From Agarophyton chilense (taxonomy: Eukaryota > Rhodophyta > Florideophyceae > Gracilariales > Gracilariaceae): a stretch of DNA of 64,000 nt. The stretch is from contig JARGXX010000111.1 in NCBI GenBank assembly GCA_030374765.1, forward strand, positions 744,001-808,000. The letters are read 5' to 3'. A model generated the notes under the pieces. The model searched no databases, was not told the origin of the DNA, and was given only the letters and a program-made list of their open reading frames with translations. Position 1 is the first letter of the stretch. Each line of letters opens with the position of its first letter. Below, piece after piece: positions 1-64,000 of the stretch. The translations under genes and the position numbers were made by a program.

Positions 1-888
1 TGGCAGGGAAAACATTGTGTACGAGAGAGGCGGCCATGGGGTGAGGGAAGGCGGGGGAACCAGATTATGACTTTTGAGCGATGGGGTGAAAGAAGGTGTT
101 GCGGTGATATCTGAGAGAGAGCTGATGTTTGAGGTTATCGATTGGATTTTGAGGTAGACGGTTGTGGAGAAGCAGTTGAGATTGTCGGTGATTGATTGTG
201 GGACGAGGCCGAAGGAAGCGATGCCGTGCTTGAAGAGGTTTTCTTGGAGCTCGATGCGTTGGAGAGTGGAGGAGATAGATCGCTGGAAGACTGAATTGGA
301 GGAGCATGGATCTTTTAGGATGGCGATGAGCCCTTCCGCTTTTATATGGCCAAAGCTAGCGGCAATAGAGGAGATGTAGAGGACGAGCTGCTCTACTTGT
401 GGGTGTTCGAAGATGAGGGTGAAGCGGAGATGGAGGAGTGCGGCTGTGAATAAGACGGAGCAGAGTGAATTGTTAGCGATGGGGTTTGCGTCTGCGGTTT
501 GGAGGGAGAGGGCATATTGCTGGTGGTGGTAAAAGTCCCCATCTGCGAGGAGGAAGTTATCGGAGGGGTTGTTTGAGTGGGTGAGAGGGGCGTGCAGTTA
601 AGGAGTGGACTTGTGGCTCTTTGTGCGTTGGGGAAAATGGGTTATAGTTGGTGGGGGCGCGCGTTTTGTGGTTGAGATCCGGTGAGGGCACCTTAGTTGG
701 TTGGGCTGTAAGGCAGGTGTGATGCCGGCGAAGAAGGAGCAACGGGAGAAGCAGGAGCGAGGCATGGTGTGGAATGCGAGTTTCGCGTTGATGCTGGAGG
801 AGGGAAAAGAAGCAATAGGTCGTAGATGTTGTGGCGCATGGGATGCGATGATAATTATATGGGGATATTTGTGGGGCATCCATTTCAC
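1..888 (-). CDS. Partial unknown protein, runs off left edge
   Basis: On the minus strand one frame is open from an ATG at 888 to the window edge except for a single TAA at 598-600. The stretch 597-1 (199 codons) has the better coding look: many codons end in C and the protein is mixed helical, with short motifs such as FEHPQVEQLVLYISS and KHGIASFGLVPQS. The part upstream of the TAA is Pro/His/Ser rich and may be leader or intron; an acceptor-like CTCGCAG lies at about 541-550 on the minus strand, so the TAA may sit inside an intron. The plus strand is strongly G-rich here. I recognise no family. The C-terminus is outside the window. Confidence 0.4.
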
Positions 889-1332
889 GTGATGCCAGGC
901 TGTGGGGAGTAGTCGAGAAGAATTGTGAGCAATGACCTGTGTATTGTGAAAATATGGGAATTTGGCTATGTGCCGCCGATGTACCAGATTTCTATTCCTA
1001 TTTTGGTATTTATTGCTATTGACAGGCTCTACTTACTATTACGAGAACATGAAAGAGGGTAGCGAAAATTTTAAATACATGCATAATGTTTTAGTATGCA
1101 CACCTGATCGGAACTCGCAAAAACGTCAAGGTTTTCTGTTTTTGCTAGTTCTTTTTCCCTAAAAACTATCGACTTTGAATTAGTGAAATAATTTTGGGAA
1201 AATATGGAACTACGAAAAATTAAAAAATTCATGGGTTTTCTTTTCTTTCACTTTACTTCGTCTGTTTTTGACTCCTAAAGTAGCATTCAGAGAACACAGA
1301 CAAAGTGGCGTAGGAGAGCCTTAGGGCCCGTT
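889..1332. other. Intergenic stretch without recognisable gene
   Basis: No frame here is supported beyond short chance ORFs. The sequence becomes AT-richer from about 1000 and contains runs of A and T near 1180-1260. Nothing repeated elsewhere in the window was noticed. Confidence 0.4.
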
Positions 1333-3186
1333 ATGCCCATACCGTCGGGAGAAACCTGTAGAGAGTACGTTTTGCTATTTCTGCCGACCTCTGGGGAAGA
1401 ATACCAGAGGCTTGGTCACGTGTATCTCTTTTCCCGGAGCTTTGCTAAGATTCCCGAATTCTGGAGGGGCAAGAAGAACGTGCGCAACGTCTCATGGTTT
1501 AACCGTTGGTTTCATTGTCCTGTGAATTTGCGTTCGGCAACGCGCTGTAGTATCCTCATCCAGACGGTCATGCCGTATGTTTGTTCGGAGGAGGAAGACG
1601 AGTACCAGTTCAAGATGAACAAACTCCTCTCGGATCTATAACAGGACTTCATTTCGGCTCACGTAAGCTTTTCTACAGCTGGTCACAATCTCTTGGCGCT
1701 CATGTGCTTCCGACCGCCGCATGACCGCCTGTTTTCCATGTACAATACGGTCTATTGGAATAAAATTCATGAGCCCGATGGTCATTTATGTCAATCTCTG
1801 GTGTTCTTCTTTTGTTGGCACCAAGTGGAGTTTCAAGACATTAGCGCAGACAGGCGTCCTCCGCTATACCCGTCGCTTCTCCGCGTGGCTCAGAACCATT
1901 GAGCTCTCTACTGGTATATCTCGCCGCTCCTTTTGGTTCCCACGCCATTCATAGTGGCGTATCATTCGTCTCAAATTATTGACAATCACAATGACCGAAG
2001 GTCTTGGTTGTCCTTGCAGGTACTCTTCGTTGACTTCAGCGTGATGTCCGTCATAGACTTTCTGGAAACCGCAAAGTACGGATTCCGTGGTAGTTTCCGC
2101 TCGGATGATTGGAGGGCATGACACAACGAGAACATACCGGGTCCTAACGGTCATTTAATCCCATTTCCGGAAGTCATGATCCGTTTTCTAATGAACATGG
2201 GCATCCAGAATATCTTTCGTTGGCCTCAGGTCGCCATCGAGGTCACCAAGACCCTTTTGGATCATATCCTACAGGTGATGTGGAGCCAGACTTGCAGGTT
2301 TTTTTCGTATAATCACGATACGGACTCGTTCCCGCTGACGCCGTTAAATCCGCAGGATTGGGATGACACTCGTGCTTATCCTGCCGAGCCTTTGAGGACT
2401 CAACCAGCGAAAATTTCGACTCTTAATGTGCTTGACTCGTACCCGACGGCCAATTGATTTGATCCCCAATGATTAAAGCCTGATTTGGAGGCAACGGCAT
2501 TGATTCCTGCTGGTATGTCCGATAGAGAGTCCTTCGGGTAAGATCCCTTCAAGATACTCGTGGAGGGCGTCAATCATCCTGTCTAGTCCAATGTTGTCTT
2601 GCCGACCGACTCCCATCCTCCAGATTCTCGAGGCGCTGCTCTTCAGGATGAACTCTCATGTGCGCCACCCGTCGCCCAAGTGGACATGGCTCCTGGAGAG
2701 GTTACTGTCGAAGCTGCTGATCCTGTAGGTGATCCGATGGCTAAGACGTTCAATATGGATGTCAGCATTGCGCCACCTTCTCATTTGCCGCATTATCCCG
2801 CTTCCGTCATGGCTGCACTGGCGGATCACGGTCATGTCTGCTGTACCTTTAGTATTACTGTTTCGATGGACAGAGTAACAGTCATGAGGGGAGCTTGCTC
2901 CTGGGCGCCTCACTCGACGCGCTACTCCTCGATTATCCAGAAGGATGAGGATCCGAAGACCGGTAAGGTCAAGCTCATGCGAAAGAATGCACAAATGATG
3001 TTCAAGAGGGTTACTGCCGGCTTGAGTGCTTGGTATGGTTTATATTTGAGCGACCGGGAGGCTTCCGAGGTTGACAATAGTTCCTCAGTTGTATCCTGGC
3101 CGAGTAAGCGTGCTCGGCTCGCTGGTTCCGGTCCTATTGGTACAGGAGACTCCTTGGGTGAACTCAGCCCGGTTTCGCTTATGTAG
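1333..3186 (+). pseudogene. Unknown long reading frame broken only by stop codons
   Basis: One forward frame runs from an ATG at 1333 to a terminal TAG at 3184 (618 codons). It is interrupted by seven stops: TAA 1639, TGA 1900, TGA 2119, TGA 2455, TGA 2470, TAA 2539 and TAG 2584. No frameshift is needed anywhere. The N-terminal two thirds is rich in aromatic residues; the last 195 codons are more polar, with a basic patch (KVKLMRKNAQMMFKR) and a WYGLYLSDREAS motif near the end. It lies about 250 bp upstream of the copia pol and in the same orientation, so it could be the element's gag or a captured gene, but I see no zinc knuckle and recognise no family. The stop-only decay is like that of other dead genes in this window. 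Confidence 0.5.
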
Positions 3187-3430
3187 GTTCCAAGTAAGAC
3201 GCCAGGGTTTCCCCTGCGACGCCAAGGTGAATCCTATTGGTGTTCCAAGCGCTTCCGCAAAACTTGCCGTCATGGCGAGAGCTGTTAGGCCGCTGTTAGA
3301 TAGTCATATCAGGTAATGTTTGTGCTTTCTTTAACATGATTTTGTATTCTCCAAACGTGAGTACCTTCGAGCGCCGTCCAAACCTTTAGAGGTTTCCCAG
3401 GTCTTTCTCTGCAGTGTCTACCTAAACAAC

Positions 3431-4551
3431 GTGAATAATGAGCTTGTGAATCACATTGCAAACAGTTCCGTTTCTCTTTTACGAAAGAAAGGTCACATGT
3501 TTTTGTTTTTCAAAAACTCCGCAGTCTTGTTCACGAGAGCCGAACTACCCAAGTTGCATGAGCATTTCTTCCATCCAAGTGCCAAAGAGCTCTATAACCT
3601 CTTAAAACATGCTAAACCAGAAGACACCACGACGGGTACCCAACGGATACTCCAGGACATTGCTCAAAAATGCGAGTCGTTCCAGTACTTCCCCGACTCT
3701 CCCTTTTGCTTCCGTGTCTCAATTCCGGAGGCTGAAATCCACTTCAACCAAGAAATAGACCTGTACCTCATGTACATTTCGTACAAACGGCGCAAACGTA
3801 TACCCCTCCATCATGTCGATGACACGCAAACACACTACTGAAACGCAGTCATACTGAAAGGTGAATCATGCGCACACGACTGGGACGCATTTCTGAAAAA
3901 ATGGGCTACCACTTATACTGGAATGCCAAAAAAATGCGAACTGACCAAGGCTCCATATTTACCTCCAAGTACTGGGAGAAATGCGAAGGAGGTATTGGAA
4001 TTGACCTTCAAGTATCAGAAGTACAGGCATATAACAGCATCGGAGTTAGCGATCGCTATCATGCACCACTGAGGCGAATCTTCAACACTGTGATACACTC
4101 GTCCTAATCTTCACCCCGATCTTGCGTCACGATTTTCCATCAACGACATGAATGACACCATGGGGCCAGAAGTCTTGGTTCCATCCCTGCTTGTGTACGG
4201 CAGATTACCATGACTTCCAAGCACTCCTTCTTCTGTTCCCAAACAAACTAACCGATTACCCGCGTTGGAAGAAGCTCGGAAAGAATGGCCCAAATTACTG
4301 CCAAACTCCGTATCCAGCAGTCTTTCAGATCTCGTATCCCCCCCGCATCGAAGTACCTCATTGATCCAGGGCACCATGTAATTTATTACGACGAAAGCAG
4401 CAAACAGTGTCACGGACCACACAAAGTACTGAAGACCATTGAAAAGGAAGTTACTTTTGACATAAAAGGACGCTTTGCTCGCTATAAAATCGCACACATT
4501 CTTCCAGACCCCGCTTGCCACAGCAATAGTGAATTCCACCGATTTTTTTAG
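3431..4551 (+). pseudogene. Copia integrase, frameshifted
   Basis: The first segment (3431-3841) shows the GAG-pre-integrase/zinc-binding type pattern LHEHFFHPS followed by KCESF, where the second Cys of the expected CxxC is missing. A core-like FNQEIDLYLMYI leads to HVDDTQTHY, which fits the first catalytic Asp region. After a stop at 3839 the same frame continues for some 30 codons and then shifts at the A7 run to the frame with RTDQGSIFTS (second Asp). The region around AYNSIGVSDRYHAPLRR corresponds to the conserved catalytic-Glu segment, but the Glu position reads Gln (VQAYN). A further segment (4285-4551) matches the C-terminal part with PGHHVIYY and GPHKVL. Inactive. Confidence 0.75.
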
Positions 4552-4654
4552 GGTTTACATCACTTTCTGTCCAAGCACACCCCGTCAGTATACGTTACGG
4601 AGATTCCGCAGCCTTTAGACGCACGTAGTAGAACCAAAATTATTTGACGATGAG

Positions 4655-6090
4655 ATGGTCAAAGAACTTGAAGGTTTAGCACGACGTGGCGTATACAAAA
4701 TCATTTTCCTCGATGAAATGAATCCGAAATTCTGGCACAACATCCCTCGTGGTCGCTTAGGCCTTTCTATTAAAAACACAGATATAGATAATGAATCTCA
4801 CAAAGCGCGTTTTATTGCCCAAGGTCACACTGATGTCGAAAAACTTCTTCTGGTCCACACGGGTATCACACTGAAGGAGTCATTCATTCACGCCCTCGTC
4901 GCCATTGCAGCACTATTTGGTTTCCTCCTCTGGTCACAGGACATTTTGCAGGCCGATTTGCAGTCAGCCGACCAGCTGTTGAGCGACATCTACGTGAAAC
5001 CAGCAGCGGAGTTTCGACTTTCGGAGATTCAGCTTCTGAACCTATTGAAGTCACTCTACGGGCGAAGCGACTCAAGTGATTACTGGAACTTTATATTCAC
5101 CTGGCACTTACGCCTCCATTTGTCAATGACCTCCACAGCCGGAGACTTTTCCTTCTTCTTCGAAACAGCGAATAAAAAGCTTATTGGCATAACTGGGGCA
5201 CATGTAGATGACAAAATCAGTACTAGAGATTCTGCATTTGATAACCAGTCCAGATTAACCGAAGCTCGCTTCGATTCCAAAGACAGAGAGTACCAGAACT
5301 TAAAGTTTGCCGAAATCGATGTCCAAAAGATTTCAAACGGCCACAAACTTCAGAAGGCACATTTTGCCAACCGTACCAAGCTCTTACGGCACGACGCGAC
5401 GTATCTAGAGTTGCGATCAACGCGGCAAGAATTGGCATGGTTAACCTACACTAGACCAGACATTTTGTCCCCCATCAATTTGCTGGCTCAGCTTACAGAA
5501 CCACTGTTCAATTTGGCAGCCATCAAATCAATCAAGGAACTAATCCGACGCACTAGAGCTACCTCAACAAGATGTCTGCTTCAATATCGCCTTAACAAGA
5601 ACAAACGACACATACGAGCGAACAGTCACAGTTCTCTCTGCAACACCCCGTCGCTACACTCACAACTTGGCTATTTGATTAGTTTGGTGGATGACACTCG
5701 TTTACACAACATTATATACTACAGCAGCTACAAAAGTCGAAGACGTGTTCGATCGAAAAAGAGCGCAGAACTATACGCTTTTTGCAACGCTTTTGACAAC
5801 GCATATCTGCTGAAGCGTGAACTGCAGTCGATGTTGAATGAAATTGTTCCGCTCGTTATGTTGACAGATAGTGCATCTGTGTTCAAATCTATCTTCAAAG
5901 GGACAACAAAGACCGGGATAACGTCTCATGCTGGACATTATCGCCGCGCGTAAAGCGTATCCAAACATGGAAATAATCAACATCGGTTAGATTCGCGGTA
6001 CGGATAATTATACATATGGATTTACAAAAATATAAGCCGTGCTCAAGAGTTGAAAAACTTCTTGACACCGGATATTTTCCCATCCCGGTC
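4655..6090 (+). pseudogene. Copia reverse transcriptase and RNase H, decayed
   Basis: A 432-codon open frame (4655-5953) covers RT and most of RNase H. Visible RT features are KARFIAQGH, the motif-A region SQDILQADLQS with its Asp, and the catalytic YVDD box changed to HVDD (about 5200-5211). RNase H is recognisable from SQLGYLISL, YYSSYKSRRR, KKSAELYAF (Glu kept) and MLTDSAS (Asp kept); the first Asp of the domain, normally in a DAS motif, is not present. At about 5930 the frame shifts and the usual C-terminal tail continues in the other frame (LDIIAARKAYPN, then IRGTDN) with a TAG where the family has Trp. Non-functional. Confidence 0.8.
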
Positions 6091-7190
6091 AACAGTGGAT
6101 ACGTCGCAGCGTACACGTTTCGGAAAAAATCCAGTGTTATCGAAAGCCTTTCATCGATGACTTGTACCACTACACTATCGATAAGTCCTTTTGACTACGA
6201 ACCAGACTATCGACACGGCCATTCGTCTACGCAGCATCTTTCCTACTTATGTCTGAGAGAGAAAGTCATATTTCTTTCTCCTAGTCAGTAGGATTTGTTT
6301 TACGTGACATTAAACTGTTTACGTTACTGACCAGGGTCAGTGCGCTAGCGCTCAGTCCTCTTCGCCTCTCCCCACGGACACCCGGAGAACCTGCGTTCTT
6401 GACTCTGAAACTTAGAAAGTGCGTACTCGTATGGGATACATGTTCCTTTTTATCTTAGAATTTACATTTAGATTCCCACAAAGAACTTATAATCCTTGGA
6501 AAACACACATTTCATGAATCAGAATCCGCAAAAGATACGGCTTTGGTGGGCTACCTAACCCAAAACTTTTGAGGTCGCAGGCCAGTATGCTGTGAAATAC
6601 ACCACGAATTCTCTCAATCTTTATAGGATATTATCGCAGCATGATATCTAGATCTCGCTTTCAAGGCTTTTCAAATCTAAGACGATATCGCTAATGAACG
6701 TACCAAAGTCCTATGCATTGTGAGAAGCTGTAATGATTTCAAATAAGATTGATTTAGGTGCTTGGCTCCACCAAATAACCGGGAAGTTCAGCTTGCTGGA
6801 TACAATGCGCCAAAATACTGTTGTTTTCCCTTCTTGGCTTCTTGTACACTCGAAGGCATAAGTAGAAAGGATGAGGAACAAGATGATTTCCTTTTCATCT
6901 TCGTTACAGTTCAGAAGCTTATTACTGTGATTTCTGAAAAACTGGTTTTCATGATATTAATCATGAACTGCAATATTCTATTTATCTTTGGAATACGAGT
7001 TCTTGGCTCTCAAACAACCTTGAAGTGGAGCTTTCAGCGAATTACTGGATGTACAAATTCGTTTCAATGTTGATGAAGGTCTGAAGAACCAAAACTCTTC
7101 ATTGTCTTTCTTCAAAATGCAATTGCAAATGGGAAATGTGGAAGCTAAGCGGAGCCCCAAGATTGAGCTGCGTGCCCATTTGGGCACATT
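6091..7190. other. No supported gene; possible downstream part of copia element
   Basis: Only short ORFs. A 103-codon plus-strand ORF (6762-7073) has no recognisable domain and no second copy to test conservation. A long terminal repeat of the copia element could lie in 6100-6760, but no matching copy upstream was recognised by eye. Confidence 0.3.
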
Positions 7191-7483
7191 GGGTCGTATC
7201 AATTAGAGGAACAAGAAGGACGTCTTTCAGAAGCGATCATAGTTCAAATATGGGATCGAATACTTCTTGGAGGCATCTTTGTACACGTCTCCAGGGCTCT
7301 ATGCGAGTCATTAGAGAGATCGCCCGCGTGGATCGTGCAAACAAGTCTTTGAACTCACATTTCTCTGGGTTTGCCTCGGCTTACTCAGAGTGCGGATTGG
7401 AAACGCTTGAACTACCAAAAGACGCTTCAAGATGTATTGTAGCTTGTGGAATGGATACTTCCTTTCAGTTCGACAAATATTAA
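7190..7483 (+). pseudogene. Diverged fragment of a repeat-borne protein (also at 37.4 and 61.7 kb)
   Basis: The plus-strand peptide here aligns with the ones encoded at 37363-37550 and 61660-61842. Shared positions include SDHSS, a Trp-Arg followed two residues later by Cys, GSM and ARV. Between this copy and the 37-kb copy many codon differences are at third positions (TCA/TCT, GGC/GGA, GTG/GTA, TCT/TCG, TTG/TTA), so the plus strand was the coding one. The family is not recognised. Multiple dispersed copies suggest part of a mobile element. Confidence 0.5.
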
Positions 7484-8084
7484 AACCACTCTACTTTGTT
7501 TTGTACGTATGGGCCGTCGTGGGTATGATTTATGGCCACGAAAGTTGGAGATGAAATATTTTGGGCCGCAGGAAAATTGGCGACAGAGAAATAGACGAGT
7601 TTGGGTGTTTAAGGGCTCACGAAATTTTCAGATATTCTCGAGTTGTGATTGAATGTTTTGACACACTGGTCTAAGATGCACGGGTAGATTCCGATTTTTT
7701 TCTCGAAGCGAATCCATCCAACGCATTTCTACTAACGTAGGTGCACAAAAAGGGGACTGGTAAAAGGGATATCACGAAGGAATGAATGCTCGTGGCATAA
7801 AAGCCATAGCTAAAGAAAGTGCCAATGACCAGGAGGATATGAAAGCCCTGTTGGATTCTAAAAACACATTTTTTCATAAGAAAAAATACTTTGTCATAGA
7901 AATAACGTGGTATGGATAGTCCAGAATTTTGGGAACATGCAACACTTCTTTCTGTGTAATAAGTCTGTCAGTTATCGAATATTAACCCCGGGATTGAAGT
8001 AACACTTCCATCGAAGCACACTTTTTTTGTCGGACTTCAGCGATCTATATCTATCAGTCCCTGCCAAGCAACTCGACATCTTTT
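7484..8084. other. No supported gene
   Basis: Short ORFs only, on both strands, without motifs. A 68-codon minus-strand ORF (7671-7877) is hydrophobic but has no supporting evidence. Confidence 0.3.
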
Positions 8085-8540
8085 TTGTTTCACAGCCATG
8101 CCCACAGTTCATCATCAATGGCTGATATGGAACAAACTCGTATGAATCAATCACGAGCAACCTCCTTCGCTTTCGACCAAATCAGGTACCCCCTCTACAT
8201 ACAAACATGGCACCTTTTGGTGCCGGGCTCAGAGAGAAAAACTGACACGAATAGAAAGCCCATAGTGGACGAAAAAGAGTTGTCTCATGCTTCGGATAGT
8301 ATTAAGAAATTTATACTTTATAGTCGCAGTAAAAGCATGAACTATTTTGCATACATCAACGCTAAAAGCTAACACAAACCAGCCATTCAGTCTATTGTTG
8401 GGCCTATCATATCACTCGAACTTATTGCCACGGATTTTTCTGGCCCTATTATATTTGCGTCTGTCCAAGGATTGAAGATCATGTCTTCTTTACTTTGGAG
8501 TCGGCGCTCCCTTTTGTGCCTTAAGTACAGTGCACAGAGG
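8085..8540 (+). pseudogene. Copia integrase remnant
   Basis: Same frame before and after a TAA at 8370. After the stop the peptide reads SLELIATDFSGPIIF then SVQGLK, which fits the start of a copia integrase core (the ATDF.GP segment carrying the first catalytic Asp, then a G.KY-like position). The preceding 95 codons are in the same frame but unrecognised. The fragment ends at a TGA at about 8536-8538, and no further integrase follows. It is shorter and more degraded than the element at 3.4-6.1 kb and in the same orientation. Confidence 0.4.
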
Positions 8541-9776
8541 TGAGCGCCGCACATATTATTACCTAGAGTAAAACTTGGTTAGCCGACTAACCCCTCTACA
8601 GTACGGGATAATGGTTGCCACGTGGCTACTCACCACAGTATTTGCGCCGTTGCCAATCCGGTATTCCCCTACAAAGGGTCGAATCGGATGCGCCGTGGCA
8701 GACCGAGGTCCCACGTGTAACATACAACCTCACGGATCATCTGCGGGGTGCTGTTTCATAACTTCATGCTAGCCGTTGCGCTCAATAATGAGCATCATTA
8801 TACTTATCCAAAAAAATCATCCATCGGCATTCCAACAGTGCACAATACTAAAAGTGTGTCTTGATTTGTTCGAAGTGCGCTGAAGGGGTTCTGGCATTCA
8901 CGTGCCCGGAGAGAGGTCCCCCGTTCTTTGGGGGGTTTAGAGGGGCCACCCTTTTTTTAGAGAGGCAGCGTGGTTATGCTTCAATTTCTTTTTCACACAC
9001 ATTACAGCATTGAACGCATATTATCCAGTAGAGAGGCACACCAGTCATCTATACATCACCGTTGCAGGCCACAGAATTCGTAGAACCATCGGCGGTGCCC
9101 TCAGTGAGAACCGCCGGAGGCGTCAGTGGGGAGATCAGATACGAGAGTTAATCTTAGGCGTCGCGAACGCCACGTGAGGTGTGACTGAATTTATTACGTC
9201 ATTCAGCGGCTCCCAGAGGCGACGAACCACTCGCTGCGGCAACGCTAACTCTGCAGGATCGTGCTGATAGCCACTTACTGCTTGGTGCCTCAAAGTGCGG
9301 CATCTTGGGCGATGCCCTGCTGCGACATCCTCGTCGATTTCTGAGACCCCTTCCTTGCCGTCACCCGACGGCAGAACTCATGGTTTAGCAGCGCGCGCCG
9401 GCGACTCCGTCATGATGCCCTGACTCCCCCCATTTCGCGCCACGCACAACCCCGTCGGGAATGCCCTGTGTCTTACAGCTCGAACTGAATTGTACGGCTG
9501 CCGTCCTGCTCTCGATCCCGCAATTACTCCCAACCTTATGCAAGCCCCCCGATATTCCCCGATCTCTGTTTTCGCTGGCGGATTTAAGGTATAGGTATTT
9601 GTATTTTTCTACGATCCTGCCCTGATATAGCGCTGATTGGAATATGTTGTCTTCCTTTGAAGCCGTGTCTTTGCGTCTGGAATAGAAAGCGGCAGATAAC
9701 TGGTGGTCTTATTTCTACAATGAGTGGACTGGAGCAACTCTTCTGTGGAGCTTGTGTGCAGAACCTTTGAAGAGTT
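8541..9776. other. Gene-free, relatively GC-rich stretch
   Basis: No ORF worth supporting. Contains a G-rich tract at 8930-8945 (G6-T3A-GAG4) resembling the telomere-like fillers at 56.68 and 63.11 kb with one base extra, and a block of GC-rich sequence at 9060-9520 without open frames. Confidence 0.4.
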
Positions 9777-10728
9777 TTAAAAGTGCTTTCCATCGATTCT
9801 ATTACAAGGATTCCCATAAATACGGATGTAGAAAGCGGGCGCGACTACAGTCATTGAAAGCCATTTTGCTTCTTTGAGTTTACTTAAACTTTGAGAGTAT
9901 GCAGGATAAGAAAGGCAATGTAAACGAACTCTTGGGGACATAAGAACGAAACTCATCTGCAGTTTTCTGACCGGTGTTGGATTCATTCGTAAGCTGCACA
10001 ACAACTGCCATCCTTCTCCAGGTTCCTTTTTTGAATTTCAAACAATTTGGACAGTGCAATCGATCGAACAAAAGAACATCCAATAAATTGCATCTGGACC
10101 CAACACATGCTGTCCACAATGAGTATGCATAGCATTTGAGCACGATTTGCACACATGAATTGGAGATGAGTTAAAGCGGCATCCACTGATCTTACAAACT
10201 GGGGGGGCCGCGACCTCAGGCTTTCTCGCTTTCTCACATTCGCTGATGATGTAATATACTTCTCGCTCTTAACATCCCTTTTACTTGGGGTTTGGTTGTT
10301 CTTTGCAAATGGAAGTCTCTTAATGCCTTCTTCGCTTTCATCAGATTCGAGCATTTTTTTCTGGTCTTCGAAGAAGGAGAGTCCTTCGTTCTTTCTTAAC
10401 CTTCGCTGTTTTTGGTTGAACATCCTCCCTCTCAACTGCCTGGGCAGTGCCTCTCTTTTGGGAGTTTTTTTACAGTGTATTTCCGATGAGCGCCTTTGTC
10501 AACCTCTTATGTTTTATTATTACTTCTTCGTCCTCCGTTTCGTCGGTTTTGGTCGGGTGCTCTTCAATCTCTTCATCTTTGCTCTTCTCAAGTGATAGTT
10601 GTGCGTGTCTCCCTGTGGGCTTCGTCTTCTTCGAATACTTTGGGGTGGCTGATGCGATTCGAAGTTTCGTGACAAGGGCCTTATGTGCACCCTAGTTCCC
10701 CTCCGTGTATGAAAGCAGTTTATGCTCG
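9777..10728 (-). pseudogene. Zinc-finger protein, frameshifted at a homopolymer
   Basis: Reading from 10728 downward: a charged segment (KSKDEEIEEHPT, then DETEDEEV), a basic/acidic segment (FEDQKKMLESDESEE), then a Cys/His cluster. The cluster reads VCKISGC, then HVCKSCSNAMHTHC, then FFCSIDC, which is the spacing of a zinc-binding PHD-like or treble-clef domain. The charged part (10435-10208) and the cluster are in different frames and the switch falls at a G7/C7 run (10201-10207). One in-frame TGA follows the cluster (about 10039), and the frame then stays open to 9777. The family is not identified; a chromatin-type or transposon-borne protein is possible. Either a real pseudogene or a homopolymer sequencing error. 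Confidence 0.5.
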
Positions 10729-10740
10729 CCCAGTGAGGCA

Positions 10741-10979
10741 CCTTGATATCCGTAGAATATACAGAAGATGTATCCTAGATGTATTTGTGGGCATCATGAT
10801 GTCCCGGTGATGTACAGTAGTTTTGAAAATAAAATTTGAAGAGTACGTTAACGTGCGCAGGATGCCCCCACGATGTGCCATGCAGTACTCCATACACGTT
10901 TGATGCGCTATGGTTTCTGTTTAGCATGTTAGATATGCTTTGGATGCACCAAAGACTTTTTTGTTTTGAGTGAGGAGAA
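10741..10979. other. Spacer between divergently oriented ORFs
   Basis: About 240 bp, AT-rich in the middle, between the minus-strand zinc-finger pseudogene and the plus-strand membrane ORF. No specific promoter element recognised. Confidence 0.3.
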
Positions 10980-11735
10980 GTGCGTGCATCACACCCAGAA
11001 AATTTGCATGGCAGTCGTGCGAAACGAGCCGCTGCTCATCTCCACCAACCCCATTTCCAACATGCTTCTTCCCTCCTCTATTTTTCTTCTCTATCAAGAC
11101 CTTTCCCGCATTCACTGTCGTCAAGAGTTTGGCTCCTTGGAGTAACTACCGTCGAGAGAATTGCATTGGGGAATTCGATTCCTAGTGGCGTGTACGCCGC
11201 CATGGCCTACTCCATGCTTTCCAACGTCTTCACCTTTGACTTTACCAGTGCCATCTCTCTAAATACCTTGTTGGGACATACTTGGTCGTGTTTCAATTTC
11301 TGTACTTCTATCTGTAACGTTCTCAATCTGCACTACTATGCTGATAGTTATCGAGCCACCGACATAGCATTTATTGCCAATCTTCTCCCCCTTGCCGTTG
11401 CTCTCTTTCTTGCCCTTTTCGATCAAGAGCTGCCAGCCTTTTTTACTTACTCCCTATCTCAGCCTAAGGCCCCCTTTTTATTCATTTGCCATCAGTACGG
11501 GATGCCTTTTATCAGTGTTGCCTGCCTTTCACTCTGCGTCGAGCGATTTTCTACCATACCTTGCGCATACACAGGGGATAGCGATCTATCTTATGAAAGC
11601 TGCAATTTTGCGCACCATGTTTACTCCTCACGCTTGGTTTGGAGTGTTCCCAGCGTTGATATCGGGCTTCCTGGTCGTGTAAGCATAATTACATACCCAC
11701 AATTTGGCGTTAGGCATTCCAATACCCATTGTTAG
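10980..11735 (+). CDS. Hydrophobic membrane-type protein, 251 codons
   Basis: One open frame with several hydrophobic segments, e.g. GVYAAMAYSML at about residue 70, SLNTLLGHTWSC near 95, and FIANLLPLAVALFLALF near 130-150, suggesting at least three membrane spans. The middle part resembles the membrane half of fusaric-acid-resistance/aromatic-acid exporter (FUSC-like) proteins only weakly, so I do not assign it. In 11374-11682 a second frame is also open and hydrophobic and ends with FGVFPALISGFLVV, so a frameshift near 11450-11500 may have split the true C-terminus. The N-terminal 50 residues are His/Ser rich and may not be translated. Copy number one in this window. Confidence 0.4.
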   Translation: MRASHPENLHGSRAKRAAAHLHQPHFQHASSLLYFSSLSRPFPHSLSSRVWLLGVTTVERIALGNSIPSGVYAAMAYSMLSNVFTFDFTSAISLNTLLGHTWSCFNFCTSICNVLNLHYYADSYRATDIAFIANLLPLAVALFLALFDQELPAFFTYSLSQPKAPFLFICHQYGMPFISVACLSLCVERFSTIPCAYTGDSDLSYESCNFAHHVYSSRLVWSVPSVDIGLPGRVSIITYPQFGVRHSNTHC

Positions 11736-11773
11736 AAGTCCAACGTTGGAGCTGCTGCTTCGCTCACATCAGA

Positions 11774-12303
11774 TCAAGTGGATTGCCAAGTCGATCCCGC
11801 AGCACCACATTGTCTGACAGTAAACCGTGAAAACATTCTTGACATCCAACACACGAGCAACGGGTAACTTAGGGTAGCAATGATCTCGTCTAGAAAGATC
11901 ATGGACTGGTTCAAGGCAGCTGGAGTGTAAGTTCTTTTTGTGATCCCTGATCCTAAAGGCGATACGATTCCATTTTTGACTTCCAAGCTGAATAGAAACC
12001 ATACATTGCAATAGAGTGGCATTCTATGAGCATCACTGGAAGGGCTGCATCTTTGCCCAATAAGTGCGTCATTGTCGTAGCATAGAACTCCACCAGACTG
12101 GAAATTCGGTAAAGAACAACAACAGGAAAGATCTGCTCCAAAGCCTGTTCAAATCGAAAACGGAACGGGCAATTCGTTAACTCCTTTCCCGAAGAAAGAG
12201 CCTGATGCATCCATGCACATACAGCATTGGTATTTCGCACAGCGTCATGGGCGTTCAACTTGATGGGTCTGGCCATGCCACCCAGACCTCCCATTGTTAA
12301 CAA
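11774..12303 (-). pseudogene. Decayed minus-strand coding region, unknown
   Basis: A 116-codon ORF (12303-11953) with amphipathic helices (VRNTNAVCAWMHQAL, RFEQALEQIFPVVVLYRISSLVEFY) is followed in another frame by an 82-codon ORF (12022-11774). This is consistent with an intron or a frameshift near 12000. It is probably the downstream part of the minus-strand gene at 12.4-13.3 kb. No family recognised; convergent with the plus-strand membrane ORF ending at 11735. Confidence 0.35.
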
Positions 12304-12421
12304 AGTGAGTTACAAGAGAGACCCGACGAGCTGAACCAAGCTCTTCAGCACAGTATCAAAGCATCAAAGCAGCATCGGACGAGCGCGAAGCATCCGAATA
12401 GCTTTCTCGCAAAAGAGCGGC

Positions 12422-13300
12422 CTATTGTTCACTTTTCTCAGCATCTACATCAAGAACGCCGCACTGAGCCTGGATAGAACGGAACACCTTTCCAAACGCC
12501 TCTTTTTTCTTGTTAGCTGCGAACTCTAGAGCTTCCGAGCCAGCGCGTTGGCTGCCTAGTTGTAGAAGGAAACGAGAATCACGTTCAATTCGGTTCAGCT
12601 TACGCAACGTTTCGAGATATTTGGCATCGAAGTTATCGGTTTGCAAAGCACCTGCTGGTGCAACTTGCAACACAAATAAAGTTAGATATGTGTTGAACAC
12701 AGCAGCGCGATACTGAGCATCGAAGAGGTTTGCTCGTAGTTGGAAAGCTTGCCACACGACTGTGCTGGAATCACTGCGCGGACCAGATACTCGCTCGGTA
12801 GGGGAAGTGATGTCCTTTTGAATTTCAGCAATGTGAGCTTGAACAAGTTTAAGCTGCTTTTGAGAGTTGAAAAAATGTCTTGAACGACTTTGCTGCTTCC
12901 AACTGCGCGGTGCGCCAACATGGGAGCGAGGTCCCCGTGCGTAGCGGGTGAGTTAGTTTCGTATAAGGATGGAATTCCACGGATGGCACCCAACAAAGTG
13001 GGTGGTTCAGCTGCAATCGGAGCGTCAAGACGGGAGCATATCTTGAGAACAGCCCATGATGTTACGGGCTGTTGCTAGAAGTTTCAGTTGTTGTAGTCAT
13101 GAGTGCGGCAGTGATTCCTGGATGAAAGCCCTCCAGAATGGAACTGGCGCGATGGGACGATCGCCTTTAATGCGAAGACAGGACATGCGGAAGAAACTCA
13201 ACCTACGAGAGCTGAAGAACACTGATTACTCTAGTGCATGTTTCAGTTGGATTGCTCCTTCGCGGGCTGTCGATGAGGTTGAGTTTCGTGTAGAAGAGAA
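12422..13300 (-). pseudogene. Decayed minus-strand gene with coiled-coil-like segment
   Basis: Two overlapping frames carry the coding signal. 12996-12870 reads AIRGIPSLYETNS then DLAPMLAHRAVGSSKVVQDIFS. From about 12900 to 12422 a second frame reads QKQLKLVQAHIAEIQKD, FDAQYRAAVFNTYLTLFVLQV and KKKEAFGKVFRS, with heptad-like spacing. The switch near 12870 is best explained by a one-base indel or a missed intron. Stop at 12422-12424. I do not recognise the family; a large cytosolic domain of a membrane protein would fit the composition, but this is inference. Confidence 0.35.
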
Positions 13301-15613
13301 CTGCTGAATGCGCCACGACGCGGTTGTGTGAAGTATTTGTTCGCGTATGATAGGTAGAATTGTGCAAAGCTGGCAATTTAATCGGAGGACAACAAAGCAA
13401 CTGCTTTCGCCGGCAGCCTTCTAGGCTCTACATTGACAAGGAACAACTTCCAAGCCAAGCCTATTTTCAAGATCCTTGCGCCCCTTTGGGCGCAAAAGAA
13501 AGCCTTCATGCTTCACCGTGTTCTGTCCAAGCCTCTTGCATGCCGTGCCGTAGAGCAGAGCACCAGAGTGAGAACTGAGAACTGCGACCTTTCTATTCTA
13601 TTCTCTGTCATGTTTTTAGGCTGCAGGCGTCGGACTTAAAACACACTGCAATTGCCCGCCCATCCCTCTACAATATGAACCCCAACACTTCGAACTGTGT
13701 ACACAGGCGACCAATCGCAGGAAACCCTACATTGGTTTCCGTTGATAATGATCCTCCACAAGTTGTAAGCTCTCCGTCCCACCCTATGTCGCGCTCTGTG
13801 CCCATGTTCGTCACGATAGATGACGGCGACGACGAAGACCCGGGGCGCACCAATGCCGCTGAGAAAATTGCTTCTGAACACCTGCGCAAACACGAATATA
13901 CTGACGTGAAATTGCTTTCTGGCACTGCCATCTTAGTACCGCATGCGAGCATGCCCGAGCAAGATGCAACGAAGCCTGAAATTGACAACTGGCACGATTG
14001 CAATATGCGATCACGTACACGGCCGCCGTACTCAAGTTGACACTTGGTCGAAAAATCGAAATTCTTGAATTCTGCCCGCCTCTTGCCGTTGAACTTATAC
14101 CAGTTTTCACACCTTTAAACATATCTAAATGGACAATTCTTTGGATCTGCCATCGCGATTTGTTGTTCCGTCACTTCGTACGGTTCCAGCAATATTCCTA
14201 GGATAACCTCCAAGTTCTGCCGAAGCCTTCGCCACATCCTCCGTCCAGGATATGAGGCCAATTGCAGCTCCAATGCCAGATCGAAGAAGTCCAAGAGGTC
14301 CTGCAATTGCTATAGGGAAGCTGTACCCGGCGTTCGTTCAAGTGCATTGATAGTCATACTCAAAACAAAATGTCTCTGTGGCATACACTACACCAAGGTC
14401 TGGCGTCAGACTGGCGAGATCTGCCGCAGTGCGCACATATCTGTCACTTTGAATGCCATTTGGAATCGAATTGTCGGTGATCTGGTTCGGACGTTCAGTA
14501 ACGTTGGCCAGCGCTTTGAAATCCACATTTGGCGAGCTCATTCAGGTAGAGAGTATGAAAATCACCATAAGTGTTCCCAGCTGCTGTTGCGTTGAGTGAT
14601 CACCAGCCAAAAATGCGTCGTCAGCCTCCGTGGCGAATGCAGAAAGGTCCACTCCTGCATCATCATTAGAACTTACGGCATTGTTTTTGCCTCTTGCCGA
14701 AGCCAGCTAAGTATAACGCAGTGAATCATATACATCGCATCGCCCGCTGTAGGTTTCTCTGGTTCTCATTTCAAACCCGACAGATTTAATCGCTTGGCAT
14801 CCAACTACGCACATCTGGAGTCCGAATTCATCGGTCAACAGAAAGGAGCACTTGTAGTCTCGCTCGTAGTTCGCATTTGCCGACGAAATGTAGGTGTCAT
14901 TGGTTAGAAAGGACGCTCTGAGAAGCCTTCAAAATGTGATGCTGGGTTGCTCAACTGCCTTCAGAAGGATTGTTAGTTCTTCCACACCGAAGCCCGCTCG
15001 AAACATTGGGATCAGAAACGAGTACTCTGTGCTAGGGGTGAGAAGGTTTTCCTTAGCTGCAGGGGAGAATCTACCAGGTTCAGCTCCGACCGTGAAGTAG
15101 GCAGGGAACGTCAGCAAGCTTTCATCTGTTGAAACCAATGTTTGGGCTTGAGAGACAGGAGTGAACAACGGGAATACCCATGTATTTTCATTCGATTCTT
15201 GAGCAGGCGTTACTACAACTTCCTCGCAGTACTCAATACTGGCTAGATCCACGGGAGTAGAAACATAGTTGATGAAAGCAATCTCAAAGAAAGGTTCATA
15301 TATCTGAGATGAGTTTTGAGAAATGATAGGAGTGGAAGTGACTGCATTCGAGTTTCTTTTAATTGAAGCTCCAGTCGCATCCTCTGATATCTTCAAAACT
15401 TGAAGAGAATATTCAATATGCATTGGACCTGAACTGTTCTGCAAAGCTTAAAACGCAGTACAAGAAACAGTGAACATATTTTTCGTGATGGAATTTCCCG
15501 GCATGAGACTGGTCTCGCATTGTCGTGAGTCTTCCATGACTGAGTTCCACCTGAATCGATATGGCCACACGTATCTCAAAACAATACAATCGTCGCCTCG
15601 CCAGAAAGAACGT

Positions 15614-15654
15614 CTAGGTGCCGGGATCCAGGGCCACTCATCGTGAAATCTTAC
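15614..15654 (-). other. Probable 41-nt intron in the multi-exon gene
   Basis: The minus-strand donor is GTAAGATT; the acceptor is CACCTAG in copy A and CACCCAG in copy B (43507-43547), so the terminal AG is kept although neighbouring bases differ. It follows the exon ending in QTSELISS. Confidence 0.45.
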
Positions 15655-16202
15655 CAGACGAAATCAGCTCGGACGTTTGTCTCCCGTTAATCTATACATT
15701 GAGCTCTACGGGACGAGTGACTAAAGTTGTGGTATCTGAAGCGCTTATCTCGGGTTGGTCGGTGAGATGTGCTGTGAGAGACAGAGGAAAAATCTGTATT
15801 CCATGAACGCCTGAGGTATGTTACCTGTACCAAGGTGAGACTTGCTCGAGCAGAAATTGTACCAGATTGAACAACAACTTTAAGTGCGTACGGTTCGTTA
15901 TGGGCATAAAATACACTGAAGGGAACAAGAAGCACTTCAAAATCGGTTATGATGGAAGACGGAGGAACTTCTGTGACTCCATCTGGGGCGATCAAACTCT
16001 AATAATTTCTGAGATTCAAGACACTCCACCCAAATGAAACAAAGACGCGGAAGAACCAGCTACTGCACAGACCAAGGCAGTACGCCCCAGAAACGAAGTC
16101 GAATGTGCCATAGTTCCTGGCGATCTTGACTTGAGCATTGTTCTCTTCATAAATGAAGAAGACTGTGTTTGACGTCGTCAAGTCAATGGTGACAGTTGAT
16201 GG

Positions 16203-16268
16203 CTGGGAATATTACTGTCCAGCATCAGTGAGTGGTGGCGTTCTGAACTTCAAAGCGCTATTGCTCAC
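16203..16268 (-). other. Probable 66-nt intron in the multi-exon gene
   Basis: On the minus strand the donor is GTGAGCAA and the acceptor ATTCCCAG, with a branch-like CAGTAATA just upstream. Removal is in phase and eliminates an in-frame TAA that both copies share. A shorter alternative ending at 16215 (54 nt) would keep the TAA. The same boundaries are present in copy B. Confidence 0.5.
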
Positions 16269-16560
16269 CGAAAGGATTTCGAACGCATCAATGAGTGTTG
16301 CCCCCATCATAATGGATGATAAAGATATACCGAAGTTAATGAATTGTAATGTATCCACCGTTTCTCTGTCCTCCGTAAGAGAATTAGGTGTGATAGTATA
16401 AATGAAGATTGTGGCATCGTGAGAAGAATCAAGCGAGTTTGAAGAACATGTGACATGATGTTGTCACCTTGAAACGCACACAACTGCAATAACCTCAAGC
16501 TGTCAACTTTAAACACATTCCACCCCACCATCAAGACGACAAGTGTATGAAGTTAACAAC

Positions 16561-17800
16561 CGCCACAACGTGTGAGTAACATTGCAGCGTCGCTGCTTGC
16601 AATCGCCGTGCAACAAGATACTGCAGTCTTGCAGCAGCAGTGCGCCTTTCTTACGTTTCTCCGGCCGTTTTCTCGCTTCCGATGCATCACTCCGAAAGAT
16701 AGAACAGTCCAAATCCGTCCAAGGGTACAAGGGGATCTGCCACACGCGTCAAGTCCATTTCTCACAGTGCGCTTTTTTTACTTCTTCTCAAACAGCTAAC
16801 TGCTGTTATGGAACAGAAAGGTACCCTGATAGCCATCGGATGGGCTCGTTATGTTCTACAGATGCATTTCTTTGCACTTTGATATCCTTGAGATGGTCAA
16901 GGCATCAAGAAATGGGTTCTGCTGTTACGGTTGCACGGACCACGCGGCAAGGTGGTAATGTAAATATTCTTGGTGCTTCTGGTTAGTTTATTAGGCGACG
17001 GGGAAGGATTTCTCGACGAAATTGACACGTTTGGCGAAGGATATTGAATAGTAGCCATTAGCGATGATGGGGGCAGTTCCAAAGTGGAACTTGTTGAATC
17101 ATGTCGCACGTGTAGGTCTGACAGAAGCGTAACAACTATAGAATGGCGGAGATGCAGAAGGCCATCTATAGATCGCTTGCTTCAAATAAAGCTTGGGTCT
17201 GCTCGCGGATCGCTTGTGAGGTGAAGATCGGCAATGGCAATCTGTGACCATAACGATCAATTGTAAAGCTTTTTGCTATGCAGTGACGCAAAATAGTCTA
17301 AGGAACCATTGAGGTTTTACGGTTGGAAACCGTGCTTTGCTGGATGAAGCACTGGCGGGAACAGCGGTGGCTCTCAGACATCCATAGGTTGGGGGGCTAG
17401 CAGGAGGATTGGGAGTGGGTCTGGTTGCATCGGTGAAGTTCCCGTCGGAAAGAAGGCTCTCCTCGAAAGGCGGGGCTTAGCTGGCACGAGACTTCAAAAC
17501 GCCTGGAGATGTTATGAAGGTGCTGGCGAGGCAACACTGGCTCGTTTCTGAAGAATGGTAGGACAAGGTGGAGGACAGATGCAGATGAACAGCGGGGTGG
17601 AGAGGGAGCGGAAGGGGTTGTCGTCGTCGAGGGAGAAGAACTGTTGCAGAGGAGAAAGAGGTTTCGTTTCGCATGTGGTAAGGAGAAGGGGCCTAAAGCT
17701 GCATGGAAAGGGGAGGGATTGTTTCCCTGAGAAGAGGCAGCTGGGAGGGCAGGAGACCGATTGGGGGTCGGCAGGGAAGTTTTGCAAAGTCGACGGTTAG
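16561..17800. other. 5' flank of the multi-exon gene; no firm gene
   Basis: Several overlapping short ORFs on both strands, none with motifs. 17400-17760 is purine-rich on the plus strand. The stretch is duplicated in copy B with moderate divergence. It probably holds the promoters of the divergently transcribed flanking genes. Confidence 0.3.
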
Positions 17801-18517
17801 ATGTACGTGCAAGGAACACGGACAGCGCGCACATGGCTACGCTTCTCTTCGACTCTTACATTGCTCACACGTGTATTCGGCGCCATATTGTGCCCCTTCA
17901 AATGGCTGCGCTTCAGGCTCTCTGCTAATCGAAAGCGTTTTAGTTATGGGCTCGCAGCGCTGTCTCATCTTACGAAGCGTCGGAATCGCCCTCGTCGCGA
18001 CAGCTGGGCAGCTGATTGCGAGAGCTCTGCCGCTTTCACTTCCGCAGCTGTCCGCGAGTCGTTGTGGCCGCCGCCGCAGAAAGGCGCCCTCGCTATGCGC
18101 TACCACCCAGTGCTCGCCAGCTGGGGCTTCTTCTTTCTCTTCAGGCAGGCGTTCCGGCCGTTCTTGTTCGCGTTGCTGGCCTTCGTCGGCTCCATGCTGC
18201 AAGTCAAGATAGTGTTGCACATCATTCGCATTACTGTCGTCGCCGTTATCGTCGCCTTTATCACCGCTGCACTGCTCCCTGCAATACCATCTCTGCAATT
18301 TGCCGCCATCTACTCTTCCGTCTCGTCCGAAATGAGCTCTGTGGAGGACGTGTTTTTTGGCTCCGCCCAGGGTATTTTCATCGGATTATTAAACGCTGGT
18401 TTCTTCCATGGAATCATGTTACTACCCAATCTGAATAGCTCTCTTGTACCACCCTATATCTCCACACGAATTGTTATTCATACTGTGTTCCTCGTGACAG
18501 GCCGTGAAGGGCTTTAA
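17801..18517 (+). CDS. Hydrophobic membrane-type protein, copy A (238 codons)
   Basis: Open in both duplicates at the same length despite about 8% nucleotide divergence. The first 90 residues are basic/Ser-rich and may be leader. An internal ATG at 18094 starts the convincing part: MRYHPVLASWGFFFL, then hydrophobic segments FRPFLFALLAFVGSML, HIIRITVVAVIVAFITAALLP and, near the C-terminus, GIFIGLLNAGFFHGIMLLP. Three to four membrane spans are likely. No family can be assigned with confidence. An antisense frame (17837-18298 minus, very charged) is also open in both copies, but looks like the reflection of GC-rich codons. The ORF may be one exon of a larger gene. Confidence 0.45.
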   Translation: MYVQGTRTARTWLRFSSTLTLLTRVFGAILCPFKWLRFRLSANRKRFSYGLAALSHLTKRRNRPRRDSWAADCESSAAFTSAAVRESLWPPPQKGALAMRYHPVLASWGFFFLFRQAFRPFLFALLAFVGSMLQVKIVLHIIRITVVAVIVAFITAALLPAIPSLQFAAIYSSVSSEMSSVEDVFFGSAQGIFIGLLNAGFFHGIMLLPNLNSSLVPPYISTRIVIHTVFLVTGREGL

Positions 18518-20115
18518 GAGCACGCGCTTCTCCTCTCTTTGTAATGTTACATATCCGCCGTTGTCACCGAACAGTGTGGCTGGTACATGCGAATGACTAA
18601 AACATCGCAGCAATCTTTATTTGCAGCAGCATCCAATCATTCTTCCGCATTCGTGGTGGAAATGCTCTACAACCAGGATTCCGAATAAGATTCATTTGAC
18701 ATGTAGTGGTCCCTCTAACTGTACTACCGTGCTTTCTATCCTATCTAATGTCCATCAGCGTCCTAGCTGCTCATTTTCCTCGCTGTCTTAGATTTTGTCT
18801 CTGAAAGATGCGCATCAGGCGATTTGAACACACGCAACCTCCTTATTTTCCGCTTCCTACTCTGCGCTTCAGCTTGTTTTTCTCACTGCCTTAAATCATA
18901 ACCCACTTGTTCACTGGCCCAAAACCACATCGACAGCTGTTCAAGAATGGAATGCATTTGCAAGGCAATGCATTTCGTATGCGGTGTCTCTCTCCCCTTT
19001 ATTCAGCTTCGTGTGCTTGATTCTCGAACAAGATGCACGGAAGCGGCAATAATAGCAAGGCGACGAAATGGGGTGTTACACTTGGTACGGACTCAGACGG
19101 TGCGAAGTGTGGTTGAAAGATTTCTGAGCAGACCAGCACAGAGTGATGGGGTGGTATTACACGACAACAGTCCAGACTTTGTAGCCAAGAAAGGCATTTG
19201 CGGTGAACAAGAGCAGTGTTTTGACATGATGAAGAAGTCTCAGGCCCACTCAAAGTGCGTCTGACGGGGAAGGACACAAACGCAACTTAAATTGGTACGC
19301 ACTACGCCAACCCAAACAGAGGCTGAGATGTTTTGACCACAGAAAGAGCTTCCCCTTGATGTTTTTGGAGGTAGCCATGACACGATTTTGTCGTTTTAGA
19401 AGGCTGTGAACATCCACGGCACGCCCAAGCTCCCTGCCTCGCGCCGTCGAAATCATTGAACCATACAAAAGACATACCACGGAGAAAGATCCACCATTTC
19501 ACCTGGAGACGGTCCAATCAGCTCGCCGATCGGCGTGTGTTCCTCTTATGCATACCATTCCATGTTTCAAACTCTGACAGATTTGAGCAAAAACACCGCC
19601 ATCGTCGCTGCCGAAGTTCTCCAAAACCACTCTCATTGGAACCTAAACACTCGCTCTGAAACGCTGGTTTGCGAATTTCGATAGTTGGCACTTCTCGCGA
19701 ACCTGTCCAAAAACACACCATATGCATCTTTAACTTACGCGAGCCACTCTCCAACAAATAGGCACTCCCACTTCCACGCATCGCCATTCCAATGCCTATC
19801 CAGACCTGAGATGAACAGAAATTTGTGAAACAAACACGCGCTTGACTTATAGACAGGCGTGAAAATCGATACTATCGTGCGAACTACTTTCAAAACGAAA
19901 TGCTCCCGATCATAATGTTTCAAATGTGTTGCATTAAGCGAACAAACCCAATTGGATTGCGATTAGTTATCAATGACACCCCGTCTGAGAAGAACAACAC
20001 TATCAGAATTGGAAACAACCATTTCTACTGACAGTATAAAGCATTCATTTCGATTTCTCTGGCAAAGATAAGTGACACGAAAGCTTCAACTCTAAACGTA
20101 AGTCTCAAATCCTGC
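18518..20115. other. Weakly coding stretch, copy A
   Basis: Short ORFs exist on both strands. On the minus strand 19787-19302 is one frame with a single TGA at 19518-19520 (motifs CFWTGSREVPTIEIRKPAFQ, CFCSNLSEFETWNG), and it is kept in copy B with the same stop. 18518-18950 has no open frame and is the most divergent part of the duplication (10 mismatches in 60 bp at 18661-18720). No function can be proposed. Confidence 0.3.
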
Positions 20116-20973
20116 TCATGACAAGTGACGAAAACCATTGCCGGCCATAACTCTTCTTTTTACGTTCCCACGAACACGATGACAAGCTTTGGACGTATGG
20201 AGGGGTCCATGACTGTTGGATTTGTTAATTTCTTCAGTGCGGTTTTCGCTTGAAGACGGATGAGTAAAATTGGATCGACGCACAACTGGAAACGATACTG
20301 TACGATAACTCTGGCCGTTGATATCTTTTTGGGCCTGAGCACAAGATTCGGATTTCAACTGTTGCTGCTGTCTTTTTCTTTAGAAAATAGGAGCTGGGAG
20401 AATCTCATCTTCACCTAGGTCGAGAAGTGTCTCTGTGTGGCAAACCTCTTGCTCAGCGTGCCTTTCTCTAATGTTTGCATCTTGCAGCGATTGTGCACTG
20501 CTTGTTGCGAGACTGGTATTGTTGGCAGCTTGCTGGTCAGAGCCACCTGCATCACTTTCGATGTGTGATACAGTGTCATTCTTGTTTCGGTTCCGCAAAA
20601 TTCTTCCACCATAATAGTTACGACCCCGTCGGAGACTCTCTTGAATGAGAAAGTTTACGGCCCATTGTCCCTCAAATTTTCTCAAGATTCGGATATTATT
20701 TTCTATTTTGGAACGTAGTTCAAGAACAGCTGAAGGATGTTCGCCAACCAAAATGTGGTAGATAAGCTTCCCATCATCAAGAATGGATCAAATGAAGTAT
20801 ATACACTCCCTTATACTTCTAGTAGCGGAAAAGATAAAACCCTCCGATATGAGATGTTCCGGATCATATTGGCGGCCTTCCAAAACTGACATTCTCCGGT
20901 TGAAATTTTCACGCATTCGCCACTATGATCCATTACCTTCTACGCTATGTTTATCCAGACGACGTAATTCCAT
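20116..20973 (-). pseudogene. Unknown gene divergent from the TNP2 transposase, copy A
   Basis: One minus-strand frame runs from an ATG at 20973 (itself preceded by open sequence) to 20116, with stops only. A TAG (where B has AAG), a TGA after RECIYFI and a TAA after LPAPIF occur; the last two are shared with B. Conserved segments are FNRRMSVLEG, DDGKLIYHILVGEHPS, KIENNIRILRKFEGQWAVNF and QESLRRGRNYYGG; the C-terminal third is Ser/Gln/Glu rich. Its start lies about 590 bp from the start of the plus-strand transposase, so it is probably the second gene of the same DNA transposon. Family not recognised. Confidence 0.5.
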
Positions 20974-21561
20974 CTGGGTCGGAATTGAGATGATGCGATC
21001 TTCTGCAAGTAAGGCATCTGCATTCCCATATTGCTTTTGAGACTGACTCTACTGACATGGAGGACACATGGTCAGCTCAAACAGTGGAATAATGAAAGCA
21101 GACGACGATCATGAAACAGGAATAGGAAAAAGAACGTCTGAAAGCTAGTAAACAATGGGGAAAAGCAGCGGAGACAGATCGTGATGGCATAGAAACCAGG
21201 AGAGAAGTTGGGGTGGCCAGTGGGTACTTACACTATTTTCCCGCGTAAAGTTTCGTTTCGTTCAAGGCGGGAACTTTTCCTCTACCTTGGGTATCACTGC
21301 ATCGATACCAAGAATACGTGCTGCTACGCTACGGTTTCATCTTTTTTTCCATGTCATTCGACTGAAAGTCCAATTCAGTTGGAGCTTTAAATAGGGCACC
21401 GAGAAGACGGTTTCGGCAAAATGCAGGTTCCAGAGCAAGTGAAGGCTACGTGCCCCGAAAGAGTGCTTTTTTTCAAGAAGTCCATTACAGAAGCAGCTTG
21501 CGGAGTGAATCTCTGAGAAGTGGATCTGAATCTTTGAAAAGGATATTACAACAAACTGGCA
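20974..21561. promoter_or_regulatory. Shared spacer between divergent transposon genes, copy A
   Basis: This spacer separates the minus-strand unknown gene from the plus-strand transposase frame. It holds an inverted pair of E2F-like boxes, TTTTCCCGCG at 21236-21245 and GGCGGGAA at 21266-21273, which also form a short hairpin. Both boxes are unchanged in copy B (49130-49139 and 49160-49167). E2F sites of the form TTTSSCGC drive S-phase genes in plants, animals and algae; use here is inference. Confidence 0.35.
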
Positions 21562-24500
21562 ATGCGAATAGGACCCTCGAAGAAGAGACTCAGAAGCATA
21601 AGAGACAGCGGAAATCTTCTGAGCCTGAATCACCGCAAGTCACGCATTAGGCATATACAGTTCTGGAAGAGCAGGAACTTTGTACTGGAGGCTAAAACCA
21701 ATACAGAAATGAGTCTTATTCATTTAGACCATGAGCAAGAGGAAAACACCATCAACGCGCCATCCAATGATACATGTGGAGATCCTTTCGCAGGCTGCAG
21801 CGATTCTTTGAATCCGGGAAATCGGGAGGATGTACATATCGACTTTCCAACATCTTCTGTCCCTGTAATTGTACAACAAACTGTTGTGGGCACCATAAGG
21901 GGCGCAAATAAGCGCGAAGACGAGATTGGATTCCCTTTTCCGAATGCAGAAGATCCTTTGTATGATTGGCAGCCAGATGAAAGACAATATTCTGTGGTTG
22001 TTGGAAGTGAAGGAATAAGGCAATGGGATGGTTGTAGCGGAGAAATTTGGTCGAAACCACCTCAAGGAAAAAGCGATGCCTTGAAGCAGATTGAAACAAA
22101 GAGGCTGCTGGAAGTTCTTTTAATCATTGAGTATGGTGGACATTCAGAGAATCAATCTCTAAGGTTGCTTCAAACAGCGGTTATAGGTCCAAAGTGTAGC
22201 TACGACGGCATTATGAATTTTGAGAGGCGAAGATTTGGAGTTTGACGCGATTTTGTGGTCATGTGCAAGGAAGAACACGCACCTTGCTTTGAGAAGCACC
22301 CTAACAACAATCGTTGCCCGAGTGGCAAACGCAACCTTACAGTAATAATCCATAGAACATATTGGTACAGACTGGTTTCAGACCAGATAGCGGCACTTTG
22401 CAGAGAGAGAAATTCTTCCCGAGCCTTGTGGAAGGGATGCAAAGATGCATATAACGCAGCACTGGGAACCGATACTGATGATCTCTTTCTCTATGACTTC
22501 TACGACGGCAAATTCTTTCTAAACTTACACATGGAGCGACTGTGCACGCGGAACGAAGACGACGAGTTATATGTTCTCTTACAATTCTCTTCGGACGGTG
22601 TTGAAATGTGTAAGGGGCGAAAGATGACAAACTCTCTCTGGCCCCTGATGTTCACCATTCGGTACTCCAGTCCGGAGTACCGATTCCGAGCTTCAAACGG
22701 TTTGTTGTATGCCTTAGTTCCCGGATCTCACGACACTGAGCTCTTTTACTTGTTCTTGTCGCCTCTAGTCAACGACATTGTAAATCTGCAAAAAGGAGTT
22801 TAGATGTACTGCAACGACAGGAAGTTAAGGACAGTTTATATTTACCTCCTATTCTTAACAGAAGACTGGCCTGCAGCCAGCAAAATGCTTGGAACGAATG
22901 GTTATAATGCGGAGTTTCCCTGCAGAAAATGTCACAAAAGAGCTCGGAGAGCATCTCACGGAGGAAATAGTCTATGGATGTTACCTGAATATACCCACAG
23001 TAGACGCCTCAGTAGATTCTCGCCAAGAAGCAGACCGGAAGCTTATATTGAAGTAGAATGTTCACAGTTGCGTAATGCAAATGAATTTTTGCTAACATGG
23101 AGTCGGCTGGAGAGATCTGCCAATAGAAACGTGCAGGAAAGAAGTATGAAGAATACAGGAATCAAGAGACGTACAGTACTGGGAAAGCTCGAATTGGATA
23201 TATTATAATATGCGCCCTATGATCCTATTCACCGATGGCACCTAGGCTCGGTAAAACATTTGGATGTTCTCAGCATTGGTACACACCCAAAGTGCGAACC
23301 TGGAAAATACAATTTCGTCGTCCAGGACGGCGTTATCCAGAGTATCAACGAATCGCTTTCGTCTGGTTCCACGGGAGTTCCCGAAATATGGGGGCGCCCT
23401 CCGGAATCGTTCAAGTACATTGGGGGGTTCAAGGCGAAGGACTTCCAGATTTTGGCACTGTTTTACGGACCCTCCCTAATTAACACCAGCTTGATCGATG
23501 CAAGGCTGACCACTATATGGAGTTTGACGTCCAAAAATACGCATATTCTTTTCAACACGGTGCCTACAAAGGACGATATACTTCGACTGAGAGAACTGGT
23601 GGTACAAGCTCATTCATTGTTTGTGACCTATTTCTACAACGGTACCTTTTCCGTGTTTTGTCTCATCCCAACTCGGCAGGCCACTCTCCAATTTCCTGAA
23701 TTATTACAGGAATGTGGTCCTCTACATAACATATCCTAGTTCATTGTTGAACGTGCGGCGGAGAGTTTGGCTGGCATTTTGATATCCACGCAACGGCCAG
23801 AAGCAAACCTACTCCACAAAACACATACCCTGTTTGCCTTGCAAATGTTTCGTGGCGGGATGGGGTTCAAGAAATGGAAAGCAGTCAACGAGTTGAGCAC
23901 ACCGTGAAACCATAATCTGAGACACCAAAATTCGCATTTTTTGAGCAAGTAAGAATCCCAGCAACACGAGACTGAAGAGCTGAACGGTACAAGCAAGACC
24001 ATGCCACAGACAGCTGTGTCTCGTGTAAAAATCTTCGGCACTCGCTCGAGGGTAGGAGGACCGGAACGTTTTAGGCAAGTGAAAGAATACGTTGGGTTAT
24101 CTCTTCCAAACACTGCATAGGACATTGAGCTAGTGAGTTTGGACTTGTACCCCTCACTCACAATGTCAGTCGATGATATAACTCTTAAAATAGAGTGTTT
24201 GGCTATATTTTTCCGTCGTTAAAGACAGGGTATGCATAAAGCCCGAAAGCGATGCTGGGTGGCAGCACATTTTGAGCCTGAAGACTCTGATGACGTACGA
24301 AAATGAGATGGTTCTGAAATGCAACCGTTCGACGTTTATTATGGGGTCACAGATGAGCTTCGGCAGGTCAAAGTCTCGTATCAAACGTCACTGGAGCAAA
24401 TAACATACTCCAGAACCTACCAACTTTCAAGGGTCGATTGGATGTACGGAATCTTGTTTGACCGCATCACAGGGCAGTGGTACCCCCGCTTAACTGGAGC

Positions 24501-24777
24501 ACAGCGCAATGGTACCATTCGAGACAAAAGAAAAACTCTTGAGGACCTTTCTTGTATCAAGAGAAACATCGGTTTTCTGGACTTCAACGGCCGTCGAACC
24601 TTCTTCGATTCCCTGGATGAAATATTGTTCATGAAACTGGAAGACAACGCATTTAGGAAGAGGCGTGGAAGAAATGCATTCGTGATGAGCAGTGGAACGT
24701 CATTGACAAAGGTGCCCCGATGTGCGAGGAAATCTAATGTTGAGTGTGACAGGTCGTCACGAAGAAATACGAAATAA
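21562..24777 (+). pseudogene. TNP2-type DNA transposase, copy A
   Basis: A single frame holds for 1072 codons with only stop codons as lesions (TGA 22243, TAG 22801, TAA 23206, TAG 23737 and later ones). Recognisable TNP2 (Transposase family tnp2, En/Spm-like) features: FSSDGVEMCKGRKMTNSLWP (catalytic-type Asp, then S.WP), LVPGSHDTELFYLFLSPLV, LTEDWPAASKMLG followed by a CRKC zinc-knuckle pair, IHRWHLGSVKHLDVL, FKAKDFQILALFYGPSL, and VERAAESL with PEANLLHK. The C-terminal part (24319-24777) continues in frame. Compared with copy B, three stops are A-specific (AAG, AAA and CAG in B). No terminal inverted repeats were identified. Dead but remarkably frame-preserving. Confidence 0.85.
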
Positions 24778-25035
24778 TGGATACGAAATAGACAGCACAA
24801 TGTGAAATACCAGTATTTGGAGGACAACTGCACTTGATATCTTCATTCCATGTTCAGGGTGCTATGGCATCAAATGTCACATAATATTTACCAAACTTAA
24901 TTGGCTGCTAGTTCAAATATGAAAGACTTTGATTGGATGATCTTGATGCCAAGACGGGCATCGTAAGGGCATCTTAAGAAAATCTCTTTTTACGGACGTA
25001 AGAAACTGCTGCGCACCCAATGCACATATTGTCGG
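24778..25035. other. Spacer downstream of transposase, copy A
   Basis: No ORF. AT-rich; conserved in copy B with a few mismatches and single-base length changes. Confidence 0.3.
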
Positions 25036-26394
25036 TCACCAACTGCACATCAATAGTGCGTCCATTGTATATACCATGTACATCCAAAGTACATATTTTG
25101 AGGTAATCTTTTGCGTATTTTCTGTAAATGCAATGTATATCATTTTGCTTCCGAAATTGTTTGAAATTGACGTCAAAAACGAGATAATGTTGAATATATT
25201 TGGGGAACTATGGCATATCAAATTGCCTCTTTGGGTCGAGGTTCACCACTGAAATGATGCGATCCATTTCTTTCATAAATTGCATTCTCTCAGTCTCTTG
25301 GACATAAGTGACTGTACGTCTTCTTAAAGCCTCACCCATTGCACCGTGATTTTCTTGGTACGCTCAACAAGTATATATTTTTTGGCTATTTCCCGCAAAT
25401 CCTAACAATTGATTCTGGGAAAGGCTGAGTCCGATGTGTCCTTCACACCAATGGTGCTTGATGTATCTTTCTCAGATGAAACAGCCATCTCACCATTGTG
25501 ACTCTCGCCCTTGAATCGCTCTTGGACTTCATTCCTTCCTCACTGTTACTGAACTTGACCGGGAAGCACTTCTCGGAAAGTGGCTAAGACTCTTCGGAGA
25601 AGTCACTCCACGCGAATGGAAACAGATAATCTATAAAATTCATTTCGTTCTTTGTCAAATAAAGAATCGTTTTTCAGCTGTCTCAAGTTGTTCAAAACGG
25701 ATGCTTACCTCTTCTATTGGTATTTGTTGGGTAACAGCAATGGGAGAATACTACAACGATAAAATCTAGACAGAATTGCGCCTATTCTAGTGAAGGGTTT
25801 GAAATCTTTCTCGCGTCGTACAAGCTCAAAGTCAATTCTTCCAGCCGCTTTATGGAAAACAAACATAAAACAATAAAGCCTGATGCCTCGATTATTCATT
25901 CCGGAACTCTACAAATTGATTACCAAGAATATTGGTGGATAAATTATTGAAACCGAGTTCAAGGTACTTCCACGCCTGTAGAGAAATGAAATGAGATTGC
26001 GCAAGAATCCACAACGACGCACATGTGCTTCTTGAAAACAACAGGCTTTGCTGAGCTCAAACGGCTCCAGTCTAGGACGCCTGCTCACCCTCGGACTCTT
26101 GAACAACATTAGCAGGGTTGTCGGTAATGATACATCTCAAGCTTCTCATGGTTATTTGCAAATCTTTTCGGCGAAGATCATTTCAAATATTGTGACTTGT
26201 GGAATCTTGACAAATCTTTTTACGATGTCAGATGATACTGGCTTCCCCTTATGGTGCTTAAAGTTTGACAGCAGATGTGACATTTGAACCTCCTTCAGTG
26301 AACATCTATTGTAGTTTTTAGCAGCTAAAAGGCCCCGACTAACTTTGTCACCGAGATTTTGACCTTCTCCAAGTGCATGCGATGATTCTTGCAA
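25036..26394 (-). pseudogene. Frame-coherent unknown pseudogene, copy A
   Basis: One minus-strand frame from 26394 to 25036 carries protein-like segments separated only by stop codons (more than ten). They include VKIPQVTIFEMIFAEKICK, RVSRRPRLEPFELSKACC, RIDFELVRREKDFKPFTR, LLRRVLATFREVLPGQVQ after a TGA, DTSSTIGVKDTSDSAFPR and DLREIAKKYILVERTKK. In another frame at about 26290-26250 a FKCHICCQTL segment with a following His resembles half a C2H2 finger. Peptides at 26394-26152 and 25899-25714 are identical in copy B. Family not recognised. Convergent with the transposase, so it may be another gene of the element or a neighbouring element. Confidence 0.4.
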
Positions 26395-27170
26395 GAACTC
26401 TAGTTATCGTTCTTCTATAAGCTCTGAAACAATAAAAGAATTTGATGATTTTTGGTAACGACATCGAAAGTGGTTAGAGTGAGTAATGTTCGAAAGTCAG
26501 TGCAATTTTCTTTTCGCCGGTATTGAGCTATGATTACAACTGCAGTTGCACGGCGGCAACTAGAATTTCTTCAGATGGCACTCGATGTAGAAGGTTCCTT
26601 GACGAAAAAGAGGGATTGCACAAAAACGCCAGGTAACGTACAGCTAAATTCCGAGGATATGGAGGGATGAATGACGACAATATTTTCATTGTGTGTTTCT
26701 CTTTCTGACATACGTACATCGTCTTGCTATAGGTTCAAAAGAATCGATTAAATGTGTTCGACTCCCGTCACCCTTGGGCTCCATAAAGACGTGGTCTTCC
26801 AAGTCATCTGGGACGTGGTGAGCATTGTCTTTCGTGTTAGGCAATTATGTCCTCTTTGCTTGCCGTGCAATTATATTAGAATTTTTCTCATACAATGGCG
26901 CTTCAAGATCATCCTCTGACTTGTTACGGCAATATTGTAAAAGAACACAGAATGATGGAGATATTCCACCCATTTATAGATTCTGATCTGCCTCTAGGTG
27001 ATGAGCATTGAGTGGGCCTTTCTTTTTCGCAGTTTGAGGCTGTCTCATTGACCGCAGAGGCGGTTGAGTGATTTCGAAGAATTTTTCTTGACGTAAGTTA
27101 GAATAGCGCAGTGCTCAAATAGTTACAACATCCGCAACTAATCCCAATTCATGATACCACAACACCACCA
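26395..27170. other. Weakly coding minus-strand stretch, copy A
   Basis: A 61-codon minus-strand ORF (26534-26719) with YPRNLAVRYLAFLCNP and RVPSEEILVAAVQ is kept in copy B and may be an upstream exon of the gene below it. The rest is AT-rich and unassigned. Confidence 0.3.
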
Positions 27171-27664
27171 CTAAATCACCACAATAATGAATAAATCGTC
27201 GTTAGAGACAAGTCTTGAAACAAGAGTACTGATATCAGCGATATCCACGATTATAAGCCCTATTTGGCACAGCTTTGTTCCAAATTCTTTACTGCAACGC
27301 CGTCGAGCTCTTTCAGAACAATTGCGGAATCGAGATTGCACTACGATCCCATCTGGTATTCTCTTATCCACGTTGAATCAGTTTCTCAAATTTCTGAGGT
27401 TTGCATCTAAGCGTACAACTTTCACAGTATAGTTCCTACTACACAAGTTTTTCTACTTCCAGATACCAACGCCATTTGAAGGTCACGAATACAAACGAGT
27501 TTTGAGAGAGCAAGATGATCCTTACCGCGACCTATTTCATCAGTTTTTCTAGAATTCACTTGAATGTCGATGTATCCATACAAATGTTTTTTGCATCTCC
27601 TCGGAATACTGCTATTGCGTTGTATCTCTTGAACAGTTTCGTATTTGAGCACTAGGAATTTCAA
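27171..27664 (-). pseudogene. Two-exon-like unknown coding region, copy A
   Basis: An 80-codon ORF (27664-27422; KKHLYGYIDIQVNSRKTDE, GRGKDHLALSKLVC) is followed by a 66-codon ORF in another frame (27371-27171; RIPDGIVVQSRFRN, KEFGTKLCQIGLIIVDIADI). A GTAGAA..TTTGAG interval between them could be a short intron. Both ORFs are open in copy B with amino-acid changes. No family recognised. Confidence 0.35.
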
Positions 27665-28144
27665 GTATAATCATATATATGGTGTTTTTCTACTCATTTT
27701 CTCTACTATGAAATATAATTCCTCTTTCGAAAAGGCTGATGGTGTTATGAGAGCGGTTTATATCGGTACATTTGAACTTTTTGAATAGCCTAATCATGTG
27801 TGGGGAGCAGCTGTTCGCATGTTTATGAACCGCAAGGCACCTATACCGGTTTTGATGCTTCGAATTAATTGTTGTCCACCGATATTAATCGAGCTCAAGA
27901 ATAATACATCTTCAGCAGTCTCGATCCCGACACGACTGATACTAAGGGTTTCTCAACAAAAAAATGTATGCATTGAACTCTGTTCTGCAAGAAGTAACCC
28001 TTGGCCATACTGATACCATACATAGGCGGTCTGTTGTGCTTTTCATTAGAATTCAATAATGATGGCATTATAAATCGAACCGCTGAGATCTGAAAAAGAA
28101 CTCTTATGCAGAATCAGGAACATAGGAAAGGGTGTCCATGTCTT
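27665..28144. other. No supported gene, copy A
   Basis: AT-rich, short ORFs only. Divergence from copy B is high here (many mismatches plus a single-base indel around 27800-27870). Confidence 0.3.
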
Positions 28145-29640
28145 CTACCTACCGCCTTCCACAGGAATAAATTCGTTCATTTTTTTCAGATTATGGACTA
28201 CAACATTCTTTTGATGAGTACTAACTTTCTTCCTCTTTGTGTGGATACTTGCGCCTTTGGTTACCGCATTACCACTTTTAGAGTTGAAGACCGCAGCAAT
28301 ACGCCCCTCATCCCAATAAACTTTCTTCTGATGTTCTCTTTGAATCACTTCAAAACTGCTCACAGCAAACACCAAGAACTGAACGACGCTTGAAACCCTT
28401 TAATTTTATAATATTGATGATTTTATGTGGCCTTTGAAACACTTCTGCTTTCTTTTTTCCGCCTCCTATATCTTTTCTACGTTTTAAAACGTTATAAGTC
28501 TTGCAAAAGTCGTACCTTTTTCAGCATTCGACGTTCGAGGAACTTAATTGCTTAGGCAACATTTATCTTTTGTTAATTTTTCATTCTTAAATGAAAAAAC
28601 GTTGAGCTTCATGCAAAGTGCTATATATCTCAAACTAAATAGACCGAGTTTACCAGACCAGATTATAAAATTATCTCTTGCGCTACAATAATTCCAGAAG
28701 CGTCCTCAACGCAAGTACACAACGAAAAATGAAAGTAGTTTACCCCACATTCCGAAATGTCACAAATCTTTGACACGGGAATCCGGGTTATCAAAACTTT
28801 CGTACGTGCATACGCTTCATCCCCAGCGTTCCAAACCTCATCTTGCAGACCATTATTACTTAAGTGCTTTCTAAAACTAGAGGGATCATGCGCCTCCGAG
28901 TGCTTAGTAGATCATACGCAACTTACTGAAACAGAACAGAAACGGTATCAGGCGTCCACCGAAGCGTACATAGGCAAGGGGAAGAATCCCTTGTGACAGT
29001 AGTACGCTGCTGGAATGATACTCGGTTGGGGTTTTTCGATCCTACTGAAGATTTCTTCTTATGCACAGATACATATCGAAATAGACTCTGGGAATTCTAA
29101 ATTTTTCATCTCTAATGAGAGCTTATGAAGCTTTTCGAAAATTCTCGGAAGTACGGGAAGCAATAGAGCTTGATTGTATGTGAAGAAGGTATCGTGAAAT
29201 ACCTGATGAGCATTAGAAGAAGCAATTGGGTTTCTCATTATGAGGTCCAAATGGTTTCCGCCAGCAAGCATTGGTAGCGTCAACGCTAGTCGCACAATCC
29301 GCGAATTATTTTGAAGACCCTTTCTTCGTTCCATTTAAAAGCTTCGACAAACTTATGATGGGAAGATAATGGTTAGAATTGTACTTAATGCGGAATAGCT
29401 AAGGAGAAACGTTCGTCGTCGTTCTATGTCATGAAGAAGAGATGGGACGCTTAAGAACGATGTGTTTCATTGATGAAGGTGCCTACAGCGATTGATCTTT
29501 CCTTTGGAGGCGGCATTTGTCAGCTTCGTGCGGTATGATACGAGAATATTTTTGGTATCTACATCGATTTCGATATTGTCGAAGTCATTTTCGATCACGG
29601 CATCAACAATCATTTTGGGTGGTCAGAAGTTGGTGGCACT
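28145..29640 (-). pseudogene. PIF/Harbinger transposase, stop-riddled
   Basis: From 29640 to about 28600 one minus-strand frame holds with several stops and no frameshift. The helix-turn-helix region reads RIVRLALTLPMLAGGNHLDL; LEFPES follows; then AAYYCHKGFFPLPMYASVDA (the VDA..YRF Asp), STKHSEA, and VWNAGDEAYAR, the family's GD..Y box. The C-terminal segment SLCTCVEDASGIIVAR matches the usual RI.VEQAFGMLVARW motif. The segment with the first catalytic Asp (normally GAIDG, between LEFPE and YYN.KG) is missing. A 76-codon ORF at 28375-28145 (KKVYWDEGRIAAVF) may be a C-terminal extension or another gene. Complete upstream half only in copy A. Confidence 0.8.
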
Positions 29641-31600
29641 CTGGGTTCAGATCGGGTGATCGAAAGTTGAAAAGAGCCTGGACCAGTGGAAGCATGATGG
29701 TCCTCTTCTGCCATTTTGGTCTTCAAAACATGATAATATACAGAGGCTATTGATAAAAATTTTCAAAGAAACACGTTCGTGCATTAACATTGGCACGCTT
29801 GAACGCTTGATAGGAAAGCCTTAAGTAGAATCCTACTGCGTCATAACAGGTATTCCCTTCGCAAGTGATGGCTTCGTTCTTGAATCTGGATTCCTTCGAT
29901 AGAATTCTCAAGAGTGCCTTGTGTCGCTCTTTATCTGTTAGACTGTAACCAAATTCACGAATAATAGACTAAATTGGTGCTAGGCGACTTCTATACTCCA
30001 AGAAAATCTGATTGGTTTTCATTTTCAAGTCTTGATGCATTTACACCAACATATCGAAGCCCTTTTGTGAAACCATGTGCATTCTATTTTTGGTTTTAGA
30101 CCAGACTACAGTGGGGTCCTTCAGTGCAATGACAGGTGCTACACACGATTCGACAACGAATATCGGTGTATATGAGAACGCATTTTCTTATCGCTGATCG
30201 TAATGCCGTGCAGTCCCTGACTCCTAAATTGATAGGGGTTATGGTGCATCTGCGATGCGCCAGGCTCCTCTCGCGCACAAGACGAGTTCGGCATTCTTTC
30301 ACCACATAAAACAGTTCTCTGCTTTCAGAAGCAGTACTTGTACAGCTTTAAAACGGCAATGAAATTTTCGTTTTTCTTGCACGATTAGCCCTTTTCTATT
30401 CTATTCAGCTCTCGGCGTTTATGGTGGACAAAAATCCCCTTGTTATAGGTTCTGCAGAACTTTATAGATCACTGATTGTACTGTTTGTAATCCAAACTTC
30501 TCGTTTTAGGCAGCTTTAATATCCTCAAGCTTCAAAACACAAGTCCCAGTCTTTTCAAGATTGGCTTCTGCTTTCTAACGTTTTGGTGTTAACCTCTCAG
30601 TACCTGCGTCACTATCCCGATACATTTACTAATAGCTCCAATATCTACTCGTTTCTTGATTTTCATGATCAAATTTCCAAGACTTTGGAGCTTCCATTAG
30701 AGATCACCTACAGAATCCCTGTCAGATATATAAATTGTAGAAAACTCAACGTTTTTGACCGTCTGCACTGTATTGTGGAAATTTGATTTTGCAGCATAGG
30801 GATATTGTGAGAATGCGCGCATGGTTTGTGAAAATGCACTCTAATAAAGGAAAAAAGAGTATAATCTTCTGCTACGGCTCGGCACAGAGGTCGGGAGAGC
30901 AAAAGCCGCACTATGGCGAGAAAATATTGGCAACTTTTGGTGCTGTGAAATCAAGGGACCGGAAAAACCACCAAAATAAGTCAAAAGAAGCCGCGCCTCA
31001 GCGGTTCCAGAATCGAAGGGACTTCATTTGAACGAAAAGGGCAGCCCCTCATCCAAGGTGCCGAAGCCTGGTCCAACCCCTCCAATTCTGGGTGACCTTT
31101 GTCCGATTTCGCTCAGTTATTAATTTTTTGACCTATCCCCGACCGCATTATGGTACATTGAAGATCTTATGAGAATTTTGCATATTGCTATCTGGGCACG
31201 CGGCGGCCATATTTTGACGCCCAAAATATTTTTTGGATTTAACCAAGGACTTCTTGCGGCCATAGTTTGTCCAGAACCACTGTTCATAGGGTGACCCACG
31301 GGTTTAGAAGTAGGTTGCGTATCGTTTTTGGGAGGCCCATTTATTGAATTACGCTCTAAGGGCATCAAAACATCTGTATCATTATGTATTGAGAGAATCT
31401 CGGTACTCGGCAATATATCTAATTCGCCTCCAAAACTTTTACACATCCCTCGCTATCGATGTTAGAAGCTCTCGGATTCATTGCATTTATTCATCCTGAG
31501 CTCTAGCTTGGCGTCGCCGTTTCTAATTGTGATACTCAATGATAAAAATCGCAGTTTTCAGCGATTTACACCTTTTACTTGCATTCTGCTATGAAATCTA
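29641..31600. other. Unassigned stretch with short ORFs
   Basis: Several short ORFs of 60-110 codons on both strands (plus 30583-30786, plus 30783-31031, minus 31446-31120) have no recognisable motifs and no second copy to test conservation. 30300-30600 is AT-rich and gene-free. Confidence 0.3.
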
Positions 31601-32480
31601 TTGCTAACCAGGCTGCCTTATCGAAGAAATATTCATGAAAAGTTTTATTTTGGCATTAGTTCCGGCTGTTTTGAAAGACGATATCGAGGTAGTTCAGAGT
31701 TCTTTTCGAATAACGGTCTGGGCCCGGGCTATGATCGACTGTTCGCGAAGGGCTTTTTGTGGAGACTTGACTATGAGAAGGAACAAGAAGGGTGAGGACT
31801 GGACCCGAGAATCATCCTTCTTGACAGAATGATCATTGGATTAAACCCTGGTGCTTTGGATACAAGATGAAGCTTCATCAACATTTGCCCCAGATGAAGC
31901 ATTGGTGGCTACTCTAGAAACAGTTCCGTGGAATTCTATTCATTCATCGATATGAACTATGCAGTGGAGGTGATCATCTCTGACAGTAACAAATCGTGAA
32001 TAAATTATATACAGGCGCTGTACAAGGGAATTGATTGCATCGGTACATTCCAGAGAACAGAGAATTTCTGTTTGAATGGGTAGATCTTTTGCGATTATTT
32101 CGTATCGAATTGGACTTCATGGCTGCAGATGCACTTGCTGCATTACACAAAAGTGACCCCAACAAGTTTGCCGTCGCCCTTGAGAAACACTTCGCATTGT
32201 TTAAAGACGAACTTCCGCTGCAAAAAAGATTAGAATCAGAAAAACACTGGCAAGTACGCTTAAAAAATATAGAACGACAAGGACGATGGTGCGGGTATTG
32301 AAGTTGAAGAAGACATAACACTAGGTCAGAAAACAAAAGGCGAAAAAATCGAATTGAAAAGATCGTTTCGCGAGCTTTCGGGTCAGACCATGCACGAAGA
32401 AGTGGCAGCAAACAGCTATGCATAGAGAACATTTCGCAGATTCTGTAGCTATTGGAGTAGCTACCGCGCAGAAGAGACGG
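31601..32480 (+). pseudogene. Decayed plus-strand coding region, unknown
   Basis: The best segment is 32035-32301, with helical and well-formed motifs (FEWVDLLRLFRIELDFMAAD, NKFAVALEKHFALFKDELP, KRLESEKHWQVRLKNI). Upstream frames at 31601-31832 and downstream ones at 32300-32480 (EEDITLGQKTKGEKIELKR) also look coding but require frame switches, probably through small introns or indels. No family recognised. Present only in copy A. Confidence 0.35.
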
Positions 32481-32623
32481 ACTCAGGTTTGATTTGAGCA
32501 GACTAAGCTGTCGAAAACGGGCGCCATCGACAAACCTTGAAGACGGGTCGCCACCGCGTGTACGTCTTCGTGGTGGTCACTGCAAGCATTGGTTTTGCAG
32601 ATAAGGCACGAGCGACAAAGTTT

Positions 32624-33200
32624 TCACTCCTGTTTTGCGAGCAGAAAGCGTGTTTGACAAAGGAGGTTGTGTATGAAGTTGGGAGCCAGCGTGCCCGAGA
32701 CTTGAAAAGCAATATCTCGTGAACAATTTATCCACTTCTTCGGACTAAACACATTTAGAAATTGAAGAAAAAGACGTTGGAAATGGCAATATTCAGTAGC
32801 ATGCACGGGCGAGGCGGCCCTGTACAGCTGGCGAATGTTGGGAAGAAATGCAGAAAAAGCGTGTTTTAAAGCGACGGTGTGCTTGCAGCGGAGGCGTGCT
32901 GGGTTGAAGAAGGTGACGGGCGAAAGAGCTAGCAAGTTGTAGCCGTCGCCTTCGATAAGATAGGCAGGCGCACATGCCGTTCACAGATGCAGCAAGGGCG
33001 TAGAACGATTTCCGGTATTCGGCCATAGCGCGAAATTGGGCACTACAAAACGTGGAGCTTGCACAGCAATCCACGCCACGGGCGCCAATTTTCAAATTGG
33101 ACCTCGGCGCCAAGTTTCCGAAAACGCTACTTGCGTGGTCCATTCGCGGCCATGCGCTTGTCTCACCTTTCTTTCTCAGCCGCACATCATTTAGACACAA
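32624..33200 (-). pseudogene. Decayed minus-strand coding region, unknown
   Basis: Two overlapping frames (33200-32793 and 32935-32624) share the signal, consistent with one indel near 32940. Motifs in the second frame are LALSPVTFFNPARLRCKHTV, KHAFSAFLPNIRQLYRAA and LFLQFLNVFSPKKW. Ends at TGA 32624. No family recognised; single copy. Confidence 0.3.
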
Positions 33201-35155
33201 TATTTTGGGCGGCAGAGTGCGCTAGTGCTTGCTGTGCAGGCACACCTTAAACGCTTTTGACGTGTCGAATTTCGGAGTCGAGCAGCAGTGCTAACAAAAT
33301 AAAGCCACGAGATGGGCGAAAATTGACATTCAAAATTAAATCGCCGAAATGAGGCCGGAGGCATATCAGTTGGGCTATAATGTGTCCATGTTTCGGACAG
33401 CCGGTATCTGTTGACTTCTTTCTGGCTATTTCACGCCGCAACCTTATGTTTCAGAGATATTTTCACTTGTGTTCAGGCCATGTGCCGGCCACTTCTTGAT
33501 GTGTAAAAACAAACTGGGATTTAATTAAGTCATATTTTCAGCCATCTTCTGACCCTTACCAATTTTCACTTGGGCTTTAAGTGCTGAAAAAGAGCAAAAT
33601 CTGGCAGAGAACACGATTAAGTTCTGCATGTGGAAGACTACTGAATATGGACAGTATCCTCATGAATCGCTCTGTACTGTTGTACTCTGCTGAGTTGAGA
33701 TGTTTTTAAATATTCGCATACGTTTTTTGTAAATTTTTAATCTCGTTAGTAGTCCTGAAATTCTACTTTTTCAGGGGTGGTGTTTATGATGACCTGAAGC
33801 TTAATAATTGTTCAAAGTGTTGTTTTAGTTGTGTCTAAACATTTGGACCTGCAGGGAATGGCTATGGAAAGTGTACCAACGACCATTTCTTCTCTTCAAA
33901 TACCTTCTTGAAATCTTTTTTCACCGCTTACATTTTTGTTGATTCTTTCGCCTACAATATTGACCGTAAGAAGTTTACATAGGTTCTACGTAGTTAGCGT
34001 AATCCCAAGACCTCCAATTTTGGTGTACCATCGCTTTGAACATCTTTGTTGATACAATCACATTCATAGCTTTTATTAGCAGCGTAGAAAATATGGGTGT
34101 GGGCACTTTACCATCATAAACATGTCTACAGCAGTACCAATTGAATTTTGGAGTTCTACTGAAAATACTCCTCTTAATATTGTGGCGAACTTTTTTGAAT
34201 ATACACCCTTCACATTCTTTTCGCAACTATCTGAAGCAATACTATTCTACACCACTCCTTTCTTTCTTTCAGTAATTAAATCCAAGACTGTACGTTTTAG
34301 CGTATCCACATCGTTGCTTCGATGTATATCACAACAAGAAGCAATCTTTTCGGCACAACACTAAAAGTTCGATATGCAGTCTTACGGTGTGTTTATTTAC
34401 TACTACTATTTTTAATCAGTTGCCGGATCTATCCTTCCATTCGTCGTCCAAAGGGGAAATTCGTCGCCGAATCCGATCATAACAAGTCACCTGGGAACCC
34501 TTTGCAGCGACGAGGCGTCTTTGTTATGACGATGAAGTATGTAAGTTTTTGCTTTGCATACTTTGCACAAACACCTCGTAATAGGTCCCTTGGTAGATGC
34601 AAAAAACGGAAAACCAGGAAACATAGTTCCCAGCCAGTGAATAAGACGTTTTTTTTCGTAAGAGTAGAACTTGTCTTCGGAAGGCTTTTCTACAAATGAA
34701 GAAGTGGGTAGAATAGTGTGTATTGTACTAGGTTTTGAAAAGAGTAGCTAACATTTGACCATATCTGACTGTGTAACGGAATGTGCTTAAGGAAACGTTT
34801 AGGGGAAGATTTCACTGATATGCCACGAGAACATTCTGATATGTTTGTACGGCAAGTTTTGTCATTTTTATAATCTGAAAAGCAATAACCTGTTTTTGGT
34901 ATTTATATACGCAGCCTTGATGTAAACGTAAACAAAACTATCTACAACCCAAAATTCTCATACGCTTCGTTGAATGGGACAACTGAAATTTTCAAAAATG
35001 TGAAAAAGAAGAACAAAATCAAATAAATGAAAACTGTTTACATGCGTTTAACTTTTTCGAACGTACATAATGTTTAAATTTCGTTTTGGAGAAATCACTA
35101 ATGTCTTTAAAGGGGTAAAGTAATAAGTTCCAGTTCGTCTCTTGAAAGCCACACT
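33201..35155. other. AT-rich stretch, no firm gene
   Basis: Long AT-rich DNA with weak ORFs (34122-34364 plus, 34226-33975 minus, 34322-34699 plus), none convincing. No repeats recognised. Confidence 0.3.
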
Positions 35156-36172
35156 AGCTAGAACGGGCACACTTTAAGAATGAATGTGGCGACAGAGATT
35201 GAAAGCAGTCGTCAAAATATGCCATTTCCCCTCGAAAAAACTGGGCATCTGGAAGGTAACAACTTTCTTCTACTCAAGATACTGCGGACGTTGGTAGATC
35301 ACACATTATTTTTAATTGGGTTTTCTAAGACTTTTCTATTAAAAAAGCAAAAATATCATCCAGCTTCAAACCTCTGATCACATGCTTTTTAAATATGCAT
35401 CTAGTTCCTACCGTCTTGCTTACGAATCCTTCGAAGCGGCGCCATTGTGCGGAACCGTGCAAGTTGTTTTTTAGTAAAAACTTCAAAGCACATATCAACC
35501 AAGAAATCTTTAAAAAACACAATGCATTGTACTGGTCGACATGCACCGTACATTCTTAAACATCGATTCTGCAAATCTCCGTGCTCCCGTGGCTTCTTTG
35601 GAAACCATATTCAATGCCATTGCAAAGGCAGAAGCCTGTGGAAGGTATTCGTATCCGTGGCATGTTAGCGCCTTAGTCCTCGACGATCTGTAAGAAGGAT
35701 TGATTATGAAACAACCACAGAGAGCTGCAGGCTTGTGGTATATACCGTAAAAAGTTTGTCGTATTCAACAGGTAATATACGGAACCAAGTGCGCTATCGG
35801 AATATAGGGTTCTCGATTCCACTACAAAATAATAGGAGACGACGTCAGGCAGTCTTCCAAAGACGGCCGTCTGGACTTCTACAGGGCCCCTACCAATATA
35901 ACTCATTGATACCCTTGAGTATTCCGTCACAATTTAATTATGGATAAATGAAGTACATAGCATGCCTGTCATTCGGACACCCGTGATGTTTTAACCCAGA
36001 GCCTGTGTAGGGATTATTATTTCCGGAGACTTGACAAAAAATTGACGCCTCTGCGTTTGGTCAACGAAAGCTGTACTCCATCTCCTTGTGGTGTCAACTG
36101 GGCAGCATAAGCGGGCTAAAAGAGTAGGTCAAGGAAGGATTCCTCTTGGAGAGGGAAGTGATCGGACCTCCG
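35156..36172. repeat. Segmental duplication, copy A, block 2
   Basis: Direct-orientation match to 56701-57716. In copy A it is followed immediately by block 3; in copy B a 2753-bp block lies between. Confidence 0.9.
35673..35930 (-). CDS. Conserved 85-codon ORF, copy A
   Basis: Same length and start in copy B (57217-57474), with about seven amino-acid changes. Motifs: VQTAVFGRLPDVVSYYF, ESRTLYSDSALGSVYYLL. No recognisable domain; no signal peptide. The opposite strand also has an open frame here, so coding status is uncertain. Confidence 0.3.
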   Translation of the reverse strand: MTEYSRVSMSYIGRGPVEVQTAVFGRLPDVVSYYFVVESRTLYSDSALGSVYYLLNTTNFLRYIPQACSSLWLFHNQSFLQIVED

Positions 36173-37062
36173 CCGAATTCTGACACTCGGAATCAGTTTT
36201 CTGAAAAAATCGTCAGAACAGAAAACTTTTTCTTGAAATATCAATTTAGAGCTTGGAACCTATATCACAAATAGCATGTGTATTTGGGCATATAGTAGTG
36301 GGTTTGGTTGTGGGAGCAGAAATGGGTGGTTGGTCTAGGATTTGTTTTTGGGGAGTGGGGGTGAGCTAACTGAGACTTGATTAATTTCTGGTTATGTCGC
36401 GTGGATGCCATGGCATGGTAGTTCGAAAACACTATAGCTCCGTATAAAAAATTGAATTAGTGTTGTCAAATTCTGGTTTTTACATTGCCAATTATTACTT
36501 AGAATGCAAAGCGATATAGTACGAGCGTAGCGAGCTGTCACTGTAGTCAATGAGAGGAAATGTCCTTTAGAAGTCTTTAGGATATTCGGAAGACGTTAAT
36601 AAATGGCATTTGGTAAATCTCCAGCCTATATGTCTTCGATTTCTCAATGAGGTGTAGAATTATTTCGCTTACATCATCAAACAACTAAGTCCTTAATTTA
36701 ATACCACTCCATAACATTATAAAGTCTACTAATAGAATATATTTTTATGGCTAGGTTAAGAAAAAAGATTAAGCTAAGCAGGTTGATAATTATTTGTTTG
36801 AAGTGGACCTCGTTCTTATTTATTTGACCAACTTCAATCTCCACTCCTTAATAAAAAGATTCAAGATAATACCTTGCCTTGATGGACTCCTACAATAATA
36901 AGAATACTAAGTTATAAATACTTGGATCAAAAAACAAAGCGCCGTGAAGAGGGTCTTACATTAATGAATTTGGAGATCCAGAAAGACCTTTAAATGTATC
37001 TTGACAAAGGTGGATTAGGTCCAATGGAATTAAAAGGATTGAGACCAGCGCCATGTGTCGGT
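36173..37062. other. Non-coding part of block 3, copy A
   Basis: No ORFs of note. AT-rich from 36660 to 36960. Kept in copy B at 60470-61359 with a small number of mismatches and no apparent indels (constant offset 24297). Confidence 0.4.
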
Positions 37063-37780
37063 TTAGGTCATGGGCCGAGCTGTTGGAGATCCAACAGCAG
37101 GGTTTTCTACCCTGTACTTGGATAACGTACGATTATCGCTGTTTTTGTTTCGACAACGAATGGTAATTCGACGATTCGGCATTGCAGAACAAAAACAGTC
37201 CAATCCATGTACAACTTTCGTGTACATGGAAGGGCCTGTACTACACAATCTTGACACAGGCCACGTCCACGCCTGCAGGCCAAACCCAAGAGTGGTCATG
37301 AACTGCTGTCTTCGATTTATATCCAGAAAGTGACTTCCTCGCTTTCGCTGGGATTTATAAGAACAAATATCACGTATAGCGGAAGCGATCATAGTTCTAT
37401 AATGGCATCGTCTACTTATTGGAGGTATCTTTGTAATTATGTTCGTGGATCCATGGGAAACCTTCGAGACCTCGCCCGCGTAAATTATGCAAGGAAGTCG
37501 TTAGAACTTATCCATCTTTTGATTGACGTCAGCGTGAGCGGAGTATGAATTGGGGACGCTTGAAGTAGACAAAGATTCGCGTGCAATCCTGTCGGCCATC
37601 ATTCCCATTCCATCGCAGGAAGCTTCTCAGCCAGCAATATTTCCAGGGATTGCTTCAACGACACCAACCGCGTCAAAAACATGTGCTTTTCTCAGTTCAT
37701 ATGCATCTTGTACATCGAGGCCTTCGTTTCGTTGCGGGTTTTCCAATCTTTCTTGTTTTCATTTCGCATTTTCATAGTAT
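37063..37780 (+). pseudogene. Repeat-borne protein fragment, copy A
   Basis: The segment 37363-37545 encodes a peptide homologous to those at 7190-7483 and 61660-61842. Third-position differences from the 7-kb copy show the plus strand was coding. Key positions: SDHSS, TYWRYLC, VRGSM, LARVNYARKSLE. A FLYWCH-like zinc finger of a MULE transposase would have a comparable YW.C, but the remaining ligands are not evident, so this is only a guess. An upstream plus ORF (37070-37333) ends in frame shift relative to it, so an indel or intron is involved. Confidence 0.4.
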
Positions 37781-38399
37781 GAGAATTTCCCTGAGTGTTT
37801 CTAGTCAGCACTGTTTACACTTTGGGAGTCCTCTGATTGGCTTAAAGCAAATGGCTCGACCAGAATGTTCTGTTTTCTGCCTTGCCAACAACGAATTCTC
37901 CTTCCAGGCATCTGTTCTGTGACTTTCTCCTAATTCTGGTTTTATTATGCTTGGTCGTCATCGTTCGAAAACGGAACGTTTCTGCTTTGAGGCGATATCT
38001 CCTAGCGACGCCGTTTCCTTCCTTTTGCTTGAGACATGATGATTTCAAAACTTCGACTTAAATCCAGGGTTCTATCGACGTTTAGAAATTTTTTGGTATC
38101 ATTGAAGTTATTCAATGAAATATCGGGGTCAAATTTCTGTTTATTGTTATGAACGATGGTAGGTATTTATCTCACTAGCAAGAATTCTACTGGCTTTTGA
38201 GTTGTGCACAATGAGCTCCAAAATTTGACCCGAGTTTTTCTAAAACTGGAATAATTAAAAGTTCGTAATTTTTGTTTTAATTCACTCTTTTCACTTGGTA
38301 TCCGATGCGGTTTATCTACTCCTCCAGCTTCCATCCTCTCCATCGGGCGAGTTTTTCTCTCCGTTTTCTGTTTCACGTGGGTAACATTTTCGTCCTTCC
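37781..38399. other. Unassigned part of block 3, copy A
   Basis: Overlapping short ORFs without motifs (plus 37581-37922; minus 38376-38167). Kept in copy B with small indels. The gypsy coding similarity stops at about 38430, so a breakpoint or element end lies there in both copies. Confidence 0.3.
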
Positions 38400-39905
38400 G
38401 TACAATCTTCTGAGTGCAGCGTTCTTTTCAAACAGATAACTCGCGCAGGTGCCAGTTTCATAAGTCTCCATCATCAAAGATATCTTCTGGAGTACGTGTG
38501 TACACAAGTTATATGCATTGATTTGGATGCTTTTCTTTCGCTCCGCGCTGCTGAGCGTTCTGCTCCAGTAGCCAATAGGTCGATAGTCCTTCGCTGACTC
38601 CTCTTCCTGTAGCAGTGCACAACCTACTTGGAAATCAGAGGCATCTGCGTCCAGGAAGAAAGGCCTATTAGGCTTTGGTAAAGCCAATATCGGTGGGTTT
38701 AGCAATTTGTCCTTTAGGGTCTGAAATGCCTTGTACTCGTCGTCGGCAAGGACTTCGAACTCCGAAGCTGTTCCCTTCTTTAGCATCGCGTTGGGAGGAG
38801 CCGAGATCTTGGCGAACCCTTGGACGAACCGTCGGTAAACGTTGCACAAGCCCACGAAGGATCGTAGTTCCGTGTGGATCCTACGAGGCTTAGCCTGGCG
38901 AATCGCATTCGTGGTCCGTGTGGCCACCTTTAGCTTTCCTGGGAGGACGAAGTGACCGAGATAGTCCACTGCGGCCTGGAAGAAAGCGCATTTGCGAAGT
39001 TTCCGTATTACTCCAGCGTCCTGTAGGATTGTTAGCACCTTCTTCACGTGGCGAAAGTGTTCCTTTACGGTCCGTGAGAAGATTATAGCGTCATCGAAAT
39101 AGACCAGAACGAACTTCTATTTGACTCTGGACAGTATAATGTCCATTACCCGTTGGAAATTGGCTGGTGCATTCTTCAAACCAAAGAGCATGCGAGTAAG
39201 TCCGAAAAGACCTTCATGGGTGGTAAAGGTTCTCAACGCTCCCGCATCTTCGGCCAAAGAGATTTGCTAGTATCCAGAGTTAGCGTCCAGTGTGGTAAAT
39301 ACGACAGCTTTGTCTAAGGAATCCAGACAGTCATATATGCTGGGTATCGGGTATGAGTTCCTCTCGATTACTGCGTTCTGCTTCCTGTAGTCTACACTGA
39401 ACCTGACGGAGCCATCTTTTTTCCCCACGAGGACAAGGGGAGTTACTCATTCGTATTGGTTCGGAGGCGCCGGCTCTATGAATTGAGCTTTGCGCATCTT
39501 GTCCATCTTTTCAGCGACACATTCCCTACCTTTAAGGCCGGTACGGTATTGGTGCTGGAACTGTGGTCTAGCATCATCGTGAAGGTCAATGCGGTGTGTA
39601 GTGGCTCTGATTGTGATCAATCTACGTGACCAAATGGCATGGTATTCCCTGAGGAGATCAAGTACCTGGGGCCTATAGGATTCGTATTCTGCACCGATAT
39701 CGACCGTGCTCTCCCAAGAGTCGACGTCCTCGTCGGACGTTGGCGTCGCAGGGTTATCCATTTGGACCGCCATGATGGCCGCAGGGGCGGGTCGAGTGAT
39801 GCCAATCACTACAACTTTAGGTAACCACACGGGTTTATCTCGGATGTTGCTGATTGTGACCAAAAAGCACATGTTGGGGTGGATATCCATTACTCCATTG
39901 GCCAT
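38400..39905 (-). pseudogene. Gypsy reverse transcriptase and partial RNase H
   Basis: In one frame: QFIEPAPPNQYE (stop), VGKKDGSVRFSVDYRK, LDANSGY (motif A Asp, then a stop), LFGLKNAPANFQRVMD, YFDD active site at about 39088-39100 preceded by an in-frame TAG at 39117-39119, YLGHFVLPGKLK, ELRSFVGLCNVYRRFV, and the RNase H start FLDADASDFQVGCALLQEE. Coding stops in RNase H after a DNA position near 38430. The upstream portion (39905-39600) has the linker typical between protease and RT (RPQVLDLLREYHAIW). Inactive. Confidence 0.85.
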
Positions 39906-40150
39906 CAGGTTAAGAACTTCAGAACCGTTTTCCGGTGGTTCTGAATCGTTAGGAGACCTTAGGACTGGGGATGGACTGATACAGCGATTTGGGTCTTCGG
40001 GGGTATCGTTATGGCCTTTGACAGGCGAACCTTATTGGACTTCGTGTTTTCTGAGACCATCGCTCGTTTGCAGTTGGCTTCCGGCCCTGATTCGGAACCA
40101 GTTATGGAAATGGAAAGCGCGCGGAAGAACGCGACTTTTTTAAGACTTCG

Positions 40151-40506
40151 CTAAATGGCCTTAATGTATCGATCGATAAAGGAGGTCCCTAGGAATGCCT
40201 CAGCGCCTAAGTTAGGACATACAATGAACCACGTGCGGACTTTGAATTGTCCTATTCGGAGGTTAAGTGGTACTATCCCTTTAACGTCCATTGGTCTACG
40301 TGATGCATCCGTAATCCTTGGGCTCTTCCTTGCCTGAACAAAACCTTGCCAACCCATGGGATTAGCTTAGAATAGACCAAGTTGGAACCAGCGCCTGTGT
40401 CCAACACAGCTGTAGTCACTCGAGAGTTGTTGGAGCGAAGTTTTACGGTTACTCGAACATAGTTCTCTTTCCTAAGGATACAGACGGGGTCGTTACTGTA
40501 TTCCAA
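40151..40506 (-). pseudogene. Gypsy aspartic protease, frameshifted
   Basis: The active-site segment TAVLDTGAGSNLVYSKLIP shows the retropepsin DTGA triad. A second frame (40357-40151) holds the C-terminal half with a hydrophobic-hydrophobic-Gly flap-type motif (AEAFLGTSFIDRYI, matching the ILG.DFI box). The frame change between them near 40340 inactivates it. Confidence 0.75.
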
Positions 40507-40763
40507 TTATGGTTCACCCTGACTGGTCCATTGTCAGTGGTTCGTATTGGAAGGTGAGGAGCTCTTTGGCTCATTACCGTCCAATTGGTTGAGGCAGGGG
40601 CTTAAAGAGGGAGGATTTGCCTCGAGTCGTCCCTCTAGGGGTTTTCCAATGGGGTTTCCGTTTCTTCCTGAGGGTAGGATTCTTTCACGGGGTCGTCCGG
40701 AGAATCTACAATGGCATGGACCTGTGGGGCTTTGATCGGAGTATCTGGAGGCGTGGCATAGCG

Positions 40764-41640
40764 TTAGCTTCCATGGGTCCCCGTGGTTCGTTTCTGTGCC
40801 CTTTTATACATTCTTTCGGATCTCTGCACCCGTTTTTTCTCTTCTCTTAGTGCTCGGACGGTTATACGTGCGTCCTCAGGCAGACACCTCGTACAGTCAC
40901 AAGTTAGGGTCACTGAAGGGCAGAGGAAGCAAGCCCTTGGGGAGCGAACAAAAACGTCTTTGCGGGGCGGAGAGGGAGAATACTTAGGTGTGGGTGGTCC
41001 AGTGGTCGCTGTAGTTCCCTGTAAGGTATATGACGGGGGCCCGGACGGAGGAGCACTGGAATTGACTGCGAGGGTATCTCCCAAATCGACGTAATGGAGT
41101 TATGCATCCATGTCCGACTCCGTGGAGCTAACCAAATGGGCTTGGTTGGGTTTGCGTAATGGAGTTCCGTGACCTCTGGTTGTATCAGCGTTGCACCTGG
41201 AGGTCCTGTAGGTTTTTCCATAACCCTCGGCTTAGGTAACGAGTCGTCGCAAGGAGTATTACGGGTTTTCCGTGTGGTAGTTGCGCACATGTGTCCGAAT
41301 GGCAGGGATAAATCCCGTGATGAAGTGACGTTGAAGCCGTCTCTCGGAGAACACGTTTTCATATCGGTAAGCCTTCTTCCATAGGTCGTCTGCGAAAGCC
41401 GATTCGTTCATGTTGGAGCTCTGCCTAAGGGATATTACTTCCTGGTGGGCATCCAATATGACTTTATCCGTGGCCTAAGTTTCCAAGAGGTAAAGAACAA
41501 TCTGAGTGTATGACCTGAAGATCTCACGGTCTTGAGCATCCACGAGATCAGTTGTGCCAGATATCTTCGAACCACTCGATCACGCACGCGCCTGTCCTGT
41601 CAGGAAGAATTGGAAAAGGTACAGAGTGGGGCCCTCGTGG
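40764..41640 (-). pseudogene. Gypsy gag, copy A
   Basis: Capsid-type segment NESAFADDLWKKAYRYENVF then FITGFIPAIRTHVRNY, as in gypsy gag proteins, followed in the same frame after several stops by a Pro-rich linker and a Cys cluster CFLCPSVTLTCDC..C resembling a nucleic-acid-binding knuckle. C-terminal basic tail ends with a TAG at 40764. Duplicated in copy B to the window edge. Confidence 0.75.
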
Positions 41641-41830
41641 ACACCTTTTTGATGGCAGACCGTACGGAGCAAACTGAGAAACATAAGGACAGCAATGGGA
41701 TGGGAACGCTAGAACTTGTCCGTAATGGTTAGTTGCATCCGTTTGGCCCATTTGGCTACTATGCGAGCCACAGAACCAGAGTATTTCACACACCTTTCGG
41801 CCAGCCTGTAATTCTGGTAGTGTAGAATCT

Positions 41831-43063
41831 CAAGGGGACGGACTTAAAGCTTTTGGAGAATGGACCATGGACACAGCGTTCAGTATACAAGAAAAATTTT
41901 CAACCACCACTGGTTGAATGTTAACGAACTTGTTGCGCGGCAGAATTGGACTCATCTAAAGATACTAGGGATACAGGCAAATCACCACCTTTCTAACTTG
42001 TTAAATTCATTGTTTTTCGTACATCAGAAAGAAATATTCGATAAGTTTAGCAGGAAAATGTTAACATGGCAATTGCATATTCAAGTTTTTGAAGGTCAAA
42101 ATATCGTACAATAGTGGCCGAAACATTGCTCACTGAATATTTGCTTCGTTATAATTTTCGAAGAGGAACTAACGAAATAGATAAGAGCGGACAAAAAGAT
42201 GATATCAGCTTTTCGTGTGCATTCTCTTTTTCATACAAACCCCAACTTAGAACAACCACAAAATCGTAATCCACACCAAATCACAGGACAACGCAAATTC
42301 GGCCTTGTCCCTGTGCAAGGTGCAATACCCTGCCGCTCATCGTTCACCAACAAGGTTCTCGGCCGGACCGCACGGACTGCATGCCCTTTGATCTCTCTAC
42401 TTTTGATAAATAAATGTAGTGTTGGTCAACATTTTTATCACGACAAAAACATATTACATCCAGGACATTATCTTAATGGTCAGAAACATATACTGGGTAT
42501 TTGAAGTTAATGCAGCTGTTTCCCAAAGTAATATTAATACAAGTGAACTCATAGTTTAAATCATTTCGTTTCTGAACGCATATTATAATAAAGCGACGTA
42601 ATAATTAACATTTTTCTTTCTGTGTGCTTCTATTCTGCAAATAATCAAATCAAATTCCACGACATTCTATTGTCAATATAATGTGAATATTTGAACAGTA
42701 TATTAAAGATCACCTTTCGTTTTGATGTCAAATTGACACTTTTTACGGCGTAATACACAATAAAAACATGGCCCGGCATACAGTACCACGGGAAAAAAAA
42801 AATTTTAATTGACACGTAAGGAAGAATACTTGTTTAGTCCTATGTTATTGATATATTTGATACTTTATTATTAAATGGATGGTAATCATTAAATAACAAA
42901 CCAAAGCCGTTTGGTAGACATTTATACTCAGATCGCGTTCGGACATGCTGCAGAGAATCAGAACCAAAATAATATTTTTGCCACTGCATAAAGCTCACCA
43001 TATTGATATTTATGATTAACGGTATAGCAGGCGGAACCGCTGGATAAAGCGGTACCCCATCGG
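41831..43063. other. AT-rich stretch upstream of gypsy gag
   Basis: No gene recognised. Position suggests the 5' leader/LTR of the minus-strand gypsy element, but no matching LTR or primer-binding site was identified. Very AT-rich at 42480-42900. The final part (43020-43060) has short inverted repeats (AACCGCTGGATAAAGCGGT). Confidence 0.35.
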
Positions 43064-43345
43064 TTGGCCTTTAATTTTATCTGGTTGCTCTGTCTGTCTT
43101 GTGTGGTAAGTGCGGTGGTTGCAGCAGACGAAGTGGAGGCGAATGGTCAAGCAGACATTAGGATAAAAACTTGCAGGCTGAAGGAATGTTTTGCAACCGA
43201 TTTGGCATGTAGGAACGATGGGACAGTTAGTGCAAGCTATAACGATTGCAGAAAACGCGGATGGATGATAGGTTGTAGCACTGCTCTCTCAGCTAATGTG
43301 GTGTCACCACAGCATGCAAGACCTGAACTGTTCTGCAAAGCCTAA
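43064..43345 (+). CDS. Possible secreted Cys-rich protein crossing the duplication boundary
   Basis: The open frame lacks an ATG (starts count only from TTG; upstream stop TAG at 43025). It begins with a hydrophobic segment (FNFIWLLCLSCVVSAVVAA), good for a signal peptide cut after VVA-A. It then has spaced Cys residues (KTCRLKEC, DLAC, NDC, IGC). The last four codons (from about 43320) lie inside the duplicated sequence, so the natural C-terminus is not this one. A GTAAGT donor lies inside the hydrophobic segment. May be an exon of a gene cut by the rearrangement. Confidence 0.3.
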   Translation: MAFNFIWLLCLSCVVSAVVAADEVEANGQADIRIKTCRLKECFATDLACRNDGTVSASYNDCRKRGWMIGCSTALSANVVSPQHARPELFCKA

Positions 43346-44450
43346 AACGCAGTACAAGAAGCAGTGACCATTTTTTCGTGATGGAATTTCCAGGCATGAG
43401 ACTTGTCTCGCATTTTCGTGAGTCTTCCATGGCTTAGTTTAAACTGAATCGATATGGCCACAAGTATCTCAAAACAATAAAATCCTCGCCTCGCCAGAAA
43501 GAACGTCTGGGTGACGGGATCCAGGGCCACTCATCGTGAAATCTTACCAGACGAAATCAGCTCGGACGTTTGTCTCCCGTTAATCTGTACATTGAGCTCT
43601 ACGGTACGAGTAACTAAAGTTGTGGTATCTGTAGCGCTTATCTCGGGTTGGTCGGTGAGATGTGCTGTGAGAGACAGACGAAAAATCTGTATTCCATGAA
43701 CGCCTGAAGAACGTGACCTGTACCAAGGTGAGACTTGCTCGAGCAGAAATTGTACCAGATTGAACAACAACTTGAAGTGCATACGGTTCGTTCTGGAGCT
43801 AAAATACACTGAAGGGAATGAGAAGCACTTCAAAATCGGTTGTGATAGAAGACGAAGGATCTTCTGTGACTCCGTCTGGGGCGATCAAACTCTAAGAATA
43901 CCTGAGATTCAAGACACTCCACCCAAATGATACAAAGACGCGGAAGAACCAGCTACTGCACAGACCAAGGCAGTACGCCCCAGAAACGAAGTCGAATGTG
44001 CCATAGTTCCTGGCGATCTTGACTTGAGCATTGTTCTCTTCGTAAATGAAGAAGACTGTGTTAGACGTCGTCAAGTCAATGGTGACAGTTAATGGCTGGG
44101 AATATTACTGTCCAGCATCAGCGAGTGGTGGCGTTCTGAACTTCAATGCGCTATTGCTCACCGAAAGGATTTCAAACGCATCAATGAGTGTTGTCCCCAC
44201 CATTATGGATGATAAAACTATACCGAAAATAATGAATTGTAATGTATCCACCGTGTCTCTGTCCTCCGTCAGAGAATTAGGTGTGATAGTATAAATGAAG
44301 ACTGTGGCATCCTAAGAAAAATCAAGCTAGTTTGAAGAACATGTGACATGATGTTGTCACCTTGAAACCCATACAACTGCAATAACCTCAAGCTGTCAAC
44401 TTTAAACACATTCCACCCCACCATCAAGACGAAGAGTGCATGAAGTTCAC
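43320..44450 (-). pseudogene. Multi-exon extracellular-type gene, copy B, 3'-truncated
   Basis: Copy of the 5' exons of the gene at 13.6-16.6 kb. It keeps CAG where A has TAG (sequence VELNVQINGRQTSELISS reads through), and both short introns are preserved. All 3' exons are absent because the duplication starts here, so this copy cannot encode the full protein. Confidence 0.5.
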
Positions 44451-45693
44451 AACCGCCACAACGTGTGAGTAACATTGCAGCGTCGCTGCTTGCAATCGCC
44501 GTGCAACAAGATACTGCAGTCTTGCAGCAGCAGCGTGCCTTTCTTACGTTTCTCCGGCCGTTTTCTCGCTTCCGATGCATCACTCCAAAAGATAGAACAG
44601 TCCATATCCGTCCAAGGGTACAAGGGGAACTGCCACACGCGTCAAGTCCATTTCTCACAGTGCGCTTTTTTCACTTCTTCTCAAACAGCTAACTGCTGTT
44701 ATGGAACAGAGAGGTACCCTGATGGCCATCGGATGGGCTCGTTATGTTCTACAGATGCCTTTCTTTGCAGTTTGATATGCTTGAGATGGTCAAGGCATCA
44801 AGAAATGGGTTCTGCTGTTACGGTTGCACGGACCACGCGGCAAGGTGGTAATGTAAATATTCTTGGTGTTTCTTGTTGGTTTATTAGGCGACGGGGAAGG
44901 ATTTCTCGACGAAATTGACACGTCTGGGGAAGGAGATTGAATAGTAGCCATTGGCGATGATGGGGGCAGTTCCAAAGTGAAACTTGTTGAATCATGTCGC
45001 ACGTGTCGGTCTGACAGAAGCGTAACAACTATGGGATGGCGGAGATGCAGAAGGCCATCTATAGATCGCTTGCTTCAAATAAAGCGCGTGTCTGTTTGCG
45101 GATCTCTTGTGAGGTGATGATGGGCAGTGGCAATCTGTGGCCATAACGATCAATTGTAAAGCTTTTTGCGAGGCGGTGACGCAAGATAGTCTAAGGAACC
45201 ATTGAGGTTCTACGGTTGGAAACCGTGCTTTGGTGGATGGAGCATTGGTGGGAACAGCGGTGGCTATCAGACATCCATAGCTCGGGGGCTAGCAGGAGGA
45301 TTGAGAGAGGGTCTGGTTGCATCGGTGAAGTTCCCGTCGGACAGAGGGCCATCCTCGACAGGCGGGGCTCAGCTGGCGCGAGACTGCAGAACGCCTGGAG
45401 ATGTTATGAAGGTGCTGGCGAGGCTACACCGGCTCGTTTCTGAATAATAGTCGAACAAGGTGGAGGACAGATGCAGATGAGCAGCGGGGCGGAGAGCGAG
45501 CGGAAGGGGTTGTCGGCGTCGAGGGAGAAGAACTGTTGCAGAAGGGAAAGCGGTTTTGTTTCGCATATGGTAAGGAGAAGGGTGCCGAAAGCTGCATGGA
45601 AAGGGGAGGGATTGTTTCCCTGAGAAGAGGCAGCTGGGAGGGCGGGAGATCGAGTGGGGGTCGGCAGGGGAGTTTCGCAGAGTCAACGGTTCG
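44451..45693. other. 5' flank, copy B
   Basis: Counterpart of 16561-17800; short ORFs only, none supported. Confidence 0.3.
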
Positions 45694-46410
45694 ATGTACG
45701 TGGAGGGAACACGGACAGCGCGGACATGGCTACGCTTCTCTACTACTCTTACATTGCGCACACGTGTATTCGGCGCCATATTGTGCCCCTTCAAATGGCT
45801 GCGCTTCAGGCTCTCTCCTAATCGAAAGAACTTTACTCATGGGCTCACAGAGCTGTCTCATCTTACGAAGCGTCCGTATCGCCCTCGTCGCGACAGCCGG
45901 GCGACTGACTGCGAGAGCTCTGCCGTTTTCACATCCGCAGCTGTTTGCGAGTCGTTGTGGCCGCCGCCGAAGAAAGGCGCCCTCGCCATGCGCTACCACC
46001 CAGTGCTCGCCAGCTGGGGCTTCTTCTTTCTCTGCACGTGGGCGTTCCGGCCGTTCTTGTTCGCGTTGCTGGCCTTTGTTGCCTCCATGCTGCAAGTCAA
46101 GATAGTCTTGCACATCATTTGCATTACCGTCATCGCCATTATCGTCGGCTTTATCACCGCCGCACTGCTCCCTGCAATGCCATCTCTGCAAATAGACGCC
46201 ATCTACTCTTCCGTCTCGTCCGAAATGAGCTCTGTGAAGGACGTGGTTTTTGGCTCCGCCCAGGATGTTTACATCTGTATGCTAAACGCTGGTTTCTTCC
46301 ATGGAATCCTATTACTACCCACTCTGAATAGCTCTCTTGTACCACCCTATTTCTCAACACGAATTGTTATTCATACTCTGTGCCTCTTGACAGGCCGTGA
46401 AGGGCTTTAA
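45694..46410 (+). CDS. Hydrophobic membrane-type protein, copy B (238 codons)
   Basis: Same length, start and stop as copy A. The membrane segments persist (LFALLAFVASMLQVKIVLH, ITVIAIIVGFITAALLP, MLNAGFFHGILLLP) although many residues differ in the N-terminal 90 codons. An internal ATG at 45987 precedes RYHPVLASWGFFFL. That both frames stay open despite 8% divergence argues for past or present constraint. No family assigned. Confidence 0.45.
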   Translation: MYVEGTRTARTWLRFSTTLTLRTRVFGAILCPFKWLRFRLSPNRKNFTHGLTELSHLTKRPYRPRRDSRATDCESSAVFTSAAVCESLWPPPKKGALAMRYHPVLASWGFFFLCTWAFRPFLFALLAFVASMLQVKIVLHIICITVIAIIVGFITAALLPAMPSLQIDAIYSSVSSEMSSVKDVVFGSAQDVYICMLNAGFFHGILLLPTLNSSLVPPYFSTRIVIHTLCLLTGREGL

Positions 46411-48009
46411 GAGCACGCGCTTCTCCTCTCTTTGTAATGTTACATATCCGCCATTGTCACCGAAAAGTGTGGGTGGTACATGCGATTGACTAAAACATCG
46501 CCACAATCTTTATTTGCAGCAGCATCCAATCATTCTTCCGCCTTCGTGGTGGAACTGCTCTATAACCAGGATTCTGAATAAGATTCCTTTCACTTGTAAC
46601 GGTCGCTCTTACTTTACTCCCTTGCTTTCTATCCTATCTAATGTCCGTCAGCGTCCTAGCTGCCCATTTTCCTCGCAGTCTTAGATTATTTCTCTGAAAG
46701 ATGCGCATCGTGCCATTGTGACACGTGGAACCTCCTTATATTCCGCTTCCTACTCTGCGCTTCAGCTTGCTTTTCTCACTGCCTTAAATCATTACCCACT
46801 TGTTCACTGGCCCAAAACTCCATCGACAGCGGTTCAAGAATGGAAAGAATTTGCCAGGCAATAAATTTCAAATGCGGTGTTTCTCTCTCCCCTTATTCAG
46901 CTTCGTGTGCTTGATTCTCGAACAAGATGCACGGAAACGCCAGAAATAGCAAGGCGAAGAAATGGCAGGTTACACTTGGTACGGACTCAGACGGTGCGAA
47001 GTGTGGTTGAAAGATTTCTGAGCAGACCAGCACAGAGTGATGGGGTGGTATTACAAGACAACAGTCTAGACTTTGTAGCGCAGAAAGGCATCTGCGGTGA
47101 AAAAGAGCAGTGTTTGGACATGATGAAGAAGTCTCCAGGCGACTCAAAGTGTGTCTGACGGGGAAGGACACAAACGCAACTTAAAGTGGTACGCACTACG
47201 CCAACCCAAACAAAGACTGAGAAGTTTTGACCGCAGGAAGGGCTTCCCATTGAAGTTTTCGGAGGTAGCCATGACACGATTTCGTCGTTTTGGAAGGCTG
47301 TGAACATCCACGGCACGCCCGAGCTCCCTGCCTCGCGCCGTCAAAATCATTGAACCATACAAAAGACATACCACGGAGAAAGATCCACCATTTCACCTGG
47401 AGACGGTCCAATCAGCTCGCCGATCGGCGTGTGTTCCTCTTATGCATACCATTCCATGTTTCAAACTCTGACAGATTTGAGCAAAAACACAGCCATCGTC
47501 GCTGCCAAAGTTCTCCAAAACCACTCTCATTGGAACCTAAACACCCGCTCTGAAACGCTGGTTTGCGAATTTCGATAGTTGGCACTTCTCGTGAACCTGT
47601 CCAAAAACACAGCATATGCATCTGTAACTTACGCGAGCCACTCTCCAACTAATAGGCACTCCCACTTCCACGCATCGCCATTCCAATGCCTATCCAGACC
47701 TGAGATGAACAGAAATTTGTGAAGCCAACACGCGCTTGACTTATAGACAGGCGTGAAAATCGATACTATCGTGCGAACTACTTTCAAAACGAAATGCTCC
47801 CGATCAAAATGTTTCAAATGTGTTGCATTAAGCGAACAAACCCAATTGGATTGCGATTAGTTATCAATGACACCCCGTCTGAGAAGAACGACACTATCAG
47901 AATTGGAAACAACCATTTCTACTGACAGTATAAAGCATTCATTTCGATTTTTCTGGCAAAGATAAGTGACACGAAAGCTTCAACTCTAAACGTAAGTCGC
48001 AAATCCTGC
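46411..48009. other. Weakly coding stretch, copy B
   Basis: Counterpart of 18518-20115. The minus-strand frame 47648-47196 is kept with the same internal TGA. 46552-46640 is highly diverged from copy A. Confidence 0.3.
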
Positions 48010-48867
48010 TCATGACAAGTGACGAAAACCATTTCCGGCCATAACTCTTCTTTTTACGTTCCCACGAACACGATGACAAGCTTTGGACCTATAGAGGGGT
48101 CCATGACTGTTGGACTTGTTAATTTCTTCAGTGCGGTTTTCGCTTGAAGACGGATGAGTAAAATTGGATCGACGCACAACTGGAAACGATACTGTACGAT
48201 AACTCTGGCCGTTGATATCTTTTTGGGCCTGAGCACAAGATTCGGATTTCAACTGTTGCTGCTGTCTTTTTCTTTAGAAAATAGGAGCTGGGAGAATCTC
48301 ATCTTCACCTAGGTCGAGAAGTGTCTCTGTGTGGCAAACCTCTTGCTCAGCGTGCCTTTCTCTAATGTTTGCATCTTGCAGCGATTGTGCACTGCTTGTT
48401 GCGAGACTGGTATTGTTGGCAGCTTGCTGGTCAGAGCCACCTGCATCACTTTCGATGTGTGATACAGTCTCATTCTCGTTTCGGTTCCGCAAAATTCTTC
48501 CACCATAATAGTTACGACCCCGTCGGAGACTCTATTGAATGAGAAAGTTTACGGCCCATTGTCCTTCAAATATTCTCAAGATTCGGATATTATTTTCTAT
48601 TTTGGAACGTAGTTCAAGAACAGCTGAAGGATGTTCGCCAACCAAAATGTGGTAGATAAGCTTCCCATCATCAGGAATGGATCAAATGAAGTATATACAC
48701 TCCCTTATACTTCTAGTAGCGGAAAAGATAAATTCCTCCGATATGGGATGTTCCGGATCATATTCGCGGCCTTCCAAAACTGACATTCTCCGGTTGAAGT
48801 TTTCACGCATTCGCCACTTTGATCCATTACCTTCTACGCTATGTTTATCCAGACGACTTAATTCCAT
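48010..48867 (-). pseudogene. Unknown gene divergent from the TNP2 transposase, copy B
   Basis: Same frame as 20116-20973. Here the first part is intact (ELSRLDKHSVEGNGSKWRMR, where A has a stop), but a TAG replaces Glu in the QESLRRG segment. The TGA after RECIYFI and TAA after LPAPIF are shared with A, i.e. older than the last homogenisation of the copies. Confidence 0.5.
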
Positions 48868-49456
48868 CTGGGTCGGAATTAAGATGATGTGATCTTCTGC
48901 AAGTAAGGCATCTGCATTCCCATATTGCTGTTGAGACTGACTCTACTGACATGGAGGACACATGGCCAGCTCAAACAGTGGAATAACGAAAGCAGACGAC
49001 GATCATGAAACAGGAATAGGGAAAAGCACGTCTGAAAGCTAGTAAACAATGGGGAAAAGCAGCGGAGACAGATCGTGATGGCATAGAAACCAGGAGAGAA
49101 GTTGGGGTGGCCGGTGGGTACTTACACTATTTTCCCGCGTAAAGTTTCGTTTCGTTCAAGGCGGGAACTTTTCCTCTACCTTGGGTATCACTGCATCGAT
49201 ACCAAGAATACGTGCTGCTACGCTGCGGTTTCATCTTTTTTTCTCATGTCATTCGACTGAAAGTCAAATTCAGTTGGAGCTTTAAATAGGGCACCGAGAA
49301 GACGGTTTTGGCAAAATGCAGGTTCCAGAGCAAGTGAAGGCTACGTGCCCCGAAAGAGTGCTTTTTTTCAAGAAGTCCATCACAGAAGCAGCTTGCGGAG
49401 TGAATCTCTGAGAAGTGGATCTGAATCTTTGAAAAGGATATTACAACAAACTGGCA
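48868..49456. promoter_or_regulatory. Shared spacer between divergent transposon genes, copy B
   Basis: Carries the same inverted pair of E2F-like boxes (49130-49139, 49160-49167) as copy A. Confidence 0.35.
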
Positions 49457-52400
49457 ATGCGAATAGGACCCTCGAAGAAGAGACTCAGAAGCATAAGAGA
49501 CAGCGGAAATCTTCTGAGCCTGAATCACCGCAAGTCACGCATTAGGCATATACAGTTCTGGAAGAGCAGGAACTTTGTACTGGAGGCTAAAACCAATACA
49601 GAAATGAGTCTTATTCATTTAGACCATGAGCAAGAGGAAAACACCATCAACGCGCCATCCAATGATACATGTGGAGATCCTTTCGCAGGCTGCAGCGATT
49701 CTTTGAATCCGGGAATTCGGGAGGATGTACATATCGACTTTCCAACATCTTCTGTCCCTGTTCTTGTACAACAAACTGTTGTGGGCACCATAAGGGGCGC
49801 AAATAAGCGGAAAGACGAGATTGGATTCCCTTTTCCGAATTCAGAAGATCCTATAAATGATTGGCAGCCAGATGGAAGAAAATGTTCTGTGGGTTTCGGA
49901 AGTGAATGAATAAGGCAATGGGATGGTTGTTGGGGAGAAATTTGGTCGAGGCCACCTCAAGGAAAAAGCGGTGCCTTGAAGCAGATTGAAACAAAGAGGC
50001 TGCTGGAAGTTCTTTCAATCATTGAGTATGGTGGACGTTCAGAGAATCAATCTCTTAGGTTGCTTCAAACAGCGGTTATAGGTTCAAAGTGTAGCTACGA
50101 CGCCATTATGAAATTTGAGAGGCGAAGATTTGGAGTTTGACGCTATTTTGTGGTCATGTGCAAGGAAGAACACGGACCTTGCTTTGAGAAGCACCCTAAC
50201 AACAATCGTTGCCCGACTGGCAAACGCAACCTTACAGTAATAATTCATAGAACATATTAGTACAGACTGGTTTCAGACCAGATAGCGGCACTTTGCAGAG
50301 AGAGAAATTCTTCCCGAGCCTTGTGGAAGGGATGCAAAGATGCATATAACGCAGCACTGGGAACCAATACTGATGATCTCTTTCTCTATGACTTCTACGA
50401 CGGCAAATTCTTTCTAGACTTACACATGGAGCGACTGTGCACGTGGAACGAAGACGACGAGTTATATGTTCTCTTTCAATTCTCTTCGGACGGTGTTGAA
50501 ATGTGTAAGGGGTGAAAGATGACAAACTCTCTCTGGCCTCTTATGTTCACCATTCGGTACTCCAGTCCGGAGTACCAATTCCGAGCTTCAAACGTTTTGT
50601 TGTATGCCTTAGTTCCCGGATCTCACGACACTGAGCTCTTTTACTTGTTCTTGTCGCCTCTAGTCAACGACATTGTAAATCTGCAAAAAGGAGTTAAGAT
50701 GTACTGCAACGACAGGAAGTTAAGGACAGTTTATATTTACCTCCTATTCTTAACAGAAGACTGGCCTGCAGCCAGCAAAATGCTTGGAACGAATGGTTAT
50801 AATGCGGAGTTTCCCTGCAGAAAATGTCACAAAAGAGCTCGGAGAGCATCTCACGGAGGAAATAGTCTATGGATGTTACCTGAATATACCCACAGTAGAC
50901 GCCTCAGTAGATTCTCGCCAAGAAGCAGACCGGAAGCTTATATTGAAGTAGAATGTTCACAGTTGCGTAATGCAAATGAATTTTTGCTAACATGGAGTCG
51001 GCTGGAGAGATCTGCCAATAGAAACGTGCAGGAAAGAATTATAAAGAATACAAGAATCAAGAGACGTACAGTACTGGGAAAGCTCGAATTGGATATACTC
51101 AAATATGTGCCCTATGATTCTATTCACCGATGGCACCTAGGCTCGGTAAAACATTTGGATGTTCTCAGCATTGGTACACACCGAAAGTGCGAACCTGGCA
51201 AACACAATTTCGTCGTTCAGGACGGCGTTATCCAGAGTATCAACGAATCGCTTTCGTCTGGTTCCACGGGAGTTCTGGAAATATGGGGGCGCCCTCCGGA
51301 ATCGTTCAAGTACATTGGGGGGTTCAAGGCGAAGGACTTCCAGATTTTGGCACTGTTTTACGGACCCTCTCTAATTAACAACAGCTCGATCGATGAAGGG
51401 CTGGCCACTATATGGAGTTGGACGTCCAAAAGTATGCATATTCTTTTCAACACGGTGCCTACAAAGGACGATATACTCCGACTGAGAGAACTGGTGGTAC
51501 AAGCTCATTCATTGTTTGTGACCTATTTCTACAACGATACCTCTTCCGTGTTTTGTCTCATCCCAACTCGGCAGGCCACTCTCCACTTTCCTGAATAATT
51601 ACAGAAATGTGGTCCTCTACATAACATATCCCAGTTCATTGTTGAACGTGCAGCGCAGAGTTTGGCTGACATTTTGATATCCAAGCAACGGCCAGAAGCA
51701 AACTTACTCCACAAAACACATACCGTGTTTGCCTTGCAAATGTTTGATGGCGGGATGGGGTTCAAGAAATGGAAAGCAGTCAACGAGTTGAGCACACCGT
51801 GAAACCATAATCGGAGACTCCCAAATTCGCATTTTTTGAACAACTAAGAATCCCAGCAACACGAGACTGAAGAGCTGAATGGTACAAGCAAGACCATGCC
51901 ACAGACAGCTGTGTCTCGTGTAAAAATCTTCGGCACTCGCTCGAGGGTAGGAGGACCGGAACGTTTTAGGCAAGTGAAAGAATACGTTGGGTTATCTCTT
52001 CCAAACACTGCATAGGACATTGAGCTAGTGAGTTTGGACTTGTACCCCTCACTCACAATGTCAGTCGATGATATAACTCTTAAAATAGAGTGTTTGGCTA
52101 TATTTTTCCGTCGTTAAAGACAGGGTATGCATAAAGCCCGAAAGCGATGCTGGGTGGCAGCACATTTTGAGCCTGAAGACTCTGATGACGTACGAAAATG
52201 AGATGGTTCTGAAATGCAACCGTTCGACGTTTATTATGGGGTCACAGATGAGCTTCGGCAGGTCAAAGTCTCGTATCAAACGTCACTGGAGCAAATAACA
52301 TACTCCAGAACCTACCAACTTTCAAGGGTCGATTGGATGTACGGAATCTTGTTTGACCGCATCACAGGGCAGTGGTACCCCCGCTTAACTGGAGCACAGC

Positions 52401-52672
52401 GCAATGGTACCATTCGAGACAAAAGAAAAACTCTTGAGGACCTTTCTTGTATCAAGAGAAACATCGGTTTTCTGGACTACAACGGCCGTCGAACCTTCTT
52501 CGATTCCGTGGATGAAATATTGTTCATGAAACTGGAAGACAACGCATTTACGAAGAGGCGTGGAAGAAATGCATTCGTGATGAGCAGTGGAACGTCATTG
52601 ACAAAGGTGCGCCGATGTGCGAGGAAATCTAACGTTGAGTGTGACAGGTCGTCACGAAGAAATACGAAATAA
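49457..52672 (+). pseudogene. TNP2-type DNA transposase, copy B
   Basis: Same frame throughout 1072 codons, as in copy A. The longest open piece, 50519-51598 (359 codons), spans the core TNP2 domain from NSLWPLMFTIRYSS to CLIPTRQATLHFPE. B-specific stops are TGA 49907 (Gly in A), TAG 50258 (Trp in A), TGA 50513 (Arg in A) and TAA 51596 (Leu in A). At least six others are shared with A, including the TGA after RRRFGV and stops in the 3' third. Neither copy can make a transposase. Confidence 0.85.
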
Positions 52673-52930
52673 TGGATACGATATAGACAGCACAATGTGA
52701 AATACCAGTATTCGGAGGCCAACTGCACTTGATATCTACATTCCATGTTCAGGGTTCCATGGCATCAAATGTCACAAAATATTTACCAAACTTAATTTGC
52801 TGCTAGGTCAAATATGAAAGACTTCGATTGGATGATCTTGATGCCAGACGGGCATCGTAAGGGTATCTTAAGAAAATCTCTTTTTTACGGACGTAAGAAA
52901 CTGCTGCGCACCCAATGCACATATTGTCGG

Positions 52931-54289
52931 TCACCAACTGCACATCAATAGTGCGTCCATTGTAGATACCATGTACATCCGAAGTACATATTTTGAGGTA
53001 ATCTTTTGCGTATTTTCTGTAATTTCAATGTATATCATTTTGCTTCCAAAATTGTTTGAAATTGACGTCAAAAATGAGATAATGTTGGATATCTTTGGGA
53101 AACTATGGCATATCAAATTGCCTCTTTGGGTCGAGGTTCACCACTGAAATGATGCGATCCATTTCTTTCATAAATTGCATTCTCTCAGTCTCTTGGACAT
53201 AAGTGACTGTACGTCTTCTTAAAGCCTCACCCATTGCACCGTGATTTTCTTGGTACGCTCAACAAGTATATATTTTTTGGCTATTTCCCGCAAATCCTAA
53301 CAATTGATTCTGGGAAAGGCTGAGTCGGATGTGTCGTTCACACCAATGGTGCTTGATGTATCTTTCTCAGATGAAACAGCCATCTCACCATTGTGACTCT
53401 CGCCCTTGAATCGCTCTTGGACTTCATTCCTTCCTCACTGTTACTGAACTTGACCGGGAAGCACTTCTCGGAAAGTGGCTAAGACTCTTCGGAGAAGTCA
53501 CTCCACGCGAATGGAAACAGATAATCCATAAAATTCATTTCGTTCTTTGTCAAATAAAGAATCGTTTTTCAGCTGTCTCAAGTTGTTCAAAACGGATGCT
53601 TACCTCTTCTATTGGTATTTGTTGGGTAACAGCAATGGGAGAATACTACAACGATAAAATCTAGACAGAATTGCGCCTATTCTAGTGAAGGGTTTGAAAT
53701 CTTTCTCGCGTCGTACAAGCTCAAAGTCAATTCTTCCAGCCGCTTTATGGAAAACAAACATAAAACAATAAAGCCTGATGCCTCGATTATTCATTCCGGA
53801 ACTCTACAAATTGATTACCAAGAATATTGGTGGATAAATTATTGAAACCGAGTTCAAGGTACTTCCACGCCTGTAGAAAAATGAAATGAGATTGCGCAAG
53901 AATCCACAACGACGCACATGTGCTTCTTGAAAACAACAGGCTTTGCTGAGCTCAAACGGCTCCAGTCTAGGACGCCTGCTCACCCTCGGACTCTTGAACA
54001 ACATTAGCAGGGTTGTCGGTAATGATACATCTCAAGCTTCTCATGGTTATTTGCAAATCTTTTCGGCGAAGATCATTTCAAATATTGTGACTTGTGGAAT
54101 CTTGACAAATCTTTTTACGATGTCAGATGATACTGGCTTCCCCTTATGGTGCTTAAAGTTTGACAGCAGATGTGACATTTGAACCTCCTTCAGTGAACAT
54201 CTATTGTAGTTTTTAGCAGCTAAAAGGCCCCGACTAACTTTGTCACCGAGATTTTGACCTTCTCCAAGTGCATGCGATGATTCTTGCAA
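52931..54289 (-). pseudogene. Frame-coherent unknown pseudogene, copy B
   Basis: Counterpart of 25036-26394, nearly identical; two of its ORFs (54289-54047 and 53794-53609) encode exactly the same peptides as in A. Same stop-only interruptions. Confidence 0.4.
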
Positions 54290-55065
54290 GAACTCTAGTT
54301 ATCGTTCTTCTATAAGCTCTGAAACAATAAAAGAATCTGATGATTTTTGGTAACGACATCGAAAGTGGTTAGAGTGAGTAATGTTCGAAAGTCAGTGCAA
54401 TTTTCTTTTCGCCGGTATTGAGCCATGATTACAACTGCACTTGCACGGCGGCAACTAGAATTTCTTCAGATGGCACTCGATGTAGAAGGTTCCTTGACGA
54501 AAAAGAGGGATTGCACAAAAACGCCAGGTAACGTACAGCTAAATTCCGAGGATATGGAGGGATGAATGACGACAATATTTTCATTGTGTGTTTCTCTTTC
54601 TGACATACGTACATCGTCTTGCTATAGTTTCAAAAGAATCGATTAAATGTGTTCGACTCCCGTCACCCTTGGGCTCCATAAAGACGTGGTCTTCCAAGTC
54701 ATCTGGGACGTGGTGAGCATTGTCTTTTGTGTTCGGCAATTATGTCCTCTTCGCTTGCCGTGCAATTGTATTAGAGTTTTTCTCTTACAATGGCGCTTCA
54801 AGATCATCCTCTGACTTGTTACGGCAATATTGTAAAAGAACACAGAATGATGGAGATATTCCACCCATTTATAGATTCTGATCTGCCTCTAGGTGATGAG
54901 CATTGAGTGGGCCTTTCATTTTCGCAGTTTGTGGCTGTCCCATTGATCGCAGAGGCGGTTGATTGATTTCGAAGAATTTTTCTCGACGTAAGTTAGAATA
55001 GCGCAGTGCTCAAATAGTTACAACATCTGCAACTACTCCCAATTCATGATACCACAACACCACCA
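54290..55065. other. Weakly coding minus-strand stretch, copy B
   Basis: Counterpart of 26395-27170, including the 61-codon ORF at 54614-54429. Confidence 0.3.
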
Positions 55066-55559
55066 CTAAATCACCACAATAATGAATAAATCGTCGTTAG
55101 AGACAAATCTTAAAACAAGAGTACTGATATCAGCGATATCCACGATTATAAGCCCTATTTGGCACAGCTTTGTTCCAAATTCTTTACGGCAACGCCGTCG
55201 AGCTCTTTCAAAACAATTGCGGAATCGAGATTGCACTACGATCCCGTTTGGTATTCTCTGAGCCACGTTGAATCAGTTTCTCCAATTTCTGAGGTTTGCA
55301 TCTAAGCGTACAACTTTCACAGTAGAGTTCCTACTACACAAGTCTTTCTACTTCCAGATACCAACGCCATTTGAAGTTCACGAATACAAACGATTTTTGA
55401 GAGAGCAAGATGATCCTTACCGCGACCTATTTCATCAGTTTTTCTAGAATCCGCTTGAATGTCGATGTATCTATACAAATGTTTTTTGGACCTCCTCTGA
55501 ATACTGCCATTGCGTTGTATCTTTTGAACAGTTTCGAATTTGAGCACTAGGAATTTCAA
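55066..55559 (-). pseudogene. Two-exon-like unknown coding region, copy B
   Basis: Counterpart of 27171-27664 with both ORFs open and several amino-acid changes (for example YIDIQADSRKTDE). Confidence 0.35.
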
Positions 55560-56460
55560 GTATATTCATGTATATGGTTTTTCTACTCATTTTCTCTACT
55601 ATGAAATATAATTCCTCTTTCGAAAAGGCAGATGGTGTTATGAGAGCGGTGTATTTCGGTACATTTGAACTTTTTGAATAGCCTAATCATGTGTAGGGAG
55701 CAGCTGTTGGCATGTTTATGAACGGCAAGGCAACTGTACTTGTTTTAGGTGCTTCGGATTAATTGTTGTCCACCGATATTAATCGAGCTCAAAATTATTA
55801 CATCGTCAGCAGTCTCGATCCCGACACGACTGATACTAAGGGTTTCTCAAAAAAAACATGTATGCATTGAACTCTGTTCTGCAAGAAGTAACCCTTGACA
55901 ATACTGATACCATACATAGGCGGTCTGTTGTGCTTTTCATTAGAATTCAATAATGATGGCATTATAACTCGAACCGCTGAGATCTGAAAAAGAACTCCGA
56001 TGCAGAATCAGGAACATAAGAAAGTGTGTCCATGTCTTCTACGTACCGCCTTCCACAGGAATACATTCGTCCATTTTTTTCAGATTATGGACTACAACAT
56101 TCTCTTGATAAGTACTAACTTTCTTTCTCTGTGTGTCGATACTTGCGCCTTTCGTTACCACATTAACACTTTTAGAATTAAAGACAGCAGCAATACGCCC
56201 CTCATCACAATAAACTTTTTTTTATGTCGTCTTTGAATCACTTCAAAACTGCTCACAGCAAACACCAAGAACTGAACGACGCTTCAAACCCTTTAATTTT
56301 ACAATATTGATGATTTTATGTGGCCTTTGAAACACTTTTCCTTTCTTTTTTCCGCCTCCTATATCTTTTCTACGTTTTAAAACGTTATAAGTCTTGCAAA
56401 AGTCGTACCTTTTTCAGCATTCGACGTTCGAGGAACTTAATTGCTTAGGCGACATTTATC
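55560..56460. other. No firm gene, copy B
   Basis: Counterpart of 27665-28560; AT-rich, diverged from A, with single-base indels. The A-strand Harbinger-side ORF at 28375-28145 is not open here over its full length. Confidence 0.3.
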
Positions 56461-56676
56461 TTTTGTTAATTTTTCATTCTTGAATGCAAAAACGTGGAGC
56501 TTCATGCAAAGTGCTACATATCTCAAACTAAAGAAACCGAGCTTACCAGACCAGATTATAAAATTATCCCTTGCGCTACAATAATTCCAGAAGCGTCCTC
56601 AACGCAAGTACACAAAGAAAAATGAAAGTAGTTTACCCCACATTCTGAAATGTCACAAATCTTTGACACGGGAATC
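56461..56676 (-). pseudogene. Harbinger transposase remnant, copy B
   Basis: Retains only the part after the GD..Y box, corresponding to A 28567-28783. The rest of the gene is gone; the cut is exactly at the telomere-like filler. Confidence 0.65.
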
Positions 56677-56700
56677 GGGGTTTAGGGGTTTTAGGGGTTT
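56677..56700 (+). repeat. Telomere-like filler at deletion junction 1
   Basis: 24 nt on the plus strand: G4-T3A-G4-T4A-G4-T3. The left flank matches A up to 28783 and the right flank matches A from 35155/35156. The filler is absent from copy A at both places. Its first 21 nt are identical to the filler at 63110-63130. Confidence 0.9.
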
Positions 56701-57716
56701 AGCTAGAACGAGCACACTTTAAGAATGAATGTGGCGACAGAGATTGAAAGCAGTCGTCAAAATATGCCATTTCCTCTCAAAAAAATGGGAATCTGGAAGG
56801 TAACAACTTTCTTCTACTCAAGATACTGCGGACGTTTGTAGATCACAAATTATTTCTAATGGTTTTAGCGAAGACTTTTCTATTTAAAAAGCCAAAATAT
56901 CATCCAGCTTCAATAATCTGATCACATGCTTTTTAAATATGCATCTAGTTCCTACCGTCTTGGTTACGAACCCTTCGTAGCGGCGCCATTGTGTGGAACC
57001 ATGCAAGTTGTTTCTTAGTAAAAACTTCAAAGCGCATATCAACTAAGAAATCTTTAAAGAGCACAATGCATTGTACTGGTCGACATGCATCGTATATTCT
57101 TAAACATCGATTCTGCAAATCTCCGTGCTCCCGTGGCTCCTTTGGAAACCATATTCAATGCCATTGAAAAGGTAGAAGCCTGTAGAAGGTTTTCGTATCC
57201 GTGGCATGTTAGCGCCTTAGTCTTCGACGATCTGTAAGAAGTATTGATTATGAAACAACCACAGAGAGCTGCAGGCTTGTCGTATATACCGTAAAAAGTT
57301 TGTCGTATTCAACAGGTAATATACGGAACCAAGTGCGCTATCGGAATATAGGGTTCTCGATTCCACTACAAAATAATAGGAGACGACGTCGAGCAGTCTT
57401 CCAAAGACGGCCGTCTGGACTTGTACAGGGCCGCTACCAATATAACTCATTGATATTCTTAAATATTCCGTCACAATTTAATTCTAGACAAATGAAGTAC
57501 ATAGCATGCCTGTCATTCGGACATCCGTGATGTTTTAACCCAGAGCCTGCGTAGGGATTATTATTTCCGGAGACTTGACAAAAAATTGACGCCTCTGCGA
57601 TTGGTCAACGAAAGCTGTACTCCACCTCCTTGTGGTGTCGACTGGGCAGCATAAGCTGGCTAGCGGAGTAATTCAAGGAAGGATTCCTGTTGGAGAGGGA
57701 AGTGATCAGACCTCCG
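56701..57716. repeat. Segmental duplication, copy B, block 2
   Basis: Direct counterpart of 35156-36172. Confidence 0.9.
57217..57474 (-). CDS. Conserved 85-codon ORF, copy B
   Basis: Counterpart of 35673-35930, open at the same length (VQTAVFGRLLDVVSYYF). Function unknown. Confidence 0.3.
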   Translation of the reverse strand: MTEYLRISMSYIGSGPVQVQTAVFGRLLDVVSYYFVVESRTLYSDSALGSVYYLLNTTNFLRYIRQACSSLWLFHNQYFLQIVED

Positions 57717-58514
57717 TAGGCCAGTGATCCCTATTATGTTGGTTTGTTTTTGCAAAATTCTTGGGACTTGTTTCAATTTTCTGAGAAAATTAAACTATCG
57801 GTATTTTAAGGCCAGGCGTTACGGTATGCTTTTGAAAATTAATTTTTTAAGGCTAAGTGCAACGATATGCAGAGCTTATGTGAGATCCCATATTGGTTTT
57901 TGTCCATTGGTCTTTACTGGTATTCTTTGTGTTAGATTCCGGAAACGCGATTATGTAAGGGCTTTCCTTAATTGTATGATCAGGGATTATTCTCCATGTG
58001 CACGTTTACCATCAGTGCGACCCTAGAAAACGCATGAAAGTCTTATTCGGCTGGGGGTTCTGCGTGTTTTCCAATCGAGTCTTCTAAGGTTTTTTTAAGT
58101 TGTATATTGTAGGCAACGGTTTTTTGTGATATTGGTGTTTGATTATTGAAGGGTTTTCTGAAGAAGTGTTGTTCAAATTTTGCTACCAAGCGCCTTTTGT
58201 ATTGACGTAAGGCGGGGGTATTTAGAGCACCAAGACCTGTCCAGTAGTAACAGTGGGTAGTGTTGCCGAGGCACGAATCTCAGGATCCTGGCGGATACGA
58301 GGCCCGGACCAAATTCCACTTGTATTGACGTCGGGTGACGACTGGACCTATTTCAGTCGCGCGTCCAGGCTGGAGCAGCCCTCTTAAACACGCAAGCCTG
58401 TACTAAGGGTTAAATTAGTCTCGAGGACGGAATGGGTTGACCTTACTCAGAGGTGATTAACCTGCAATAAATAAAGTATCAAAGTGCAGGGCTCTCGGGC
58501 AGGACATCGAGGGT

Positions 58515-59615
58515 ATGGGGATGGATGCTTTGGGCATCCTAAGAGAAGCGTTTCGGGTTAGGCTTTTAGCTTCCCTTGGGGAAAAGTCGCAAATTAGATA
58601 TGCTCTCCTTCGTGTCATCAGGAATGTGATACCGGGGATCCCTAAAATGGGTGAGGTGGATACCTTATTACGGTGCATGGAAGATAAAACACACCCACTA
58701 CGTTTCGAAGGAAGTGCGCCGAAGGAGGGGTCTTATAGGAAAGTAGCGAGTACTCGAGTTGTAACCGGCTCGGATCAGAAAGCCGGAGAGCGTTCAAAAC
58801 GCAGACCGGAGGGCAAAGAGGGTGAGTCCTCAAGTGAATACGAGTCCGAGTCCGCTCCAGATTCCGACTCAGAGGAAGAAACTGCTGCCTGCTTCAGTAA
58901 AATGCAAAGAATTCTTTCTTTCATGGAGGGGTTAGAAAAGGTGCATAAGCGCAGGACTAGGCTGATAAAGGAATTGAAGGAGTCGCAGAAGAGTTGGAAG
59001 GGAAAGCCACAGGGGGAGGATTTTCTTGGCAACGTCAGACAGGCGATGAGTGGGATTGTTATTGATTCCGGCAATGTTTCTAACTCACAGTCCGATGACT
59101 GCGATGAGGACGTTTCGAACCTCGCAAGGAAGATTTTATATTTGAAGCAACAGAAGGCTAACCAGGAGTTCTGGGCTGCTTTGGCTAGCAAACCGTTTCC
59201 TGAACAACATGTTTCTGTTGACAGTCTCGAAGGTGAAGATATGCTCCGCAAAGCCCTGACAGACTATCCGACGGTATCTGCGTGGGCTGAAGCTTGTAAT
59301 TTGACGGGCATTCGGAAAGGCCGGGAAGCTGCAATGCTGACTCGGGTTATTGACTGCTTCATCAGCTCGCTGGCCGTAGTAAGAGCAAAAAACGAGTTGG
59401 TAGTGGAGTTAACAATTCGTAGGTTGGCGGCAGTTATAATGGGTGATAAGAATAGAAACTGAGAAGCGGTCAGAGATCGCGACGAGGAACACGATGATTT
59501 GATAAGCGAGTCAATGAATCGTAAGCTTCGCAATCACAAGTCGGTAAAACTTCGAAAGAAGTTAAAGGAAAACAAGTCAGCCTTGCCTGATCAAGGTGAC
59601 GGGAACGAAGTATAG
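58515..59615 (+). pseudogene. Gag-like protein of unrecognised retroelement
   Basis: A 315-codon ORF (58515-59462) continues in frame after a TGA to a TAG at 59613, 366 codons in all. N-terminal helical part (RLLASLGEKSQIRYALLRV), then a Ser/Glu/Asp-rich acidic linker (ESSSEYESESAPDSDSEEE), a Lys/Arg-rich helix (KRRTRLIKELKESQKSWK), a C-terminal helical domain (LTDYPTVSAWAEACNLTG, FISSLAVVRAKNELVVELT), and a very basic tail (NRKLRNHKSVKLRKKLKE). The arrangement fits a capsid/nucleocapsid-type protein of a DIRS- or LTR-like element, but no RT follows inside the block. No Cys-knuckle is present. Alternative: a host nuclear protein. Confidence 0.4.
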
Positions 59616-59739
59616 AAAACAATATTAACAGCAACTGCGGTTATTAATTCGATGGGCATGCAAAATGTGCTTCCTATAACAGAGTCGGCCGATAAATAGG
59701 GCGGGCATACGAAGAAAGAAAACACACCCTAATGACAAA

Positions 59740-60230
59740 AGTGAAGACACAAGAAGAGGATTCCTAAGCATACCTGAGGGACTTCGAAGTGTGCGCATTT
59801 GCTTATATACCGAGCAAATTCACCCCTCTCTACTGGTACAAGAGAGAAACGCTGTCCAAACGGCCTGGCGAGCAGTTCTTGCAAGGCACCGGGGATGATT
59901 CAAATCGCTGGAATTTTCTGGTTGCGGAGGAGTCCGTAGGAGAGGTTGATTCTACGTTTGAATACGATGACCCAATCAATGGGTCGTTCTGAATCCAGAT
60001 CTAGTATTATTGCCAGAAATATTTCTGGCATTCTCGATGGGTATATTTCACTATTACCAAAAGATACCCAACTAAAGTATATGACAAAAATTACGCGATG
60101 TGAAAGAGAGATCGAGAGGGCTAATAAGTTTATTTGCTGGGGAGAAGGCTTGAGGATATCAAGAACTTATAGGGAGTTGAGGGGGTGAGCTGAAACGGTA
60201 TATGAGACCGCGAAAAAGATCGACTAGCTG
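59740..60230 (+). pseudogene. Second coding-looking segment of the B-specific block
   Basis: Two overlapping frames: DFEVCAFAYIPSKFTPLYWY and RWNFLVAEESVGEVDSTF (to a TGA at 59990), then IIARNISGILDGYISLLPKD and KITRCEREIERANKFI (59946-60188). Probably the downstream half of the gag-like gene or a second protein, split by a frameshift. Family not recognised. Confidence 0.3.
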
Positions 60231-61359
60231 ATGAGGAAGGAGAATCCCGATTACGATTGTAAATCGGTTTTAGGGATACAATCGACGAAAGGAACTCTAT
60301 CAGCCCTTAACAAAACATCCTCGTCAAAACGCCAGGGATTCTGAGCGCATACACCAGTGCATTCACATCCTTCACCGTGCCGCTGCAAGACTGGGCCGGG
60401 GGTTTGGGATGATCATGTGGAAACTTTGACCGAAATTCGTTTAAGTCAGTTCGTCAGATGTCTGAATCACCGAATTCTGACACTCGGAATCAGTTTTCTG
60501 AAAAAATCGTCAAAACAGAAAACTCCTTTTTGAAATATCAATTTAGAGCTTGGAACCTATATCACAAATGGCATGTGTATTTGGGAATATAGTAGTGGGT
60601 TTGGTTGTGGGAGCTGAAATGGGTTGTTGGTCTAGGATTTGTTTTTGGGGAGTGGGGGTGAGCTAACTGAGACTTGATTAATTTCTGGTTAAGTCGCGTG
60701 GATGCCATGGCGTGGTAGTTTAAAAACACTATAGCTCCGTATAAAAAATTGAATAAATGTTGTCAAATTCTGGTTTTTACATTGCCAATTATTACTTAGA
60801 ATGCAAAGCGATATAGTACGAGCGTAGCGAGCTGTCACTGTAGTCAATGAGAGGAAATGTCCTTTAGAAGTCTTTAGGATATTCGGAAGACGTTAATAAA
60901 TGGCATTTGTTAAATCTCCAGCCTATATGTCTCCGATTTCTCAATGAGGTGTAGAATTATTTCGCTTACATCATCAAACAACTAAGTCCTTAATCTAATA
61001 CCACTCCATAACATTATAAAGTCTTATAATAGAATATATTCTTATGGCTAGGTTAAGAAAAAAGATTAAGCTAAGCAGGTTGATAATTATTTGTTTGAAG
61101 TGGACGTCGCTCTTATGTATTTGACCAACTTCAATCTCAACCCCTTAATAAAAAGATTCAAGATAATCCCTTGCCTTGATGGACTCTTACAATAATAAAA
61201 ATACTAAGTTATAAATACTTGGATCAAAAAACAAAGCGCCGTGGAGAGGGTCTTACATTAATGAATCTTGAGATCCAGAAAGACCTTTAAATGTATCTTG
61301 ACAAAGGTGGACTAGGTCCAATGGAATTAAAAGGATTGAGACCTACGCCATGTGTCGGT

Positions 61360-62080
61360 TTAGGTCATGGGCCGAGCTGTTGGAGATCCAACAGCAGGGT
61401 TTTCTACCCTGTACTTGGATAACGTACGATTATCGCTGTTTTTGTTTCGACAACGAATGGTAATTCGACGATTCGGCATTGCAGAACAAAAACAGTCCAA
61501 TCCATGTACAACTTTCGTGTACATGGAAGGGCCTGTACTACACAATCTTGACACAGGCCACGTCCACGCCTGCAGGCCAAACCCAAGAGTGGTCATGAAC
61601 TGCTGTCTTCGATTTATCTCGAGAAAGTGACTTCCTCGCTTTCGCTGGGATTTATAAGAACAAATATCACGTATAGCGGAAGCGATCATAGTTCTATAAT
61701 GGCATCGTCTACTTATTGGTATCTTTGTAATTATGTTCGTGGATCCATGGGAATCATTCGAGACCTCGCCCGCGTACATTATGCAAGGAAGTCGTTAGAA
61801 CTTATCCATCTTTTGATTGACGTCAGCGTGAGCGGAGTATGAATTGGAGACGCTTGAAGTAGACAAAGATTCGCGTGCAATCCTGTCGGCCATCATTCCC
61901 ATTCCATCGCAGGAAGCTTCTCAGCCAGCAACATTTCCAGGGATTGCTTCAACGACACCAACTGCGTCAAAAACATGTGCTTTTCTCAGTTCATATGCAT
62001 CTTGTACATCGAGGCCTTAGTTTTGTTGCGGTTTTTCCAATCTTTCTTGTTTCCATATCGCATTTTCATTGTATGAGAAT
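61360..62080 (+). pseudogene. Repeat-borne protein fragment, copy B
   Basis: Counterpart of 37063-37780. A 3-nt deletion removes the Arg in the TYWRYLC motif (TYWYLC here) and keeps the frame (61627-61842). The minus strand also has a 139-codon ORF (61779-61360), but codon-position evidence from the 7-kb copy favours the plus strand. Confidence 0.4.
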
Positions 62081-62720
62081 TTCTCTGAGTGTTTTTAGTC
62101 AGCACTGTTTACACTTTGGGAGTCCACTGATTGGCTTAAAGCAAATGGCTCGACCAGAATGTTCTGTTTTCTGCCTTGCCACCAACGAATTCTCCTTCCA
62201 GGCATCTGTTCTGTGACTTTCTCCTAATTCTGGTTTTATTATGCTTGGTCGTCATCGTTCGAAAACGGAACGCTTCTGCTATGAGGCGATATCTCCTAGC
62301 GACGCCGTTTCCTTCCTTTTGCTTGAGACATGATGATTTCAAAACTTCGACTTAAATCCAGGGTTCTATCGACGTTTAGAAATTGTTGGTATCATTGAGG
62401 TTATTCAATGAAATATCGGAGTCAAATTTCTGTTTATTGTTATGAACGATGGTAGGTATTTATCTCACTAGCAAGAGTTCTACTGGCTTTTGAGGTGTGC
62501 ACAATGAGCTCCAAAATTTGACCCGAGTTTTTCTAAAACTGGAATATTTAAAAGTTCGTAATTTTTGTTTTAACTCACTCTTTTCACTTGGTATCCGATG
62601 CGGTTTATCTACTCCTCCAGCTTCCATCCTCTCCATCGGGCGAGTTCTTCCCTCCGTTTTCTGTTTCACGTGGGTAACATTTTCGTCCTTCCGTACAATC
62701 TTCTGAGTGCAGCGTTCTTT
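62081..62720. other. Unassigned part of block 3, copy B
   Basis: Counterpart of 37781-38430; short ORFs only. Confidence 0.3.
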
Positions 62721-63109
62721 TCAAACAGATAACTCGCGCAGGTGCCAGTCTTCATAGGTCGCCATCATCAAAGATATCTTCTGGAGTACGTGTTTACACA
62801 AGTTATATGCATTGACCTGGATGCTTTTCTTTCGCTCCGCGCTGCTGAGCGTTCTGGTCCAGTAGCCTATAGGTCGATAGTCCTTCGGTGACTCCTCTTC
62901 CTGTAGCAGTGCACAACCCACTTGTAAATCAGAGGCATCTGCGTCCAGGAAGAAAGGCCTATTAGGCTTTGGTAAACCCAATATCGGTGGGTTTAGCAAT
63001 TTGTTCTTTAGGGTCTGAAATGCCTCGTACTCGTCGTCGGCAAGGGCTTCGAACTCCGAAGCTGTTCCCTTCTTTAGCGTCGCGTTGGGAGAGGCCGAGA
63101 TCTTGGCGA

Positions 63110-63130
63110 GGGGTTTAGGGGTTTTAGGGG
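63110..63130 (+). repeat. Telomere-like filler at deletion junction 2
   Basis: 21 nt on the plus strand: G4-T3A-G4-T4A-G4, identical to the first 21 nt of the filler at 56677. The left flank matches A to 38815 (GGCGA); the right flank matches A from 40797 (TGCCC). Confidence 0.9.
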
Positions 63131-63135
63131 TGCCC

Positions 63136-63162
63136 TTTTATACATTCTTTCATACATTCTTT
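63136..63162. repeat. 12-bp tandem duplication next to filler
   Basis: ATACATTCTTTC occurs twice in direct tandem here; copy A (40806 onward) has it once. It begins within 10 bp of the telomere-like filler, suggesting it arose in the same repair event. Confidence 0.8.
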
Positions 63163-64000
63163 CGGATCTCTGCCCCCGGTTTTTCTCTTCGCTTAGTGCT
63201 CGGACGGTTTTATACGTGCATCGTCAGGCAGATACCTCGTACAGTCACAGGTTTTGGTCACTGAAGGGCAGAGGAAGAGGGCCCTTGGAAAGCGAAAAAA
63301 AACGTCCTTGCGGAGCGGAAAGGGAGAATACTTAGGTGTGGGTGGTCCAGTGGTCGCTGTAGTTCCCTGTAAGGTATATGACGGGAGCCCGGACGGAGGA
63401 GCACTGGAATTGACTGCGAGGCTATCTCCCGAATCGACGGACTGGAGTTATGCATCCATGTCCGAGGCCGTGGAGCTAACCCAATGGGCTTGGTTGGGTT
63501 TGCGTAATGGAGTTCCATGTCCTCTGGTTGTATCAGCGTTGCACCTAGAGGTCCTGTAGGTTTTTCCATAACCCTCGGCTTAGGTAACGAGTCGTCGCAA
63601 GGAGTATTACGGGTTTTCCGTGTTGTAATAGCGAACATGTGTCCGAATGGCAGGGATAAATCCCGTGATGAAGTGACGTTGAAGCCGTCTCTCGGAGAAC
63701 ACGTTTCCACATCGGTAAGCCTTCTTCCATAGGTCGTCTGCGAAAGCCGATTCGTTCATGTTGGAGCTCTGCCTAAGCGATATTCCTTCCTGGTGGGCAT
63801 CCATTATGACTTTATTCGTGGCATAAGTTTCCAAGAGGTAAAGAACAATCTGAGTGTAAGACCTGAAGATCTCACGGTCTTGAGCATCCACGAGATCAGT
63901 TGTGCCAGATATCTTCGAACCACTCGATCACGCGCCTGTCCTGTCAGGAAGAATTGGAAAAGGTACAGAGCGGGGCCCTCGTGGACACCTTTTTGATCGC

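Follow-up and report, generated by a model that had tools for sequence, protein, structure and literature searches.

Two deletions in one of several tandem copies in the Agarophyton chilense genome are sealed by short telomeric tracts, and we consider these fillers likely to be scars of double-strand break repair in which telomerase primed on a broken end before the ends were rejoined. The comparisons start from a contiguous stretch of 64,000 nt, hereafter the window, and extend to similar tracts elsewhere in the genome.

Two deletions in copy B

Self-alignment of the window reveals two tandem copies, A and B, of a 27.9-kb unit, and a third copy, C, begins beyond the window at C111:809663 (contig coordinate). 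The features concerned are the following.

15426..43319, + strand, tandem copy A, the 27.9-kb unit (self-alignment, 94-97% identical to B)
43320..64000, + strand, tandem copy B, which runs past the window end to C111:809663
28790..35154, strand not assigned, interval 1, 6,365 nt, present in A and C and deleted from B
38816..40795, strand not assigned, interval 2, 1,980 nt, present in A and C and deleted from B
38373..39116, - strand, retrotransposon reverse transcriptase / RNase H frame of A (Pfam RT_RNaseH_2, RT_RNaseH, RVT_1)
57717..60469, + strand, 2.75-kb segment of B with no counterpart in A (at A 36172/36173; alignment of A, B and C)
56677..56702, + strand, telomeric filler of joint 1, contig coordinates C111:800677-800702, GGGGTTTAGGGGTTTTAGGGGTTTAG (A/B alignment, repeat comparison)
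63110..63130, + strand, telomeric filler of joint 2, contig coordinates C111:807110-807130, GGGGTTTAGGGGTTTTAGGGG (A/B alignment, repeat comparison)

The first-pass annotation had noted that B lacks two stretches of A, and this is confirmed. The bases of A kept in B stop at 28789 and restart at 35155 at joint 1, and stop at 38815 and restart at 40796 at joint 2, with bases common to both readings assigned to the flanks; the left break of interval 2 falls inside the retrotransposon frame. Since copy C retains both intervals, and since 36 of 40 other retrotransposon copies among the matches listed span interval 2, the alignments identify B as the copy that lost DNA. We weighed the 2.75-kb segment as a possible third event in B and rejected this, as the segment's start is also found in copy C. 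Given that these first ~600 bases are common to B and C, the difference is probably a loss in A, and the joint in A carries no filler, in contrast to the two joints of B.

As also reported at first pass, the same 21-mer, GGGGTTTAGGGGTTTTAGGGG, is present at both joints of B in the same polarity (56677-56697 and 63110-63130, plus strand, exact), and no other site in the window matches it with up to three mismatches; none of 100 shuffled sequences gave a match. Beside the filler, neither joint carries added non-native bases. At joint 1, GGGTT (5 nt) on the left, with one C/G difference just before it, and the final TAG of the filler on the right are common to the native sequence and can be read either as filler or as flank, and joint 2 has one in-register A on the left and one shared G on the right.

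Telomere repeat and telomerase of the genome

Mixed T3-4AG4 arrays lie at the contig ends, and every one of six arrays has T3AG4 and T4AG4 as its two most frequent units. Because these arrays are built from the same units as the filler, the latter is, judged by sequence, the telomere repeat of the A. chilense genome itself, which agrees with its first-pass reading as a T3-4AG4 telomere variant. A single Telomerase_RBD match (107.8 bits against a cut-off of 25) in an open frame of 1158 amino acids marks the genome as encoding a putative telomerase (TERT), and no match to this domain above the cut-off was found in 14 control genomes. The genome, of ~80 Mb, also has long telomere arrays with a reverse-transcriptase element inside them.

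It had been argued at first pass that a 21-nt identity at two joints cannot be chance. This stands for the occurrence of telomeric sequence at both joints, given that 80 Mb of uniform composition should hold ~4e-5 such 21-mers by chance, but the meaning of the identity was overstated. The order T3-then-T4 accounts for ~18-26% of adjacent T3/T4 pairs in the six arrays (percentages by hand), and two telomeric fillers are expected to have an identical T3/T4 order about 0.3 of the time, so that the identity means little.

A genome-wide search for the 21-mer, which had been suggested as a check, half bears out the abundance elsewhere that the first pass had named as a refuting result. There are 1,652 places with up to one mismatch; among the matches listed, all but three are clustered in arrays, and the flanks of two of these three, which were viewed, are both subtelomeric minisatellite. 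The GGGGAA ending of 13 of 18 right-bounded matches also raised the idea of a dispersed element that terminates in the 21-mer, an idea rejected when these matches proved to be a minisatellite with telomere-like units, a verdict based on the flanks of 8 of the 13. The fillers of interest lie outside this minisatellite. A three-tract left-bounded pattern was found at a single place.

Short telomeric tracts at other loci

Seventeen further short telomeric tracts were retrieved, of which seven have usable comparison copies, and all seven mark a junction that is missing from those copies. Thus, a filler-less counterpart is seen at 9/9 loci with a usable comparison (both window joints, L071, L072, L076, L078, L084, L086 and L087), showing each tract to be an insertion accompanied by a deletion, a truncation or hardly any other change. 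For example, the same retrotransposon region has lost 91 nt at L076, with 20 nt of filler in their place, and at L072 ~25 nt are inserted with little other change. At L087, the alignments of all 37 other scored matches run through the site, where these matches are 13-14 nt shorter, and five aligned copies put the native sequence replaced at ~7 nt; at L084 the filler is missing from 5/5 aligned copies. The remaining three are marked by ends of alignment: all 39 other scored copies of L071 end no more than 8 nt from where the filler begins (three were read at the site), all 37 of L086 end at query positions 196-201 with the filler beginning at 201, and a 76% homologue of L078 ends at the filler. 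Across the assessed loci, the fillers are 17-33 nt long and the amount of DNA lost varies between near 0 and 6.4 kb.

The sole homologue of L077 is only 56% identical and this locus was left uncounted, while L101 and L103 as queries found no scored copy among 40. No usable match was found among the sequence compared for L074, L079, L081, L082, L085, L100 and L102, most of which are tracts of ~12-17 nt that may have arisen by chance. In controls with reversed patterns, 10 places were found against 61 for the real pattern, and 16 against 212 for a second one.

Register of native bases at the breaks

On the 5' side of the G-strand (left), the native bases at the break are in register with the repeat more often than the 25% per base expected. 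The in-register bases number 5 at joint 1, 1 at joint 2, 2 at L071, 1 at L076, 4 at L084, 1 at L086 and 7 at L087, counted by eye, after the loci had been seen, in a small set (n=7) that excludes L072 and L078, whose homologues are 73-76% identical. The values for L084 and L087 each hold in four of five aligned copies (L099 lacks the stretch and L091 gives 6), and the single base of L076 vanishes if A, and not C, is ancestral. All 7/7 well-compared loci have at least one such base (P ~6e-5 against 25% per base) and 3/7 have at least four (P ~2e-6), or 2/7 if joint 1 is scored as none (P ~3e-4).

The four readable right-hand sides share 3, 1, 1 and 0 bases, and none reaches four. The longest shared runs (7, 5 and 4) are all left-sided, which suggests a left-right asymmetry, and no more than suggests it since three of the four right-hand junctions share at least one base. 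All nine assessed tracts start at GGGG, with a preceding A possibly theirs in four, and their ends vary; L101, a tract with no comparison copies, starts with TAGGG. We rejected the fixed start as proof of telomerase and treat it as a supporting detail, because part of the GGGG is native in L084, L087 and L071. Work on default alignment has reportedly been done in Euplotes.

Origin of the fillers

We envisage that a double-strand break with loss of DNA would leave a 3' end and that this end would prime telomerase, with native bases compatible with the enzyme's template (GGGTT in the case of joint 1 and one A in that of joint 2) assisting the step. Telomerase would then add about two repeats, and end joining would ligate the extended end to the opposite side. 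Repair of breaks by telomerase or from telomeric templates was among the options of the first-pass annotation, and it gains support from the genome's repeat, the TERT domain and the seven similar loci.

We infer that telomerase made the filler and that closure was by end joining, yet a captured telomeric DNA fragment or TERRA cDNA, inserted by microhomology end joining with no telomerase action at the broken end, would give an identical product. Capture of reverse-transcribed telomeric RNA has been proposed for some mammalian cases (PMC7215372), the genome has the long arrays and the element within them, and the 1-3 bases shared at three of four readable right-hand junctions lead us to keep capture as a rival. 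It predicts, however, even sharing on the left and right, and tracts starting anywhere in the unit, against the left-sided long runs and the constant GGGG start described above. Thus, we regard capture as unlikely and prefer telomerase priming.

Tandem copies that are 94-97% identical are difficult to assemble, and a collapsed repeat could have been misjoined. Such an artefact is very improbable, because a number of the fillers are embedded, on other contigs and with sharply defined boundaries, in repeat copies that have each diverged; also, telomere sequence that continues the register of the native end is not what a misjoin would be expected to yield. The suggestion of a mobile-element footprint or programmed-deletion signature, which drew on the identical 21 nt at joints 6.4 kb apart, finds no support and is very unlikely, as that identity is unsurprising for two telomeric fillers, the losses, flanks, filler lengths and ends all differ between loci, one locus shows an almost clean insertion, A's 2.75-kb difference has no filler, and no constant boundary, target duplication or shared flank motif was seen by eye among the nine loci. 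Overall, the first-pass interpretation is partly supported.

More tentatively, telomerase may be a regular participant in break repair, in which case tens of scars in multi-copy repeats would be datable, and both scars of B might stem from one episode of damage in which both breaks were extended before rejoining; we hold this wider reading to be doubtful.

Comparison with known systems

In de novo telomere addition, or chromosome healing, telomerase primes on a broken end via a few matching bases. At the nine assessed loci, by contrast, the end would have been joined back to the same chromosome, and 17-33 nt were left. These loci may add a genome with T3-4AG4 telomeres to the evidence for possible telomerase action at internal breaks. 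For some sites, dispersed repeats provide dozens of intact copies, which reveal inside a single genome what bases stood ancestrally at the break, so that priming and template register can be tested without a sister species.

The fillers resemble the interstitial telomeric sequences of mammals, where such a repair footprint is known. In rodents and primates, short interstitial telomeric sequences are described as insertions at double-strand breaks, and the flanks are most often altered by deletion (50% of rodent and 52% of primate loci; Nergadze et al. 2007, PMC2246262). As in that study, a short telomere-repeat insert is judged here against a filler-less locus, but the repeat is T3-4AG4, the genome is of 80 Mb, paralogues of one genome are compared, one loss reaches 6.4 kb and no telomerase-RNA-derived flank was seen. 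Interstitial telomeric insertions in the horse are reported to have arisen in one step with end-joining-type flank changes, and telomerase or telomeric-RNA routes are proposed for them (Santagostino et al. 2020, PMC7215372); that study compared them with donkey or rhinoceros loci and with horse alleles, whereas we compare tandem paralogues. Both of these mechanism papers concern mammals, and cases elsewhere may already have been published; a 2002 paper on interstitial telomere-like repeats of Arabidopsis exists. In Pyricularia, telomere relics and MoTeR elements are described, with internal telomere motifs, relic-centred deletions and retrotransposons in telomere repeats (PMC8381367). Internal telomere motifs are common to Pyricularia and A. 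chilense, but next to the fillers of the present study we saw no element sequence.

Loss of two intervals from copy B

The filler lies in the second of three successive units of a tandem repeat of about 27.9 kb on contig C111 (JARGXX010000111.1; the window covers G000:C111:744001-808000; genome total 79.8 Mb in 135 contigs).

Tandem copies and inverted paralogues (G000, the assembly)
Copy A, window 15426-43319: tandem duplication found by self-alignment, 94-97% identical to B
Copy B, window from 43320, ending at C111:809663: end read from the stretch beyond the window
Copy C, starting where B ends (C111:809663): third tandem unit
L042 and L041, G000:C111:723975-729823 and 841166-847014: inverted paralogues, 80% to window 32600-35989, flanking the tandem array, one on each side

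B keeps the A sequence up to 28789 and again from 35155 onward (interval 1, 6,365 nt; joint 1, B 56677-56702), then up to 38815 and again from 40796 onward (interval 2, 1,980 nt; joint 2, B 63110-63130). Judged from the aligned copies, the polarity of the change is clear, with DNA lost from copy B, since copy C is intact, other rows cross interval 2 and the reverse-transcriptase/RNase H frame of A crosses the left break of interval 2. Copy C matches A all through both intervals (97% in interval 1 and 92% in interval 2), and the right part of interval 1 with its right boundary is covered by the two inverted paralogues at 80%. The interval 2 comparison comprised A, C and 40 further rows, 42 in all (40 of 688 candidates scored). 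Of the 40, 36 run unbroken across both break positions, starting near query position 237 and reaching the query's end; the remaining four come from two interrupted copies, and one of these pieces crosses both breaks too.

Copies A and B also differ by 2.75 kb present in B (window 57717-60469; A joint at 36172/36173), the first ~600 bases of which are also in C, and telomeric filler is absent at this joint of A. A 12-base direct duplication (CTTTCATACATT) lies in B immediately to the right of joint 2 (window 63135-63163) and is a single unit in A and C.

Telomeric nature of the filler

The first-pass annotation placed one 21-mer, GGGGTTTAGGGGTTTTAGGGG, at both deletion joints of B and considered it telomere-like, and both statements are borne out: these are its two occurrences in the window, with no further one on allowing up to three mismatches, and the same T3AG4/T4AG4 units are the most frequent in contig-end and other arrays. 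Contig C1 opens with an array of CCCCTAAA/CCCCTAAAA units some 790 bases long. In every one of six arrays the units T3AG4 and T4AG4 outnumber all others, among which are GGGC variants. A single Telomerase_RBD match in the genome, scoring 107.8 bits, falls within a 1158-aa open frame. In the two C1 arrays a T3 unit is followed by a T4 unit in 19 of 78 and in 28 of 146 neighbouring T3/T4 pairs, and the chance that two unrelated three-tract fillers agree in order is therefore about 0.3 (hand calculation from array pair counts).

A satellite of about 360 bp is found in tandem beside the terminal telomere array and ahead of an internal array (L017, L020; G000:C1:1-7023). Between telomere arrays, bordered on both sides by CCCCTAAA repeats, lies a reverse-transcriptase element (L110; G000:C1:6560-12200) of two tandem units that agree at 99.8% over 2,488 nt. 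Both units have a 602-aa frame in which RVT_1 is barely above cut-off (30 vs 29.6 bits), and the element looks like a telomere-inserting non-LTR element.

Similar tracts elsewhere in the genome

Allowing up to one mismatch, GGGGTTTAGGGGTTTTAGGGG is found at 872 + 780 places genome-wide; among the matches listed (first contigs), three 21-mer places are isolated and the others are clustered in arrays. Three G-tracts ending outside an array (pattern 1) gave 18 places, 13 of which end in GGGGAA, and eight of these 13, with flanks inspected, belong to a minisatellite of degenerate telomere-like units (TTTTAGGGGAAGCTTTACC and variants). The listed minisatellite places (L022, L023, L025-L028, L033, L037, L089) all lie no more than about 80 kb from a contig end, and the minisatellite accounts for the isolated 21-mer matches with inspected flanks, barring arrays and the window's own joint.

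Two G-tracts with CC at most 20 nt upstream (pattern 2) matched at 61 places and the reversed control at 10; 17 of the 61 were fetched together with one minisatellite place. Four of the 17 (L073, L075, L080, L083) proved to be the starts of arrays or a run rich in G and were set aside, so that 13 remained. Pattern 3, bounded on the right, matched at 212 places and its control at 16, and four more tracts were fetched from the 100 places listed. For seven of the resulting 17 candidates there are usable comparison copies, and every one of the seven tracts lies at a junction missing from those copies; the other 10 are uninformative and stand outside the junction count.

Seven comparable loci
L076: 20-nt filler replaces 91 nt; same retrotransposon region
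L072: about 25 nt inserted, few bases altered; vs 73% homologue
L087: 37/37 other scored matches shorter by 13-14 nt (40 rows, the remaining three being the query sites themselves)
L084: filler missing from 5 aligned copies, 4/5 running from the same TTGGGG into different sequence; right side too diverged for reading
L071: integrase-like repeat; 39 other scored copies cease aligning at most 8 nt from filler start
L086: 37/37 other scored copies end at query 196-201; filler starts at 201
L078: 76% homologue ends at filler, though more homologue sequence is available

At L087 the filler follows native AGGGGTT (AGGGGT in one copy), and its 21 telomeric bases stand where the five aligned copies have about seven native ones, GAGTCCA in three copies and a variant in the other two. 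Three copies read at the L071 site have ATGG|TATTG, the native continuation. L071, L078 and L086 show truncation at the filler, as distinct from a measured deletion.

Under random scatter over the genome, 20 loci would give about 0.03 pairs within 6.4 kb and 40 loci about 0.13, and the two scars of B are thus somewhat unexpectedly close. The locus number (20-40) is a guess from the counts of patterns 2 and 3 and the pair was noticed before the calculation, so the two scars may, but need not, record one common damage episode.

Register of native bases and relation to known repair scars

If a 3' end were extended by telomerase and then joined by end joining, the longest in-register runs (native bases before the filler that fit the telomere repeat) would be expected on the left, the 5' side of the G-strand. 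The left-side counts, made by eye at few loci, are five at joint 1 (following one C/G difference), one at joint 2, two at L071, four at L084, one at L086, seven at L087 and, at L076, one by copy C or none by copy A; L072 and L078 were excluded because their homologues are just 73-76% alike. At least one in-register base at 7/7 left breaks has P ~6e-5 against 25% per base, and at least four at 3/7 has P ~2e-6, or ~3e-4 (2/7) with joint 1 scored as none. The four readable right sides have 3, 1, 1 and 0 common bases (joint 1, joint 2, L076 and L087). The longest common runs are all on the left and suggest a left-right asymmetry, yet this is not established, as three of the four right-hand sides have a common base as well.

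An excess of in-register bases on the left has been used as a test for mammalian interstitial telomeric sequences, and was applied likewise here; in the mammalian study 75-77% of rodent loci have at least one such base and 17% at least four, and deletions accompany 50-52% of the mammalian loci compared (PMC2246262). The joints of B belong to this known class, interstitial telomeric sequences from break repair, and differ from it in that the telomere is here of the T3-4AG4 type and the polarity comes from paralogues.
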